From Brachionus manjavacas (lineage: Eukaryota; Rotifera; Eurotatoria; Ploima; Brachionidae): 64,000 nt of DNA. Of the stretch, positions 1-64,000 are shown piece by piece. A program made the position numbers and the translations under genes. The stretch is from the NCBI GenBank assembly GCA_019054805.1, contig JAHQIY010000013.1, forward strand, positions 1,674,001 to 1,738,000, read 5' to 3'. The notes beneath the pieces are model-generated. The model saw only the letters and a list, made by a program, of their open reading frames with translations. It was not told the DNA's origin and did not search any database. Position 1 is the first letter of the stretch. Each line of letters opens with the position of its first letter.

Positions 1-1500
1 TGCAAACGTAATAGTTGCAATGTGTCGGTAAAATAGGAAAAAATCTTGTGAAAATAACAATATTAATTTATTTTCAAGTATGTCATTAAAATCAAAAACG
101 AAAATTGATTTATTTAATAAAAAGAAAGAAGAAAACAAATAACTAATGTTTTAAGAAATTTAATCATATGATTTGTATTGATTGTGAGCTTATTAATAAG
201 TATATTTGTATTAATAAAATTATCTTTTGTTAAGTAAGAAAAAATATTCGATCTATCTAACTCTAAACATTAGTTTTTATCTAGTAATTTACCAAAATAC
301 TCTTCATACATAGGAAATAAAATTAATTTTATTAAAATTACTTTAAATATTTATAAATACATATGTATTAATTCAGAAGATTATTACGTAAAGATATATA
401 TAAATTTTCAAAAATTTACTTTTGATTTCTATTTTTAAAATGAATCTCTTTCAATTGAAACAAATACAATCCAATATTTAAAGAATTTATTTAATTCCCT
501 TTAAAATATCATTTATCACATATATAAACATTTTTTTTTCAGCAATATTTATTCTTTTTAAAAAAAAAAATAAACTCTAAACAATGACAAAACAGCTTGA
601 TCATTAACTAAAATGTAATTATTTTAATTAAACACATGAAGAAATAGAGAAATATTTTTATTTATAATTACTCAAGGTTTGGAATTAATTTTATACAAAC
701 AAGCTCAATTGCTTCACTTTCTCAATTATTTATCCAAAAAATTTCGGCAGCCCTACCTTTAAATAGCAGATAATATTAATAAAAAGTTAAATTTTTTTAA
801 TTAGTCTTAAATTAAAATTAGTTATAATTCCAAGATTTACATTAATTCATTTTGATTCGATGACTGATTTTAAAATTGCTCGATTTTCCATTGGCATGAA
901 ATATTATCAAATAAATAAGTCTTATAATAATTTTAAAGGACTTGTAAGTATTTATGAAAAATTTAACTAGACATCTTGATTAATATTTTATTTAACGTCT
1001 GTAATGAAATAAAGATTATGGAACAACGGCTTTAGTCAGGGAAGAAAAATTATATGAGCTTTCATAATTAAAATGACACTATCATGCAATATATTTACAT
1101 TGAATAAATTGTTTAATTCAGAAACGGAAAGCCTTTTAAGCTGGAAAGTCAATTATTTATTTTTTAACATGATTTAAAAGGATTTTCATTTTTTTATGAA
1201 CTATTTTTTAAGAATGCGTTATTAATATTCAAATGAACGTCTTTTTTTAAAAAAACGAAACAAAGGCTTAAGTGAAGGAAGAAATTTTTAGAAGTATTAG
1301 AAATTATTTGAGAATGTTATTAATTTTTTTTTCAGTGAAAACATTGCATTATTCTTAAAGGTAAGTCTTTATTGGATGAATCCGTATCAAAGATCTCTAA
1401 ATACAAATAAATCAATATACTCACAACTTAAACAAATGTCAAAATCAAGTTAAATAAATTGTCTAAAATTTAAGTATAATCAATTTTACGTAAAATATTT
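1..1500 (+). repeat. Repeat modules A and B, first copy
   Basis: There is no gene here. Module A, from the window edge to about 560, carries the signature GTTGCAATGTGTCGG followed by an AT-rich tract. Module B (about 960-1480) runs from GGAACAACGGCTTTAGTCAG to TTGGATGAATCCG and a conserved tail with CTCACAACTTAAAC. The same order returns at 3536-4700 in direct orientation, and both modules recur elsewhere on both strands, so this is dispersed repeat DNA. The left end lies outside the window. No transposase or terminal repeats are visible inside the modules. Confidence 0.8.
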
Positions 1501-1527
1501 ATGATTTATCTAAAAATTTCTCAAGTA

Positions 1528-2286
1528 CAGATTCAAAACTTGGTGCTAGAACGCATCAAGAGCAAGATTTTGTTTTAAAAAAAAATTAAAATGCCATCTT
1601 AGATACAAAAATGTAAACCTATTGAGTAATTTTAAATTTTACGAGTGCCTAATTGATACATTGCACCTATTCTTAAGAATTAGCGATGTTTTAATTCGGC
1701 TTTTTGTACAGGACTTATGCAGCTACGATAATGTCGGAAATAACACAAAAATAGATCTAAAAAAGCATATCTATTTAGCCAAATATATTAAATTTTTGAA
1801 TGAAAAATGTAAAATAAAAATAGATCATTTTGATTCACCTGTAAAAGGAAATATTACAAGAGATTTTGTTGAAGGTGAAAAATTAAAAATCTTTAATAAC
1901 ATTGATTTTATAAATGATTTTCCAGAAATATCAAAAATTGAATTAATTAATAAAGTATGGCTCGATTTTTTCGAAATATATATACTGATTAAAAAGAACT
2001 CTTTAATACCAGATATGACAAAAAAAAAACAAAAGATTTGTTAGAACTTTTTCTCCAGATTTATTTATCAACACATGTGACTCCATATATTCATGCATTT
2101 ACATCGCATCTTTTTCAAATTCAAAAGCTTTACGGCGATATCAATGTTTTCAATTTAGAAGGATTAGAAAAATTGAACGATCAAATAACAAATGAGTATT
2201 TTAAAGCCACAAACAGAAGATCAAAGACAATTGAACAAATAATGCTAAGAAGATTGAGGATTGATCAACTAACCTACAACTTCTAA
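1528..2286 (+). pseudogene. Decayed transposon-type ORF (IDTLHLFLRI / EGLEKLND family)
   Basis: Two overlapping frames look like one broken protein. The first (1622-2044, non-ATG start) contains LIDTLHLFLRISDVLIRLF. The second (2038-2286) contains STHVTPYIHAFTSHL, FNLEGLEKLNDQ and a basic C-terminus ending RRLRIDQL. They change frame at a run of ten A around 2020-2029, so one homopolymer indel separates them. Upstream, 1528-1580 reads GARTHQEQ in another frame, which I take to be an earlier part of the same protein. I recall these motifs from uncharacterised, multicopy, transposon-associated proteins of invertebrates, but cannot assign a class. Modules B end just before it and resume at about 2500, so it looks inserted in or captured by that repeat. 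Confidence 0.5.
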
Positions 2287-5200
2287 ATTATTTTAATTAA
2301 TTTTGAGCTGTCAATATGAAGTTATTGATAATAATATAACAATATTTTTCTATTGCTTTTTAATGGACCTCTTTGTTATTTTAAATATCCAATAAAAAAA
2401 TTTTTGTATACTATTGCGATTTAAACATGCATAAATTATAATAAATTAAAAACAATTTTGTGTTTTTTTTTACATGAGTTCGACTCGATATTTTATGAAA
2501 AATATATCAAGAGATCTTGTTTAATATTTTATTTAACGTCTGTAATGAAATAAAGATTATGGAACAACGGCTTCAGTCAGGTAAGAAATATTATATGAGC
2601 TTTCATAATTAAAATGACACTATCATGCAATATATTTACATTGAATAATTCAGAAACGGAACCTTTTAAGCTGGAAAGTCAATTATTTATTTTTTAATAT
2701 AATTTAGAAGGATTTACATCTTTTTATGAACAATTTTTTAAGAATGCGTTATTAAAATTCATATGAACGTCTTTTTTAAAAAAAAACGCAACAAAGGCTT
2801 AAGTGAGGGAAAAAAATTTTAGAAGTTTTAGAAATTATTTGAGAATGTTATTAATTTTTTTTTCAGTGAATACATTGCATTATTCTTAAAGGTAAGTCTT
2901 TATTGAACAATTAATCTAGAAAGCAACATCAAAATTTTATTTTACTTCTGTGATAAAATAATAATTACGTAAGAAAGGCTTAAGTGAGAAAGTAATTTTA
3001 ATAGTCTTTTAATATGACACTTTTATGCATAAATTTTACATTGAATGAATAATAATTACTGATTATTAATACTCTTGACTAGGAAATTAATTCTGGAGTT
3101 TTGGTAATAGTGTCGACAATACTGTAGCACACTATGAAAGAAAAAAATGTCAAAGATTAATCGTTAGACAACAACACAGAAATCAATAAATTCCTTAATA
3201 ATAAATATTAAATAAAGTTCAAATCAAATGATTTTAAAATCTTACTTGCCTTCTCTATCGAATAATAATAAAGAACTAAGAAAAGCCATAAGAAGCACAT
3301 TTTTTAGTTGGAAATGCATTATTTAAGCTTCCTTACAGACAAACGTCTCTGAAGCTAAAATCTTTCATCATACTTTTGTAAATACATGAGTCTATTAAAA
3401 AATCTTTCATTCAACCAAATCCCTATTAATAAAATGATTTCTAAATGCTTTATGAAGCAAGTTATTAAATATAATCGATTTTGTCATTAGTTCCTTAGTA
3501 GTATGTGTTTTGAAGAAAAATTTTAGTGAAGGGAATGCAAACAAAATAGTTGCAGTGTGTCGTTAAAATAGGAAAAAATCATGTGAAAATAACAATATTA
3601 ATTTATATTCATGTATGTACTTAAAATCAAAAACTAAATTTTATTTATTTAGTAAAAAGATAGAAAACACAAATAATTAATTTTTTAAGAAATAAAATCG
3701 AATGATTTGTATTGATTCTGATATATAATTAAGTAAAATTTTTAAATAAAATTTGTATTAATAAAATTATCTTTGGTTAATTAAAAAAAAAATTCGATCA
3801 AATATTTTCTATCTAACTCTAAACAAAAGTTTTTATCTAGTTTTTAACCAAAATACACTTCAAATATAGGAAATAGACTTAATACATAAACTCTAAACTC
3901 TAAAAAGATAAACTCTAAACAAAAGACAAAAAAGCTTGATCATTAACTAAAATGCAATTATTTTAATTAAACACATGAAACATAAAAAGTTAAATTTTTT
4001 CATTAGTTTTAAATTAAAATTAGTTATAATTCCTTGATTTACATTAATTCATTTTGATTCGATGACTGATTTTAAAATTGCTAGATTTTACATTGGCATG
4101 AAAAATTATCAAATAAATAAGTCTTATAATAATTTTAAAGGACTAGTTAGTTTTTATGAAAAATTTAACTAGACATATTGATTAATATTTTATTTAACGT
4201 CAGTAATGAAATAAAGATTATGGAGCAACGGCTTTAGTCAGGGGAGAAAAATTATATGAGCTTTCATAATTAAAATGACATCATCATGCAATATATTTAC
4301 ATTGAATAAATTGTTTAATTCAGAAACGGAAAGCCTTTTAAGCTGGAAAGTCAATTATTTATTTTTTAATATGATTTAGAAGGATTTACATTTTTTTATG
4401 AACAATTTTTTAAGAATTCGTTATTAATATTCAAATAAACGTCTTTTTTAAAAAGACGAAACAAAGGCTTAAGTAAGGGAAGAAAATTTTAGAATTTTTA
4501 GAAATTATTTGACAATGTTATTAATTTTTTTTCAGTGAATTCATTGCATTATTCTTAAAGGTAAGTCTTTATTGGATGAATCCGTATCAAAGATCTCTAA
4601 ATACAAATAAATCAATATACTCACAACTTAAACAAATGTCAAAATCAAGGTAAATATTTTGTCTAAAATTTAAGTATAATGAATTTTACGTAAAATTTAA
4701 ATAAAATTCTGTTTCTTTAACATAGATTTTTTATTTGATTGTCTGAAACGGTAACAAAGTAAGAATAGGAAAATTTCCTTAACGACATCTTTATATTTAA
4801 ACAATTATTTCTTAAAATTTTAGATATTAGAAAGTCTTCATATCAACATGAATTAATGTAATTCTTGGAAATATAACTAACATTAGTTTAAAGGAAATCA
4901 TGTAAATTTAACTGATAATTACTATTAACTGCTATTTATAGTTAAAGCTGCTAAGTTAATAATTAAATAAACTAAAATATTTCGATAATTAATTGAGTAA
5001 GTGATATGTTTGGGCTAGTTTGCCAGTTTGAATTTACTCAACCAAAATAAATAATAAAATTTAACCTTTTTGCGTTAAAATAAAATAATGGCATTCGATT
5101 GACTTATTTTGAAAAACTTTTTTGTATCGTTAATCTTTTTTTTCCTAATGAAGATGAAAATATGAAAAAAACAAAGAAGAAAATGACTTAAATGAATTGA

Positions 5201-5349
5201 ATTTTCTTAAATATTTAATAAATACCATTTAAATTAATGATTGAATAAAAGCATTCTTTATAAAATTAGAATCATTGAATCATTTAATTTTCTGCGTAAA
5301 TTAAAAAAAATTGAAATCAATTGATTTTAAAATCGTTTTGCCTTCAAAA
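2287..5349 (+). repeat. Repeat mosaic: modules B, D, C, A, B, E
   Basis: There is no gene in this stretch. Module B is seen at about 2500-2905, D at about 2905-3240 (ends near ACTAGGAAATTAATTCTG), C at about 3300-3440 (GACAAACGTCTCTGA), A again at 3536-3880, B at about 4150-4700, and E at about 4690-5100 (GATTGTCTGAAACGG to GGGCTAGTTTGCC). All are imperfect direct copies of segments elsewhere in the window. The A-B pair here repeats the first 1.5 kb about 3.5 kb downstream, consistent with a larger direct duplication or with two insertions of the same composite element. Confidence 0.7.
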
Positions 5350-6450
5350 TCGAATAATGGAACATTTGATGACGAAATAACAATAATAATTATCCTTTCA
5401 TTTATTTTATAATGAAAACGGACTTAATTGATAAACTTTTTAATTAAATTAAAATTATTAGTTATTTTTAATCGTTTAATATAAAATAATTTTGGAAAGA
5501 TTGATTTTATTTGTTTCCATTTGGGAAAAATTCATATTAAATTAAGCAAAAAAAAAGTGAATTGGCGACAATATTTAAATATTCTTAAGTAATGTTTTTT
5601 GAATTTTTCAAATGTTTTTTCTACTCCGATTGGCATATAATCTGATCGATTAATTCCGTACAGGATGGTATATCATTTTCTGGCATCCACAACAGCATAC
5701 TATTATTTATATATTTTAACGAAAAATGGATTAAAAAATATTATTTATCTTATTTGAGTAATATCAAATAGGCAAACTAGCCCAAACGTATCATTTACTC
5801 AAATAAATAGCAAAATTTTTGGTTTATTTAATTATTAAACAATAAAATTTCGGCATTTTTACCATGAAATAGCAGTCAATGTTAATAATAATTTATATTT
5901 TTTTTCATTTCCTTTAAACAAATTTTAGTTTTAATTCAAAGATTTACATTAATACATGTTGATTTGAAGACTAAGCTGATTTTATAATTTGCCTGTTTTT
6001 ACATTAACATGAAATAATATCAAATATAAAAGTCTTATAATGATTGTAGATGATAAGTTTGTATTATTGAACAATTTATCTAGAGAGCATGGTCGATATT
6101 ATAATTAACCTCTGTGATAAAAATTACGTAGCGTTAAGTGATTAAATTAAAATTAAATTACATTCAAGAGTATTTCTAATCTTTAATAAAAATTTTTGTA
6201 ATATCTGTAATATTAATATGAAAATTACAGATTACTTTTGGCTGGGAATTAAATTTCCAACCCAAAAAAAAAAGATCTATTTTTTGGGTTAAAAAAAAAT
6301 CGAATTACTTTTTTCAATATTAGAAAAACATTTAATTACTCAATAAGTGGTACGTTATTCATAAAAAATTGGAATCGTTGTTTCAACTTGAATTTTTCTT
6401 AATATACAGTAAGACAAGTAAATAATCTCATAATAAATTCGTACCATTTG
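5260..6450 (+). repeat. H module (Helitron Rep relic), copy 1
   Basis: This non-coding repeat contains, on the minus strand near 5620-5695, a decayed stretch matching the end of the Helitron Rep fragment at 18335-18385 (reads LLWMPENDIPSC then TELIDQI). It is followed by an AT-rich body with GGCAAACTAGCCCAAACGTA. Similar modules are at about 7950-9050, 13680-14540, 17760-18365, 51700-52960 and 55090-55670. I infer a non-autonomous Helitron family that kept a piece of the Rep gene. Terminal signals (5' TC, 3' hairpin plus CTRR) were not identified. Confidence 0.55.
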
Positions 6451-9400
6451 ATCTTATCAAAATCATTTTATTTTGAGCCATGAATTTTTAGATAAAATAT
6501 TAACTTGATTTTGCCATGTGTTTAAGTTGTGAGTATATAGATTTATTTGTGTTTAGAGATCTTTGAAACGGATTCATCCAATAAAGACTTACCTTTAAGA
6601 ATAATGCAATGAATTCACTGAAAAAAAAATTAATAACATTGTCAAATAATTTATAAAAATTCTAAAATTTTCTTCCCTCACTTAAGCCTATGTTACGTAG
6701 TTTTTAAAAAACAGACATTCATTTGAATATTAAAAACGCATTCTTTAAAAATTGTTCATAGAAAGATGTTAATCCTTTTTATCATATTTAAGGATAAATA
6801 ATTGATAATTTTTCATGACAAGTTCCATCAGTTCAAGTTAAATGGTTAAATTTTTCATGTACCTATCGGAGTAGTAGATAGTAGTCTTTTATTAATTAGC
6901 GGAATCCCGTTTAGTCTTTTCTCCGATTCTTTATGGTAGTTCAGTTCAAAATCTTCCAAATTTGTGTACCATTGTTAATTGTTTTAAATATTAGATAAAA
7001 TATTAAATTGATTCAGCCATGGGTGTAACGTGAAAGTAAAATGATTAATTTGTATTTTCATCCATTGAAACTTTTTCTTCCCAGGAAGAAAAAGTCATTT
7101 GTTCATTTGTCTTTTTTTTCGATATTTTATCGTTAATGCCCAATTGACCTTTAAACAGGATCAAGTAGCCGCTTTTCGTAAGCTTATTTTTAATGAAATT
7201 TTCTCAAAAAATCTTCTCTCTATAAAAGGAATTGATAATTTATTTTCTAGCTCTTGTTCTTCATGACTAGATAGAGATAAATTAAACCAATCATCAGAAT
7301 TTATTAGTTCCGACTTTGTTAAAGATCTTATAGAAGTAACTAAAGCGTCAAGTAATTTTTCTATTCTCCATTTCAATGTTAACAGATTTTTTAATAAAAA
7401 AGACCAAATATTCTCAGTCCTTAACTCAAAAATTTTTGATATAGTGATGCTAAATGAGACATTTCTTAATGATTTCATCCATCCTTTATCCTCTCTTAAA
7501 CATTCCTTCTACAATATTATACGTTTCGATAGAGAAAATGAAGAAGGCGGAGGTGTTCTTGTCTATATTCGATGCGAATACACTATAAGGAAAACAAAAA
7601 TTTTAGCATCAATTGAAAGTATTTATTTCCAAATTTATTTTAAAAAAATATGCTTTAATTTTCTCTCATGTTATAAGGCCCCTAACAGATATATTAATGA
7701 TAGTGATTATCTTGATAAAGTTGGAAATTTCCTCTTAACCATAAACATCGAAGATCCCCTTTTTCTTATTGGAGATTTTAATTTAGATTCTTTAAGAAAA
7801 AATGAAATCTTAAAATGTTTCCTTTCAAGTTATGGACTAAAAAATTTCGTCTTAGGTCCAACTAGAGTCACAACCAAATTTTTCCAGAAAGAAAATAAAT
7901 TCATAACAAGTGCTACTCAAATAGATCTCGTTTTGCATAACCAAAATCTAATAATGGAACATTTGATGACGAAATAACAATAATAATTATCCTTTCATTT
8001 ATTTTATAATGAAAACGGACTTAATTGATAAACTTTTTAATTAAATTAAAATTATTAGTTATTTTTAATCGTTTAATATAAAATAATTTTGGAAAGATTG
8101 ATTTTATTTGTTTCCATTTGGGAAAAATTCATATTAAATTAAGCAAAAAAAAAGTGAATTGGCGACAATATTTAAATATTCTTAAGTAATGTTTTTTGAA
8201 TTTTTCAAATGTTTTTTCTACTCCGATTGGCATATAATCTGATCGATTAATTCCGTACAGGATGGTATAACATTTTCTGGCATCCACAACAGCATACTAT
8301 TATTTATATATTTTAACGAAAAATGGATTAAAAAATATTATTTATCTTATTTGAGTAATATCAAATAGGCAAACTAGCCCAAACGTATCATTTACTCAAA
8401 TAAATAGCAAAATTTTTGGTTTATTTAATTATTAAACAATAAAATTTCGGCATTTTTACCATGAAATAGCAGTCAATGTTAATAATAATTTATATTTTTT
8501 TTCATTTCCTTTAAACAAATTTTAGTTTTAATTCAAAGATTTACATTAAAACATGTTGATTTGAAGACTAAGCTGATTTTATAATTTGCCTGTTTTTACA
8601 TTAAACATGAAATAATGTCAAATATAAAAGTCTTATAATGATTGTAGATGATAAGTTTGTATTATTGAACAATTTATCTAGAGAGCATGGTCGATATTAT
8701 AATTAACCTCTGTGATAAAAATTACGTAGCGTTAAGTGATTAAATTAAAATTAAATTACATTCAAGAGTATTTCTAATCTTTAATAAAAATTTTTGTAAT
8801 ATCTGTAATATTAATGTGAAAATTACAGATTACTTTTGGCTGGGAATTAAATTTCCAACCCAAAAAAAAAAGATCTATTTTTTGGGTTAAAAAAAAATCG
8901 AATTACTTTTTTCAATATTAGAAAAACATTCAATTACTCAATAAGTGGTACGTTATTCATAAAAAATTGGAATCGTTGTTTCAACTTGAATTTTTCTTAA
9001 TATACAGTAAGACAAGTAAATAATCTCATAATAAATTCGTACCATTTGATCTTATCAAAATCATTTTATTTTGAGCCATGAATTTTTAGATAAAATATTA
9101 ACTTGATTTTGCCATGTGTTTAAGTTGTGAGTATATAGATTTATTTGTGTTTAGAGATCTTTGAAACGGATTCATCCAATAAAGACTTACCTTTAAGAAT
9201 AATGCAATGAATTCACTGAAAAAAAACTAATAACATTGTCAAATAATTTCTAAAACTTCTAAAATTTTCTTCGCTCAACTAAGCCTATGTTACGTAGTTT
9301 TTTAAAACAGACATTCATTTGAATATTAAAAACGCATTCTTTAAAAATTGTTCATAAAAAGAAGTTAATCCTTTTTATCATATTTAAGGATAAAAAATTG

Positions 9401-10545
9401 ATAATTTTTCATGACAAGTTCCATCAGTTCAAGTTGAATGGTTTAATTTTTCATGAACCAATCGGAGTAGTAGATAGTAGTCTTTTATTAATTAGCGGAA
9501 TCCCGTTTAGTCTTTTCTCCAAATCTTTATGGTAGTTCAGTTCAAAATCTTCCAAATTTGTGTACCATTGTTGATTGTTTTAAATATTAGATAAAATATT
9601 AAATTAATTCAGCCATGAGTGTAACGTGAAAGTAAAATGATTAAATTGTATTTTCATCCATTGAAACTTTTTCTTCCCAGGAAGAAAAAGTCATTTGTTC
9701 ATTTGTCTTTTTTTTCGATATTTTATCGTTAATGCCCAATTGACCTTTAAACAGGATCAAGTAGCCGCTTTTCGTAAGCTTATTTTTAATGAAATTTTCT
9801 CAAAAAATCTTCTCTCTATAAAAGGAATTGATAATTTATTTTCTAGCTCTTGTTCTTCATGACTAGATAGAGATAAATTAAACCAATCTTCAGAATTTAT
9901 TAGTTCCGACTTTGTTAAAGATCTTATAGAAGTAACTAAAGCGTCAAGTAATTTTTCTATTCTCCATTTCAATGTTAACAGATTTTTTAATAAAAAAGAC
10001 CAAATATTCTCAGTCCTTAACTCAAAAATTTTTGATATAGTGATGCTAAATGAGACATTTCTTAATGATTTCATCCATCCTTTATCCTCTCTTAAACATT
10101 CCTTCTACAATATTATACGTTTCGATAGAGAAAATGAAGAGGGCGGAGGTGTTCTTGTCTATATTCGATGCGAATACACTATAAGGAAAACAAAAATTTT
10201 TGCATCAATTGAAAGTATTTATTTCCAAATTTATTTTAAAAAAATATGCTTTAATTTTCTCTCATGTTATAAGGCCCCTAACAGATATATTAATGATAGT
10301 GATTATCTTGATAAAGTTGGAAATTTCCTCTTAACCATAAAAATCGAAGATCCCCTTTTTCTTATTGGAGATTTTAATATAGATTCTTTAAGAAAAAATG
10401 AAATCTTAAAATGTTTCCTTTCAAGTTATGGACTAAAAAATTTCGTCTTAGGTCCAACTAGAGTCACAACCAAATTTTTCCAGAAAGAAAATAAATTCAT
10501 AACAAGTGCTACTCAAATAGATCTCGTTTTGCATAACCAAAATCT
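5353..10545 (+). repeat. 2.6 kb tandem direct duplication (two copies)
   Basis: 5353-7949 and 7950-10545 are near-identical direct copies offset by 2596-2597 bp. Each runs from an H module through B (minus strand) into the 5' part of a LINE. The left copy of the LINE stops abruptly at 7949, where the sequence jumps back to the start of the unit; the right copy continues into the rest of the LINE. At the junction the LINE sequence CTAATAAAATCG and the unit start CGAATAATGG share AATAA, a microhomology of about 5 bp. A few substitutions separate the copies, so the duplication is recent but not brand new. Confidence 0.85.
7040..7949 (+). pseudogene. LINE 5' fragment, endonuclease domain, truncated copy
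   Basis: This is the duplicate of the start of the LINE at 9640-13155. The frame 7444-7977 encodes the middle of an apurinic-type (EEP) endonuclease: MLNETFLND with the catalytic Glu, and LIGDFNLDSL with the D and N of the GDFN motif. The frame extends upstream through HFNVNR, but an in-frame TGA at 7264-7266 interrupts it; the other copy has the same TGA at 9860-9862. The copy is cut at 7949 by the tandem-duplication junction, so it lacks the SDH motif and all of the reverse transcriptase. Confidence 0.85.
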
Positions 10546-13155
10546 AATAAAATCGACTTCATCCATTGATAACTCTATAAGCGATCATAGAATGTTAGTA
10601 ATTACACTAGATGTTTCCTCAATTAAAAGTACCTCCTTTTATAAATCTGTTAGAAATTTATCTGAGAATAATCTATCTAAAATCGCAGAGAAAATATCTC
10701 ACCATGACTTCAAATCTCGATCTTTTCTTTCTTTATCTACATCTGATCAACCAAATGATAGATGGAACTCCCTAAAAAACTCGATTTTAAGTATAATAGA
10801 TTCAATTGCCTCAAATAAAAAAGTTAAAATTGATAATAAAAATTCTTTAAGCCCATGGTCAGACAAAGAAATTAATACTCTTTCTAAAATACGGAATGGT
10901 TTTTATAAGTCGTGGAAAAACACACAAGATCGCTCTTTTTATTTTTCATATGTAGAAACAAAAAAACAAATAAAAACTATGACCGAACAAAAATTAATTC
11001 TATATTTTAAGGATAAAAAACTAAATGATTTTCAAAATTCAAAAAAATTTTATGAATTCTATAGATCAACAATAAAATTAAAGTCTGACAAACAAAACAG
11101 TACCATTCCTAATTTCATTATCAACGGTAAGAGCTCCGCTTCTGAGGCCTCAGAAATTAGCAAGCTTTTGAATAATTTTTTCACCGATACAAAATCAGAT
11201 TCAGTATTTGATACAAAGACCTGTATAGCTTCCATAAATGAAACCTTTAATGAACTATCTTACATGTGTCCCTTTAGTAAATTAAAAGAAAAAACTTTTG
11301 ATTTTCAGTTAATATCGGTCGAGTCTGTTGTAAAAATAATAAGTAATTTGGATCCTAACAATGGTCCTGGTATCTCAGATATTTCAGTCAAAATCTTTAA
11401 AGATTCAGCAGTAATTCTTGGTCCAGTATTAACTGACCTTATCAATGATTGTATCACTTATTGCAGAGTCCCTGATGAGTGGAAATGCGCAATTGTTACA
11501 GCTATCTATAAAAATAAAGGTCCAATCGAAATCATTAACAACTACAGAGGAATTTCTGTTCTACCTGTAATATCAAAAATTTTTGAAAAGATAATAGCAT
11601 CACAATTATCTCTTTACTTGACCACAAATAAAATTCTATTTCCATGCCAGTATGGATTCCGCGAAGATCACTCTTGTGAAACAGCCTTACATGAACTTAT
11701 TTCAGAAATTAACGCAGCACGCAATAAAAAATTTATTACACTTCTCTTGTTTATTGACTTCCGCAAGGCTTTCGACTTAGTAGATCCAAATCTCTTACTT
11801 TGCAAATTAAAGAGAATTGGGCTTAATGAAAACGCTCTTGATCTTATCAAAAATTATTTCTTTGGAAGAAAACAAGCGGTTTCTTTCGGTGGCACCCTTT
11901 CTAAATTCTCTAAAATAGACCTTGGAGTTCCACAGGGAAGTGTGTTAGGTCCTCTCTTTTTCTTAATTTTCATAAATGACCTAGCTTTTTTTCTTAAAAA
12001 TCATAACATTAACTGTAAGATATTTGCTGATGATACCACTATCATTTTCTGCAGTTCAAATCTAAAGGATTTAACAGAAAACTTCAAAAATTGTTTAGAA
12101 CTACTGTACAAATGGTGCTCATTAAATCGTCTTGATATTAACTGGGATAAAACTAAAATAATGATTATCCATACTAAAAAAAACCTAGAAGTACCAGCAT
12201 CATTTTCTTTTAAATCATTTAAAATTGAGGTTGTACCTCAATTCAAGCTTTTAGGTATTATACTAGATAATAAATTAAATTTTAATAGTCACGTTAGCAA
12301 TCTAAAAGCTACTATTAATAAAAAGCTAAATTCAATAAAGCAATTATTCTTTCTTTCAAAGCCAGTCAAAATACAATTCTTTAAAACGTTCATCTTGCCA
12401 CACTTTGATTATTGTTTATCACTTGCCATCTATTTTCCCAAACCAGCTATTCAATCTCTATCCAACTCATATTATATTTCACTTTTTAAATTGATTCACT
12501 TCAAAGCCCAAGTTAATTATTCTAATGATTTCAATACAGTTAATAATAATCTTGAAATTCTAGGTCTATACGGTTTTCAACATAGGCTGATCATTAAGCT
12601 TTGCTGTTTTTCTTAAAAGATTTTAAAGAACCTAGAATCGCCCCTTCCACTTAAAACTCAACTAATTACAAATGAATCTTTTAACAAACCATATAATTTA
12701 AGAAACAGCAATAAATTTTTTACACCAAGAAGTTTAGGATTTAATTCTTTTGGTGAATTAACATTTTCTTTCTTTTTTTCTAAATTTATCAACTCTTTTA
12801 CACTGAATGATCTAGATTTAAATTTTTCTCTATTTAGACAAAGAAAAATTAATAATGTAAATCTACACTTTATTGAGTTTATTAAAATTTTTCCAAAATT
12901 TGACATAGATTACATCTATAATTTTCTTAAATATGTAAAATACAAAAAATAACTTAAAATAAAACTAAATCATCCTTCTCTCTTCTTTTCTTTCTTCTTA
13001 TTTTATTTTATTTTACTTATTAAACTTTTAAATTTTATAAATCAAAACATTCAATTTATATTAAAATTTAACTTTTTTATTTCTGAAATAAATAAGTGTG
13101 TCCACCATGTTCGCATGAAAGACTAATGTCTGCTCTGGGCACATTGAAATTGAAT
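9640..13155 (+). mobile_element. Nearly complete non-LTR retrotransposon (LINE)
   Basis: One element holds endonuclease, reverse transcriptase and a 3' end. The 3' UTR at about 12953-13155 ends with a short tail repeating ATTGAA (CACATTGAAATTGAA). It then joins module B at TCCGTATCAAAG, so the element sits inside a B module whose matching left part is B-like sequence around 9080-9380 in the opposite orientation. The endonuclease and RT order is that of the jockey/CR1/L2 group; I do not assign a clade. The 5' end is not sharply defined because its flank was duplicated together with it. Confidence 0.85.
9719..12952 (+). pseudogene. LINE ORF2: EEP endonuclease plus reverse transcriptase, two stops
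   Basis: The main open frame is 10040-12616 (858 codons). EEP endonuclease motifs are HFNVNR upstream of it, MLNETFLND, LIGDFNIDSL and SDHRMLVITLD. Reverse transcriptase follows: YRGISVLPVISKIFEKII, motif A FIDFRKAFDLVDP (about residue 571), motif B GVPQGSVLGPLFFLIF, and the catalytic FADDTTI (about residue 662). The same frame is open upstream to about 9719 apart from a TGA at 9860-9862, and downstream to 12952 apart from a TAA at 12614-12616. It therefore looks like a once-complete ORF of about 1,070 codons with two nonsense changes and an intact RT core. The element is probably inactive, but young. Confidence 0.88.
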
Positions 13156-13680
13156 CCGTATCAAAGATCTCTAAATACAAATAAATCAATATACTCACAA
13201 CTTAAACAAGTGTCAAAATCAAGGTAAATATTTTGTCTAAAATTTAAGTATAATCAATTTTACGTAAAATTTAAATAAAATTCTGTTTCTTAAACAAAGA
13301 TTTTTTATTTGATTGTCTGAAACGGTAACAAAGTTAGAATAGGAAAATTTCCTTAACGACTTCTTTATATTTAAACAATTATTTCTTAAAATTTTAGATA
13401 TTAGAAAGTCTTCATTTCAACATGAATTAATATAAATCTTGGAAACATAACTAACATAAGTTTAAAGGAAATCAAGTAAATTTATCTGATAATTACTATT
13501 AACTGCTATTTATAGTTAAAGCTGCTAAGTTAATAATTAAATAAACTAAAATATTTCGATAATTAATTGAGGAAGTGATATGGTGGGCTAGTTTGCCTGT
13601 TTGAATTAACTCAACCGAAATAAATAATAAAATTTAACCTTTTTGCGTTAAAATAAAATAATGGCATTCGATTGGAAATG
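13156..13680 (+). repeat. Module B tail and module E
   Basis: Non-coding. 13156-13270 is the tail of module B interrupted by the LINE. 13270-13680 is module E, with GATTGTCTGAAACGG and GGGCTAGTTTGCC. It closely matches 4690-5100, 17410-17760 and 51340-51600. Confidence 0.65.
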
Positions 13681-14540
13681 AAAAAAAATATAACTTATTA
13701 TCTACATTGACTGCTATTTCAAGGTAAAAATGCCGAAATTTTATTGTTTAATAATTAAATAAACCAAAAATTTTGCTATTTAATTGAGTAAATGATACGT
13801 TTGGGCTAGTTTGCCTATTTGATATTACTTAAATAAGATAAATAATATTTTTTAATCCATTTTTCGTTACAATATACAAGTATAGCATGCTGTTGTGGAT
13901 GCCAGAATATGATATACCATCCTGTACTGAACTAATCGATCAGATTATATGCCAATCGGAGTAGAAAAACATTTGAAAAAATTCAAATAAACATTACTTA
14001 AGAATATTTAAATATTGTCGGCAATTCACTATTTTTTTGCTTAATTTAATATGAATTTCCCAAATGGAAACAAATAAAATCGATCTTTCAAAAATTATTT
14101 TCCATAAAACGATTAAAAATCAACTAATAATTTTAATTTTATTTAAATGTTTATCAATCAAGTCCGTTTTCATTATTAAATAACTGAAAGTATAATTATT
14201 ATTGTTATTTCATTATCAAGTATTCCATTATTCGATTTTGAAGGCAAATCCGATTTTAAAATCATTTGATTTCAATTTTATTTAATTTACGCAGAAAATT
14301 AAATGATTCAATGATTCAAATTTTATAAAGAATGCTTTTAATCATTAATTTAAATGGTTTTTATTAAATATTTAAAAATTCAATTCAATTTAGTCATTTT
14401 CTTCTTTGTTTTTTTCATATTTTCATCTTCATAAGGAAAAAAAAGATTAACGAGACAAAAAAGTTTTTCAAAATAAATCAATCGAATGCCATTATTTTAT
14501 TTTAACGCAAAAAGGTTAAATTTTATTATTTATTTTGGTT
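13680..14540 (-). repeat. H module (Helitron Rep relic), inverted copy
   Basis: Same family as 5260-6450, in reverse. The Rep-derived stretch is readable on the plus strand near 13888-13968 (CTGTTGTGGATGCCAGAA onwards), giving LLWMPEYDIPSC and then TELIDQ. No complete ORF. About 14540-14640 holds a short direct repeat of ATGAGCAACATCATCG. Confidence 0.5.
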
Positions 14541-14639
14541 GAGTAAATGAGCAACATCATCGAAATTAGTAATGAGCAACAATGAGCAACATCATCGAAA
14601 TTAGTAAGAGAATGGGAAGACTTAGTGGTAAAAAAAATT

Positions 14640-17063
14640 TCATGGCTTAAAATAAAATGATTTTGATCGTTAATCTTTTTTTTCCATAGTAAGATGAAGA
14701 AATGAAAAAAACAGAGAAGAAAATGACTTTAAATAAAGCAATATTTAAAATATTAAATAAATACCATCTATGTTAATTAATGATTAATGATGCATTCTTT
14801 GAGTGATTTGAATCATCGAATCATTTAATTTTCTGCGTATATTAAATAAAATTCAAATCTAATGATTTTAAAATCTTACTTGCCTTCTATATCGAATAAT
14901 AATAAAAAAACTAAGAAAAACCAATAAGAAGCACACTTTCTAGTTGGAAATGCACTATTTAAGCTTCCTTTTGACAGACAAACGTCTCTGAAGCTAAAAT
15001 CTTTCATCATACTTTTGTAAATACATCAGTCTATTAAAAAATCTTTCATTTAACCAAATCCCTATTAATGAAATGAAAAAGATCTACAGTTATTTTCCTT
15101 GATTAAAAAAATTTAAAAAAATTTTTCGGAGGGTAAATGCATTTTTCTTACTATTTTTCTAATATTTTATAGATTTCATTTTAGGAAATAAAATCAATTA
15201 TTTATTGCTAAACAGTTTATTAGTATTTAAAACAAACGGAGATCTTTCGACGAGTTATTTACTTGACAAATATTCATCAGCTCTATTAAATTTTTTAATC
15301 ATCTAATCACAACCAACTTAAATTATTCACTTTTGCTATTTCTCAATGCTTTATGAAACAAGTTTAGTAAACATAATCGATTTTGACATTAGTTACTTAC
15401 TAGTATGTGTTTTGGAGAAAAATTTTAGTGAAGGGAATGCAAACGAAATAGTTGCAATGTGTCGGTAAAATAGGAAAAAATCATGTGAAAAAACAATATT
15501 AATTTATATTCATGTATGTTCTTAAAATCAAAAACGAATTTTGATTTATTTAGTAAAAAGATAGAAGTAAAAAGCAAGACTAACTCTAAACAAAAGTTTT
15601 TACCAAAATATTCTTCAAATATAGGAAATAAACTTAATTTTATTAAAATTACTTTAAATATTTACAAATACATATGTATCAATTCAGAAGATCATAACGA
15701 AAAGATATCTATAAATTTTCAAAAATTTACTTTTGATATCTTATTTTAAAATGAATCTCTTTCAATAGAAACAAATATAATCCAATATTCAAAGAATTTA
15801 TTTAATTTCCTTTTAAAATATCATCAGTTATTATTTATGAAAAATAAGATCGATCAGAGATCTTGATTAATATTTTATTTAACGTCTGTAATGAAATAAA
15901 GACTATGGAACAACGGCTTTAGTCAGGGAAGAAAAATTATATGAGCTTTCATAATTTAAATGACACTATCATGCAATATATTTACATTGAATAAATTGTT
16001 TAATTCAGAAACGAAAGCCTTCCGGGAATGAAAAAGTTTCAATAGCTGAAAATACCAATTGATCATTTTACTTTCACGTTACACCCATGGCTGAATCAAT
16101 TTAATATTTTATCTAATATTTAAAACAATCAACAATGGTACACAAATTTGGAAGATATTTGTTGAGCTGAACTACCATATAGAATTGGAGAACAGACTAA
16201 ACGGGATTCCGCAGATTAAAAAAAGAGTACTAGCTACTACATTGGTACAAGAAGAAATTTAACCATTCAACTTGAACGGATGGAACTTGTCTTAAATATT
16301 ATCAATAATTTATTTTTTATTATGATTTAAAAGGATTTACATCTTTTTTTGAACAATTTTTTAAGAATGCTTTATTAATATTCAAATGATCGTCTGTTTT
16401 AAAAAAACTACGTAATAAAGGCTTAAGTGAGGGAAGAAAATTTTAGAAGTTTTAGAAATTATTTGAGAATGTTATTAATTTTTTTTTCAGTGAATACATT
16501 GCATTATTCTTAAAGGTAAGTCTTTATTGGATGAATCCGTATAAAAGATCTTTAAATACAAATAAATCAATATACTCACAACTTAAACAAATGTCAAAAT
16601 CAAGGTAAATATTTTATCTAAAATTTAAGTATAATCAATCTTATGTTAAATCTAAATAAAATTCTGTTTATTAATCATAGATTTTTTATATGATTGTCTG
16701 AAACGGGAACAATAGATATCTTTACGTAATGATCTTCTGAATAAATACAAATATATTTATAAATTTTTAAAGTAATTTTAATAAAATTAAGTTTATTTCC
16801 TGTATTCGAAGAGTATGTTGGTAAATAACTAGATAAAAACTTTTGTTTAGAGTTAGATAGAAAATATTTGATCGAATATTTTTTTTACTTAACCAAAGAT
16901 AATTTTATTAATACAAATATACTTATTTATAAATCAGAATCAATACAAATCATTTGATTTTATTTCTTAAACATTAATTATTTGTGTTCTTCTATCTTTT
17001 TACTAAATAAATCAAAATTCGTTTTTGATTTTAAGTACATACATGAATATAAATTAATATTGT
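14640..17063 (+). repeat. Repeat mosaic C, A, B, with A returning inverted
   Basis: There is no gene. Module C lies at about 14880-15075, A (plus) at 15415-15835, B at 15850-16030 and 16320-16640, and A (minus) at about 16700-17400. 16030-16320 carries sequence that also flanks the LINE at about 6850-7050 and 9440-9640, in reverse orientation. The plus and minus A copies form an inverted pair around B. The 77-codon frame at 15516-15749 lies inside module A and recurs in each copy; I do not regard it as a gene. Confidence 0.65.
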
Positions 17064-18289
17064 TATTTTCACATGATTTTTTCCTATTTTAACGACACAT
17101 TGCAACTATTTCGTTTACATTCCCTTCACTAAAATTTTTCTCCAAAACACATACTAGTAAGTAACTAATGTCAAAATCGATTATGTTTACTAAACTTGTT
17201 TCATAAAGCATTGAGAAATAGCAATAGTGAATAATTTAAGTTGGTTGTGATTAGATGATTAAAAAATTTAATAGAGCTGATGAATATTTGTCAAGTAAAT
17301 AACTCGTCGAATGATCTCCGTTTGTGTTAAATACTAATAAACTGTTTAGCAATAAATAATTCATTATATTTCCTAAAATGAAATAAATAGAATATTAGAA
17401 AAATAGTATAATCGATTTTACGTAAAATCTAAATAAAATTCTGTTTCTTAAACATAGATTTTTTATTTGATTGTCTGAAACGGTAACAAAGTTAGAATAG
17501 GAAAATTTCCTTAACGACTTCTTTATATTTAAACAATTATTTCTTAAAATTATAGATATTAGAAAGTCTTCATTTCAACAAGAATTAATGTAAATCTTAG
17601 AAATATAACTAACATTAGTTTAAAGGAAATCAAGTAAATTTAACTGATAATTACTATTAACTGCTATTTAAAGTAAAAGCTGCTAAGTTAATAATTAAAT
17701 AAACCAAAATTTTTCGATAATTAATAGAGTAAGTGATATGTTTGGGCTAGTTTACCTTTGATTGATTTTTAAAAACTTTTTTGTCTCGTTAATCTTTTAT
17801 TCCTAATGATGATGAAAATATGAAAAAAACAAAGAAGAAAATGACTTAATTGAATTGAATTTTTAAATATTTAATAAATACCATTTAAATTAATGATTGA
17901 ATAAAAGCATAAAATTTGAATCAATGAATCATTTAATTTTCTGCGTAAATTTAAATAAAATTGAAATCAAATGATTTTAAAATCGTATTTGCCTTCAAAA
18001 TCGAATAATGGAATATTTGATAACGAAATAACAATAATAATTTGACTTTGAATTATTTAATAATTAAAACGGACTTGATTGATAAACATTTTAATTAAAT
18101 TAAAATTATTAGTTATTTTTTAATCGTTTAATATAAAATAATTTTGGAACGATTGATTTTAATTGTTTCCATTTGGGAAAAATTCATATTAAAATTAAGC
18201 AAAAAAATAGTGAATTGCCGAAAATATTTTAATATTGTTGAGTAATGTTTATTTGAATTTTTTCAAATGTTTTTCTACTCCGATTGGCA

Positions 18290-19135
18290 TTTAATCTGAT
18301 CTATTAGTTCCTGAAAGGATGGTATATCATTTTCTCGCATCCACAACAGCATATGATCATGTGGAAGTCCTCTCTTTTGATATTACTTCACTCCAACAAA
18401 AGCCTCTACCACTCACATCTTTTGTTCGGTGTTCAGATCGTTCCAGAACTCACGGAACTTAATATTGTACATTCTGGAACACATGTTAGGCCGAGATAAA
18501 TATGGCTGACCTGCAGCCAAAGTTTGTTGAAATTCAGGCCAGCTGGGATTTGACGTAAATGTTTTAAAGTAATCGGCTTTACCAAATCTTCCAAATAATT
18601 ACAATGCATCGGAATAATGTTGTTTCATGGCTCAATCACTGCCATCAAACGTAGATGGTGGAATATAAGCCCTGTCAATTCTCTCTTCAAGATTATAATT
18701 ACTATTAACACGATCCATTACGCCCCGATAGTCCATTATTCTTAAACGTGCTTGATTAATACGAAGAAATTTTAATTTGTTCTTTTCTATTTTGATCCAT
18801 GAACAAACCACATTTTCTTGAAATAATTTGCTCATTTTAAAAATTGAATTGTGACAATTCAATCGAATGTGTAAACGATGCTTGTAATAATAAATGTTAT
18901 ATTCTTTCAAAGTAACTCTTGAATTTGAAGTCAAATGAACTTGATTATGTTGATAACACTCATCATAGCCAAATTCACCATATGGAAAAAGCAATGGAAA
19001 ACACATAGGATCACAATTTGGGTTCCTCAAGTCAATGCTTTGCATATTATTATTTGGAGTTGTTGTACATATCCTAGATAAATCCTCCAACTCCTAACGA
19101 AAGCTTTCTAAGCAAAAATGCAATAAAAAAAAAAA
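18290..19135 (-). pseudogene. Helitron Rep/helicase gene fragment, left copy
   Basis: The frame 18632-19090 (152 codons) carries the N-terminal Helitron-like domain: DPMCFPLLFPYGEFGYD followed by VTLKEYNIYYYKHRLHIR. Past its TGA the protein can still be followed on the same strand: FGRFGKADYF, SNPSWPEF, QPYLSRPNMCSR, and then GLPHDHMLLWM near 18340-18385. The last matches the two-histidine (HUH) motif of the Rep endonuclease, with HDH where most Helitrons have HxH. Stops and frameshifts separate the blocks, and the catalytic Tyr region and helicase are absent. Upstream of the ORF is a run of about 25 A/T (19126-19150). The inverted twin is at 54340-55165. Confidence 0.8.
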
Positions 19136-19414
19136 AAAAAAAAAAAAAAATTATATTTCTCAAATTGCCATTAAACAAGTTCTTTGTTACTACTTTTGTT
19201 TTTGTTTGAATTTTCTTTTTTTTCAAAACTTTAGAAAACCAAAAAAAAAAAAAAAATACTATCGAAAAACAAAATTTGAAAATTTATTTTTAGTATTTTT
19301 TTAATTTATCTAAATCATGTGACTCGCATTTAAATCATAATTCTTTTAAATTAATGTGTTTCTTTTTTTTATTTTATCTAGAACGACAAAGCTTAACTTT
19401 ACTTTATTTTATTC

Positions 19415-19500
19415 TGCTTTCTATATTTTCTTTACATCACCCTTTCGGTGTTTATTGAATAAATAATAATAATAATAATAATAATTATGAGTAATTTTTA
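19415..19500 (+). repeat. Retroposon-like 3' end with (AAT)n tail
   Basis: A small stem-loop (CACC, loop, GGTG) is followed by TTTATTGAATAAATAAT and a run of AAT units ending near 19490. A stem-loop followed by a trinucleotide tail is typical of LINE or SINE 3' ends. In the inverted copy (53965-54020) the loop differs (GCAAG in place of CTTTC on the same face) but the stem is kept. No associated ORF is seen. Confidence 0.4.
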
Positions 19501-20355
19501 AAATCAGTTGAGACTTTAAATCAACATTAAATGATGGAAATATTGTAATATTAACTTATTTTTATTTAAAGCATTTAAAGACAATATTTCTGATATAAAT
19601 TATAATTTTACTTCCATATAATGGTAAATAAATTTTGGCAAGTTAGTTTGTGATACCTTTGGCCTTTTTTACTAAAATAAAACCATTACAAAACCAAAAA
19701 AATTTAATTCTAAAATCTAAAAACTAATTTTTACTCAGAAGTTTTTCGATTCTTGGAGGATTAAAGGATCTTTAAATTGTGGATTTAAAAAAAAACTCAG
19801 AATTAATTTCCCAGTCAAGAGTATTAATAATCAGGAATTATTATTTATTCAATGTAATAATTATGCAAAAAAGTGTCATATTAAAAGACTATTAAAATTA
19901 TTTCCTCACTTTAGCCGTACTAACGTAATTGTTATTTTATCACAGAAGTTAAATAAAATTATGATGATGCTTTCTATATTAATTGTTCAAAAAAAAAATC
20001 TCTTTTAATCATTATATGACTTTTTTATTTGATAATATTTCGTGCTTATGTGAAAACTGGAAATTTATAAAATCAGCATGAATTAATGTGAATTTTGGAA
20101 TTTTATCAAATATTAGTTTAAAAGAAATGAAAAAAATATAACTTTATTATTAATATTAACTGCTGTTTTAAGATAAAGCTGCCGAAATTTTATTGTTTAC
20201 TGATTAAAAAAAAACAAATTTTTTCGCTAATTAATTATTGTCTTAAGTAAAAGTGTTTAAGAGACGTTTGTCTGTCTTATAGAACATTAAATAGTGCATT
20301 TCCAACTAACAAATTGGTTTTACAATCAAGAAACATGGTTGAAACGAAACAGTTA

Positions 20356-20790
20356 AAAGGGCATTGTGAATTTTGGTACAAAAAACAAATACAAAATATA
20401 AAAAATGTCAAAGCTCAGGTTCTGAAGGAGCAAAACATGTTCTGTAAATTGAAGCAACTGAAACGTTTTTTGTACCACCAATATACTTAATGTTGCAAAA
20501 CTCTGCAATACATCTGCAAAATTCAGAATTTTGTGATTTTTAGTACAAAATCAGAAAAAAATTTTAAATACACCATCGATTTATTTTGGACAAGCAAAAA
20601 AATATTCTGTAGAATGTAGCAACTGCTACATCCTCTGTACCACCACTTAATGAAAAAATAATAATATAAGATTCAAAATCTTACAAAGCATTTAAACCAC
20701 TTTTAACCCAAAATATAGAATTTTAACTTTTGTTATGTTTAAAATGTGTTTTAAAAATATTTTTTTTATTTGAAAAAATATTAAAAACAA
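20356..20790 (+). repeat. Copy of the block that precedes SETD1
   Basis: This segment, from about GGCATTGTGAATTTTGG to AAATATTTTGAAAATT, matches the DNA directly upstream of both SETD1 N-terminal copies (37170-37615 minus and 42470-42917 plus). The match stops exactly where the SETD1 start codon would follow; here the sequence turns into unrelated GCTGCGCACTG. It contains inverted TGGTACAAAAAAC / GTTTTTTGTACCA arms about 90 bp apart and a second GTACCACCA. It may be a mobile element, or a relic of the SETD1 5' region. Confidence 0.65.
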
Positions 20791-20940
20791 ATATTTTGAA
20801 AATTGCTGCGCACTGTAATGGTATTTTCAAAACAGTTCAAAAAGAAGATAGCCAGGAGTCGAATTCGGGTGACAAAAACTTACATGAAACCTACTTACAA
20901 ATTAATAAAGCGTTTTACCAGACAGGATCCACTTAAAAAT

Positions 20941-21834
20941 AAACCGAATAGTAAATAGAAAGTATCTTTTATTATTAAAAAAAATCAATGAAAAAAATAA
21001 TCAAGTTATCTTTTATAGATTTTTTTATTTAATCATTGATTTTATAAAATAAAATTGAAATTTTTAATTGTTATTATAGCAATATTAAAGGGTTCCTCTG
21101 TAGGACGACAAGTCAAACCAGCTTTGTCACACCAAAGACTATGAAAAAGTAGCCTAGTCCTAAAATTCAGCGTTAAAAAAAAAATAGGCCCTAATCGAAG
21201 TCATCTCGATGTTCAAGGGCCTCCAATCGCTCATTAACCGACTGAAATACCTTCACAGAGGCAATCAACTACACTGCTTAACTTGAACTGAAAAAATAAT
21301 AAAAGAAATCGTTTTATGACTAACTCAAAGAGATTTGACTCTTTAAAATATAGCACTAAGCTAACGAATAGCGAATGCAGTGAAAGTGCTTCGATTAAAG
21401 TGTGCATTTTATATAAGAAAATTTTAAAATAAATCCACAACATTTTGATTGTACTAAGGGCTGCTCCAAGTCAAATTTTAATATTTTAAAAATTTAAACC
21501 AAATTTTAAAAAATGAATTTCAATACACGATGCTTGTCAATTATTTGGAGTGAATTATTTTAAAGCTTTTCTATTTGAAAAATATTTTTTTGGTCTCATG
21601 CTAATCATATTTAAAAACAAAAATTTAAGTATGGTTCAACGAGATCAACATTCTTCAATTCACTATGAATTTAAATATTGTATTATCAAAAATTTATATT
21701 AAATTATAATTTTTAAATTGGAAAAATAAATAAAAAAATAAAAATATTCTTAAAAAATTTATTTATTTTGAAACAATTCTTATCATTTTCTATTCTATGA
21801 TGATTTTTCATAAATTTTCTTCGATAATTAGCAA
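20941..21834. other. AT-rich spacer, no gene seen
   Basis: Low-complexity AT-rich sequence with no similarity to the repeat modules that I can see. The short frame 21234-21443 has no recognisable features. Confidence 0.5.
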
Positions 21835-21919
21835 CTGATTTAAGGGTGACTCTATTGACACATAGTGTTGCAATAAATTATTTTATTGACGCACTTTGTT
21901 ACAATTAATTATTTTATTG

Positions 21920-22647
21920 CAGAGTTGGGAAACTGATACTGAATAACTGATCAGTTTCAGTTAATTTCAGTTATCAGTTAAACTGAAACTGACCGATAAC
22001 GTATTTTGAATTAACTGAGACTGACTGAAAACTGTTTTACTATTTATTTGAATTTTTGAAAATATTTTTTTCGGTTTTAATTTAGTTTTACACTTATATT
22101 TTTTTTTACTAGTTAGTAATGCTTTGCAATAAATAAAAAGCTAATATATACATTATCTAAATTTTTTTTATTTTCTTTTATTTGAAATAAAGTTCATTTT
22201 AAAAATGTCAGAGATTAAGTGAAATAAATGAAAAAACAGAATGCAATATCCTAAGTTATTGGAAAAATCGGTCTAGAGATTTTAAAGTTTTATCTTTGTT
22301 AGTGAGAAATATTTATTCGATTCAAGCCAGCTCGGCACCTATCGAAAAATATTTTTCTGGGTCTACATTTTTGATGAGACCACATAGAAGTAGATTCACT
22401 TATAAAAATTTATCAAATATAATGTTTTTAAAATGTAATAAAAAATATATGTAAATATCCGTTTTAAATGTTAATTAGACTTTAATTTTTATAAACTGTT
22501 TAATAAATAAACTAATTGTATCATTTTTCTAATTAACTGATTTTTAACTGATAACTGATACCCATTAACTGAGACTGATACTGAACTGATGCTCGAAAAA
22601 CTGATACTGACTGAAAACTGATTTTTTTATAACTGATCCCAACTCTG
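21920..22647 (+). mobile_element. hAT element nested in the MULE terminal repeat
   Basis: The 728 bp element starts CAGAGTTGGGA and ends with the inverted TCCCAACTCTG. It is flanked by the 8 bp direct repeat TTTTATTG (21912-21919 and 22648-22655); an 8 bp duplication is diagnostic for hAT. Both subterminal regions are packed with ACTGAT / ATCAGT motifs, as expected for hAT transposase-binding repeats. Removing the insert and one repeat restores a continuous MULE terminal repeat. Confidence 0.92.
22224..22454 (+). pseudogene. hAT transposase C-terminal dimerisation remnant
   Basis: This open frame inside the hAT element encodes YWKNRSRDFKVLSLLV, then IQASSAPIEKYFSG, then MRPHRSRFTYKNLSNIMFL, ending in TAA at 22452-22454. 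This is the order of the hAT C-terminal dimerisation domain: a tryptophan helix, the SAPxERxFS motif and the final LxxENVExLVFL-type helix. No start codon or catalytic part remains, so it is an internal-deletion relic of an autonomous hAT. The strand is that of the element as written. Confidence 0.85.
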
Positions 22648-22791
22648 TTTTATTGACACACTTTGTTACAATAAATTATTTTATTGACACATGAGTGTTT
22701 AAAAATAAACAAAACAAAGTATTTTATTCAAAGAAAATCGCATAAAAAAAATTTAAGTCCGGAAGCAACATAAAAAGCAATAACATAAAAT

Positions 22792-23484
22792 TCATTTATT
22801 TGATCTGGTTCTTTTAGAGATAGGGCTGAGACCATCAACGTCCTTTTCTATTCCTCTTTTAGGCTTATCTAAATTAAAAAAACCCAGTTTTTTTTTGCTG
22901 TTTTTAGGTCTACCTACACGGTTAACCACTTTGTTAACTTTTATTTCTGGTGACAGATCAAAATCGGTTTGGTCAATCAAATCAATTGTCTCATCATTAA
23001 AACTTAAAGTTCTATCCTCGCTCTCTAAAAAATCTTTTTTTTTAAAAATTACACCATTTGAAATACTAATATTTCGATGCGGCGATTCTTTGAGCATATA
23101 ATTGAACATTTGACTAGAACTTGGAGTTGATTGATTGCAAAGCGAGAGACCACTTTCTTCTCTGTGTGTATTGTTTTGCAATGAATGCAAAAAGTTTTCT
23201 AATTTCATTTGTTGATCGTTAAATTCACTCTCGCCAGAAGCACACATAACATTCGTTAAATCTTCAAAATTATTTTTAAGTTTTCTAAATTTTTGTTCTG
23301 GTGTACTTGGTCGGATACAGTCTTTAGTCCAATCCCATAAAGGCTTTTGAGAACTTATAATTGATTGAGATTCAGTTAATGGATTGATTTCACTAGACCG
23401 TGAAAGTTTCAAATAACGCTTATGAAACCACGGTTTCAGTAAAATATTGAATTCACAAATAAACAAACTTGAAATCGTTTTCAC
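22792..23484 (-). CDS. Second ORF of the MULE, AT-hook-like
   Basis: This 230-codon frame follows the transposase and overlaps its end by 32 bp in another frame. It is hydrophilic and Ser-rich. Near the C-terminus it has NRVGRPKNSKKK, which fits an AT-hook core (GRP flanked by basic residues), and a second basic stretch KRTRSNK that could be a nuclear localisation signal. Its N-terminal residues (SSLFICEFNILLKPWFHKRY) read like a continuation of the transposase C-terminus, so the two ORFs may be one gene split by a single frameshift near 23465. It could instead be a separate accessory protein. Confidence 0.55.
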   Translation of the reverse strand: MKTISSLFICEFNILLKPWFHKRYLKLSRSSEINPLTESQSIISSQKPLWDWTKDCIRPSTPEQKFRKLKNNFEDLTNVMCASGESEFNDQQMKLENFLHSLQNNTHREESGLSLCNQSTPSSSQMFNYMLKESPHRNISISNGVIFKKKDFLESEDRTLSFNDETIDLIDQTDFDLSPEIKVNKVVNRVGRPKNSKKKLGFFNLDKPKRGIEKDVDGLSPISKRTRSNK

Positions 23485-24766
23485 CCGAACGTTTATAATT
23501 ATAACTCCTTTTTCTCATTAAGTCGTATTGTTTTAAAATTAAATCAGCCGCAGTGTCTTCTAATTTTGAAATCAATTCATTTACGATTGATGAACTAGAA
23601 GTCCTTGAAACTCTCGTCTTTATCTGATTCAAATTGTTTTGAATATCCTTATGGAGAAATTCTTTTGTAATGGTCATCAACTCTACAATACACTCTATTA
23701 GATGAGATTGAGGTTTAATAGATATTTTTATTTTATTATTATAGCTCTCCAAATGGTTATTAGTGTGGGAACCAAGCGTTTGAAAAACGCACAATAGAGT
23801 TACAGAATTTGGAAAAAAATTCGGAATTAGATATAAATTACTTAAATCTTTATCGACCATTACGAGTTTGACAAACTCTACATTGTTGTATTCGACGAAC
23901 GTTTTGTAAAAAAATTCTAAGTTTTCGTTGGTTTCATTTTTCATCAAGCAGTAAGCAACTGGTCTACCATGACAATTACTATCTTGAACCAGTAACACAT
24001 AAAGCAAATAGTTTTCTACGTTCAACTTAAATGTACCATCGATATGGACAATAGTATCGTAATTCTTAAACCAGTCAGCTTGAAAATTTGTTTGAATGTA
24101 TAAACATTTTAATTGACTATCTTCATCCAAACAAAAAACAACTTGGTTGTCAATGTCTTCGTTTTTTAATTTCTCGATTAAATTTTTTATTTTTTTACCC
24201 TCGTCGTTTACATAATTGTTTTGTTTGTTAACAATTTTAGCCTTTAAATTGTAAATGTCGTAGCTTGTAATTGCCTTATTTGTGCTCCCTGTGATATGTC
24301 TTTTTAACTTTCGATGAACAGGATCGACGGCCAACAATTTCTCGACTTCTTTTTGCTCATTATCGTCTAGTCGTCGGTTCTTTGGGTAGCTACAAAATAT
24401 TTCTGGTCCAATTAAATGATTGTGTTTTAACTCATAATTACATACGTACATATTTCGATTTAAAATATCAGCTTTAATATGTATCTTAAAAGGGCAGTTA
24501 GTAGCATAGACCTTTTGATGGACCCTCGTGCCAGTTGTAACTCTAGCACGGTGTTCACCATAATGTACACAAGTAAAATAGACGCTGGAATATATTAACA
24601 ATTTGGAGACTTCATCATCGAGTTTAAGGCGTTTTGAAGTACGAGTCTTAATAGGTACGTAGTTAAGATCACACCACTTATCGAGTTCATTTTTCAAATG
24701 TTGGAAAGATTCGAATTTTTCGTCAAAAAAATCCAAATTTTTGTATTCAACATCAAATTCATCCAT
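23453..24766 (-). CDS. MULE transposase (internally deleted)
   Basis: 437 codons from an ATG at 24766. The N-terminal half has a FAR1/FLYWCH-like zinc-binding region (NCPFKIHI, then VCNYELKHNHLIG). The DDE core begins HIDGTFKLN (first Asp about residue 243), continues LVQDSNCHGRPVAYCLM and VMVDKDLSNL (second Asp), then VTLLCVFQ where family members have the C-x-H/W-H segment. It jumps straight to TNNHLESYNNKIK, which normally lies well downstream. The third acidic residue region is therefore missing, and the protein should be catalytically dead. It belongs to the ZSWIM/FAR1-like MULE group. Confidence 0.85.
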   Translation of the reverse strand: MDEFDVEYKNLDFFDEKFESFQHLKNELDKWCDLNYVPIKTRTSKRLKLDDEVSKLLIYSSVYFTCVHYGEHRARVTTGTRVHQKVYATNCPFKIHIKADILNRNMYVCNYELKHNHLIGPEIFCSYPKNRRLDDNEQKEVEKLLAVDPVHRKLKRHITGSTNKAITSYDIYNLKAKIVNKQNNYVNDEGKKIKNLIEKLKNEDIDNQVVFCLDEDSQLKCLYIQTNFQADWFKNYDTIVHIDGTFKLNVENYLLYVLLVQDSNCHGRPVAYCLMKNETNENLEFFYKTFVEYNNVEFVKLVMVDKDLSNLYLIPNFFPNSVTLLCVFQTLGSHTNNHLESYNNKIKISIKPQSHLIECIVELMTITKEFLHKDIQNNLNQIKTRVSRTSSSSIVNELISKLEDTAADLILKQYDLMRKRSYNYKRSGENDFKFVYL

Positions 24767-24956
24767 TGTTAAATTATGAATTATTTTTATTTTTTTTCAA
24801 AAATTTAAGATTTTTTAAGTTAAACATTTCAAAAATAAGCATGGTTTTTTTGACGGATATACATAGTGTGTCAATAAAATAATTTATTGCAACAAAGTGT
24901 GTCATTAAAATAATTTATTGCAACACTATGTGTCAATAGACACTTCGCTGATTTAA

Positions 24957-25304
24957 TACAAAAAAAAGATTTGATATTGTGATTATTTATTTATCAATCT
25001 AAATTTAATTTAAAATAATTAAAAATTAAAAAAAAAAACAAAAAATTAAAGATTTAACAAAAACAATTAATAAAAAAATCAAAAAAATCATCTGTTTTGA
25101 TAACCACTCGTGTTGAAAGACAAATTGTTTGCTTGCGTCTATTGCATCATATCATTTTTTCGTATGTTGATTTGAAAAAAACCTAGGACAGACACCAACC
25201 GAGTTAACTTCGAGCACAAGACTTCCTCCTATCAACTCTTTAGTAAGTAATTTCTAAATAGACCGAGTTATTGTGAAACAAGCGGTAAATGACTGATTTT
25301 TGTT
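24957..25304. other. AT-rich spacer, no gene seen
   Basis: Unique-looking AT-rich sequence between the MULE target-site duplication and the satellite. No open frame or repeat module is recognised. Confidence 0.5.
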
Positions 25305-28300
25305 TCCTTTTAGTTACTTAATTAAGCTCAAGACTGAAATCAGGCTTTTGAATTAGAAATGGAAAACCAATTTCACTTCTCTCATACAAGTTATGGAATT
25401 GTTTTACCAAATCTTACTCAAAGGCCTGGTTTTAATTATGGATTTTTATGCTTAAATTTGCCCAAAACTGAAATCAGGCTTTTGAAACAAATATTGAAAA
25501 CCAATTTCACTTCTCTCATACAAGTTATGAAATTGTTTTTACCATGTTTTATTCAAAAGCCTGATTTTTTTGGTGCTTTTAGGGACTTGAATGAACTTTA
25601 GATAAAAATCATGCTTTTGAAACAAATATGGAAAACCAATTTCACTTCTCTCATACAAGTTATGAAATTTTTCTCCCATTTCCTAATCAAAAGCCTGATT
25701 TTTGTTTCCTTCTAGTTACTTAATTAAGCTCAAAACTGAAATCAGGCTTTTGAATTAGATATGGAAAACCAATTTCACTTCTCTCATACAAGTTATAAAG
25801 TTGTTTTTACCATGTCTTTTTCAAAAGATTGATTTTTTTGTGCATTTAGGTACTTGAATTAACTTTAGATAAAAATCAGGCTTTTGAAACAAATATGGAA
25901 AACCAATTTCACTTCTCTCATACAAGTTACGAAATTGTTCTCCCATTTCCTAATTAAAAGCCTGATTTTTGTTTCCTTTTAGTTACTTAATTAAGCTCAA
26001 GACTGAAATCAGGCTTTTGAATAAAATGTGGAAAACGAATTTCACTTCTCTCATACATGTTATGAAATTGTTTTTACAATGTCTTTTTCAAAAGCCTGAT
26101 TTTTTTGGTGCTTTTAGGGACTTGAATGAACTTTAGATAAAAATCAGGCTTTTGAAACAAATATGGAAAACCAATTTCACTTCTCTCATACAAGTTACGA
26201 ATTTGTTCTCCCATTTCCTAATCAAAAGCCTGATTTTTGTTTCCTTTTAGTTACTTAATTAAGCTCAAGACTGAAATCAGGCTTTTGAATTAGATATGGA
26301 AAACCAATTTCACTTCTCTCATACAAGTTATGAAATTGTTTTTCCAAATCTTACTCAAAGGCCTGATTTTAATTTTAAGTTTTTATGCTAAAATTTGCCC
26401 AAAACTGAAATCAGGCTTTTCAATAAAATGTGGAAAACGAATATCACTTCTCTCATACATGTTTTGAAATTTTTTTACCATGCCTTATTCAAAAGCCTGA
26501 TTTTTTTGGTGCTTTTAGGTACTTGAATTAACTTTAGATAAAAATCAGGCTTTTGAAACAAATATGGAAAACCAATTTCACTTCTCTCATACATGTTATG
26601 AAATTGTTCTCCCATTTCCTAATTAAAAGCCTGATTTTTGTTTCCTTTTAGTTACTTAATTAAGCTCAAGACTGAAATCAGGCTTTTGAATAAAATGTGG
26701 AAAACGAATTTCACTTCTCTCATACATGTTATGAAATTGTTTTTACAATGTCTTTTTCAAAAGCCTGATTTTTTTGGTGCTTTTAGGGACTTGAATGAAC
26801 TTTAGATAAAAATCAGGCTTTTGAAACAAATATGGAAAACCAATTTCACTTCTCTCATACAAGTTACGAATTTGTTCTCCCATTTCCTAATCAAAAGCCT
26901 GATTTTTGTTTCCTTTTAGTTACTTAATTAAGCTCAAGACTGAAATCAGGCTTTTGAATTAGATATGGAAAACCAATTTCACTTCTCTCATACAAGTTAT
27001 GAAATTGTTTTTCCAAATCTTACTCAAAGGCCTGATTTTAATTTTAAGTTTTTATGCTAAAATTTGCCCAAAACTGAAATCAGGCTTTTCAATAAAATGT
27101 GGAAAACGAATATCACTTCTCTCATACATGTTTTGAAATTTTTTTACCATGCCTTATTCAAAAGCCTGATTTTTTTGGTGCTTTTAGGTACTTGAATTAA
27201 CTTTAGATAAAAATCAGGCTTTTGAAACAAATATGGAAAACCAATTTCACTTCTCTCATACATGTTATGAAATTGTTCTCCCATTTCCTAATCAAAAGCC
27301 TGATTTTTGTTTCCTTTTAGTTACTTAATTAAGCTCAAGACTGAAATCAGGCTTTTGAATTAGATATGAAAAACCAATTTCACTTCTCTCATACAAGTTA
27401 TGAAATTGTTTTTCCAAATCTTACTCAAAGGCCTGATTTTAATTTTGGGTTTTTATGCTAAAATTTGCCCAAAACTGAAATCAGGCTTTTGAATAAAAAA
27501 TGGTAAACCAATTTCAATTCTCTCATACAAGTTATGAAATTGTTTTTACCATGTCTTATTCAAAAGCCTGATTTTTTAGTGCTTTTAGGTACTTGAATGA
27601 ATTTAGATAAAAATCAGGCTTTTGAAACAAATATGGAAAAACCAATTTCACTTCTCTCATACAAGTTACGAAATTGTTCTCCCATTTCCTAATCAAAAGC
27701 CTGATTCTTGTTTCCCTCTAGTTACTTAATTAAGCTCAAGACTGAAATCAGGCTTTTGAATTAGATATGGAAGACCAATTTCACTTCTCTCATACAAGTT
27801 ATGAAATTGTTTTTCTAAATCTTACTCAAAGGCATGATTTTTTTGTGCTTTTAGGTACTTGAATGAATTTAGATAAAAATCAGGCTTTTGAAACAAATAT
27901 GGAAAAACCAATTTCACTTCTCTCATACAAGTTACGAAATTGTTCTCCCATTTCCTAATCAAAAGCCTGATTTTTGTTTCCTTTTAGTTACTTAATTAAG
28001 CTCAAGACTGAAATCAGGCTTTTGAATTAGATATGGAAAACCAATTTCACTTTTCTCATTAAAGGTATGAAATTGTTTTTCCAAATCTTACTCAAAGGCC
28101 TCATTTTAATTTTGGGTTTTTATGCTGAAATTTGCCCAAAACTGAAATCAGGCTTTTGAATAAAAAATGGTAAACCAATTTCAATTCTCTCATAGAAGTT
28201 ATGAAATTGTTTTTACCATGTCTTATTCAAAAGCCTGATTTTTTTGTGCTTTTAGGTACTTGAATGAATTAAGATAAAAATCAGGCTTTTGAAACAAATA

Positions 28301-30690
28301 TGGAAAACCAATTTCACTTCTCTCATACAAGTTACGAAATTGTTCTCCCATTTCCTAATCAAAAGCCTGATTTTTGTTTTCTTTTAGTTACTTAATTAAG
28401 CTCAAGACTGATATCAGGCTTTTGAATTAGATATGGAAAACCAATATCACTTCTCTTATACAAGTTATTAAATTGTTTTTACCATCTCTTATTAGAAAGC
28501 CTGATTTTTTGTGCTTTTAGGTACTTGAATGAACTTTAGATAAAAATCAGGCTTTTGAAACAAATATGGAAAACCAATTTCACTTCTCTCATAAAAGTTA
28601 CGAAATTGTTCTCCCATTTCCTAATCAAAAGCCTGATTTTTGTTTCCTTTTAGTTACTTAATTAAGCTCAAGACTGAAATCAGGCTTTTGAAACAAATAT
28701 GGAAAACCAATTTCACTTCTATCATACAAGTTATGAAATTGTTTTTCCAAATCTTACTCAAAGGCCTGATTTTAATTTTAAGTTTTTATGCTAAAAATTT
28801 GCCCAAAACTGAAATCAGGCTTTTGAATTAGATATGGAAAACCAATTTCACTTCTCTCATACAAGTTATGAAATTGTTTTTCGAAATCTTACTCAAAGGC
28901 CTGATTTTAATTTTGGGTTTTTATGCTAAAATTTGCCCAAAACTGAAATCTGGCTTTTGAATAAAAAATGGTAAACCAATTTCAATTCTCTCATAGAAGT
29001 TATGAAATTGTTTTTACCATGTCTTATTCAAAAGCCTGATTTTTTTGTGCTTTTAGGTACTTGAATGAATTAAGATAAAAATCAGGCTTTTGAAACAAAT
29101 ATGCAAAATCAATTTCACTTCTCTCATACAAGTTACGAGATTGTTCTCCCATTTCCTAATCAAAAGCCTGATTTTTGTTTTCTTTTAGTTACTTTATTAA
29201 GCTCAAGACTGAAATCAGGCTTTTGAATTAGATATGGAAAACCAATTTCACTTCTCTCATACAAGTTATAAAATTGTTTTTACCATGTCTTATTCAAAAG
29301 CCTGATTTTTTTGTGCTTTTAGGTACTTGAATGAACTTTAGATAAAAATCAGGCTTTTGAAACAAATATGGAAAACCAATTTCACTTCTCTCATAAAAGT
29401 TACGAAATTGTTCTCCCATTTCCTAATCAAAAGCCTGATTTTTGTTTCCTTTTAGTTACTTAATTAAGCTCAAGACTGAAATCAGGCTTTTGAAACAAAT
29501 ATGGAAAACCAATTTCACTTCTCTCATACAAGTTATGAAATTGTTTTTCCAAATCTTACTCAAAGGCCTGATTTTAATTTTAAGTTTTTATGCTAAAATT
29601 TGCCCAAAACTGAAATCAGGCTTTTGAATTAGATATGGAAAACCAATTTCACTTCTCTCATACAAGTTATGAAATTGTTTTTCGAAATCTTACTCAAAGG
29701 CCTGATTTTAATTTTGGGTTTTTATGCTAAAATTTGCCCAAAACTGAAATCTGGCTTTTGAATAAAAAATGGTAAACCAATTTCAATTCTCTCATACAAG
29801 TTATGAAATTGTTTTTACCATGTCTTATTCAAAAGCCTGATTTTTTTGTGCTTTTAGGTACTTGAATGAACTTTAGATAAAAATCAGGCTTTTGAAACTA
29901 ATATGGAAAACCAATTTCACTTCTCTCAAATAAGTTATGAAATTGTTTTTCCAAATCTTACTCAAAGGCCTGATTTTTGTTTCCTTTTAGTTACTTAATT
30001 AAGCTCAAGACTGAAATCAGGCTTTTGAATTAGATATGGAAAACCAATTTCACTTCTCTCATACAAGTTATGAAATTGTTTTTCCAAATCTTACTCAAAG
30101 GCCTGATTTTAATTTTGGGTTTTTATGCTAAAATTTGCCCAAAACTGAAGTCAGGCTTTTGAATTAAATGTGGAAAACGAATTTCACTTCTCTCATACAA
30201 GTTATAAAATTGTTTTTACCATGTCTTATTCAAAAGCCTGATTTTTTTGTGCTTTTAGGTACTTGAATTAACTTTAGATAAAAATCAGGCTTTTGAAACA
30301 AATATGGATAACCAATTTCACTTCTCTCATACAAGTTATGAAATTGTTCTCCCATTTCCTAATCAAAAGCCTGATTTTTGTTTCCTTTTAGTTACTTAAT
30401 TAAGCTCAAGACTGAAATCAGGCTTTTGAATTAGAAATGGAAAACCAATTTCACTTTTCTCATTAAAGGTATGAAATTGTTTTTCCAAATCATACAAGTT
30501 ATGAAATTGTTTTTACCATGTTTTATTGAAAAGCCTGTTTTTTTTGTGCTTTTAGGTACTTGAATGAACTTTAGATAAAAATCAGGCTTTTGAATAAAGT
30601 ATTGAAAACCAATTTCACCTCTCTCATACAAGTTAAGAAATTGTTCTCCCATTTCCTAATCAAAAGCCTGATTTTTTTTTTGGTTTTTTT
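25305..30690. repeat. Complex satellite of inverted-repeat cassettes
   Basis: About 5.4 kb of tandem cassettes, roughly 135-140 bp each (about 38-40 units estimated from spacing). Each cassette opens with AATCAGGCTTTTGA and closes with the exact inverse TCAAAAGCCTGATT, around a body containing CCAATTTCACTTCTCTCAT. Linkers between cassettes are of three kinds: S1 (TTTCCTTTTAGTTACTTAAT), S2 (GTGCTTTTAGGTACTTGAAT) and S3 (TTATGCTAAAATTTGCCC). They follow the order S1, often S3, then S2, and each linker goes with its own body variant. Larger periods are visible, for example 26001-26669 repeated at once by 26670 onwards (669 bp), and about 802 bp between 28640 and 29442. Short frames here (25359-25601, 28640-28831, 29442-29627, 30431-30652) are satellite translations. 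Confidence 0.92.
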
Positions 30691-31484
30691 ATTTAAATTT
30701 GCGCGAGACTGATATTGAAACAAATCTTATTCAGTTGCTTTTGAAAATTGAAATAATTAAAAACAAATATTAATTGTTTTACCTTAATTTTCTTCTCGTA
30801 TATCGTCCCACTGTTGAATATTAACAATTAAACTGCTCATTAACAAATGCTGATTACTCTCTAAATCTAAAACCTGGCTTCAGAGCAACAACTCGAAGAA
30901 TTCTATGACCAATTTGTTTAGTTGTGAATTTTTACACAAAAAAACCAATACAAAATTTTAATAGTTAACAAAAATATGGATTTCGGACTACAAATTTTTC
31001 TTTAAGTTTAAAACGTGAAAAAAACAATCTTGTATTTCGTTCAAAACTAAATAATTAATTTTTAAAACTTAATTACTGAAACTAAATAATTTACTTTATT
31101 CTCAATCAAATAAGTATATCATTATGATGAAATCAGACAGCTCCATTAGTCTTCTATATTTTTTATTATTATGTTATTATTATTAATTAAAAATTGCATT
31201 TTTTTTAAATGAAAATATTTTAACCTTTAATCTAACTCAAGTATTCAAAGCAAGCCAGTCTTTTGGATTTAAAATTTAGGATGGGATTCTATCAAAAACA
31301 TTAAGAAAATAATACAAAAAAATTTTCTGATTAATTATACTAGCAATAAAAAATTTCGGAAAAATTTTTTTTTAATTATCCTGACTTAACAAAGCCAAAG
31401 CTAATCTAAAAATAAATTCTGCTCAAAAAATTTTAAAATAAACCCGTGTTAGTTTATAAATAAACCTGTTACTTGATATTACTA
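30691..31484. other. AT-rich region where the rest of the SET domain is expected
   Basis: I see no exon that would complete the SETD1 SET domain (it would begin near PNCYA and end with a cysteine-rich post-SET motif). The sequence is AT-rich with no repeat module. A short minus-strand frame near 30780-30840 reads IQQWDDIREEN, without recognisable homology. Confidence 0.5.
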
Positions 31485-32745
31485 CTAAAATAAAGAGTAA
31501 AAAAAATGTCTACTTACATCACAGGAATGATTGATAAACCGAGACAAATTGCCGCATTTAGTGACGTCAACAATTGTGGTTTGATCAATGCGAAACATGC
31601 AGCTACTGCCAATACCCTGGTCGTTATAGCACTTTTCCCTATGATCGGCGACCGATTGCCGTATGGTCTCGCCCACATACTCGATGACAAACTCCTCGGG
31701 CGCAATTGTCTCCAAGGCGAACAATCCCCAGTCGTGGATGTCCGACTTGCAGAATTTCAGCGACTTTTTCCTCAGTTTCAGCTGGCTATACTTGAAAAAG
31801 TCGTGTACTTCATTGCAGGCCATTAGTTTGCGTTGGAGAGAGCGGGCCTCGCGGGCCGACGACATAGACGACACCTCCTGGCTCAAAGCATCAATGTTAG
31901 ACCCGCTGGACGAGTTGTGCGCCATGCGACGACGAGCCCACGTTCATCTGTAGCGACAAGCTCAAATAGCTCTGCTTGAATTGCTCCCTGAACTTTATTT
32001 TTTCGTGGCGAGTCAAATTTCTATAGGGCCGGACGAGCGCACTCGACCAGCGCGTCGTCCCGGTACGCGTAGGCCCGCTCGGTGCACTTGAGCCTTCTGA
32101 CAATGTCGCAAAACTCGCCGTCAACAGCTTTATCTGTCGAGTTCTCCTGGTCGATCATTTGGTCATACACGCGCTTCAAGTACAGCAAGTCCTCGGCGTC
32201 CAGGCCCAGCGTCAAGAAGCTCCTCATTATTTGGTCACCGCGGGCCCGTGTGCGCCTCGCGAACTCTCGGCCACTTTTTCGGGCGCCGCGGCCAACTTCT
32301 TTTTCTCCGGCTTGACCGGCGGTGGCAGTAAATTGCCCAGCTCACGCGACAAGCTCTTTGGCTTCTCTTCTTTTAGCCAAGGCATGTTCGTCGTGTAAAA
32401 GTGCTCTTCCCATATTTGCATCTGCATCTTGGCATCCACTATGCGAACTCCCTGAGTCTCGTCTTTCTGTTTCATCAGCAAATAGTGCTGTTTTTTGAGA
32501 TTGTCTTGTCTCTCCAGCAAAGTGGTTATCAGCAATGGAGAGGACTTTTTTGTCACTGGCTCACAGCCGCTCTTTTCTGCATCGACTTTTTTTTTGGACT
32601 TTTTGGTGCGCTTTTTCACCATCTTTGCATCGTCATCTTCCCAATTTATAAATTTGACCCTAAATGTGATGTCCAAAAAGCAAACCTTGGTAAAAAGTTG
32701 GGAGCAAGTTTTTTCATGAAACTATGGAGCGTAACCTGAAACATT
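31485..32745 (-). pseudogene. SETD1: SETD1 C-terminal part: N-SET and first half of SET
   Basis: GC-rich minus-strand sequence. The frame entering at 32740 after a TAG acceptor reads FLDITFRVKFINWEDDD, then a Lys-rich stretch. The N-SET region follows: SFLTLGLDAEDLLYLKRVYD, matching SETD1 GLDSEDxxYLRxTYE. Then come TGTTRWSSALVRPYRNLT and the SET domain start [65 protein letters not shown]. It stops at 31518 at a good donor (GTAAGT). The second half of SET, with the rest of the SAM and catalytic pocket and post-SET, is not found. At least three frame changes occur (near 32227, 32050-32110 and 31920); the first is cured by one extra A in an AAA run. SETD1 is the catalytic subunit of COMPASS (H3K4 methylation). 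This is either a pseudogene or an error-ridden consensus of a real gene. Confidence 0.85.
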
Positions 32746-33549
32746 TGAATTTGCGGCGATTCGGTCTTGAGCAAAAACTGTAGAAAAGTATATTTGGTTA
32801 TATTAAATCCCAGTTTTATTTAAATTATTGATAATTATCTAAAAAATATACTTAAACATTTTTTAAAAAATTTTGCTAAACTTAAACAAAACAAAAGCTA
32901 AAGAAAAAATAATTTTTATATTCAGAAGTGTAGTTTTAATATTGACAAAAACAGTACTAAATGTTTTTTTGATTTTAAGGCTAAAACTTTTTTAAATTTT
33001 AAATTTTATAAAAATTTATTGAATATTTTGCTTTGCTTTAATTTTTTGCTCCAACCTTCACCGCCGCTCCAAAAAACCCTTATTAAATTATTATATTTTT
33101 ATGTAAATTCAATGCATTATAAATTAATAGATAATTTTTACACTTTTTTTGGCCCTTTTTATATTTACTGAAATTTACTTTTTTACTTTAGCAATTTTAA
33201 TTAACGTAAATTTACGTAAAATCACGAAAATTTCGAAAAAGTACGTAAAATTTTATAAAAACAGTTTATAATAGCAGTACAGTAATTTCTTATAAGATAA
33301 AAACAGGAATGTTAATAATATATTTTTTTTCTAAAAAAAATTTTGATTGAAAGCCGGACAATTAATATTAGATTCTTATTTTTCTTTTTGAATGAATAGA
33401 AAAAAAAAATTAGTAGACTTTTGAAATATCAAGTTTATAATTTATGTATTTATTATTAATTTCTTTAAATTGACTGTGTTAAATTTAAATTTTTTAAATA
33501 TTTTGACACTTCTAGTAACTAGACATAAGAAAATATTAAAAAAAAAATT
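32746..33549. other. AT-rich sequence, putative SETD1 intron
   Basis: No gene or repeat module is seen. It lies between the two minus-strand SETD1 parts, just outside the palindrome, and would be intronic if they belong to one gene. It contains several TTACGTAAA-like words near 33205-33250. Confidence 0.4.
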
Positions 33550-34269
33550 CTAAGCTAATCATCTATTAAATATTTAATTAATAAGGGTATTTTAGGCTGT
33601 TTGTAATATGATAATTCTAAGCGAGTTTAATACAAAGTGATTGAACTACTATTCGAGTTAAATACTATAATTTTTTGTTAATATTTTATTTAAATTAAAA
33701 AAGTTGTTAAAATAAACAAAAAATAAAAAAGTAGAAAAATTGATCAATAGATCAAACATCAAAATTGTGACTTAAGTAACGTTAAAATAAATCTAATATA
33801 CATGTCAATGTTTTTTTCGATTCGAATTCGATATTTGACAACTTTTCAAAAAGACAATTAATTATTTAAAATAGCTTTTACACTGCCGGAAACTAATTTG
33901 TGACATCATATCATATGATATCATTCAATTTCTTCTAAACTCTGAAAATTTAAAAGATGCATATTTAATTTGCATATTTGATTTGGAAATAAACATTTAG
34001 TATTAGTTTTTACATAAAAATTTAGGACTAAATTCAAAGTATTAAATTGGTTTAGTACTAAATTACTTAGTATCGGATTTTAAACAATGTTAATTTAATT
34101 TTTTAATAAAAAAATTGTTATTATTGATTAATATCATTGATCAAAAAATTGCAAAATTGAGTTTAACTAAAACTTTAAAAATTATTAAATTGTAAAATTA
34201 TATAAAAGTTAAAATTAAAGAATTGTCACCTTATAAAATTGAATGAGGAAAAATGTTAAACTATAATTT

Positions 34270-34475
34270 TTAAATTACGGAATTTTTAAATTTTGGATTA
34301 GTAAAATTTTAAAAGGGAATTCAATAAGAGATTTAATAATTTAATAAGAAATTCAAACAAAATTTTTAATTACGGAATTTTTAAATTTTGGATTTGTAAA
34401 ATTTTAAAAGGGAATTCAATAAGAGATTTAATAATTTAATAAGAAATTCAAACAAAATTTTAAAATTACGGAATT
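34270..34475 (+). repeat. 95 bp tandem duplication in AT-rich DNA
   Basis: Two adjacent direct copies (the word AATTTTTAAATTTTGGATT at 34281 and 34376, period 95). A third weaker unit follows. The same pair is mirrored in the right arm at about 45600-45810, so the duplication predates the palindrome. Confidence 0.7.
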
Positions 34476-34747
34476 GTTTAATTACAAAATTAAACGAGAA
34501 GAAAAATAAAAGTAAAATAGTTTAATTTTGGAATTGTAAAATTTAATAAAAGAATTTAATAAGAAATTAAACAAAATTAAAATTACAGAATTATAACCTT
34601 ATAAAATTGAAATTGAGGAAGAATGTAAACCAATATAGTTTATTTTAGCTGTAAATTTTTATAAGGGGGGTATTAAATAAAATTTTTAAATCGTTAACTT
34701 TTAAAATTCGATAACAAAGAAAAACTAAAAAATATAATTGTCAATTA

Positions 34748-35167
34748 TATGAAAGATAGAGGCTTGACTGATTTGAAGAGAGGACACAGAACGTCTAGTT
34801 CACATTTCGTAGAATTTTGTGAAAAATACTTCGAAAAATCAAAAGAATATTTAAAATTGGAAGCCCTTAATTATATGTAAAATGAAGACGAAACGATAAT
34901 GGGATTAAAAAATACATATTAGAAGAGCTACGTTGCAATGAAAAACTCTCAACTAATTCAGAAAAAAATCCTCAGCATCATGAATTTGTTTTTTCATATG
35001 ATGAATGGAAAAATTTAGAAGAAACAATTACATCAGCAAGAAGGAAAAAATTTTTATCAGCAGCAAATGCATTAATATCAAAGAAAATTCAATCTGATGG
35101 AATAAATTGCTTATTCAAGCACAAAAACAATAAATTTTGTTCTGTTAGATGTAAAAATTATTCATAA
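34748..35167 (+). pseudogene. Unrecognised coding remnant in the left palindrome arm
   Basis: Two consecutive open stretches have coding character. 34750-34878 starts MKDRGLTDLKRGHRTSS and runs through FVEFCEKYFEKSKEYLKL to a stop after LNYM. 34884-35167, in another frame, reads IKKYILEELRCNEKLST, then HHEFVFSYDEWKNLEE, then SARRKKFLSAANALISKKI and FKHKNNKFCSVRCKNYS before TAA. The amino-acid make-up is far from that of the surrounding low-complexity DNA. I do not recognise the family. It lies antisense to SETD1 in what would be its intron, and is repeated in reverse at 44912-45331. Confidence 0.45.
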
Positions 35168-36046
35168 AATGTTAAACTAAAATAGTTAAATTTTTGATAT
35201 GTAAATTTTTATAGGGGGTAAATTAAATAAAATTTTGAAATTACAAAATTGAATGAGGAAAATGTTTAACTAGAATTGTAAAATTTTGGAACTGGTAATT
35301 TAATGAGAAATTAAACAAAATTTTAAAATGCTTAATGGTTAAGTAACTTTGCTTAATCTTTGCTTTGCCAAAAAATATTTCTGCAAAAACTCTGCAATCT
35401 ATTTGCACTGTTGATTGGAATACCTTTTTAAAGCGTAGACTTATTTTACTGCACTAAGCAAATTTGCTTATAATTAAGCATTTTACAGAACTAAATTATC
35501 TCTTTTAGTTAAATTTCTATAATATTTATATTGTTTACAATTACAGAATTGTGCACTTTTAAAATGTAATAAGGGAAAGATTGAACAAATATTTTTATAT
35601 TAAAGCATGAAAAATTTCACTGATTAAATTCTTTAAATCGATAGCTAAAATTGAAAATTAAGGAAGCATTGGACACATATCAGAATCGAATTATATTATT
35701 TATTTTTATTATTATTAAAGCCCAATAGACAGAATTTTAAACTAAAAATATTCAAAATTAAAAAAAAGAAAAGAATAAAGTAAAAAATGAAGATGCACAA
35801 ATTAAGCCTAATTTTAATGTCAGAAAACCGTTTTATTTGATAAAAAAACGGAACAATTTTTCATCAAAAATAAATAAACAAATAAAAAAAAATACCTTGA
35901 TAATTGCGCTGAATTTAAACTAGGCACTCTTTTTTTCTCCCATCTCTTAAAACATTGTTATTCTCTTCCAAATTGGCTTCTTCTTGTTTGAAAGTCCAAC
36001 TATGCCCAATCGCTCACTCAACACTAGTGCGGCGCACACACTCGTT

Positions 36047-37159
36047 CTAAACAACAGCGGTGACAATTTTTTTGTCTGATTCGGCAAAAGCGTGCGAGGG
36101 CCTGTTGTGCGCTTGAGCATGAGCTGAACTGCACGGGGATTTGTCTGATTTGTGGTAGTAGTCGCGGTCGTCGTCTAGTTTGGCATTATTTACACCTTGT
36201 ACAAGAGAGTGAGTGGTAGTGTATTTGAATCGCTTGGTAGGAGCGGGCGGCGAGTCCCACGAGCTTGAGCGGGCCCGCGGCGACACTCTGTCGTGTCGTC
36301 TGTGCGGCGAACGGCGTCGCCGATGCCTGGGCCGGTAGTGTCGATCACGTGATCATCGACAGCGTGATCTGGACGAGCGAGAGTGCGAGCGTCGTCGGTG
36401 TCGCTCGTAGCGCTTGTGCATCTGGTTGTTGTTGCGGTCGCCGAGGCGCTGAGACGGCGGAGTGCTCGGCCGCAGGTTGGCTGGCAAGTACAGTCCCACG
36501 CTGCCGAACCACTCGTCGATCAACAGAAAAACGGTGTGCTCGAAGTACTTGCGGCACAGGTCCGTGCGTATAACTTGCTTTAGTTCGTGTACGATGCCGT
36601 CGACAGACTTTTGCTTGAACTCGGCCTTGTCGAGCGGCGGTGGCGGGGTAGAGGCGGCGGAAGGGTCGGGGGCGCTGGCGGTGGGGCCTGAGGAGGTGCG
36701 GGGGCCGCGGCCACGGCCTTAACACTCGGCGGCGCGCTCGGCTGCAGGCTGATGTTGAAGATGGGGGCGATGCGCGACTCGAGAGTGGTGGCCCGCGCCG
36801 GTGGGGACGGGGGAGCGCGCGGCACAGGCGCTGGCGGCGCCGGGATGCACAGCTGCTCGACAATTTTGGCGCGCTCGATGCTCCGACTTCTCGCTCGCGA
36901 ATATGCAGTTGGCCATGACGAGGTGCTTGCGGCTCTTCGGATGGTAGTAGATGCGGCATTCGGCTATGTCGCCGTATTTAGCGCATATTTCGTGCTGAAA
37001 TTTGTGGTCGATGTTGTCGTTTAGGTTGGCGAATGTGAGTTCTTTGTAGGGCACCGGGCCCACCCTGTACTGGTCGACTTTGAAGCTGGGCACGGCCAGG
37101 TCGAGCGGGTCGGTGCGGTAGTTGCGCTTTTTTTTTGCGGGTTGGAGCATTTGGAGCAT
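36047..37159 (-). pseudogene. SETD1: SETD1 N-terminal part (RRM, RS-rich), left arm copy
   Basis: The start ATG is at 37159. After PAKKKRNY the sequence VPSFKVDQYRVGPVPYKELT and FANLNDNIDHKF, then CAKYGDIAECRIYYHPKSRK, match the SETD1 RRM ([20 protein letters not shown] in the human protein). A Pro-rich linker, the conserved helix SVDGIVHELKQVIRTDLCRK, a WFGSVG segment and an Arg/Ser-rich region follow. The frame shifts after SEHRA (shared with the other arm), shifts again where this arm has four G against five in the other (near 36637), meets an in-frame TGA in the RS region (shared), and shifts at a run of seven T near 36067. A plausible donor (AAG/GTGTAA) is at 36196. The usual N-terminus before the RRM is missing. 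Confidence 0.82.
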
Positions 37160-37169
37160 TAATTTTCAA

Positions 37170-37615
37170 AATATTTGTTTTCAATTTTTTTTAAATAAAA
37201 AAAATATTTTCAAAACACATTTCAAACATAACAAAAGTTTAAAATTCTATACTTTAGGTTGCCTTTACAGTGGTTTAAATGCTTTGTAAGATTTTGAATT
37301 TTATATTAATTTTTTTACATTAAGTGGTGGTACAGAGGATGTAGCAGTTGCTACATTCTACAGAATATTTTTTTGCTTGTCCAAAATAAATCTATGGTTT
37401 ATTTTATATTTTGTTTCTGATTTTGTACTAAAATTCACAAAATTCTGAATTTTGCAGATGTATTGCAGAGTTTTGCAGAATCAGTATATTGGTGGTACAA
37501 AAAACGTTTCAGTTGCTACAATTTACAGAACATGTTTTGCTCCTTCAGAACCTGAGCTTTGACATTTTTTATATTTTGTATTTGTTTTTGTACCAATATT
37601 CACAATGCCGTTAAA
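37170..37615 (-). promoter_or_regulatory. Shared block directly upstream of SETD1, left
   Basis: Lies immediately 5' of the SETD1 ATG on the minus strand. It is the mirror of 42470-42917 and is also present at 20356-20790 without SETD1. It contains TGGTACAAAAAAC and the inverse GTTTTTTGTACCA. It could hold the promoter or first intron of SETD1, or be a repeat that SETD1 landed beside. No TATA or initiator can be singled out in such AT-rich DNA. Confidence 0.4.
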
Positions 37616-37619
37616 AGTG

Positions 37620-39886
37620 TTTAGTAAACAGGGAAAGAACTAGACGAGACATTGATTTGAATATATATTCATTAATTAGCAAAATCATCGAAATTAGAAA
37701 GAGAATGTGAAGGCTAAGTGGTAAAAAAATTCATGGCTTAAAATAAAATGATTTTGATAAGATCAAATGGTACGAATTTATTATGAGATTATTTACTTGT
37801 CTTACTGTAAATTAAGAAAAATTCAAGTTGAAACAACGATTCCAATTTAGAATAAGAAATCAAAAGTAAATTTTTGAAAATTTATTGATATCTTTACGTA
37901 ATGATCTTCCGAATTAATACATATGTATTTATAAATTTTAAAAGTAATTTTAATAAAATTAAGTTTATTTCCAATATTCGAAGAGTATTTTGGTAAATAA
38001 CTAGATAAAAACTTTTGTTTAGAGTTAGATAGAAAATATTTGATCGAATATTTTTTTTTACTTAACCAAAGATAATTTTATTAATACAAATATACTAATT
38101 TATAAATCAAAATCAATACTCATCATTTGATTTTATTTCTTAAACATTAATTATTTGTGTTCTTTTATCTTTTTACTGAATAAATCAAAATTCGTTTTTG
38201 ATTTTAAGTACATACATGAATATAAATTAAAAGTGATATTTTCACATGATTTTTTCCTATTTTACCGACACATTGCAACTATTTCGTTTGCATTCCCTTC
38301 ACTAAAATTTTTCTTCAAAACACATACTAGTAAGGAATTAATAACAAAATCGATTATTTTTCCTAAACTTGTTTAATAAGCACGAAATAAAATATTTACC
38401 TTGATTTTGACATTTGTTTAAGTTGTGAGTATATTGATTTATTTGTATTTAGAGATCTTTGATTCGGATTCATCCAATAAAGACTTACCTTTAAGAATAA
38501 TGCAATGTATTCACTGAAAAAATTAATAACATTCTCAAATAATTTCTAAAACTTCTAAAATTTTCTTCCCTCACTTTAGCCTTTATTACGTAGTTTTTTT
38601 AAAACAGACATTCATTTGAATATTAAAAACGCATTCTTTAAAAATTGTTCATAAAAAAATGTAAATTCTTTTAAATCATATTAAAAAATAAACAATTGAC
38701 TTTCCAGCTTAAAAGGCTTTCCGATTCTGAATTAAACAATTTATTCAATGTAAATATATTGCATGATAGTGTCATTTAAATTATGAAAGCTCATATAATT
38801 TTTCTTCCCTGACTAAAGCCGTTGTTCCATAATCTTTATTTCATTACAGACGTTAAATGAAATATTAATCAAGATCTCTGGATAAATTTTTCATAAATAA
38901 TAACTGATGATATTTTAAAGGGAATTAAATAAATTCTTTGAATATTGGATTATATTTGTTTCTATTGAAAGAGATTCATTTTAAAAACAGATATCAAAAG
39001 TAAATTTTTGAAAATTTATAGATATCTTTTCGTTATGATCTTCTGAATTGATACATATGTATTTGTAAATATTTAAAGTAATTTTAATAAAATTAAGTTT
39101 ATTTCCTATATTTGAAGAGTTTTTTGGTAAAAACTTTTGTTTAGAGTTAGTCTTTCTTTTTACTTCTATCTTTTTAATAAATAAATTAAAATTCGTCTTT
39201 GATTTTAAGAACATACATGAATATAAATTAATATTGTTATTTTCACATGATTTTTTCCTATTTCACCGACACATTGCAACTATTTCGTTTGCATTCCCTT
39301 CACTAAAATATTTTTTCAAAACACATACTAGTTAGTAACTAATGTCCAAATCGATTATGTTTACTAAACTTGTTTCATAAAGCATTGTGAAAAAGCAATA
39401 GTGAATAATTTAAGTTGGTTGTGATTACATGATTAAAAAATTTAATAGAGCTGATGAATGTTTGTCAAGTAAATAACTCGTCGAAAGATCTCCGTTTGTG
39501 TTAAATATTAGAAAAAAAGTAAGAAAAATGCATTTTTCATCCGAAAAATTTTTTTAATTTTTTATAATTAAGGACAATAACTGAAGACCTTTTTCATTTC
39601 ATTAATAGGGATTTGGTTAAATGAAAGATTTTTAATAGACTGATGTATTTACAAAAGTATGATGAAAGATTTTAGCTTCAGAAACGTTTGTCTGTCAAAA
39701 GGAAGCTAAAAAAGTGCATTTCCAACTAGAAAGTGTGCTTTTTATTGGTTTTTCTCAGTTTTTTTTTATTATTCGATAGAGAAGGCAAGTAAGATTTTAA
39801 AATCATTAGATTTGAATTTTTATTTAATATGCGCAGAAAATTAAATGATTCGATGATTCAAATCACTCAAAGAATGCATCATTAAT
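37620..39886 (-). repeat. Modules A, B, A, C in the left arm
   Basis: Non-coding repeat modules in reverse orientation: A at about 37880-38330, B at 38380-38880, A at 38985-39330 and C at 39600-39790. The 73- and 77-codon frames at 38155-38376 and 38981-39214 belong to these repeats. Confidence 0.7.
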
Positions 39887-40126
39887 CATTAATTTACATA
39901 GATGGTATTTATTTAATATTTTGAAAATTGCTTTATTTAAAGTCATTTTCTTCTCGGTTTTTTTCATTTCTTCATCTCACTATGGAAAAAAAAGATTAAC
40001 GATCAAAATTATTTTATTTTAAGCCATGAAATTTTTTTACCACTAAGTCTTCCCATTCTCATACTAATTTCGATGATGTTGCTCATTGATGAATATATAT
40101 TCAAATCATCGCCTCGTCTAGATTCG
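39887..40126. repeat. Spacer at the centre of the palindrome
   Basis: About 240 bp that does not pair with itself, between the two arms. It still resembles module H/C border sequence seen at about 14640-14720 and 50510-50720 (includes AAAGATTAACGATCAAAATT and CCACTAAGTCTTCCCA). The palindrome therefore closes through an asymmetric spacer, not a perfect hairpin tip. Confidence 0.75.
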
Positions 40127-40189
40127 ATTAATGATGCATTCTTTGAGTGATTTGAATCATCGAATCATTTAATTTTCTGCGTATATTAC

Positions 40190-42200
40190 ATAAAATTCAA
40201 ATCGGATGATTTTAAAATCTTACTTACCTTGTCTATCGAATAATAAAAAAAAACTAAGAAAAACCAATAAGAAGCACTTTTTCTAATTGGAATTGCACTA
40301 TTTTAGCTTCCTTTTGACAGACAAACCTCTCTGAAGCTAAAATCTTTCATCATACTTTTGTAAATACATCAGTCTATTAAAAAAACTTTCATTTAACCAA
40401 ATCCCTATTAATGAAATGAAAAAGATCTACAGTTATTTTCATTGATAAAAAAAAATTTTAAAAATTTTTCGGAGGATAAATGCATTTTTCTTACTATTTT
40501 TCTAATATTTTATAGATTTCACTTTAGGAAATAAATCAATTTTTTATTGCTAAACAGTTTATTTGTAATTAACACAAACGGATATCTTTCGACGAGTTAT
40601 TAACTTGACAAATATTAATCAGCTCTATTAAAGTTTTAATCATCTTATCACAACCAACTTAAATTATTCACTATTGCTTTTTCACAATGCTTTATGAAAC
40701 AAGTTTAGTAAACATAATCGATTTGGACATTAGTTACTAACTAGTATGTGTTTTGAAAAAATATTTTAGTGAAGGGAATGCAAACGAAATAGTTGCAATG
40801 TGTCGGTGAAATAGGAAAAAATCATGTGAAAATAACAATATTAATTTATATTCATGTATGTTCTTAAAATCAAAGACGAATTTTAATTTATTTATTAAAA
40901 AGATAGAAGTAAAAAGAAAGACTAACTCTAAACAAAAGTTTTTACCAAAAAACTCTTCAAATATAGGAAATAAACTTAATTTTATTAAAATTACTTTAAA
41001 TATTTACAAATACATATGTATCAATTCAGAAGATCATAACGAAAAGATATCTATAAATTTTCAAAAATTTACTTTTGATATCTGTTTTTAAAATGAATCT
41101 CTTTCAATAGAAACAAATATAATCCAATATTCAAAGAATTTATTTAATTCCCTTTAAAATATCATCAGTTATTATTTATGAAAAATTTATCCAGAGATCT
41201 TGATTAATATTTCATTTAACGTCTGTAATGAAATAAAGATTATGGAACAACGGCTTTAGTCAGGGAAGAAAAATTATATGAGCTTTCATAATTTAAATGA
41301 CACTATCATGCAATATATTTACATTGAATAAATTGTTTAATTCAGAATCGGAAAGCCTTTTAAGCTGGAAAGTCAATTGTTTATTTTTTAATATGATTTA
41401 AAAGAATTTACATTTTTTTATGAACAATTTTTAAAGAATGCGTTTTTAATATTCAAATGAATGTCTGTTTTAAAAAAACTACGTAATAAAGGCTAAAGTG
41501 AGGGAAGAAAATTTTAGAAGTTTTAGAAATTATTTGAGAATGTTATTAATTTTTTTTCAGTGAATACATTGCATTATTCTTAAAGGTAAGTCTTTATTGG
41601 ATGAATCCGAATCAAAGATCTCTAAATACAAATAAATCAATATACTCACAACTTAAACAAATGTCAAAATCAAGGTAAATATTTTATTTCGTGCTTATTA
41701 AACAAGTTTAGGAAAAATAATCGATTTTGTTATTAATTCCTTACTAGTATGTGTTTTGAAGAAAAATTTTAGTGAAGGGAATGCAAACGAAATAGTTGCA
41801 ATGTGTCGGTAAAATAGGAAAAAATCATGTGAAAATATCACTTTTAATTTATATTCATGTATGTACTTAAAATCAAAAACGAATTTTGATTTATTCAGTA
41901 AAAAGATAAAAGAACACAAATAATTAATGTTTAAGAAATAAAATCAAATGATGAGTATTGATTTTGATTTATAAATTAGTATATTTGTATTAATAAAATT
42001 ATCTTTGGTTAAGTAAAAAAAAATATTCGATCAAATATTTTCTATCTAACTCTAAACAAAAGTTTTTATCTAGTTATTTACCAAAATACTCTTCGAATAT
42101 TGGAAATAAACTTAATTTTATTAAAATTACTTTTAAAATTTATAAATACATATGTATTAATTCGGAAGATCATTACGTAAAGATATCAATAAATTTTCAA
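40190..42200 (+). repeat. Modules C, A, B, A in the right arm
   Basis: Mirror of 37880-39790: C at 40190-40430, A at 40765-41090, B at 41190-41690 and A at 41720-42200. Between them, 40440-40640 retains the roughly 60 bp that the left arm has lost. Confidence 0.7.
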
Positions 42201-42469
42201 AAATTTACTTTTGATTTCTTATTCTAAATTGGAATCGTTGTTTCAACTTGAATTTTTCTTAATTTACAGTAAGACAAGTAAATAATCTCATAATAAATTC
42301 GTACCATTTGATCTTATCAAAATCATTTTATTTTAAGCCATGAATTTTTTTTTACCACTTAGCCTTCACATTCTCTTTCTAATTTCGATGATTTTGCTAA
42401 TTAATGAATATATATTCAAATCAATGTCTCGTCTAGTTCTTTCCCTGTTTACTAAACACTTTTAACGGC

Positions 42470-42917
42470 ATTGTGAATTTTGGTACAAAAAACAAATACA
42501 AAATATAAAAAATGTCAAAGCTCAGGTTCTGAAGGAGCAAAACATGTTCTGTAAATTGTAGCAACTGAAACGTTTTTTGTACCACCAATATACTGATTCT
42601 GCAAAACTCTGCAATACATCTGCAAAATTCAGAATTTTGTGAATTTTAGTACAAAATCAGAAACAAAATATAAAATAAACCATAGATTTATTTTGGACAA
42701 GCAAAAAAATATTCTGTAGAATGTAGCAACTGCTACATCCTCTGTACCACCACTTAATGTAAAAAAATTAATATAAAATTCAAAATCTTACAAAGCATTT
42801 AAACCACTGTAAAGGCAACCTAAAGTATAGAATTTTAAACTTTTGTTATGTTTGAAATGTGTTTTGAAAATATTTTTTTTATTTAAAAAAAATTGAAAAC
42901 AAATATTTTGAAAATTA
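42470..42917 (+). promoter_or_regulatory. Shared block directly upstream of SETD1, right
   Basis: Mirror of 37170-37615, ending at the SETD1 ATG (42918). The two copies face outwards from the palindrome centre, so if this is a promoter, both SETD1 copies would be transcribed divergently. Direct repeats of AGCAACTG and GTACCACCA occur inside. Confidence 0.4.
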
Positions 42918-44128
42918 ATGCTCCAAATGCTCCAACCCGCAAAAAAAGCGCAACTACCGCACCGACCCGCTCGACCTGGCCGTGCCCAGCTTCAAAGTCG
43001 ACCAGTACAGGGTGGGCCCGGTGCCCTACAAAGAACTCACATTCGCCAACCTAAACGACAACATCGACCACAAATTTCAGCACGAAATATGCGCTAAATA
43101 CGGCGACATAGCCGAATGCCGCATCTACTACCATCCGAAGAGCCGCAAGCACCTCGTCATGGCCAACTGCATATTCGCGAGCGAGAAGTCGGAGCATCGA
43201 GCGCGCCAAAATTGTCGAGCAGCTGTGCATCCCGGCGCCGCCAGCGCCTGTGCCGCGCGCTCCCCCGTCCCCACCGGCGCGGGCCACCACTCTCGAGTCG
43301 CGCATCGCCCCCATCTTCAACATCAGCCTGCAGCCGAGCGCGCCGCCGAGTGTTAAGGCCGTGGCCGCGGCCCCCGCACCTCCTCAGGCCCCACCGCCAG
43401 CGCCCCCGACCCTTCCGCCGCCTCTACCCCCGCCACCGCCGCTCGACAAGGCCGAGTTCAAGCAAAAGTCTGTCGACGGCATCGTACACGAACTAAAGCA
43501 AGTTATACGCACGGACCTGTGCCGCAAGTACTTCGAGCACAACGTTTTTCTGTTGATCGACGAGTGGTTCGGCAGCGTGGGACTGTACTTGCCAGCCAAC
43601 CTGCGGCCGAGCACTCCGCCGTCTCAGCGCCTCGGCGACCGCAACAACAACCAGATGCACAAGCGCTACGAGCGACACCGACGACGCTCGCACTCTCGCT
43701 CGTCCAGATCACGCTGTCGATGATCACGTGATCGACACTACCGGCCCAGGCATCGGCGACGCCGTTCGCCGCACAGACGACACGACAGAGTGTCGCCGCG
43801 GGCCCGCTCAAGCTCGTGGGACTCGCCGCCCGCTCCTACCAAGCGATTCAAATACACTACCACTCACTCTCTTGTACAAGGTGTAAATAATGCCAAACTA
43901 GACGACGACCGCGACTACTACCACAAATCAGACAAATCCCCGTGCAGTTCAGCTCATGCTCAAGCGCACAACAGGCCCTCGCACGCTTTTGCCGAATCAG
44001 ACAAAAAATTGTCACCGCTGTTGTTTAGAACGAGTGTGTGCGCCGCACTAGTGTTGAGTGTGCAATTGGGCATAGTTGGACTGTCAAACAAGAAGAAGCC
44101 AATTTGGAAGAGAATAACAATGTTTTAA
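42918..44128 (+). pseudogene. SETD1: SETD1 N-terminal part (RRM, RS-rich), right arm copy
   Basis: Same domain order as the left copy. Here the run of A after CCCGC has seven bases, not nine, so the ATG at 42918 is out of frame with the RRM; the RRM frame is open from about 42982. After the shared shift behind SEHRA, the frame 43250-43723 is longer than on the left because the G-run is intact: Pro-rich linker, FKQKSVDGIVHELKQVIRTD, LIDEWFGSVG, then Arg/Ser-rich. It meets TGA at 43721-43723 and continues in the same frame as RDRHYRPRHRRRRSPHRRHD, to a stop at 44126-44128. One residue differs visibly between the arms (EHNVF here, EHTVF on the left). A donor like that of the left copy is at 43880. 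No SET domain follows on this side. Confidence 0.82.
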
Positions 44129-44911
44129 GAGATGGGAGAAAAAAAGAGTGCCTAGTTTAAATTCAGCGCAATTATCAAGGTATTTTTTTTTATTTGTTTA
44201 TTTATTTTTGATGAAAAATTGTTCCGTTTTTTTATCAAATAAAACGGTTTTCTGACATTAAAATTAGGCTTAATTTGTGCATCTTCATTTTTTACTTTAT
44301 TCTTTTCTTTTTTTTAATTTTGAATATTTTTAGTTTAAAATTCTGTCTATTGGGCTTTAATAATAATAAAAATAAATAATATAATTCGATTCTGATATGT
44401 GTCCAATGCTTCCTTAATTTTCAATTTTAGCTATCGATTTAAAGAATTTAATCAGTGAAATTTTTCATGCTTTAATATAAAAATATTTGTTCAATCTTTC
44501 CCTTATTACATTTTAAAAGTGCACAATTCTGTAATTGTAAACAATATAAATATTATAGAAATTTAACTAAAAGAGATAATTTAGTTCTGTAAAATGCTTA
44601 ATTATAAGCAAATTTGCTTAGTGCAGTAAAATAAGTCTACGCTTTAAAAAGGTATTCCAATCAACAGTGCAAATAGATTGCAGAGTTTTTGCAGAAATAT
44701 TTTTTTGGCAAAGCAAAGATTAAGCAAAGTTACTTAACCATTAAGCATTTTAAAATTTTGTTTAATTTCTCATTAAATTACCAGTTCCAAAATTTTACAA
44801 TTCTAGTTAAACATTTTCCTCATTCAATTTTGTAATTTCAAAATTTTATTTAATTTACCCCTATAAAAATTTACATATCAAAAATTTAACTATTTTAGTT
44901 TAACATTTTAT

Positions 44912-45331
44912 GAATAATTTTTACATCTAACAGAACAAAATTTATTGTTTTTGTGCTTGAATAAGCAATTTATTCCATCAGATTGAATTTTCTTTGATAT
45001 TAATGCATTTGCTGCTGATAAAAATTTTTTCCTTCTTGCTGATGTAATTGTTTCTTCTAAATTTTTCCATTCATCATATGAAAAAACAAATTCATGATGC
45101 TGAGGATTTTTTTCTGAATTAGTTGAGAGTTTTTCATTGCAACGTAGCTCTTCTAATATGTATTTTTTAATCCCATTATCGTTTCGTCTTCATTTTACAT
45201 ATAATTAAGGGCTTCCAATTTTAAATATTCTTTTGATTTTTCGAAGTATTTTTCACAAAATTCTACGAAATGTGAACTAGACGTTCTGTGTCCTCTCTTC
45301 AAATCAGTCAAGCCTCTATCTTTCATATAAT
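44912..45331 (-). pseudogene. Unrecognised coding remnant in the right palindrome arm
   Basis: Mirror of 34748-35167, with the same two frames (MKDRGLTDLKRGHRTSS and FSYDEWKNLEE). The two copies would give complementary RNA if transcription crossed the palindrome. No family recognised. Confidence 0.42.
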
Positions 45332-46529
45332 TGACAATTATATTTTTTTTAGTTTTTCTTTGTTATCGAATTTTAAAAGTTAACGATTTAAAAATTTTAT
45401 TTAATACCCCCCTTATAAAAATTTACAGCTAAAATAAACTATATTGGTTTACATTCTTCCTCAATTTCAATTTTATAAGGTTATAATTCTGTAATTTTAA
45501 TTTTGTTTAATTTCTTATTAAATTCTTTTATTAAATTTTACAATTCCAAAATTAAACTATTTTACTTTTATTTTTCTTCTCGTTTAATTTTGTAATTAAA
45601 CAATTCCGTAATTTTAAAATTTTGTTTGAATTTCTTATTAAATTATTAAATCTCTTATTGAATTCCCTTTTAAAATTTTACAAATCCAAAATTTAAAAAT
45701 TCCGTAATTAAAAATTTTGTTTGAATTTCTTATTAAATTATTAAATCTCTTATTGAATTCCCTTTTAAAATTTTACTAATCCAAAATTTAAAAATTCCGT
45801 AATTTAAAAATTATAGTTTAACATTTTTCCTCATTCAATTTTATAAGGTGACAATTCTTTAATTTTAACTTTTATATAATTTTACAATTTAATAATTTTT
45901 AAAGTTTTAGTTAAACTCAATTTTGCAATTTTTTGATCAATGATATTAATCAATAATAACAATTTTTTTATTAAAAAATTAAATTAACATTGTTTAAAAT
46001 CCGATACTAAGTAATTTAGTACTAAACCAATTTAATACTTTGAATTTAGTCCTAAATTTTTATGTAAAAACTAATACTAAATGTTTATTTCCAAATCAAA
46101 TATGCAAATTAAATATGCATCTTTTAAATTTTCAGAGTTTAGAAGAAATTGAATGATATCATATGATATGATGTCACAAATTAGTTTCCGGCAGTGTAAA
46201 AGCTATTTTAAATAATTAATTGTCTTTTTGAAAAGTTGTCAAATATCGAATTCGAATCGAAAAAAACATTGACATGTATATTAGATTTATTTTAACGTTA
46301 CTTAAGTCACAATTTTGATGTTTGATCTATTGATCAATTTTTTCTACTTTTTTATTTTTTGTTTATTTTAACAACTTTTTTAATTTAAATAAAATATTAA
46401 CAAAAAATTATAGTATTTAACTCGAATAGTAGTTCAATCACTTTGTATTAAACTCGCTTAGAATTATCATATTACAAACAGCCTAAAATACCCTTATTAA
46501 TTAAATATTTAATAGATGATTAGCTTAGC

Positions 46530-46777
46530 ATATCGAGTTTTTCAGTGACAGTTTTGAAAACTGAATTTATGTTAATTTGGTTTCAAGAAAAATGTCAACA
46601 TTCTTCTGATTGGATGTTTAGTTTTTTATGTGATTATTATTTGAACTTTTGTTGATTTATTCTTTTAATTTTTACTTCTCCTTCAACAAGGTTAATTTTA
46701 ATAAATAAACTAATAAAATTATAATTTTAAACATTTTATTTTAAAAAAATAAAAAACCAAAAAAACTAGTTAAAAAA
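46530..46777. other. AT-rich sequence outside the palindrome, no gene seen
   Basis: Short AT-rich spacer between the palindrome edge and the next ORF. No repeat module recognised. Confidence 0.5.
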
Positions 46778-47293
46778 TTAAATCACTAATTCTTCTCTTT
46801 TAAACTTAATTACAATACAATAAGAACCATCTATTTTATGCTCTTTCTGAAAAAAATCTTTATAAAAAACGTCTCTTTTTTTAGCTATCTTAACTTGAAT
46901 TGAATCGTCAATTATCTTTATTATATTATCATTTGTCAAAAAATTTGATAAAGGTAAACAAAGGCTTGAAATGAAATTTTTATTTTTTCCAAACTTTGAA
47001 TTTATTTTGTATAGACGAACCAGATGTTTTGATAAGTTTATTGATATCTTTGCGCTTATTGTAGTAAATGAGAATTCATTCTTTTTCGGCTTTAAGCTTT
47101 TAACCCACTGAAAAATCAATTCATTATTCATTAATATAACTTCATTGATTCTCTGTTTCGCTGCTCTACTCCTGCTTCTGGAATTAAACTTTTTGGCAAT
47201 TAACATAGTTTTCTGCCTATTTAATCGCTCTGAATACATTCCAACTTGATATTTCCCTTGATTTCTCGTTTTTGTCATTTCACAATGAGTCAA
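46778..47293 (-). CDS. Hypothetical basic protein, 171 codons
   Basis: An intact frame with good coding character: NQGKYQVGMYSERLNRQK near the start, a basic stretch KKFNSRSRSRAAKQRINEV, FQWVKSLKPKKNEFSF in the middle, and a C-terminus rich in Lys and Ile (IKFKREELVI). The internal ATG at 47278 (MTKTRNQGK) is a better start, because the first one lies inside the divergent plus-strand ORF. No transmembrane or catalytic motif seen, family not recognised. It may be one exon of a longer minus-strand gene or part of an unknown transposon; the location between a palindrome and a satellite would fit either. Confidence 0.5.
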   Translation of the reverse strand: MTHCEMTKTRNQGKYQVGMYSERLNRQKTMLIAKKFNSRSRSRAAKQRINEVILMNNELIFQWVKSLKPKKNEFSFTTISAKISINLSKHLVRLYKINSKFGKNKNFISSLCLPLSNFLTNDNIIKIIDDSIQVKIAKKRDVFYKDFFQKEHKIDGSYCIVIKFKREELVI

Positions 47294-47628
47294 ATTTCCT
47301 ATTTAGAAGAGATAATAAATCTAAAAAATATTTTAAAATTAAAAGAAAAAAGAATAGTGAAATTGGAAGAAAATTTAAAAAAAAAACTTTCTCTGAATGC
47401 ATCTGCTCTTTTTCACCTAAAGAAAAGGATTTTAATTTAGAAAATAGAAGAACTCAGTTTCGACTAAAAGATCAAATATTTAAAATTTTATGTGATTTTG
47501 ATGATAAGATAAGTTTAATTGGTCTTAAATTAGACAATGTAGCGTTGGTTTTAAAAGATGATGCTAATCTAGATTTTAAAAACAGCTTTAATTTGAAATT
47601 AAAACAGTCTCATATGATCATGTCATAG
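47285..47628 (+). pseudogene. Hypothetical coiled-coil ORF broken at a poly-A run
   Basis: From ATG 47285 the frame reads MSQISYLEEIINLKNILKLK and a heptad-like Leu/Lys stretch to a stop at 47440. The overlapping frame to 47628 continues with SPKEKDFNLENRRTQFRLK and GLKLDNVALVLKDD. The two join naturally if the run of A at 47377-47386 differs by one base. It starts within about 10 bp of the divergent minus-strand ORF, leaving no room for separate promoters. Family unknown. Confidence 0.4.
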
Positions 47629-48990
47629 ACAAGCGGAAAGTACTTTTCATCAAAGATTTACATTGTATTTCCGACCAAATATATAATCGTTTAAAAATAG
47701 ATCTTAATACATTTTTAGTCTCAATCGAATTAATGCCACCAAAAGTACTCGTATTAAAATCTTCTTTAATCGAATCAAATTGGATTAATTCTTTTAAGTT
47801 TCCAATATCTCCAATTGACAATTGGTCAATAAGTTTAATTTGCTTCTTATCTTCTTCGCTAATAAGATAAGGACAATTTCGCAAAGCATAATGCCTTCTG
47901 CCTTCTTTTTCTACAACATCAGTTTTAGATGCGTTTCCTTTTCCTCGACATATATCAAAATTAGGGCATTTTCTAGGTTCATTTCTGTTTAATTTCTCAT
48001 ACACTCTTTTAACTTTAGATTTCTTCTTCGATTTTTTAAATTTTTTTACACTTTTTTTACCATTGAGCAAAAAACTAGACTCCATCAATATCATTTGATC
48101 TTGAAACATCGAATTCTAGAAATAAAGAAGTAATTAATTTTTTATTGAGTCAACATCTTTGGACAAAGTTTCAAAAAACTTTATTTGTTGATTAGAATTT
48201 TATTTTACTAATCTTTTTTGATTTTTCTATATAAATATTTTGCTTATCTTTTTTATTTTAACTTTCCAAACAAAAAAAAACTTACATCTAATGATGTTTG
48301 ATCCGTAGAATCAAATACACGATCAGGAAATATTTCCATGGATTTTTCAATTATGTCCATTTTTGTAGATTTTGAAACATTCAACTCACTTGACTGTTTC
48401 TTAAAAATTTGTGAATTTAACATTATATTGTTATAATTAAAAATTTTAATTTTACCAAAAGAGATAAAATCGAACTTGAGCTTCGTCGAATCTTCTGAAG
48501 TATGTTTTCAGAGCTGGGATCATAAATCATTTCATTCAAGGAATTTTTCTAAAATTAATAGAAAAATTATTAATTTTTAAACTCAATTGGATAAAAAATA
48601 TTTTGACAATTGATGCCTATTTTAATAGATAACAAAAATGTTCGTCTTGAGAGACTATAAAAAAGGGAACTAAATTAATTTTAGCATGTTTAAAACAAAA
48701 AATTAATAAAATTTTACCATAGATGATGAAAAACTTCTTGCTTTATTAATAAAATTATTATAGGTTTTACTTGCTTCCAAGCTTTTTTAAATTCTTGAGA
48801 ATTTTTAAAAGCGTAAGAAACAAAACCAGATGCAACTTTTTTTCTGAGAATGTTTGATTTCCCTTAAAAAAAATTTGATTAAATAGGTCAAAATTTTGTT
48901 TTTTAAAAATTAAGTTTTAATTGAATCGGAAAGCACCATTTTTTTGTCGGTAACAAAATTGATTGAACATTTGTTCTTTTTAGATTCCAT
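47618..48990 (-). CDS. Hypothetical multi-exon gene with C2HC zinc finger
   Basis: At least four exons with short introns can be chained on the minus strand. 48862-48718 reads VASGFVSYAFKNSQEFKKAW and has one internal frame slip. 48548-48456 reads SLNEMIYDPSSENILQKIRR. 48399-48286 reads KQSSELNVSKSTKMDIIEKS. 48115-47618 is the last. The last three join in phase across GT..AG introns of 56 and 170 bp. A start exon at 48990 (MESKKNKCSINF) is likely. The final exon is Lys-rich, then has NEPRKCPNFDICRGKGN and, further on, RRHYALRNCP: a C-x5-C..H-x5-C arrangement reminiscent of MYT1-type C2HC fingers. It ends KSTFRLSMT. Probably nuclear and nucleic-acid-binding by inference; identity unknown. Confidence 0.5.
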
Positions 48991-49149
48991 ATTGATTTTC
49001 AATCGGGGTTTTAAAAATTAAATCTAAAAAAGAAAAACGATATTTAAATTAAAAAATAAAATGTAAAAAACCGCAAAATAGACTTTAAAAATCTTTTTTG
49101 AAATCTAATAAAGAAATTCTAAGAAAAATATTTGAAGTAAAAACGTCAT

Positions 49150-50122
49150 TTAAATTAGTCCAAATTCGCCACTAAGTTAAATTTTTTTAAAATTTGGATT
49201 TCCAAATCATTTTCACGCATAAAAGCCTGACTTGGAAATCCAAATCCGCTACTAGTTTAAATTTTTTTAAAATTTGGATTTCCAAATCATTTTCACGCAT
49301 AAAAGGCGGACTTGGAAATCCAAATCCGCCACTAGTTTAAATTTTTTTAAAATTTGGATTTCCAAATCATTTTAACGCATTAAAGGCTGACTTGGAAATC
49401 CAAATCCGCCACTAGTTTAAATTTTTTTTTAAAATTTGGATTTCCAAATCATTTTCACGCATAAAAGGCGGACTAGGAAATCCAAATCCGCCACTAGTTT
49501 AAATTTTTTTAAAAATTTGGATTTCCAAATCATTTTAACGCATTAAAGGCGGACTTGGAAATCCAAATCCGCCACTAGTTTAAATTTTTTTAAAATTTGG
49601 ATTTCCAAATCATTTTCACGCATAAAAGGCGGACTTGGAAATCCAAATCCGCCACTAGTTTAAATTTTTTTAAAATTTGGATTTCCAAATCATTTTCACG
49701 CATAAATGGCGGACTTGGAAATCCAAATCCGCCACTAGTTTAAATTTTTTTAAAATTTGGATTTCCAAATCATTTTCACGCATAAAAGGCGGACTTGGAA
49801 ATCCAAATCCGCCACTAGTTTAAATTTTTTTTTAAAATTTGGATTTCCAAATCATTTTCACGCATAAAAGGCGGACTAGGAAATCCAAATCCGCCACTAG
49901 TTTAAATTTTTTTAAAAATTTGGATTTCCAAATCATTTTAACGCATTAAAGGCTGACTTGGAAATCCAAATGCGCCACTAGTTTAAATATTTTTAAAATT
50001 TGGATTTCCAAATCATTTTCACGCATAAAAGGCGGACTTGGAAATCCAAATCCGCCACTAGTTTAAATTTTTTTAAAATTTGGATTTCCAAATCATTTTA
50101 ACGCATTAAAGGCGGACTTGTT
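49150..50122 (+). repeat. 80 bp minisatellite, about 12 units
   Basis: Tandem units of 80-82 bp. Each contains the perfect palindrome ATTTGGATTTCCAAAT, a CGCATAAAAGGCGGA segment, and a second hairpin: GGCGGA, then TTGGA, two A, TCCAA, then TCCGCC. The period is visible at 49191, 49271, 49351, 49433, 49514 and 49594. The last unit breaks off at 50122 straight into a module B fragment (TTCCATAATC). It is a relative of the array at 57890-58135. Confidence 0.92.
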
Positions 50123-53067
50123 CCATAATCTTTATTTCATTACAGACGTAAAATAAAATATTAATCAAGATCTCTAGATAAATTTTTCATAAATAATAAC
50201 TGATGATATTTTAAAAAGAAATTAAATAAATTCTTTGAATATTGGATTATATTTGACGTTTGTCTGATTATATGATGACCTTTGTCTCGCAAAAGGAAGC
50301 TAAAATAGTGCAATTCCAATTAGAAAGTGTGCTTCTTATTGGTTTTTCTTAGTTATTTTTTATTATTCGATAGAGAAGACAAGTAAGATTTTAAAATCAT
50401 TTGATTTGAATTTTATTTAATATACGCAGAAAATTAAATGATTCGATGATTCAAATCACTCAAAGAATGCATCATTATTCATTAATTTACATAGATGGTA
50501 TTTATTAAATATTTTGAAAATTGTTTTATTTAAAGTCATTTTCTTCCCTGTTTTTTTCATTTCTTCATCTTACTATGGAAAAAAAAGATTAACGATTAAA
50601 AAAATTTTATTTTAAGCCATGTTTTTTTTTTACCACTAAGTCTTCCCATACTCTTATTAATTTCGATGATGTTGCTCATTGATGAATATATATTCAAATC
50701 ATTGCCTCGTCTAGATTCTTTCCTGGTTTACTTAACGCTTTTAACTGTTTCGATTCAACCATGTTTTTTGACCTAACATTGTGAAACCAATTAGAAGCAC
50801 ATTTGTTAGTTGGAAATGCAGTATTTAAGGTTCTTTATTTCAGACAAACGTCTCTGAAACACACTTACTTAAGACAATAATTAATTAGCAAAAAAATTTG
50901 TTTTTTTTAATCAGTAAACAATAAAATTTCGGCAGCTTTATCTTAAAACAGCAGTTAATATTAATAATAAAGTTATATTTTTTTCATTTCTTTTAAACTA
51001 ATATTTGATAAAATTCCAAAATTTACATTAATTCATGCTGATTTTACAAATTGCCAGTTTTCACATTAGCACGAAATATTGTCAAAAAAAAAAAGTCATA
51101 TAATGATTGTAATAGATGGTTTTATTGAACATTTAATCTAGAAAGCAACATCAAAATTTTATTTTACTTCTATGATAAAATAATAATTACGTAAGAACGG
51201 CTTAAGTGAGGAAGTAATTTTAATAGTATTTTAGTATGACACTTTTATGCATAATTTTTACATTGAATGAATAATAATTACTGATTATTAATACTCTTGA
51301 CTAGGAAATTAATTCTGGAGTTTTAGTAATAGTGTCGAATATAACTAACATTTGTTTGAAGGAAATCAAGTAAATTTAACTGATAATTACTATTAACTGC
51401 TATTTAAAGTTAAAGCTGCTAAGTTAATAATTAAATAAACTAAAATTTTTCGATAATTAATTGAGAAAGCGATATGTTGGGCTAGTTTGCCAGTTTGAAT
51501 TTACTCAACCAAAATAAATAATAAAATTTAACCTTTTTGCGTTAAAATAAAATAATGGCATTCGATTGATTTATTTTGAAAAACTTTTTAGTCTCGTTAA
51601 TCTTTTTTTTCCTAATGAGGATGAACATATGAAAAAACAAAGAAGAAAATGACTTAATTGAATTGAATTTTTAAATATTTAATAAATACCATTTAAATTA
51701 ATGATTAAAAGCATTCTTTATAAAATTTGAATCATTGAATCATTTAATTTTCTGCGTAAATTAAATAAAATTGAAATCAAATGATTTTAAAATCGGATTT
51801 GCCTTCAAAATCGAATAATGGAATACTTGATAATGAAATAACAATAATAATTATACTTTCAGTTATTTAATAAGGAAAACGGACTTGATTGATAAACATT
51901 TAAATTAAATTAAAATTATTAGTTGATTTTTAATCGTTTTATGGAAAATAATTTTTGAAAGATCGATTTTATTTGTTTCCATTTGGGGAAAATTCATATT
52001 AAATTAAGCAAAAAAATAGTGAATTGCCGACAATATTTAAATATTCTTAAGTAATGTTTATTTGAATTTTTTCAAATGTTTTTCTACTCCGATTGGCATA
52101 TAATCTGATCGATTAGTTCAGTACAGGATGGTATATCATTTTCTGGCATCCACAACAGCATGCTATTATTTGTATATTTTAACGAAAAATGGATTAAAAA
52201 ATATTATTTATCTTATTTGAGTAATATCAAATAGGCAAACTAGCCCAAACGTATCATTTACTCAAATAAATAGCAAAATTTTTGGTTTATTTAATTATTA
52301 AACAATAAAATTTAGGCATTTTTACCTTGAAATAGCAGTCAATGTAAATAATAAGTTATATTTTTTTTCATTTCCTTAAACAAATTTTAGTTTTAATTCA
52401 AAGATTTACATTAATACATGTTGATTTGAAGACTAAGCTGATTTTATAATTTGCCTGTTTTTACATTAACATGAAATAATATCAAATATAAAAGTCTTAT
52501 AATGATTGTAGATGATTAGTTTGTATTTTTGAACAATTTATCTAGAGAGCATGGTCGATATTATATTTAACCTCTGTGATAAAAATTACGTGGCGTTAAG
52601 TGATTAAATTAAAATTAAATTACATTAAATCTAAATTACATTCAAGAGTATTTCTAATCTGTAATAAAAATTTAAGTAATATCTGTAATATTAATATAAA
52701 AAATTACAGATTACTCTTGGCTGGGAATTAAATTTCCAACCCAAAAAAAAAAGATCTATTTTTTGAGTTTAAAAAAAATCGAATTACTTTTTTCAATATT
52801 AGAAAAACATTTAATTACTCAATAAGTGGTACGTTATTCATAAAAAATTGAATCGTTGTTTCAACTTGAATTTTTCTTGATTTACAGTAAGACAAGTAAA
52901 TAATCTCATAATAAATTCGTACCATTTGATCTTATCAAAATCATTTTATTTTAAGCCATGAATTTTGTTTTACCACTAAGCCTTCACATACTCTTTCTAA
53001 TTTCGATTATTTTGCCAATTAATGAATATGTATTCAAATCAATGTCTCGTCTAGTTCTTTCCCTGTT
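50123..53067 (+). repeat. Repeat mosaic: B fragment, C, H-type, D, E, H
   Basis: There is no gene. A short inverted B piece is at 50123-50250, C (minus) at about 50265-50400, D at 51115-51345, E at 51340-51600 and H at about 51700-52960. Near 52080-52160 the Rep relic can be read on the minus strand. 50860-51110 matches 20020-20260 in reverse. The 3' end leads into the right arm of the outer inverted duplication. Confidence 0.65.
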
Positions 53068-56000
53068 TACTTAACACTTTTAACTGTTTCGTTTCAACCA
53101 TGTTTCTTGACCTAACATTGTAAAACCAATTAGAAGCACATTTGTTAGTTGGAAATGCAGTATTTTAGGTTCTTTATTTCAGACAAACGTCTCTGAAACA
53201 CACCTACTTAAGACAATAATTAATTAGCAAAAAAATTTGTTTTTTTTAATCAGTAAACAATAAAATTTCGGCAGCTTTATCTTAAAACAGCAGTTAATAT
53301 TAATAATAAAGTTATATTTTTTTCATTTCTTTTAAACTAAAATTTGATAAAATTCCAAAATTTACATTAATTCATGCTGATTTTATAAATTTCCAGTTTT
53401 CACAAAAGCACGAAATATTTTCAAATAAATAAGTCATATAATGATTTTAAGAGATTTTTTAATTGAACAATTAATATAGAAAGCATCATCAAAATTTTAT
53501 TTAACTTCTGTGATAAAATAACAATTACGTAAGTACGGCTTAAGTGAGGAAGTAATTTTAATAGTCTTTTAGTATGACACTTTTATGCATAATTATTACA
53601 TTGAATAAATAATAATTACTGATTATTAATACTCTTGACTGGGAAATTAATTCTGAGTTTTTTTTTAAATCAACAATTTAAAGATCCTTTAATCCTCCAA
53701 GAATCAAAAAAACTTCTGAGTAAAAATTAGTTTTTAGATTTTAGAATTTAACTTTTTTGGTTATGTAATGGTTTTATTTTAGTAAAAAAGGCCAAAGGTA
53801 TCACAAACTAACTTGCCAAAATTTATTTACCATTATATGGAAGTAAAATTATAATTTATATCAGAAACATTGTCTTTAAATGCTTTAAATAAAAATAAGT
53901 TAATATTACAATATTTACATCTTTTAATGTTGATTTAAAGTCTCAACTGATTTTATAAATTACTCATAATTATTATTATTATTATTATTATTTATTCAAT
54001 AAACACCGCAAGGGTGATGTAAAGAAAATATAGAAAGGAGAATAAAATAAAGTAAAGTTAAGCTTTGTCGTTCTAGATAAAATAAAAAAAAGAAACACAT
54101 TAATTTAAAAGAATTATGATTTAAATGCGAGTCACATGATTTAGATAAATTAAAAAAATACTAAAAATAAATTTTCAAATTTTGTTTTTCGATAGTATTT
54201 TTTTTTTTTTTTTGGTTTTCTAAAGTTTTGAAAAAAAAGAAAATTCAAACAAAAACAAAAGTAGTAACAAAGAACTTGTTTAATGGCAATTTTGGAAATA
54301 TAAATTTTTTTTTTTTTTTTTTTTTTTTTTATTGCATTTTTTCTTTAGAAAGCTTTCGTTAGGAGTTGGAGGATTTATCTAGGATATGTACAACAACTCC
54401 AAATAATAATATGCAAAGCATTGACTTGAGGAACCCAAATTGTGATCCTATGTGTTTTCCATTGCTTTTTCCATATGGTGAATTTGGCTATGATGAGTGT
54501 TATCAACATAATCAAGTTCATTTGACTTCAAATTCAAGAGTTACTTTGAAAGAATATAACATTTATTATTACAAGCATCGTTTACACATTCGATTGAATT
54601 GTCACAATTCAATTTTTAAAATGAGCAAATTATTTCAAGAAAATGTGGTTTGTTCATGGATCAAAATAGAAAAGAACAAATTAAAATTTCTTCGTATTAA
54701 TCAAGCACGTTTAAGAATAATGGACTATCGGTGCGTAATGGATCGTGTTAATAGTAATTATAATCTTGAAGAGAGAATTGACAGGGCTTATATTCCACCA
54801 TCTACGTTTGATGGCAGTGATTGAGCCATGAAACAACATTATTCCGATGCATTGTAATTATTTGGAAGATTTGGTAAAGCCGATTACTTTAAAACATTTA
54901 CGTCAAATCCCTGCTGGCCTGAATTTCAACAAACTTTGGCTGCAGGTCAGCCATATTTATCTCGGCCTAACATGTGTTCCAGAATCTACAATATGAAGTT
55001 CCGTGAGTTCTAGAACGATCTGAACACCGAACAAAAGATGGGAGTGGTAGAGGCTTTTGTTGGAGTGAAGTAATATCAAAAGAGAGGACTTCCACATGAT
55101 CATATGCTGTTGTGGATGCGAGAAAATGATATACCATCCTGTACGGAACTAATCGATCAGATTATATGCCAATTGGAGTAGAAAAACCATTGAAAAATTC
55201 AAATAAACATTACTTGAGAATATTTAAATATTGTCGGCAATTCACTTTTTATTTTGCTTAATTTAATATGAATTTTTCCCAAATGGAAACAAATAAAATC
55301 AATCTTTCCAAAATTATTTTATATTAAACGATTAAAAAATAACTAATAATTTTAATTTAATTATAATGTTTATCAATCAAGTCCGTTTTAATTATTAAAT
55401 AATTGAAAGTCTAATTATTATTCGATTTTGAAGGCAAATACGATTTTAAAATCATTTGATTTCAATTTTATTTAATTTACGCAGAAAATTAAATGATTCA
55501 ATGATTCAAATTTTATGCTTTTATTCAATCATTAATTTAAATGGTATTTATTAAATATTTAAAAATTCAATTCAATTAAGTCATTTTCTTCTTTGTTTTT
55601 TTCATATTTTCATCATCATTAGGAATTAAAGATTAACGAGACAAAAAAGTTTTTCAAAATCAATCAAAGGCAAACTAGCCCAAACATATCACTTACTCAA
55701 TTAATTATCGAAAAATTTTGGTTTATTTAATTATTAACTTAGCAGCTTTAACTTTAAATAGCAGTTAATAGTAATTATCAGTTAAATTTACTTGATTTCC
55801 TTTAAACTAATGTTAGTTATATTTCCAAGATTTACATTAATTCATGTTGATATGAAGACTTTCTAATATCTAAAATTTGAAGAAATAATTGTTTAAATAT
55901 AAAGAAGTCGTTAATGAAATTTTCCTATTCTAACTTTGATACCGTTTCAGACAATCAAATAAAAAATCTATGTTTAAGAAACAGAATTTTATTTAGATTT

Positions 56001-56361
56001 TACGTAAAATCGATTATACTATTTTTCTAATATTCTATTTATTTCATTTTAGGAAATATAATGAATTATTTATTGCTAAACAGTTTATTAGTATTTAACA
56101 CAAACGGAGATCATTCGACGAGTTATTAACTTGACAAATATTCATCAGCTCTATTAAAGTTTAAATCATCTAATCACAACCAACTTAAATTATTCACTAT
56201 TGCTATTTCTCAATGCTTAATGAAACAAGTTATGTAAACATATCCGATTTTGACATTAGTTACTTACTAGTATGTGTTTTGGAGAAAAATATTAGTGAAG
56301 GGAATGCAAACGAAATAGTTGCAATGTGTCGGTAAAATAGCAAAAAATCATGTGAAAATAA
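53068..56361. repeat. Right arm of the 3.3 kb inverted duplication
   Basis: Reverse complement of 17064-20355, with the Helitron fragment now on the plus strand. Substitutions show some divergence, for example RCVMD here against RGVMD on the left in the Rep fragment. Beyond 56361 the sequence is unrelated to that outside the left arm. Confidence 0.8.
54300..55165 (+). pseudogene. Helitron Rep/helicase gene fragment, right copy
   Basis: The frame 54366-54824 (152 codons, non-ATG start) gives the Helitron-like N-terminal domain with DPMCFPLLFPYGEFGYD and YYYKHRLHIRLNCHN. It follows a poly-T tract and a TTTAG that could be an acceptor. Past the TGA, the WPEFQQTLAAGQPYLSRPN block and GLPHDHMLLWM (about 55090-55125) follow in other frames, then NDIPSCTELIDQI. 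Gene order and breaks are as in the left copy, so both derive from an already broken ancestor. Confidence 0.8.
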
Positions 56362-56691
56362 CAGCATGTTGAAGTTTATGATCAAAACTTTATATCAAAT
56401 TGCTCATTTTTTATTTAATAATAAATTTCCTGAAGATTTAGGCAGAATTTTATAAAATTAACATTGATTAACATAGTTTGTTACATTAAAATTTAAAAAA
56501 AAAAATTTTTTTAAATTAATAGTATGTTCAAAATTAACTAAAATGATCGATTATTTTTAATTTTTTAGAAAAGTTAATAATGCAAATAAATAAATTTTTT
56601 TCTTTATACATTCACTTTTTTTCGAAAAATTTGAATTTTGTATTTTTCAAATTTTATGCAATTTTTTTAATTTAAATCTAGAGTTTTTTAA
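56362..56691. other. AT-rich spacer, no gene seen
   Basis: Low-complexity AT-rich sequence with no repeat module recognised. It ends in ATTTTCAG (56691-56698), a possible acceptor for the GC-rich ORF that follows. Confidence 0.45.
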
Positions 56692-56698
56692 TTTTCAG

Positions 56699-57219
56699 AA
56701 AGTAAATGTGAACGGCTCGACAGTGCACATGGACATAGCTGACGATCTTTACAACGACAGCTCGACGAGGAGCAGGCCCAGCAAGAGCTCCTGCAGCAAC
56801 AACAGCTCCAGCAACAGCAGCTCCAGCAACAGCAGCAACGCCAACAACCTCAGGCACCGCAGGCCGGCGAGATTAATCTCGTGAACACAGTCACCGGCCT
56901 GGCCAACATGATGGCGACGATGCAAACCCAGCTACAAGTTCTGGCCGATCGACAACAGGCGATGTCCAACGCGACCGCCTCTACGATGGACTGCGGATAT
57001 GGGTACTCCAGCCATACGGAACCCAAGGTAACCTCTTCTTTTTCTACAGGGCCTCCCAAATTTCCAGCTATGGCAGCCAGTTTAAGAAATGCACTGCCAG
57101 CCAGGGATTGCCGACATTTTAAGGCTAGGGATTATCACGAGCTTGAGCTCCTGCTCGCCGTGTACAACGAGAACAATAGGCTCTCAAAAAAATTTTGTTC
57201 TATATTCCAGATTTTTTAA
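56699..57219 (+). pseudogene. GC-rich coding remnant, Gln-rich, Gag-like
   Basis: Two frames are open. Frame 1 (56699-56884) follows a TTTTCAG acceptor and starts KVNVNGSTVHMDIADDLYND, then becomes Ser/Asn-rich and stops. A second frame (about 56742-57219) gives EEQAQQELLQQQQ, then GEINLVNTVTGLANMMATMQ, TQLQVLADRQQAMS, FPAMAASLRNAL and YHELELLLAVYNENN. The second resembles the N-terminal part of a retroelement Gag (Gln-rich coiled coil before a structural region), but I cannot prove the family and no zinc knuckle or pol is present. Its GC-rich composition stands out sharply from the flanks. Confidence 0.4.
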
Positions 57220-57289
57220 AGCACGATAGAACATGCCATATTTAAAAACAAATATTTTATTTCAATTTCGTTAATAAACTGAGATGTGT

Positions 57290-57673
57290 GCGCTTTTAAA
57301 GAGCTAGCTCGGCTCCCGCCGGGGATCAGTAAGGATTTGGAATCCAACATCCTTCAGCCCACCACTGATTACCCGACTTATTCTAAGATTCACAGGTGGG
57401 AGTTTGGTCGTCCCGTTACTAGAAATTTTTCTGGGACGACCAAACCAATAAGTATTTTTTTGTCGAATCGGGGGGTACGAGGACATCTCTGAGGCTTCAG
57501 ATGAAGAAATCGAAGAGCCACAGGGAGACGCCAACCAAGGCAATAAAGGGTCGGCAAACCCAACTTCTACCACCACCAGCTCTCCTCCCTCCTCAGAAGA
57601 ACCGTCATCTTTGAGGTTCAGACCTCCCACACTCGCTCCTCAGTCCGGTACTATAATAGAAGTGGACGCGTAG
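57290..57673 (+). pseudogene. GC-rich coding remnant, acidic C-terminal part
   Basis: The frame 57286-57492 includes LPPGISKDLESNILQPTTDY. A second frame from 57476 gives YEDISEASDEEIEEPQGD, then a Ser/Thr/Pro-rich stretch and APQSGTIIEVDA before TAG at 57671-57673. The change of frame falls just after an inverted repeat (57403-57444), which may be an insertion scar. It probably belongs with the preceding remnant. No known domain. Confidence 0.35.
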
Positions 57674-57889
57674 AGTTCTAAACTCTCTACTTAGAAAAAG
57701 AGCCGTCCTCACAAAACTAATGGTTTTTGTCAAAATTCATCATTTTTTTAAATATTTTTTATCAAGTTTATTAATTGACTTGAAATTTTGCACACTTTTT
57801 AAAGGTGTTTAGGTGTTTGTAATTTTTTAATTTTTGAGTAAGATTTTTTAAAATAAAAAGAATTTAAATAATCATACTTTAAAAAGTAA

Positions 57890-58135
57890 ATCCAAGTTCA
57901 CGTAGCAAGAGTTAAAATGATTTGGAAATCCAAGTCAATTAAAGTAACCTCGAGTGGTGAATTTGGATTCCCAAGTTCGCGTAGCAAGAGTTAAAATGAT
58001 TTGGAAATCCAAGTCAATTAAAGTAACCTCGAGTGGTGGATTTGGATTCCCAAGTTCGCGTAGCAAGAGTTAAAATGATCTGGAAATCCAAGTCAATTAA
58101 AGTAAACTTGAGTAGTTGATTTGGATTTTTTTCAT
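57890..58135 (-). repeat. 79 bp minisatellite, about three units
   Basis: Units begin CGTAGCAAGAGTTAAAATGA at 57901, 57980 and 58059 (period 79). Read on the minus strand they align with the 49150-50122 array: TTGGATTTCCAAATCATTTT, then a variable middle, then AATCCAAATCC and CCACT. The variable part has diverged strongly, but order and length agree, so this is the same family in opposite orientation. Confidence 0.85.
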
Positions 58136-58837
58136 TTTTCAATCATTTTTACTGATCAAGTAAAGTTACATTCAAAAACAAAATATAATTTTCAGGACTC
58201 TCAGTTAATATTCATTCAATTATTCTTAATTTTATATTGATAAATATATATTTCATCATATTGAAAAATCCTCAGAAAAATATTTTTTTTCTATTTTAGA
58301 CTTCTTATTTCCCTTTTCTTGTGATTCTTATTATATTGAGCAGATTATTTTTTGTTCCAGAATTCACATAAAATGAAGATTCAAATGAGACATCAATAGC
58401 ATTTTACATAATTAATTTTTTTTAAAATAAAATCCGCTACAATTACTACCTGGAACAGCAATCAGCATATTTGCCGTTCCAGGTAGCTATTGTATCAGCC
58501 TACAAAACAAGAACCCAAGAAAGTGCCATTTAAAAAAAAATTAAAGACTTAACCCGGACTTTATTTAAAAAAAATTTTAATCTCAAATGTTGTGACTTCT
58601 CTTGAAATAAATAAAATTTTAAGTCCAAGTATTTTGGATGAATATTTTTTTTTTATTAATCAAATTTAAATTTCAAAGATATCGATTTCTAACCCAGTGA
58701 GTTTAATTAGGGAAAAATCGGGACAACAATTTTTCAGATCCGAAGCGGTGGTGTGCTCGATTGGAGACATCATCACAAATCAGTCCAATATTTTTCAATC
58801 TACCTCGACAAATACAAAAAAAAACAAATTAATTATT
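58136..58837. other. AT-rich 3' flank of the TDRD9-like gene with one hairpin
   Basis: No ORF with coding character. It contains a compact inverted repeat at 58446-58486 (CTACCTGGAAC and GTTCCAGGTAG). The 65-codon frame at 58697-58894 overlaps the presumed last TDRD9 exon antisense and is not supported. Confidence 0.45.
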
Positions 58838-59829
58838 TTAATCACTTTTTTCTTGTTTGATTTTTTCAAAATCAACAGCCCTCAATGGCATTAAGAAATT
58901 TAAATTTTTTCTCTCGATTTTAAAATTATTTTATCTGTGTCGCTCAAAATTTTTAAATGCTTCTCATTTATCTAAAAATAGTCAATTATTTAATTAAAGA
59001 ATGGTTTAATGGTTTATTTTTTTCGAATCTCACTTGTTTCCACCTTAAGCGTCGATCAAAAAACTGGGGCTCCTTTAGAGTTCTTTTTTCAGAAAGAAGT
59101 GCCAAAATTGAGGTCCGACTGTTTTTTTGTAGATTTCTCATTTTATTTGCATCATCATTACCTGTGAACTGTTTTGAATTTTTATTTCCGACTAACAATT
59201 GATTAACAATTGATCTGAATGAATTGAGCTAAATTTTTAATTTTCTAATTTTCAAAAGAAAATTAATGAGTGAATAATTTTACCAAAGCAATGTCACGGT
59301 CGTAGAAATCGACCTCAAAATAATCCTCAATATAATTTTCTGTGTAAATAGGCCTTCTTGTCTCAGTGTCAAATCCGAGGCCACAAAGAGCGCCCGTGTA
59401 AGTCAAAGTCTTAGGATCATAGCGAAACTCGACTTCAGGAGAAAACGCTAAAAGAACCAAAGAAACAAGACCTTTTATTTTTGGAAGTAAACAAGTCTCC
59501 CTAAGAACAATGTCTCTTCCGTTTTCAGATATCTGATGAGTCACTAGCAAGTTAGAACACTTTAAAGTGTGGTCCTGGTCAAGCAGAATTCGGTTAATGG
59601 AAAGGCGATCAGGACGGGCTGACATGTGATTAGGCTCTTTGGTCATGGTGTACAAATGTGTCTCAATAGGACTGCGAATTTTGAACACAAATTTTTCATT
59701 TTTATCAAGACGCAAGCTGCTGATGTTGTTTTCTATGTTTTCTATGTGGACCCATTCTTTGCACTCTCTTTGTTTTATTAATGAAGTATAAATAATCAAG
59801 CTCAAAGTATTGTGAATTTTCATACAAAT
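58838..59829 (-). CDS. TDRD9: TDRD9 / Spindle-E-like helicase, C-terminal exons
   Basis: Three exons. 59829-59284 encodes KEWVHIENIENN, then RDIVLRETCLLPKIKGLVSL and FSPEVEFRYDP, YTGALCGLGFDTET and YFEVDFYDRDIAL. This matches the region after the Tudor domain of TDRD9 (LRETSLMPxIPGL, MELR, YTGxLCGLGW, AFDVxF). A 55 bp intron (donor GTAAAA) leads to 59228-59034 (LNSFRSIVNQLLVGNKN, then ILALLSEKRTLKEPQFF, RWKQ), in phase. A last exon near 58880-58838 reads AVDFEKIKQEKSD, similar to the TDRD9 end, but its phase is off by one base. TDRD9 is an RNA helicase of the piRNA pathway, acting in germline cytoplasmic granules. The helicase core is not in the window. Confidence 0.8.
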
Positions 59830-60982
59830 CTTCCAAAAATTACAAAAATAAAATTCGATATTATTTATTTAATTTGACAAAATAACATTTTTTTATGATC
59901 TCTATGACCTTTTTTAATTTGAATTTTTCTTTCCAATTTGAAAATTTATTTTATTTAAATGTCAAATTCTGTAATCAGTACTAAAATAATTGTAAAAGAT
60001 CGTGGTTCAAATTTTGCCAAACATATATCAACAGTTTTTACCCAAAATCAATATAAATTTTTGATAAATTTATATTGATTTACAAAATCTTTTACAGATT
60101 AATTAATCAGTACTAAAATCATTGCGAATCTGGTGTTTATAATTCTAATGAATAAAACTTACAAAATTAAGAACAAACTTTAAGAAAAGGAAGAAATTTA
60201 ATATTTTCAATTCTAAATTGCATTCAATACGATTAAAATCAATCAATTTATTGGTATGAATTGATAGTTATGTTTTGACTTTTTGTTTTAACTGAACAGT
60301 TAAATAAAGAAAAAATGTTTTTCTCACGTTTAAAAACAAAGAACATGTTTTTATCATGAATTTGAATTTTGTTTTGAAATTTAAGTATGAACTAATTTTA
60401 TTACAAAACTAATTTTTCTCTTAGATTAATGGAATTAACTTAACTAATTAGAAAATTTTATAATTTAAAAATTTACCTGAATTTAAAAATTGAAATAAAA
60501 TTAAAAAAAAAGGTCATTTAAAATCTTTAAATAAGTGGATTTTTTGAAAATATTGAATTAAACATTTAATCAAACTCTAAAAAAAATGAACATAATTTTC
60601 TTTAGGGTAATTAAATTTAAATTTAACTATATTATTCTAAATTAATCTAAATTATAAAATATTTTTTTTTTAAATTTTTAATTTTAATCTATTCAGCAAT
60701 TTAAAATGAATCATCACTTAATTCAGATTGTAAGTGTAAAAGAAATAATAAAAGCTGTAGTCTGAAAAAATTTAAAAATTAGGTCGGTTTAAAATTTTCT
60801 TTTTTTTATTTCAATTTTAGTTCCAGGACAATTTTAAAATATGATAATATCTATGGAAGTAAAAGTTGGAAATTGGAGTTTTTAAAGTAATTAGTTAAAT
60901 TTATGTTTAGGCACGTAAAATTATAAATTTCCTGTAAAGATACGTTATGAAAAATAAAAATAAAATAAAAAAAAATGTATAT
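59830..60982. other. Presumed long intron of the TDRD9-like gene
   Basis: AT-rich, with no exon recognised, though the segment of TDRD9 between the Tudor domain and the LRETxLxP block would be expected partly here. It contains a nested repeat at 59973-60124 with a 16 bp perfect stem. The frame that runs on from the Tudor exon down to 60851 (NVSLQEIYNFTCLNINL) is probably read-through, but no clear donor follows TSK at 60983. Confidence 0.4.
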
Positions 60983-61393
60983 CTTTGAAGTATAGGGTTC
61001 ATCACATTTATTAAAAATTCCGATTTTAATTAATTTCGATGCCAAGTTAAACTCGAATAAAGGATTATCAGAGTCTAACAGAGTTACTCGGACCGTATTC
61101 TCAACAATAGAGTAAATTCTTGCTTTTAAATTTTGTACAGAATATAAAATGGTGCTGTATTCGTCCAAAGCTTTTTCTGATTTAACTTTGTCTGACAAAA
61201 TTAAAGAATCTAGTCTTAATTGTGCGATCTCACAGCGTATTGCCTTAAAAAAATAAAAATTAAATTTGAATAATTTATTTATAAAAAGTTGAAAAAAAGT
61301 CACTTGGCTCGGAATTTTGATCAATTCTTGAGGACATTCATAAATCAATTGGAAATCTTTTTCTTCACTATTCCCATAATCCACGTAAATGAT
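60983..61393 (-). CDS. TDRD9: TDRD9 / Spindle-E-like gene, Tudor domain exons
   Basis: Exon 61393-61304, preceded by TTTAG, reads IIYVDYGNSEEKDFQLIY then CPQELIKIPSQ: the Tudor signature (V-DYGN, then a proline-rich end). It ends at GTGACT. After a 60 bp intron, exon 61243-60983 begins AIRCEIAQLRLDSLIL in phase and continues YSVQNLKARIYSIVENTVRV, LLDSDNPLFEFNLASKLI, ending CDEPYTSK. This is the extended Tudor (SN-like) part. Upstream exons coding for the DExH helicase are not seen between 61394 and the window end; the second MULE occupies 61.8-63.5 kb. The gene is therefore either truncated or continues beyond the window with the MULE in an intron. Confidence 0.78.
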
Positions 61394-61808
61394 CTAAATA
61401 GTTTAAACTTTTATTTTCAACAACTCGACGGTCTAGATCAACAACTAGACCAAGCCGCAAAAAACAATTTCAAGCAAGAAACATCGGTTGTCAGCACCTT
61501 AATGCTCGAAAGCAAAAACAAACTATAATTAGTGCCACTTCTAAAATATTTCTCTAGATCGATCGACAAATATTTAATATTTCCTGACCTTGTCTTTTTA
61601 AAAATTTAATGATATATATTTGATTATATAAGAGATGGTTTTTCAGATAGATAGATATTATTATTTTGCAAAATTAAGTTTTTTGAAGAAAATAAATTTT
61701 TTTAATTTCCTTTATTTAGAATAATCTTTAGAAATTTAAATATGGAAAAATTTAATCCGGAAAATACAGAAAATAATCACACAAAATTTTGTGAAATTGA
61801 AAACTTGG
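61394..61808 (+). other. Inter-gene stretch with possible plus-strand exons
   Basis: Two short open plus-strand pieces have fair codon structure. 61410-61528 follows AATAG and reads FQQLDGLDQQLDQAAKNNFK, ending SKNKL. 61741-61812 begins ATG (MEKFNPENTENNHTKFCEIE) and ends at AAG/GTAAAT. They may be remains of a plus-strand gene broken by the MULE, or chance. No homology recognised. Confidence 0.25.
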
Positions 61809-63515
61809 TTAAGGTAAATTATTAAATTTAAAATTAATTTGAATTGTTGTTAACACTTGAGTTGTTGTTGATTCTTTCGGAGTACGCTCTATGAAAAAGA
61901 AAGATTTGCCAGAAAACTTCTGCTTTATTACTTTAAGGCCTAGAAGTTGCCAGGCAAAAGTTCGCTTGAAGTAATCAATTGATACCTTCGGTTCTTTTGC
62001 AAATAATTTTTGATCTGGTCGAATATCATTTCGCTGAAAGGACCATGTTGAGAAAACATGTTTGTCGAGATTTTCTAAAAATTCGGCTAGTTTTAGGGTT
62101 TTTCTCTCAAGTAAATCCTTAATAATATTGTTGTTAGACTCGAGAGCATTGTTAGTGACTGGATGGCCTTGTGCTCTTCCGTCGAACCAACCGTTTACAG
62201 AAGATGAAATCCAAGCGCTATCGATGCGAATTCGGGGTCAATTTTTGTCCATTTCTCTAAGAACAATTTCGATGCATTTTTGAACATAGTTTCGGTCATT
62301 GAAAGTTGAAGATTGTCGATGTCGAATTTCATTTGTTTGTAGTGTTTGTTACGATTGTATTTAGTATGTATATTACGCTTAACGTGTGCCCAGCACATAA
62401 TTCGCTGTTTTAGATTGAATACTTTCGAAAAACCAATGTGAATTGCTTCTGCGCCATCAGCCAGTAGAGCGGTTGGGTTGATATCTCGATTCAATAATAA
62501 TTCAGCTGATTCTTTCAGCGCCTTGAACAAAAATTCGAAATCTTGGTTTTTTTCGCACATGGTTAATGCTATACCAAAAGGGTGGAATTTTTTTTCTCGA
62601 TCACAAGAACCAACAAGAATAACTTTATACCCATTCCAAACTAATTTGTATGTTGAGTCTGTTGCTAGTAATTCAACTAAAAAATTAAAAAAATCAGTCT
62701 TAAAAAAATAATAAATGTATTAAAAATGAAAAAAATTTACCATCTTCAGTTACTTGTGAAATCAAATTGAATGTCGTTAGAAAATTTCTGAGTGCTGTAA
62801 TCTTCGCCTCGTGTCGATCGACCTGATACACTGGACAGAACATACGATTGTCATCAACTGGCAAATGTTCATTAGCTTTACACCAATTGAATAGTTCACC
62901 TAGATTTGTAATGTTTTCGATTTCTTCACTCTTTAATACTCGAAGATATGTCTGTATTTGTGTGACCTTTGGTAGAGCTTGAATTTTTTTCTCATATAGT
63001 CGTCTTTGAATGCACAATGGTCTCGTTATCTTTTCGTAAAAGTAAATCTGACGGTTTATCTCCTTAGTTGGAGCGCTTAAACCAACTTTTGACTCGGGAT
63101 GTTCGTATTCGTTCTCAGAAAAAACGATGTCAACTTTCATCGAAGCGGGATCTGGACGAATTTTAAGCCTAACTGGGCAAACTAACTTACCGGCAATATT
63201 ACAATAATAATTTCTAATTGTCATACCGTCACAAGTACTGTTAGTTAGTTTGGCCCACGAACACTCTTGAATAAAGTCTTGATCAATTGCTACTAAAGCT
63301 TGTCTAAGATTTTCGTAGGTTGCGTAAATTTTGTGAAACAAATGACTTTTCTTAGCTTTAGCTTTAGTAGGTTCCGAAACAACACAAATGTCTTCAGCGT
63401 CATTATCAGTTTCTTGACCCTCATCTTCATTGTTACGTTGAGCCGGATTTCTAGCATGAGCTGAGCTAGTCGACTGTGTGAAATCAAGATCATCGATGTT
63501 TGGTAAAATATTCAT
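61809..63515 (-). CDS. MULE transposase, two exons, one frameshift
   Basis: Exon 1 runs from ATG 63515 to 62742: an acidic N-terminus (EDEGQETDNDAEDICVV), then a zinc-binding-like segment (ECSWAKLTNSTCDGM, YYCNIAGKLVCPVRLKIRPD, EYEHPES). A 65 bp intron with GTAAAT and TTTTAG separates it from exon 2 at 62676, in phase (VTED/VELLATDSTYK). The DDE core shows the first Asp in DSTYKLVWNGYKVILVG, FHPFGIALTMCEKNQDFEF, the second in ALLADGAEAIHIGF, and MCWAHVKRNI (the C-x-H motif). The frame then slips near 62215 and resumes as WFDGRAQGHPVTNNALESNN, running open to TAA at 61809. With one base changed the ORF would be complete, so this is a young MULE. It differs from the 21.8-24.9 kb MULE in sequence and has an extra intron. 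Confidence 0.85.
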
Positions 63516-63582
63516 TTTTTTTAAAACTCAAAAAGAAAGGAATTATGATTTGGTTAATTTCAGCAAACGTTTTATAGAAAAT

Positions 63583-63815
63583 ATTTGACAATACAATTTG
63601 ACACTTTCTTTTCTTATATTTGACACTTATTTATTTTATCTGACTTATAAAAATTTGATGAACTTATTTGACACTTTTTTATCAAATTTGACAGATATAA
63701 TGATTATTTGACACGTTTAAGAAAAATTTGACATTAATTTAATTAATTTGATGTTTGGTTTTTGACAATTACAAATTTGACATAATTAAAATTTGACATT
63801 ATTATTAAAAATTTG
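63583..63815. promoter_or_regulatory. TTTGACA motif cluster upstream of the MULE
   Basis: Ten copies of TTTGACA, plus variants (TTTGATG, TTTGACG), occur in about 230 bp just 5' of the transposase start, spaced at roughly 15-25 bp. The motif always has the same orientation. Such subterminal motif clusters are known as transposase-binding sites in several DNA transposons; a promoter or mere microsatellite decay are alternatives. No matching cluster is visible at the other side of the transposase gene (61.5-61.8 kb). Confidence 0.5.
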
Positions 63816-64000
63816 ACGCTTTCTCATGCGGCCTTTTACTAATTAAGATCAATGGCATAATTGGGCACAAATTTGAAGAAGGTAAATTAAAACTCCTCCT
63901 CAAATGGGATAAATGTGGAAAAAAAGAATACTAGGAGTAAATTTAATATCTTTTTCTTAAAAAACTTTTATTTTAATTTTGCGTAGTTCATGGGAGGCCT
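63816..64000. other. Window end, probable MULE terminal region
   Basis: Less AT-biased sequence (includes CTCATGCGGCC and CTCCTCCTCAAATGGG). It could include the MULE terminal inverted repeat, but the partner end was not identified, so the boundary is unknown. Confidence 0.25.

What the first reader, a model, noticed from the sequence alone, without database searches (positions are those of the whole stretch)
33550..46529. Near-perfect 12.9 kb palindrome with two head-to-head copies of the SETD1 5' half
The two 6.3-6.4 kb arms mirror each other apart from a 240 bp spacer, small indels, one indel of about 60 bp and some substitutions (for example EHNVF/EHTVF in the SETD1 reading). The substitutions argue against a simple fold-back read artefact and for a real inverted duplication that is diverging or being homogenised. 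Only the 5' half of SETD1 was duplicated. Transcription across the centre would give a long hairpin RNA from a chromatin-regulator gene, a possible source of small RNAs.
Basis: partly seen in the sequence, partly recalled or inferred. Interest (0 to 1): 0.75.

Follow-up and report, generated by a model that had tools for sequence, protein, structure and literature searches.

The report
Palindrome across a gene-stealing transposon's edge
The mirror-image DNA is in the assembly, but what it mirrors is not a working gene: it is a broken piece of a histone-modifying gene (SETD1) carried by an unusually large DNA transposon that landed in a repeat-filled block next to satellite arrays, where DNA appears to have folded back and copied itself more than once.

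Summary
Confirmed: window 33549-46528 is a ~12.98-kb palindrome (arms 6.34 and 6.40 kb, spacer 238 bp). The outer 5.9 kb of the arms differ by 5 substitutions and 10 short homopolymer length changes; the inner ~0.5 kb differs by about 8% plus a 60-bp indel.

Reinterpreted: the SETD1 sequence is cargo of a transposon at 20360-37609 (17.25 kb, ~450-bp terminal inverted repeats, 8-bp target-site duplication GTTAAAAG). Ten loci, this one included, hold the SETD1 fragment; an eleventh (C12) looks like the native gene. The fragment begins in mid-coding sequence beside the TIR. Five of 7 tested copies have perfect 8-9-bp target-site duplications. The element resembles a very large Pack-MULE/Foldback element, but no transposase of its own was found.

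The palindrome formed after insertion: both arms copy the same transposon/chromosome junction. Its centre is an older, diverged head-to-head repeat pair, as expected of fold-back or template-switch repair. The right arm ends within a base of a dispersed repeat's terminus. The AT-rich, centromere-like block between satellite arrays holds a second palindrome (98.65%, 6.4-kb arms) inside a direct-inverted-direct triplication.

No reads were available, so misassembly is not excluded. The small-RNA idea is untested.

The parts
20352..20359 (.). Left copy of the 8-bp target-site duplication GTTAAAAG
20360..20804 (+). Left terminal inverted repeat of the SETD1-carrying transposon (begins GGCATTGTGAA)
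   Evidence: TIR alignment 452 columns, 92.9%; same start in other copies
21844..24947 (-). Nested autonomous-looking MULE inserted in the element (69-bp TIRs 21851-21919/24872-24940; 447-aa open frame 23453-24796 with MULE and ZSWIM RNaseH-like domains); other copies have the site empty, with a 9-bp overlap of the two flanks
25293..30487 (.). 133-bp satellite array inside the transposon, also present in other copies of the element
31235..37152 (-). Captured SETD1 fragment (starts in mid-coding sequence, ends shortly after the SET exon); SET exon within 31485-31943
   Evidence: homology to C12 locus L033; Pfam SET
37161..37609 (-). Right terminal inverted repeat; last base of the 17,250-bp transposon is 37609
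37610..37617 (.). Right copy of the target-site duplication GTTAAAAG
33549..39425 (+). Left arm, near-identical part (5' part of the SETD1 fragment, right TIR, ~1.8 kb of local C13 repeats)
39426..39887 (+). Inner repeat A (left half of the older, diverged head-to-head pair)
39888..40125 (.). Spacer between the arms, not itself duplicated in the palindrome (the presumed fold-back loop)
   Evidence: similar sequence follows A in other repeat copies
40126..40646 (-). Inner repeat A' (right half of the diverged pair, with the 60-bp insertion); nearest relative is a different repeat copy from that of A
40647..46528 (-). Right arm, near-identical mirror of 33549-39425
42459..42466 (.). Mirror of the target-site duplication/flank (CTTTTAAC), showing that the transposon-chromosome junction itself was duplicated
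42467..42916 (+). Mirror copy of the right TIR
43112..43723 (+). 203-aa open frame in the right arm (mirror of the SETD1 exon; open here, broken in the left arm by one missing G at 36645)
46529..46946 (+). Dispersed repeat whose terminus lies within 1 base of the end of the right arm
   Evidence: 10 other loci begin at window position 46529 or 46530; extent from two copies

Best explanation
A DNA transposon family (about 20 kb in several copies) with ~450-bp terminal inverted repeats captured a 5.9-kb internal fragment of the native SETD1 gene (native-like locus on contig C12) and spread it to about ten places. One copy inserted at window 20360-37609 (8-bp target-site duplication) into an AT-rich repeat block between satellite arrays. 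Later a break or stalled fork just beyond the transposon's right end was repaired by fold-back (or template switching): two older, ~92%-identical head-to-head repeat copies (A at 39426-39887 and A' at 40126-40646) annealed, leaving the 238-bp spacer as the loop, and synthesis copied ~5.9 kb of the left side (local repeats, right TIR, 5' part of the captured SETD1) in reverse, after which the new end was joined to the terminus of a dispersed repeat at 46529. Shown: transposon ends, target-site duplication, shared capture breakpoint, duplication of the same junction in both arms, separate nearest relatives of A and A', contrast between old centre and young arms. Inferred: the break, the fold-back step and the final end-joining. 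The palindrome most likely has no function; it is a repair scar in a block where such events recur.
For: Transposon: homology among the C33, C2, C30 (109 kb), C29 and C13 copies stops at the same point (37609-37614) with unrelated flanks; flanks of both ends at 7 loci give perfect 8-9-bp duplications at 5 (C13 8; C29, C30 109 kb, C35, C26 9), 8 bp with one odd base at C2, none at C6; the 25-base terminus at up to 3 mismatches occurs 578 times (305+273) against 0 for the reversed-pattern control. Capture: 7 of the 8 sequences compared with C12 (C13 left and right, C33, C2, C30 109 kb, C49, C29; C31 lacks that exon) begin at the same base in mid-coding sequence and have a length change at 783; 6 of these 7 cleanly lack 1037-1108, the seventh (C33) has scattered gaps there. 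Palindrome after insertion: the mirrored target-site flank and local repeats are in the right arm. Fold-back: A's nearest relative is C13:1688782 (95.4%), that of A' is C13:1654181 (96.3%), in separate parts of the tree, whereas the outer arms differ by 5 substitutions in ~5.88 kb. Recurrence: second palindrome C13:1601365-1607728/1608058-1614417, 98.65%, in a direct-inverted-direct triplication. Precedent: human inverted duplications with a single-copy spacer bordered by short inverted sequences (PMC3907307, abstract); yeast fold-back between divergent repeats, suppressed only beyond 25% heterology in long single-stranded DNA (PMC10164571, abstract).
Against: No reads or coverage. Ten of the 15 outer-arm differences are homopolymer length changes, by majority of other copies 7 contractions in the left arm and 3 in the right, which could be consensus errors. 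The same pattern (identical outer, diverged inner arms) could arise from arm-to-arm gene conversion that stopped short of the centre; palindrome 2 has a mosaic of identical and 3-5%-diverged tracts and no diverged inner pair. The coincidence of the right arm's end with a repeat terminus is unexplained by fold-back alone. C49 has the SETD1 fragment with the same 5' edge but no TIR in the 658 bases beyond, C6 lacks a target-site duplication, and C33's left end was not found in the 120 bases read.
Confidence: 0.66

Rival explanations
1. Assembly or library artefact: a fold-back chimera or mis-join created the right arm; the chromosome has only the left copy.
For: No reads available; 10 of 15 outer-arm differences are homopolymer length changes, typical of consensus error. 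Palindromes are a known class of library chimera (recalled).
Against: The inner right repeat A' is not a copy of the left A (about 8% different, own nearest relative); isolated substitutions are derived in both arms (36534 in the right, 37597 in the left); full-length matches to the centre and to the outer junction occur once each, within a 3.2-Mb contig; a second palindrome of similar size lies in the same block.
Confidence: 0.13
2. Older palindrome kept near-identical by arm-to-arm gene conversion, as in ampliconic sex-chromosome palindromes; only the innermost 0.5 kb escaped.
For: Sharp step from ~0.1% to ~8% divergence at 39425/40647; palindrome 2 shows 400-bp bins with 0-1 substitutions beside bins with 12-19.
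Against: A and A' are closest to different repeat copies, so their difference probably predates the pairing; conversion would have to cover the whole 5.9 kb up to the outer edge.
Confidence: 0.17
3. Transposon-made inverted duplication: aberrant (alternative-end) transposition of the element generated the mirrored copy.
For: A transposon end lies in each arm, and the right arm stops within a base of another repeat's terminus.
Against: Neither the centre (2.4 kb outside the element) nor the left outer breakpoint (33549, inside the SETD1 fragment) is at an end of this element.
Confidence: 0.06
4. The palindrome is a selected small-RNA locus: its hairpin transcript silences SETD1 or the transposon (not exclusive of the origins above).
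For: Both arms share 402 of 1817 21-mers with the first large exon of the C12 SETD1 gene; longest exact match to the left arm 76 nt.
Against: No transcript or small-RNA data; young, single locus; no test of selection on the hairpin.
Confidence: 0.04

Closest known systems
Pack-MULEs / animal Pack-TIRs (Tan et al. 2021, PMC8277862; abstract and passages seen)
   Same: TIR DNA transposon carrying a host gene fragment; parental copy not between TIRs; multicopy spread with distinct target-site duplications; 8-9-bp duplications and long TIRs as in MULEs and Foldback FB4
   Different: Captured piece is ~5.9 kb with introns (median 224 bp in animal Pack-TIRs, 305 bp in Pack-MULEs per that paper); elements 7-28 kb; no transposase identified. 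That paper found no Pack-MULE in 100 animal reference genomes; the organism here is unnamed and not known to be an animal
Drosophila Foldback FB4 / Ssk-FB4 (PMC8277862, passage)
   Same: Long TIRs (~700 bp there, ~450 bp here), long target-site duplications (9-10 bp there, 8-9 here), transposase unknown, carries a host gene
   Different: No sequence comparison was made; cargo sizes not compared
Transposon-amplified histone H3 and DNA methyltransferase genes in fungi (Dhillon et al. 2019, PMC6710886, abstract)
   Same: A chromatin gene captured and amplified by a transposon while (for H3) the original is kept
   Different: hAT element and RIP inactivation there; here a SETD1 fragment, 8-9-bp duplications, breakage by indels and stops
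Fold-back inverted duplications with a single-copy spacer (Hermetz et al. 2014, PMC3907307; Ait Saada et al. 2023, PMC10164571; abstracts)
   Same: Spacer bordered by inverted repeats, then long near-identical arms
   Different: Interstitial, 6-kb arms, in a genome assembly; no terminal deletion or dicentric product seen
[quoted passage not shown]
   Same: Palindrome 2 has the direct-inverted-direct triplication that this model predicts
   Different: The window palindrome has two copies only

Membership tests
MULE / Pack-MULE | Long, typically 9-bp target-site duplication (defining value recalled) | tested here: met
   5 of 7 loci with both ends read have perfect 8-9-bp duplications; C2 8 bp with one odd base; C6 none
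MULE / Pack-MULE | Long terminal inverted repeats | tested here: met
   452 columns, 92.9%
MULE / Pack-MULE | MULE transposase in the element or in a family member with the same ends | tested here: inconclusive
   150 listed Pfam MULE hits (150 of 394 candidates scored): none inside the SETD1-element intervals except the nested MULE at window 23777-24052; most of the elements' interior was not read
Pack-MULE / Pack-TIR | Host gene fragment between TIRs, parental copy not between TIRs | tested here: met
   SETD1 fragment abuts the TIR (37152/37161); the C12 locus shows no TIR or satellite match in the 7 kb read
Polinton/Maverick | 6-bp target-site duplication (recalled); polymerase and integrase genes | tested here: not met
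   8-9-bp duplications; the genes were not searched for
Helitron | No TIR, no target-site duplication (recalled) | tested here: not met
   TIR and duplications present
Set1/SETD1 H3K4 methyltransferase (C12 locus) | RRM plus C-terminal SET domain closest to Set1 | tested here: inconclusive
   RRM E 6.6e-8; SET E 2.6e-13 but only profile positions 2-70 of 105; best solved relatives are named H3K4-specific methyltransferases (Set1, recalled), 122 bits, versus KMT2A 84; the last SET exon was not seen in the 7 kb read
Fold-back inverted duplication | Spacer with inverted repeats at its edges that predate the duplication | tested here: met
   spacer 39888-40125 between A and A', which have different nearest relatives (one tree, support not examined)
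Centromere | CENP-A/kinetochore occupancy | not testable with these tools
   only the sequence context is centromere-like

The most novel reading that the evidence does not exclude
An exceptionally large (~20-kb) MULE/Foldback-type transposon family amplifies a 5.9-kb SETD1 fragment, and copies that land in centromere-like blocks are turned into palindromes whose hairpin RNA feeds small RNAs matching the native SETD1: a transposon-borne brake on a chromatin activator.
Probability: 0.04. Interest if true: 0.9.

Novelty: new variant of a known kind. Interest (0 to 1): 0.5.

Why it matters
Gene-fragment capture by long-TIR transposons is best known from small plant elements; a review passage states that none of the first-reported Pack-MULEs exceeded 7 kb and that DNA transposition drops above 6 kb of cargo (PMC6431247, passages). 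Elements of 10.7, 19.1 and 28.5 kb that carry a piece of SETD1 and have perfect 9-bp duplications (C35, C30, C29) would stretch that limit, if their nested insertions came before the move. The palindrome, with an old centre and young arms, and its neighbouring triplication give a natural record of fold-back or template-switch repair in a satellite-flanked, centromere-like block.

Tried and rejected
Two independent transposon insertions in opposite orientation: rejected, the right arm also carries the same flank and 1.8 kb of adjoining local repeats. Helitron capture (a Helitron-like ORF lies at 54363-54824): rejected for this element, which has TIRs and target-site duplications. Polinton: duplication length does not fit. 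Nested MULE as the element's own transposase: rejected, other copies have the site empty. Haplotig duplicates as the source of the SETD1 copies: unlikely, the flanks that were read differ. A protein-coding role for the window copy: unlikely (frameshifts and stops). dN/dS against C12 is 0.51-0.74 in the first exon (7 sequences) and 0.22-0.45 in the second (7 sequences), with 0-6 stops; the lower second-exon values mix constraint on the native gene with drift and do not by themselves exclude past constraint on the copies. A search of the genome for the SET family, to find the last exon of C12, did not complete. The organism was not identified.
Full report
OBSERVATION. The window is bases 1,674,001-1,738,000 of contig C13 (3.21 Mb) of an unnamed 114-Mb, 61-contig genome; the window is 27% G+C (base counts). 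The palindrome is there: 33549-39887 mirrors 40126-46528 around a 238-bp spacer. Between 33549 and 39425 the arms differ by 5 substitutions and 10 homopolymer length changes; inside 39426/40646 they differ by about 8% plus a 60-bp insertion. Compared with other copies of the same sequences, by majority 7 of the 10 length changes are contractions in the left arm and 3 in the right (at 34727 and 36067 the copies disagree); of the two isolated substitutions one is derived in the right arm (36534) and one in the left (37597), and the three clustered ones look mixed. Homopolymer contractions may be consensus error; the substitutions and the diverged centre are the better evidence for two real arms.

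WHAT THE ARMS CONTAIN. The SETD1 stretch occurs elsewhere in the genome. A protein search with the SET exon found 11 loci at 85% identity or more (C13, C6, C29, C12, C35, C49, C31, two on C30, C33, C2), and weaker hits of 37-46% that are other SET genes. I read sequence at 8 of these 11 (the window, and C33, C2, C30 at 109 kb, C49, C12, C31 and C29); C6, C35 and C30 at 303 kb are known by match coordinates, C6 and C35 also by their end flanks. C12 differs from the rest: stop-to-stop open frames of 669 and 405 codons with an RRM and a SET domain, closest among solved structures to H3K4-specific Set1-type methyltransferases, and no TIR or satellite match in the 7 kb read. I take it as the native gene, with the reservation that the exon after NHSC was not in the stretch read. 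Of the 8 other sequences compared with it (C13 left and right arm counted apart), 7 have the first large exon (C31 lacks it); all 7 begin at the same base of C12, in mid-coding sequence, and have a length change at 783. Six of the 7 cleanly lack 1037-1108; C33 has scattered gaps there. In the 4 where the alignment reaches it (C33, C2, C30, C49), 2079-2272 is lost. One capture followed by spread explains this. The copies have 0-6 in-frame stops per exon against C12. The C13 copies are broken; the left arm also lacks one G at 36645 that the right arm keeps.

THE CARRIER. Just beyond the fragment's 5' edge (37152) lies a ~450-bp sequence (37161-37609) whose inverted copy (92.9%) is at 20360-20804. 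Homology between copies stops at 37609-37614 in the five copies compared there, with unrelated flanks. A query from the left end and the exact ends give element spans of 28.5 kb (C29), 28.6 kb (C6), 20.9 kb (C2), 19.1 kb (C30 at 109 kb), 10.7 kb (C35), 15.8 kb (C31), 20.4 kb (C17, which shares only a 380-bp piece with the left-flank query) and 7.4 kb (C26, with 5' SETD1 pieces and a second right-type end at 379303). Flanks of both ends were read at 7 loci: perfect duplications at C13 (8 bp), C29, C30, C35 and C26 (9 bp); C2 has 8 bp and one odd base; C6 has none; at C33 the left end was not in the 120 bases fetched. The terminus occurs 578 times at up to 3 mismatches, 0 for the control, so the SETD1 elements belong to a large family; among the listed places (the list is cut off) 6 pairs of facing ends lie 957-991 bp apart, about two TIRs. 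Long TIRs and 8-9-bp duplications point to the Mutator/Foldback type, but no transposase of its own was found: of the 150 listed MULE hits (150 of 394 candidates scored) none lies in these intervals, apart from a nested 3.1-kb MULE at 21844-24947 whose site is empty in other copies.

THE SITE. The part of the arms outside the transposon (37618-39425) and the centre are repeats whose listed hits all lie on C13 between 1.525 and 1.755 Mb (those searches score only the best candidates and one search's list was cut). Over the 264 kb read, C13:1,534,001-1,798,000, the first ~40 kb behaves as a tandem array at 32% G+C (periods 278 and 233; repeat finder run on 10 kb of it), the last ~32 kb as a 188-bp array at 37% (likewise), and between them 32 of 46 four-kb bins are at 25% G+C or less; the SETD1 element and palindrome are among the richer bins. 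A few of the local repeats also lie left of the first array (1.525-1.531 Mb), so the array is not a clean outer border. The contig's midpoint falls in this block. This resembles a centromere; it is an inference from sequence alone.

HOW THE PALINDROME AROSE. The mirrored transposon end at 42467 has the mirrored flank CTTTTAAC, so the duplication copied the already inserted element together with its chromosomal flank. The centre holds two versions of one local repeat: among 11 copies longer than 350 bp in the 264 kb (these two and 9 others), the left one is nearest to C13:1688782 (95.4%), the right one to C13:1654181 (96.3%) (single midpoint-rooted tree, support values not examined). The head-to-head pair is therefore probably older than the 99.9%-identical outer arms. 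Fold-back annealing of such a pair, or a template switch between them, followed by copying ~5.9 kb, gives this structure; inverted duplications with a single-copy spacer and inverted sequences at its edges are described in PMC3907307, fold-back between divergent repeats in PMC10164571 (abstracts), and PMC6103520 (abstract) links such repeats to break-induced replication. On the far side the arm ends at 46528 and a dispersed repeat starts at 46529/46530: 10 other loci begin at those two positions and 2 more within 4 bases before them. A break at that repeat's end, joined to the copied strand, would fit; this step is a guess. Gene conversion between arms is the main biological rival.

RECURRENCE. 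The same block has a second palindrome, C13:1601365-1607728 / 1608058-1614417 (98.65%, spacer 329 bp), and a direct copy of its left side at 1615696-1623620 (98.3%): a direct-inverted-direct triplication, the product that the ODIRA model predicts (PMC4689423, abstract). Its arms are a mosaic of 400-bp bins with 0-1, 3-5 and 12-19 substitutions (not counting the bins that reach into spacer or outer flank) and lack an old inner pair, so the two palindromes need not share every step.

COMPARISON AND NOVELTY. Pack-TIRs are known in animals (370 in 100 genomes; median captured size 224 bp; no Pack-MULE in those reference genomes, while the FB4 elements of flies were argued to be MULEs; PMC8277862, abstract and passages). 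A histone H3 gene amplified by a hAT element and a transposon-amplified DNA methyltransferase gene are known in fungi (PMC6710886, abstract). Two paper searches gave no report of SETD1 captured by a transposon: 4 of 4 matches listed; 8 of 72 listed, none of the 8 holding the word SETD1; listings only, in the open-access library held, so this is weak evidence of absence. I rate the carrier as a new variant of a known kind, for its size and for the length of the captured piece, and the palindrome as a new member of a known kind.

LIMITS.

Noticed in passing
C13:1600155-1623620 (loci L022-L020): Second palindrome (98.65%, 6.37-kb arms, 329-bp spacer) inside a direct-inverted-direct triplication, with mosaic arm identity.
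   Followed up: partly
C13:1534001-1574000 and 1766001-1798000: Satellite arrays (278/233-bp and 188-bp units) on either side of an AT-rich repeat block: a candidate centromere.
   Followed up: partly
window 9863-12613: 917-aa open frame with endonuclease and reverse transcriptase domains, a non-LTR-type retrotransposon; a 2.6-kb tandem duplication (5333-7954 / 7928-10550, 98.6%) overlaps its start.
   Followed up: no
window 17061-20359 and 53077-56363: 3.3-kb inverted pair (95%); the right copy has a Helitron helicase-like N-terminal domain at 54363-54824.
   Followed up: no
L052 (C29:549001-551500), 295-501 minus strand: 68-aa frame in the interior of the 28-kb SETD1 element with a weak match (E 0.00067, just under the cut-off) to the PBCV-specific basic adaptor domain.
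   Followed up: no
L032 (C49:100001-107500): SETD1 fragment with the same 5' edge as the transposon copies but no TIR in the 658 bases beyond it: a truncated copy or a separate structure.
   Followed up: no
window 47708-50130 and 57892-58127: 80-bp and 79-bp tandem repeats; 47708-50130 recurs 24.8 kb downstream at ~99%, and 47708-49100 also on C3 and C26 at 98%.
   Followed up: no
genome-wide: Six listed pairs of facing element termini lie 957-991 bp apart, suggesting short elements made almost wholly of the two TIRs.
   Followed up: no
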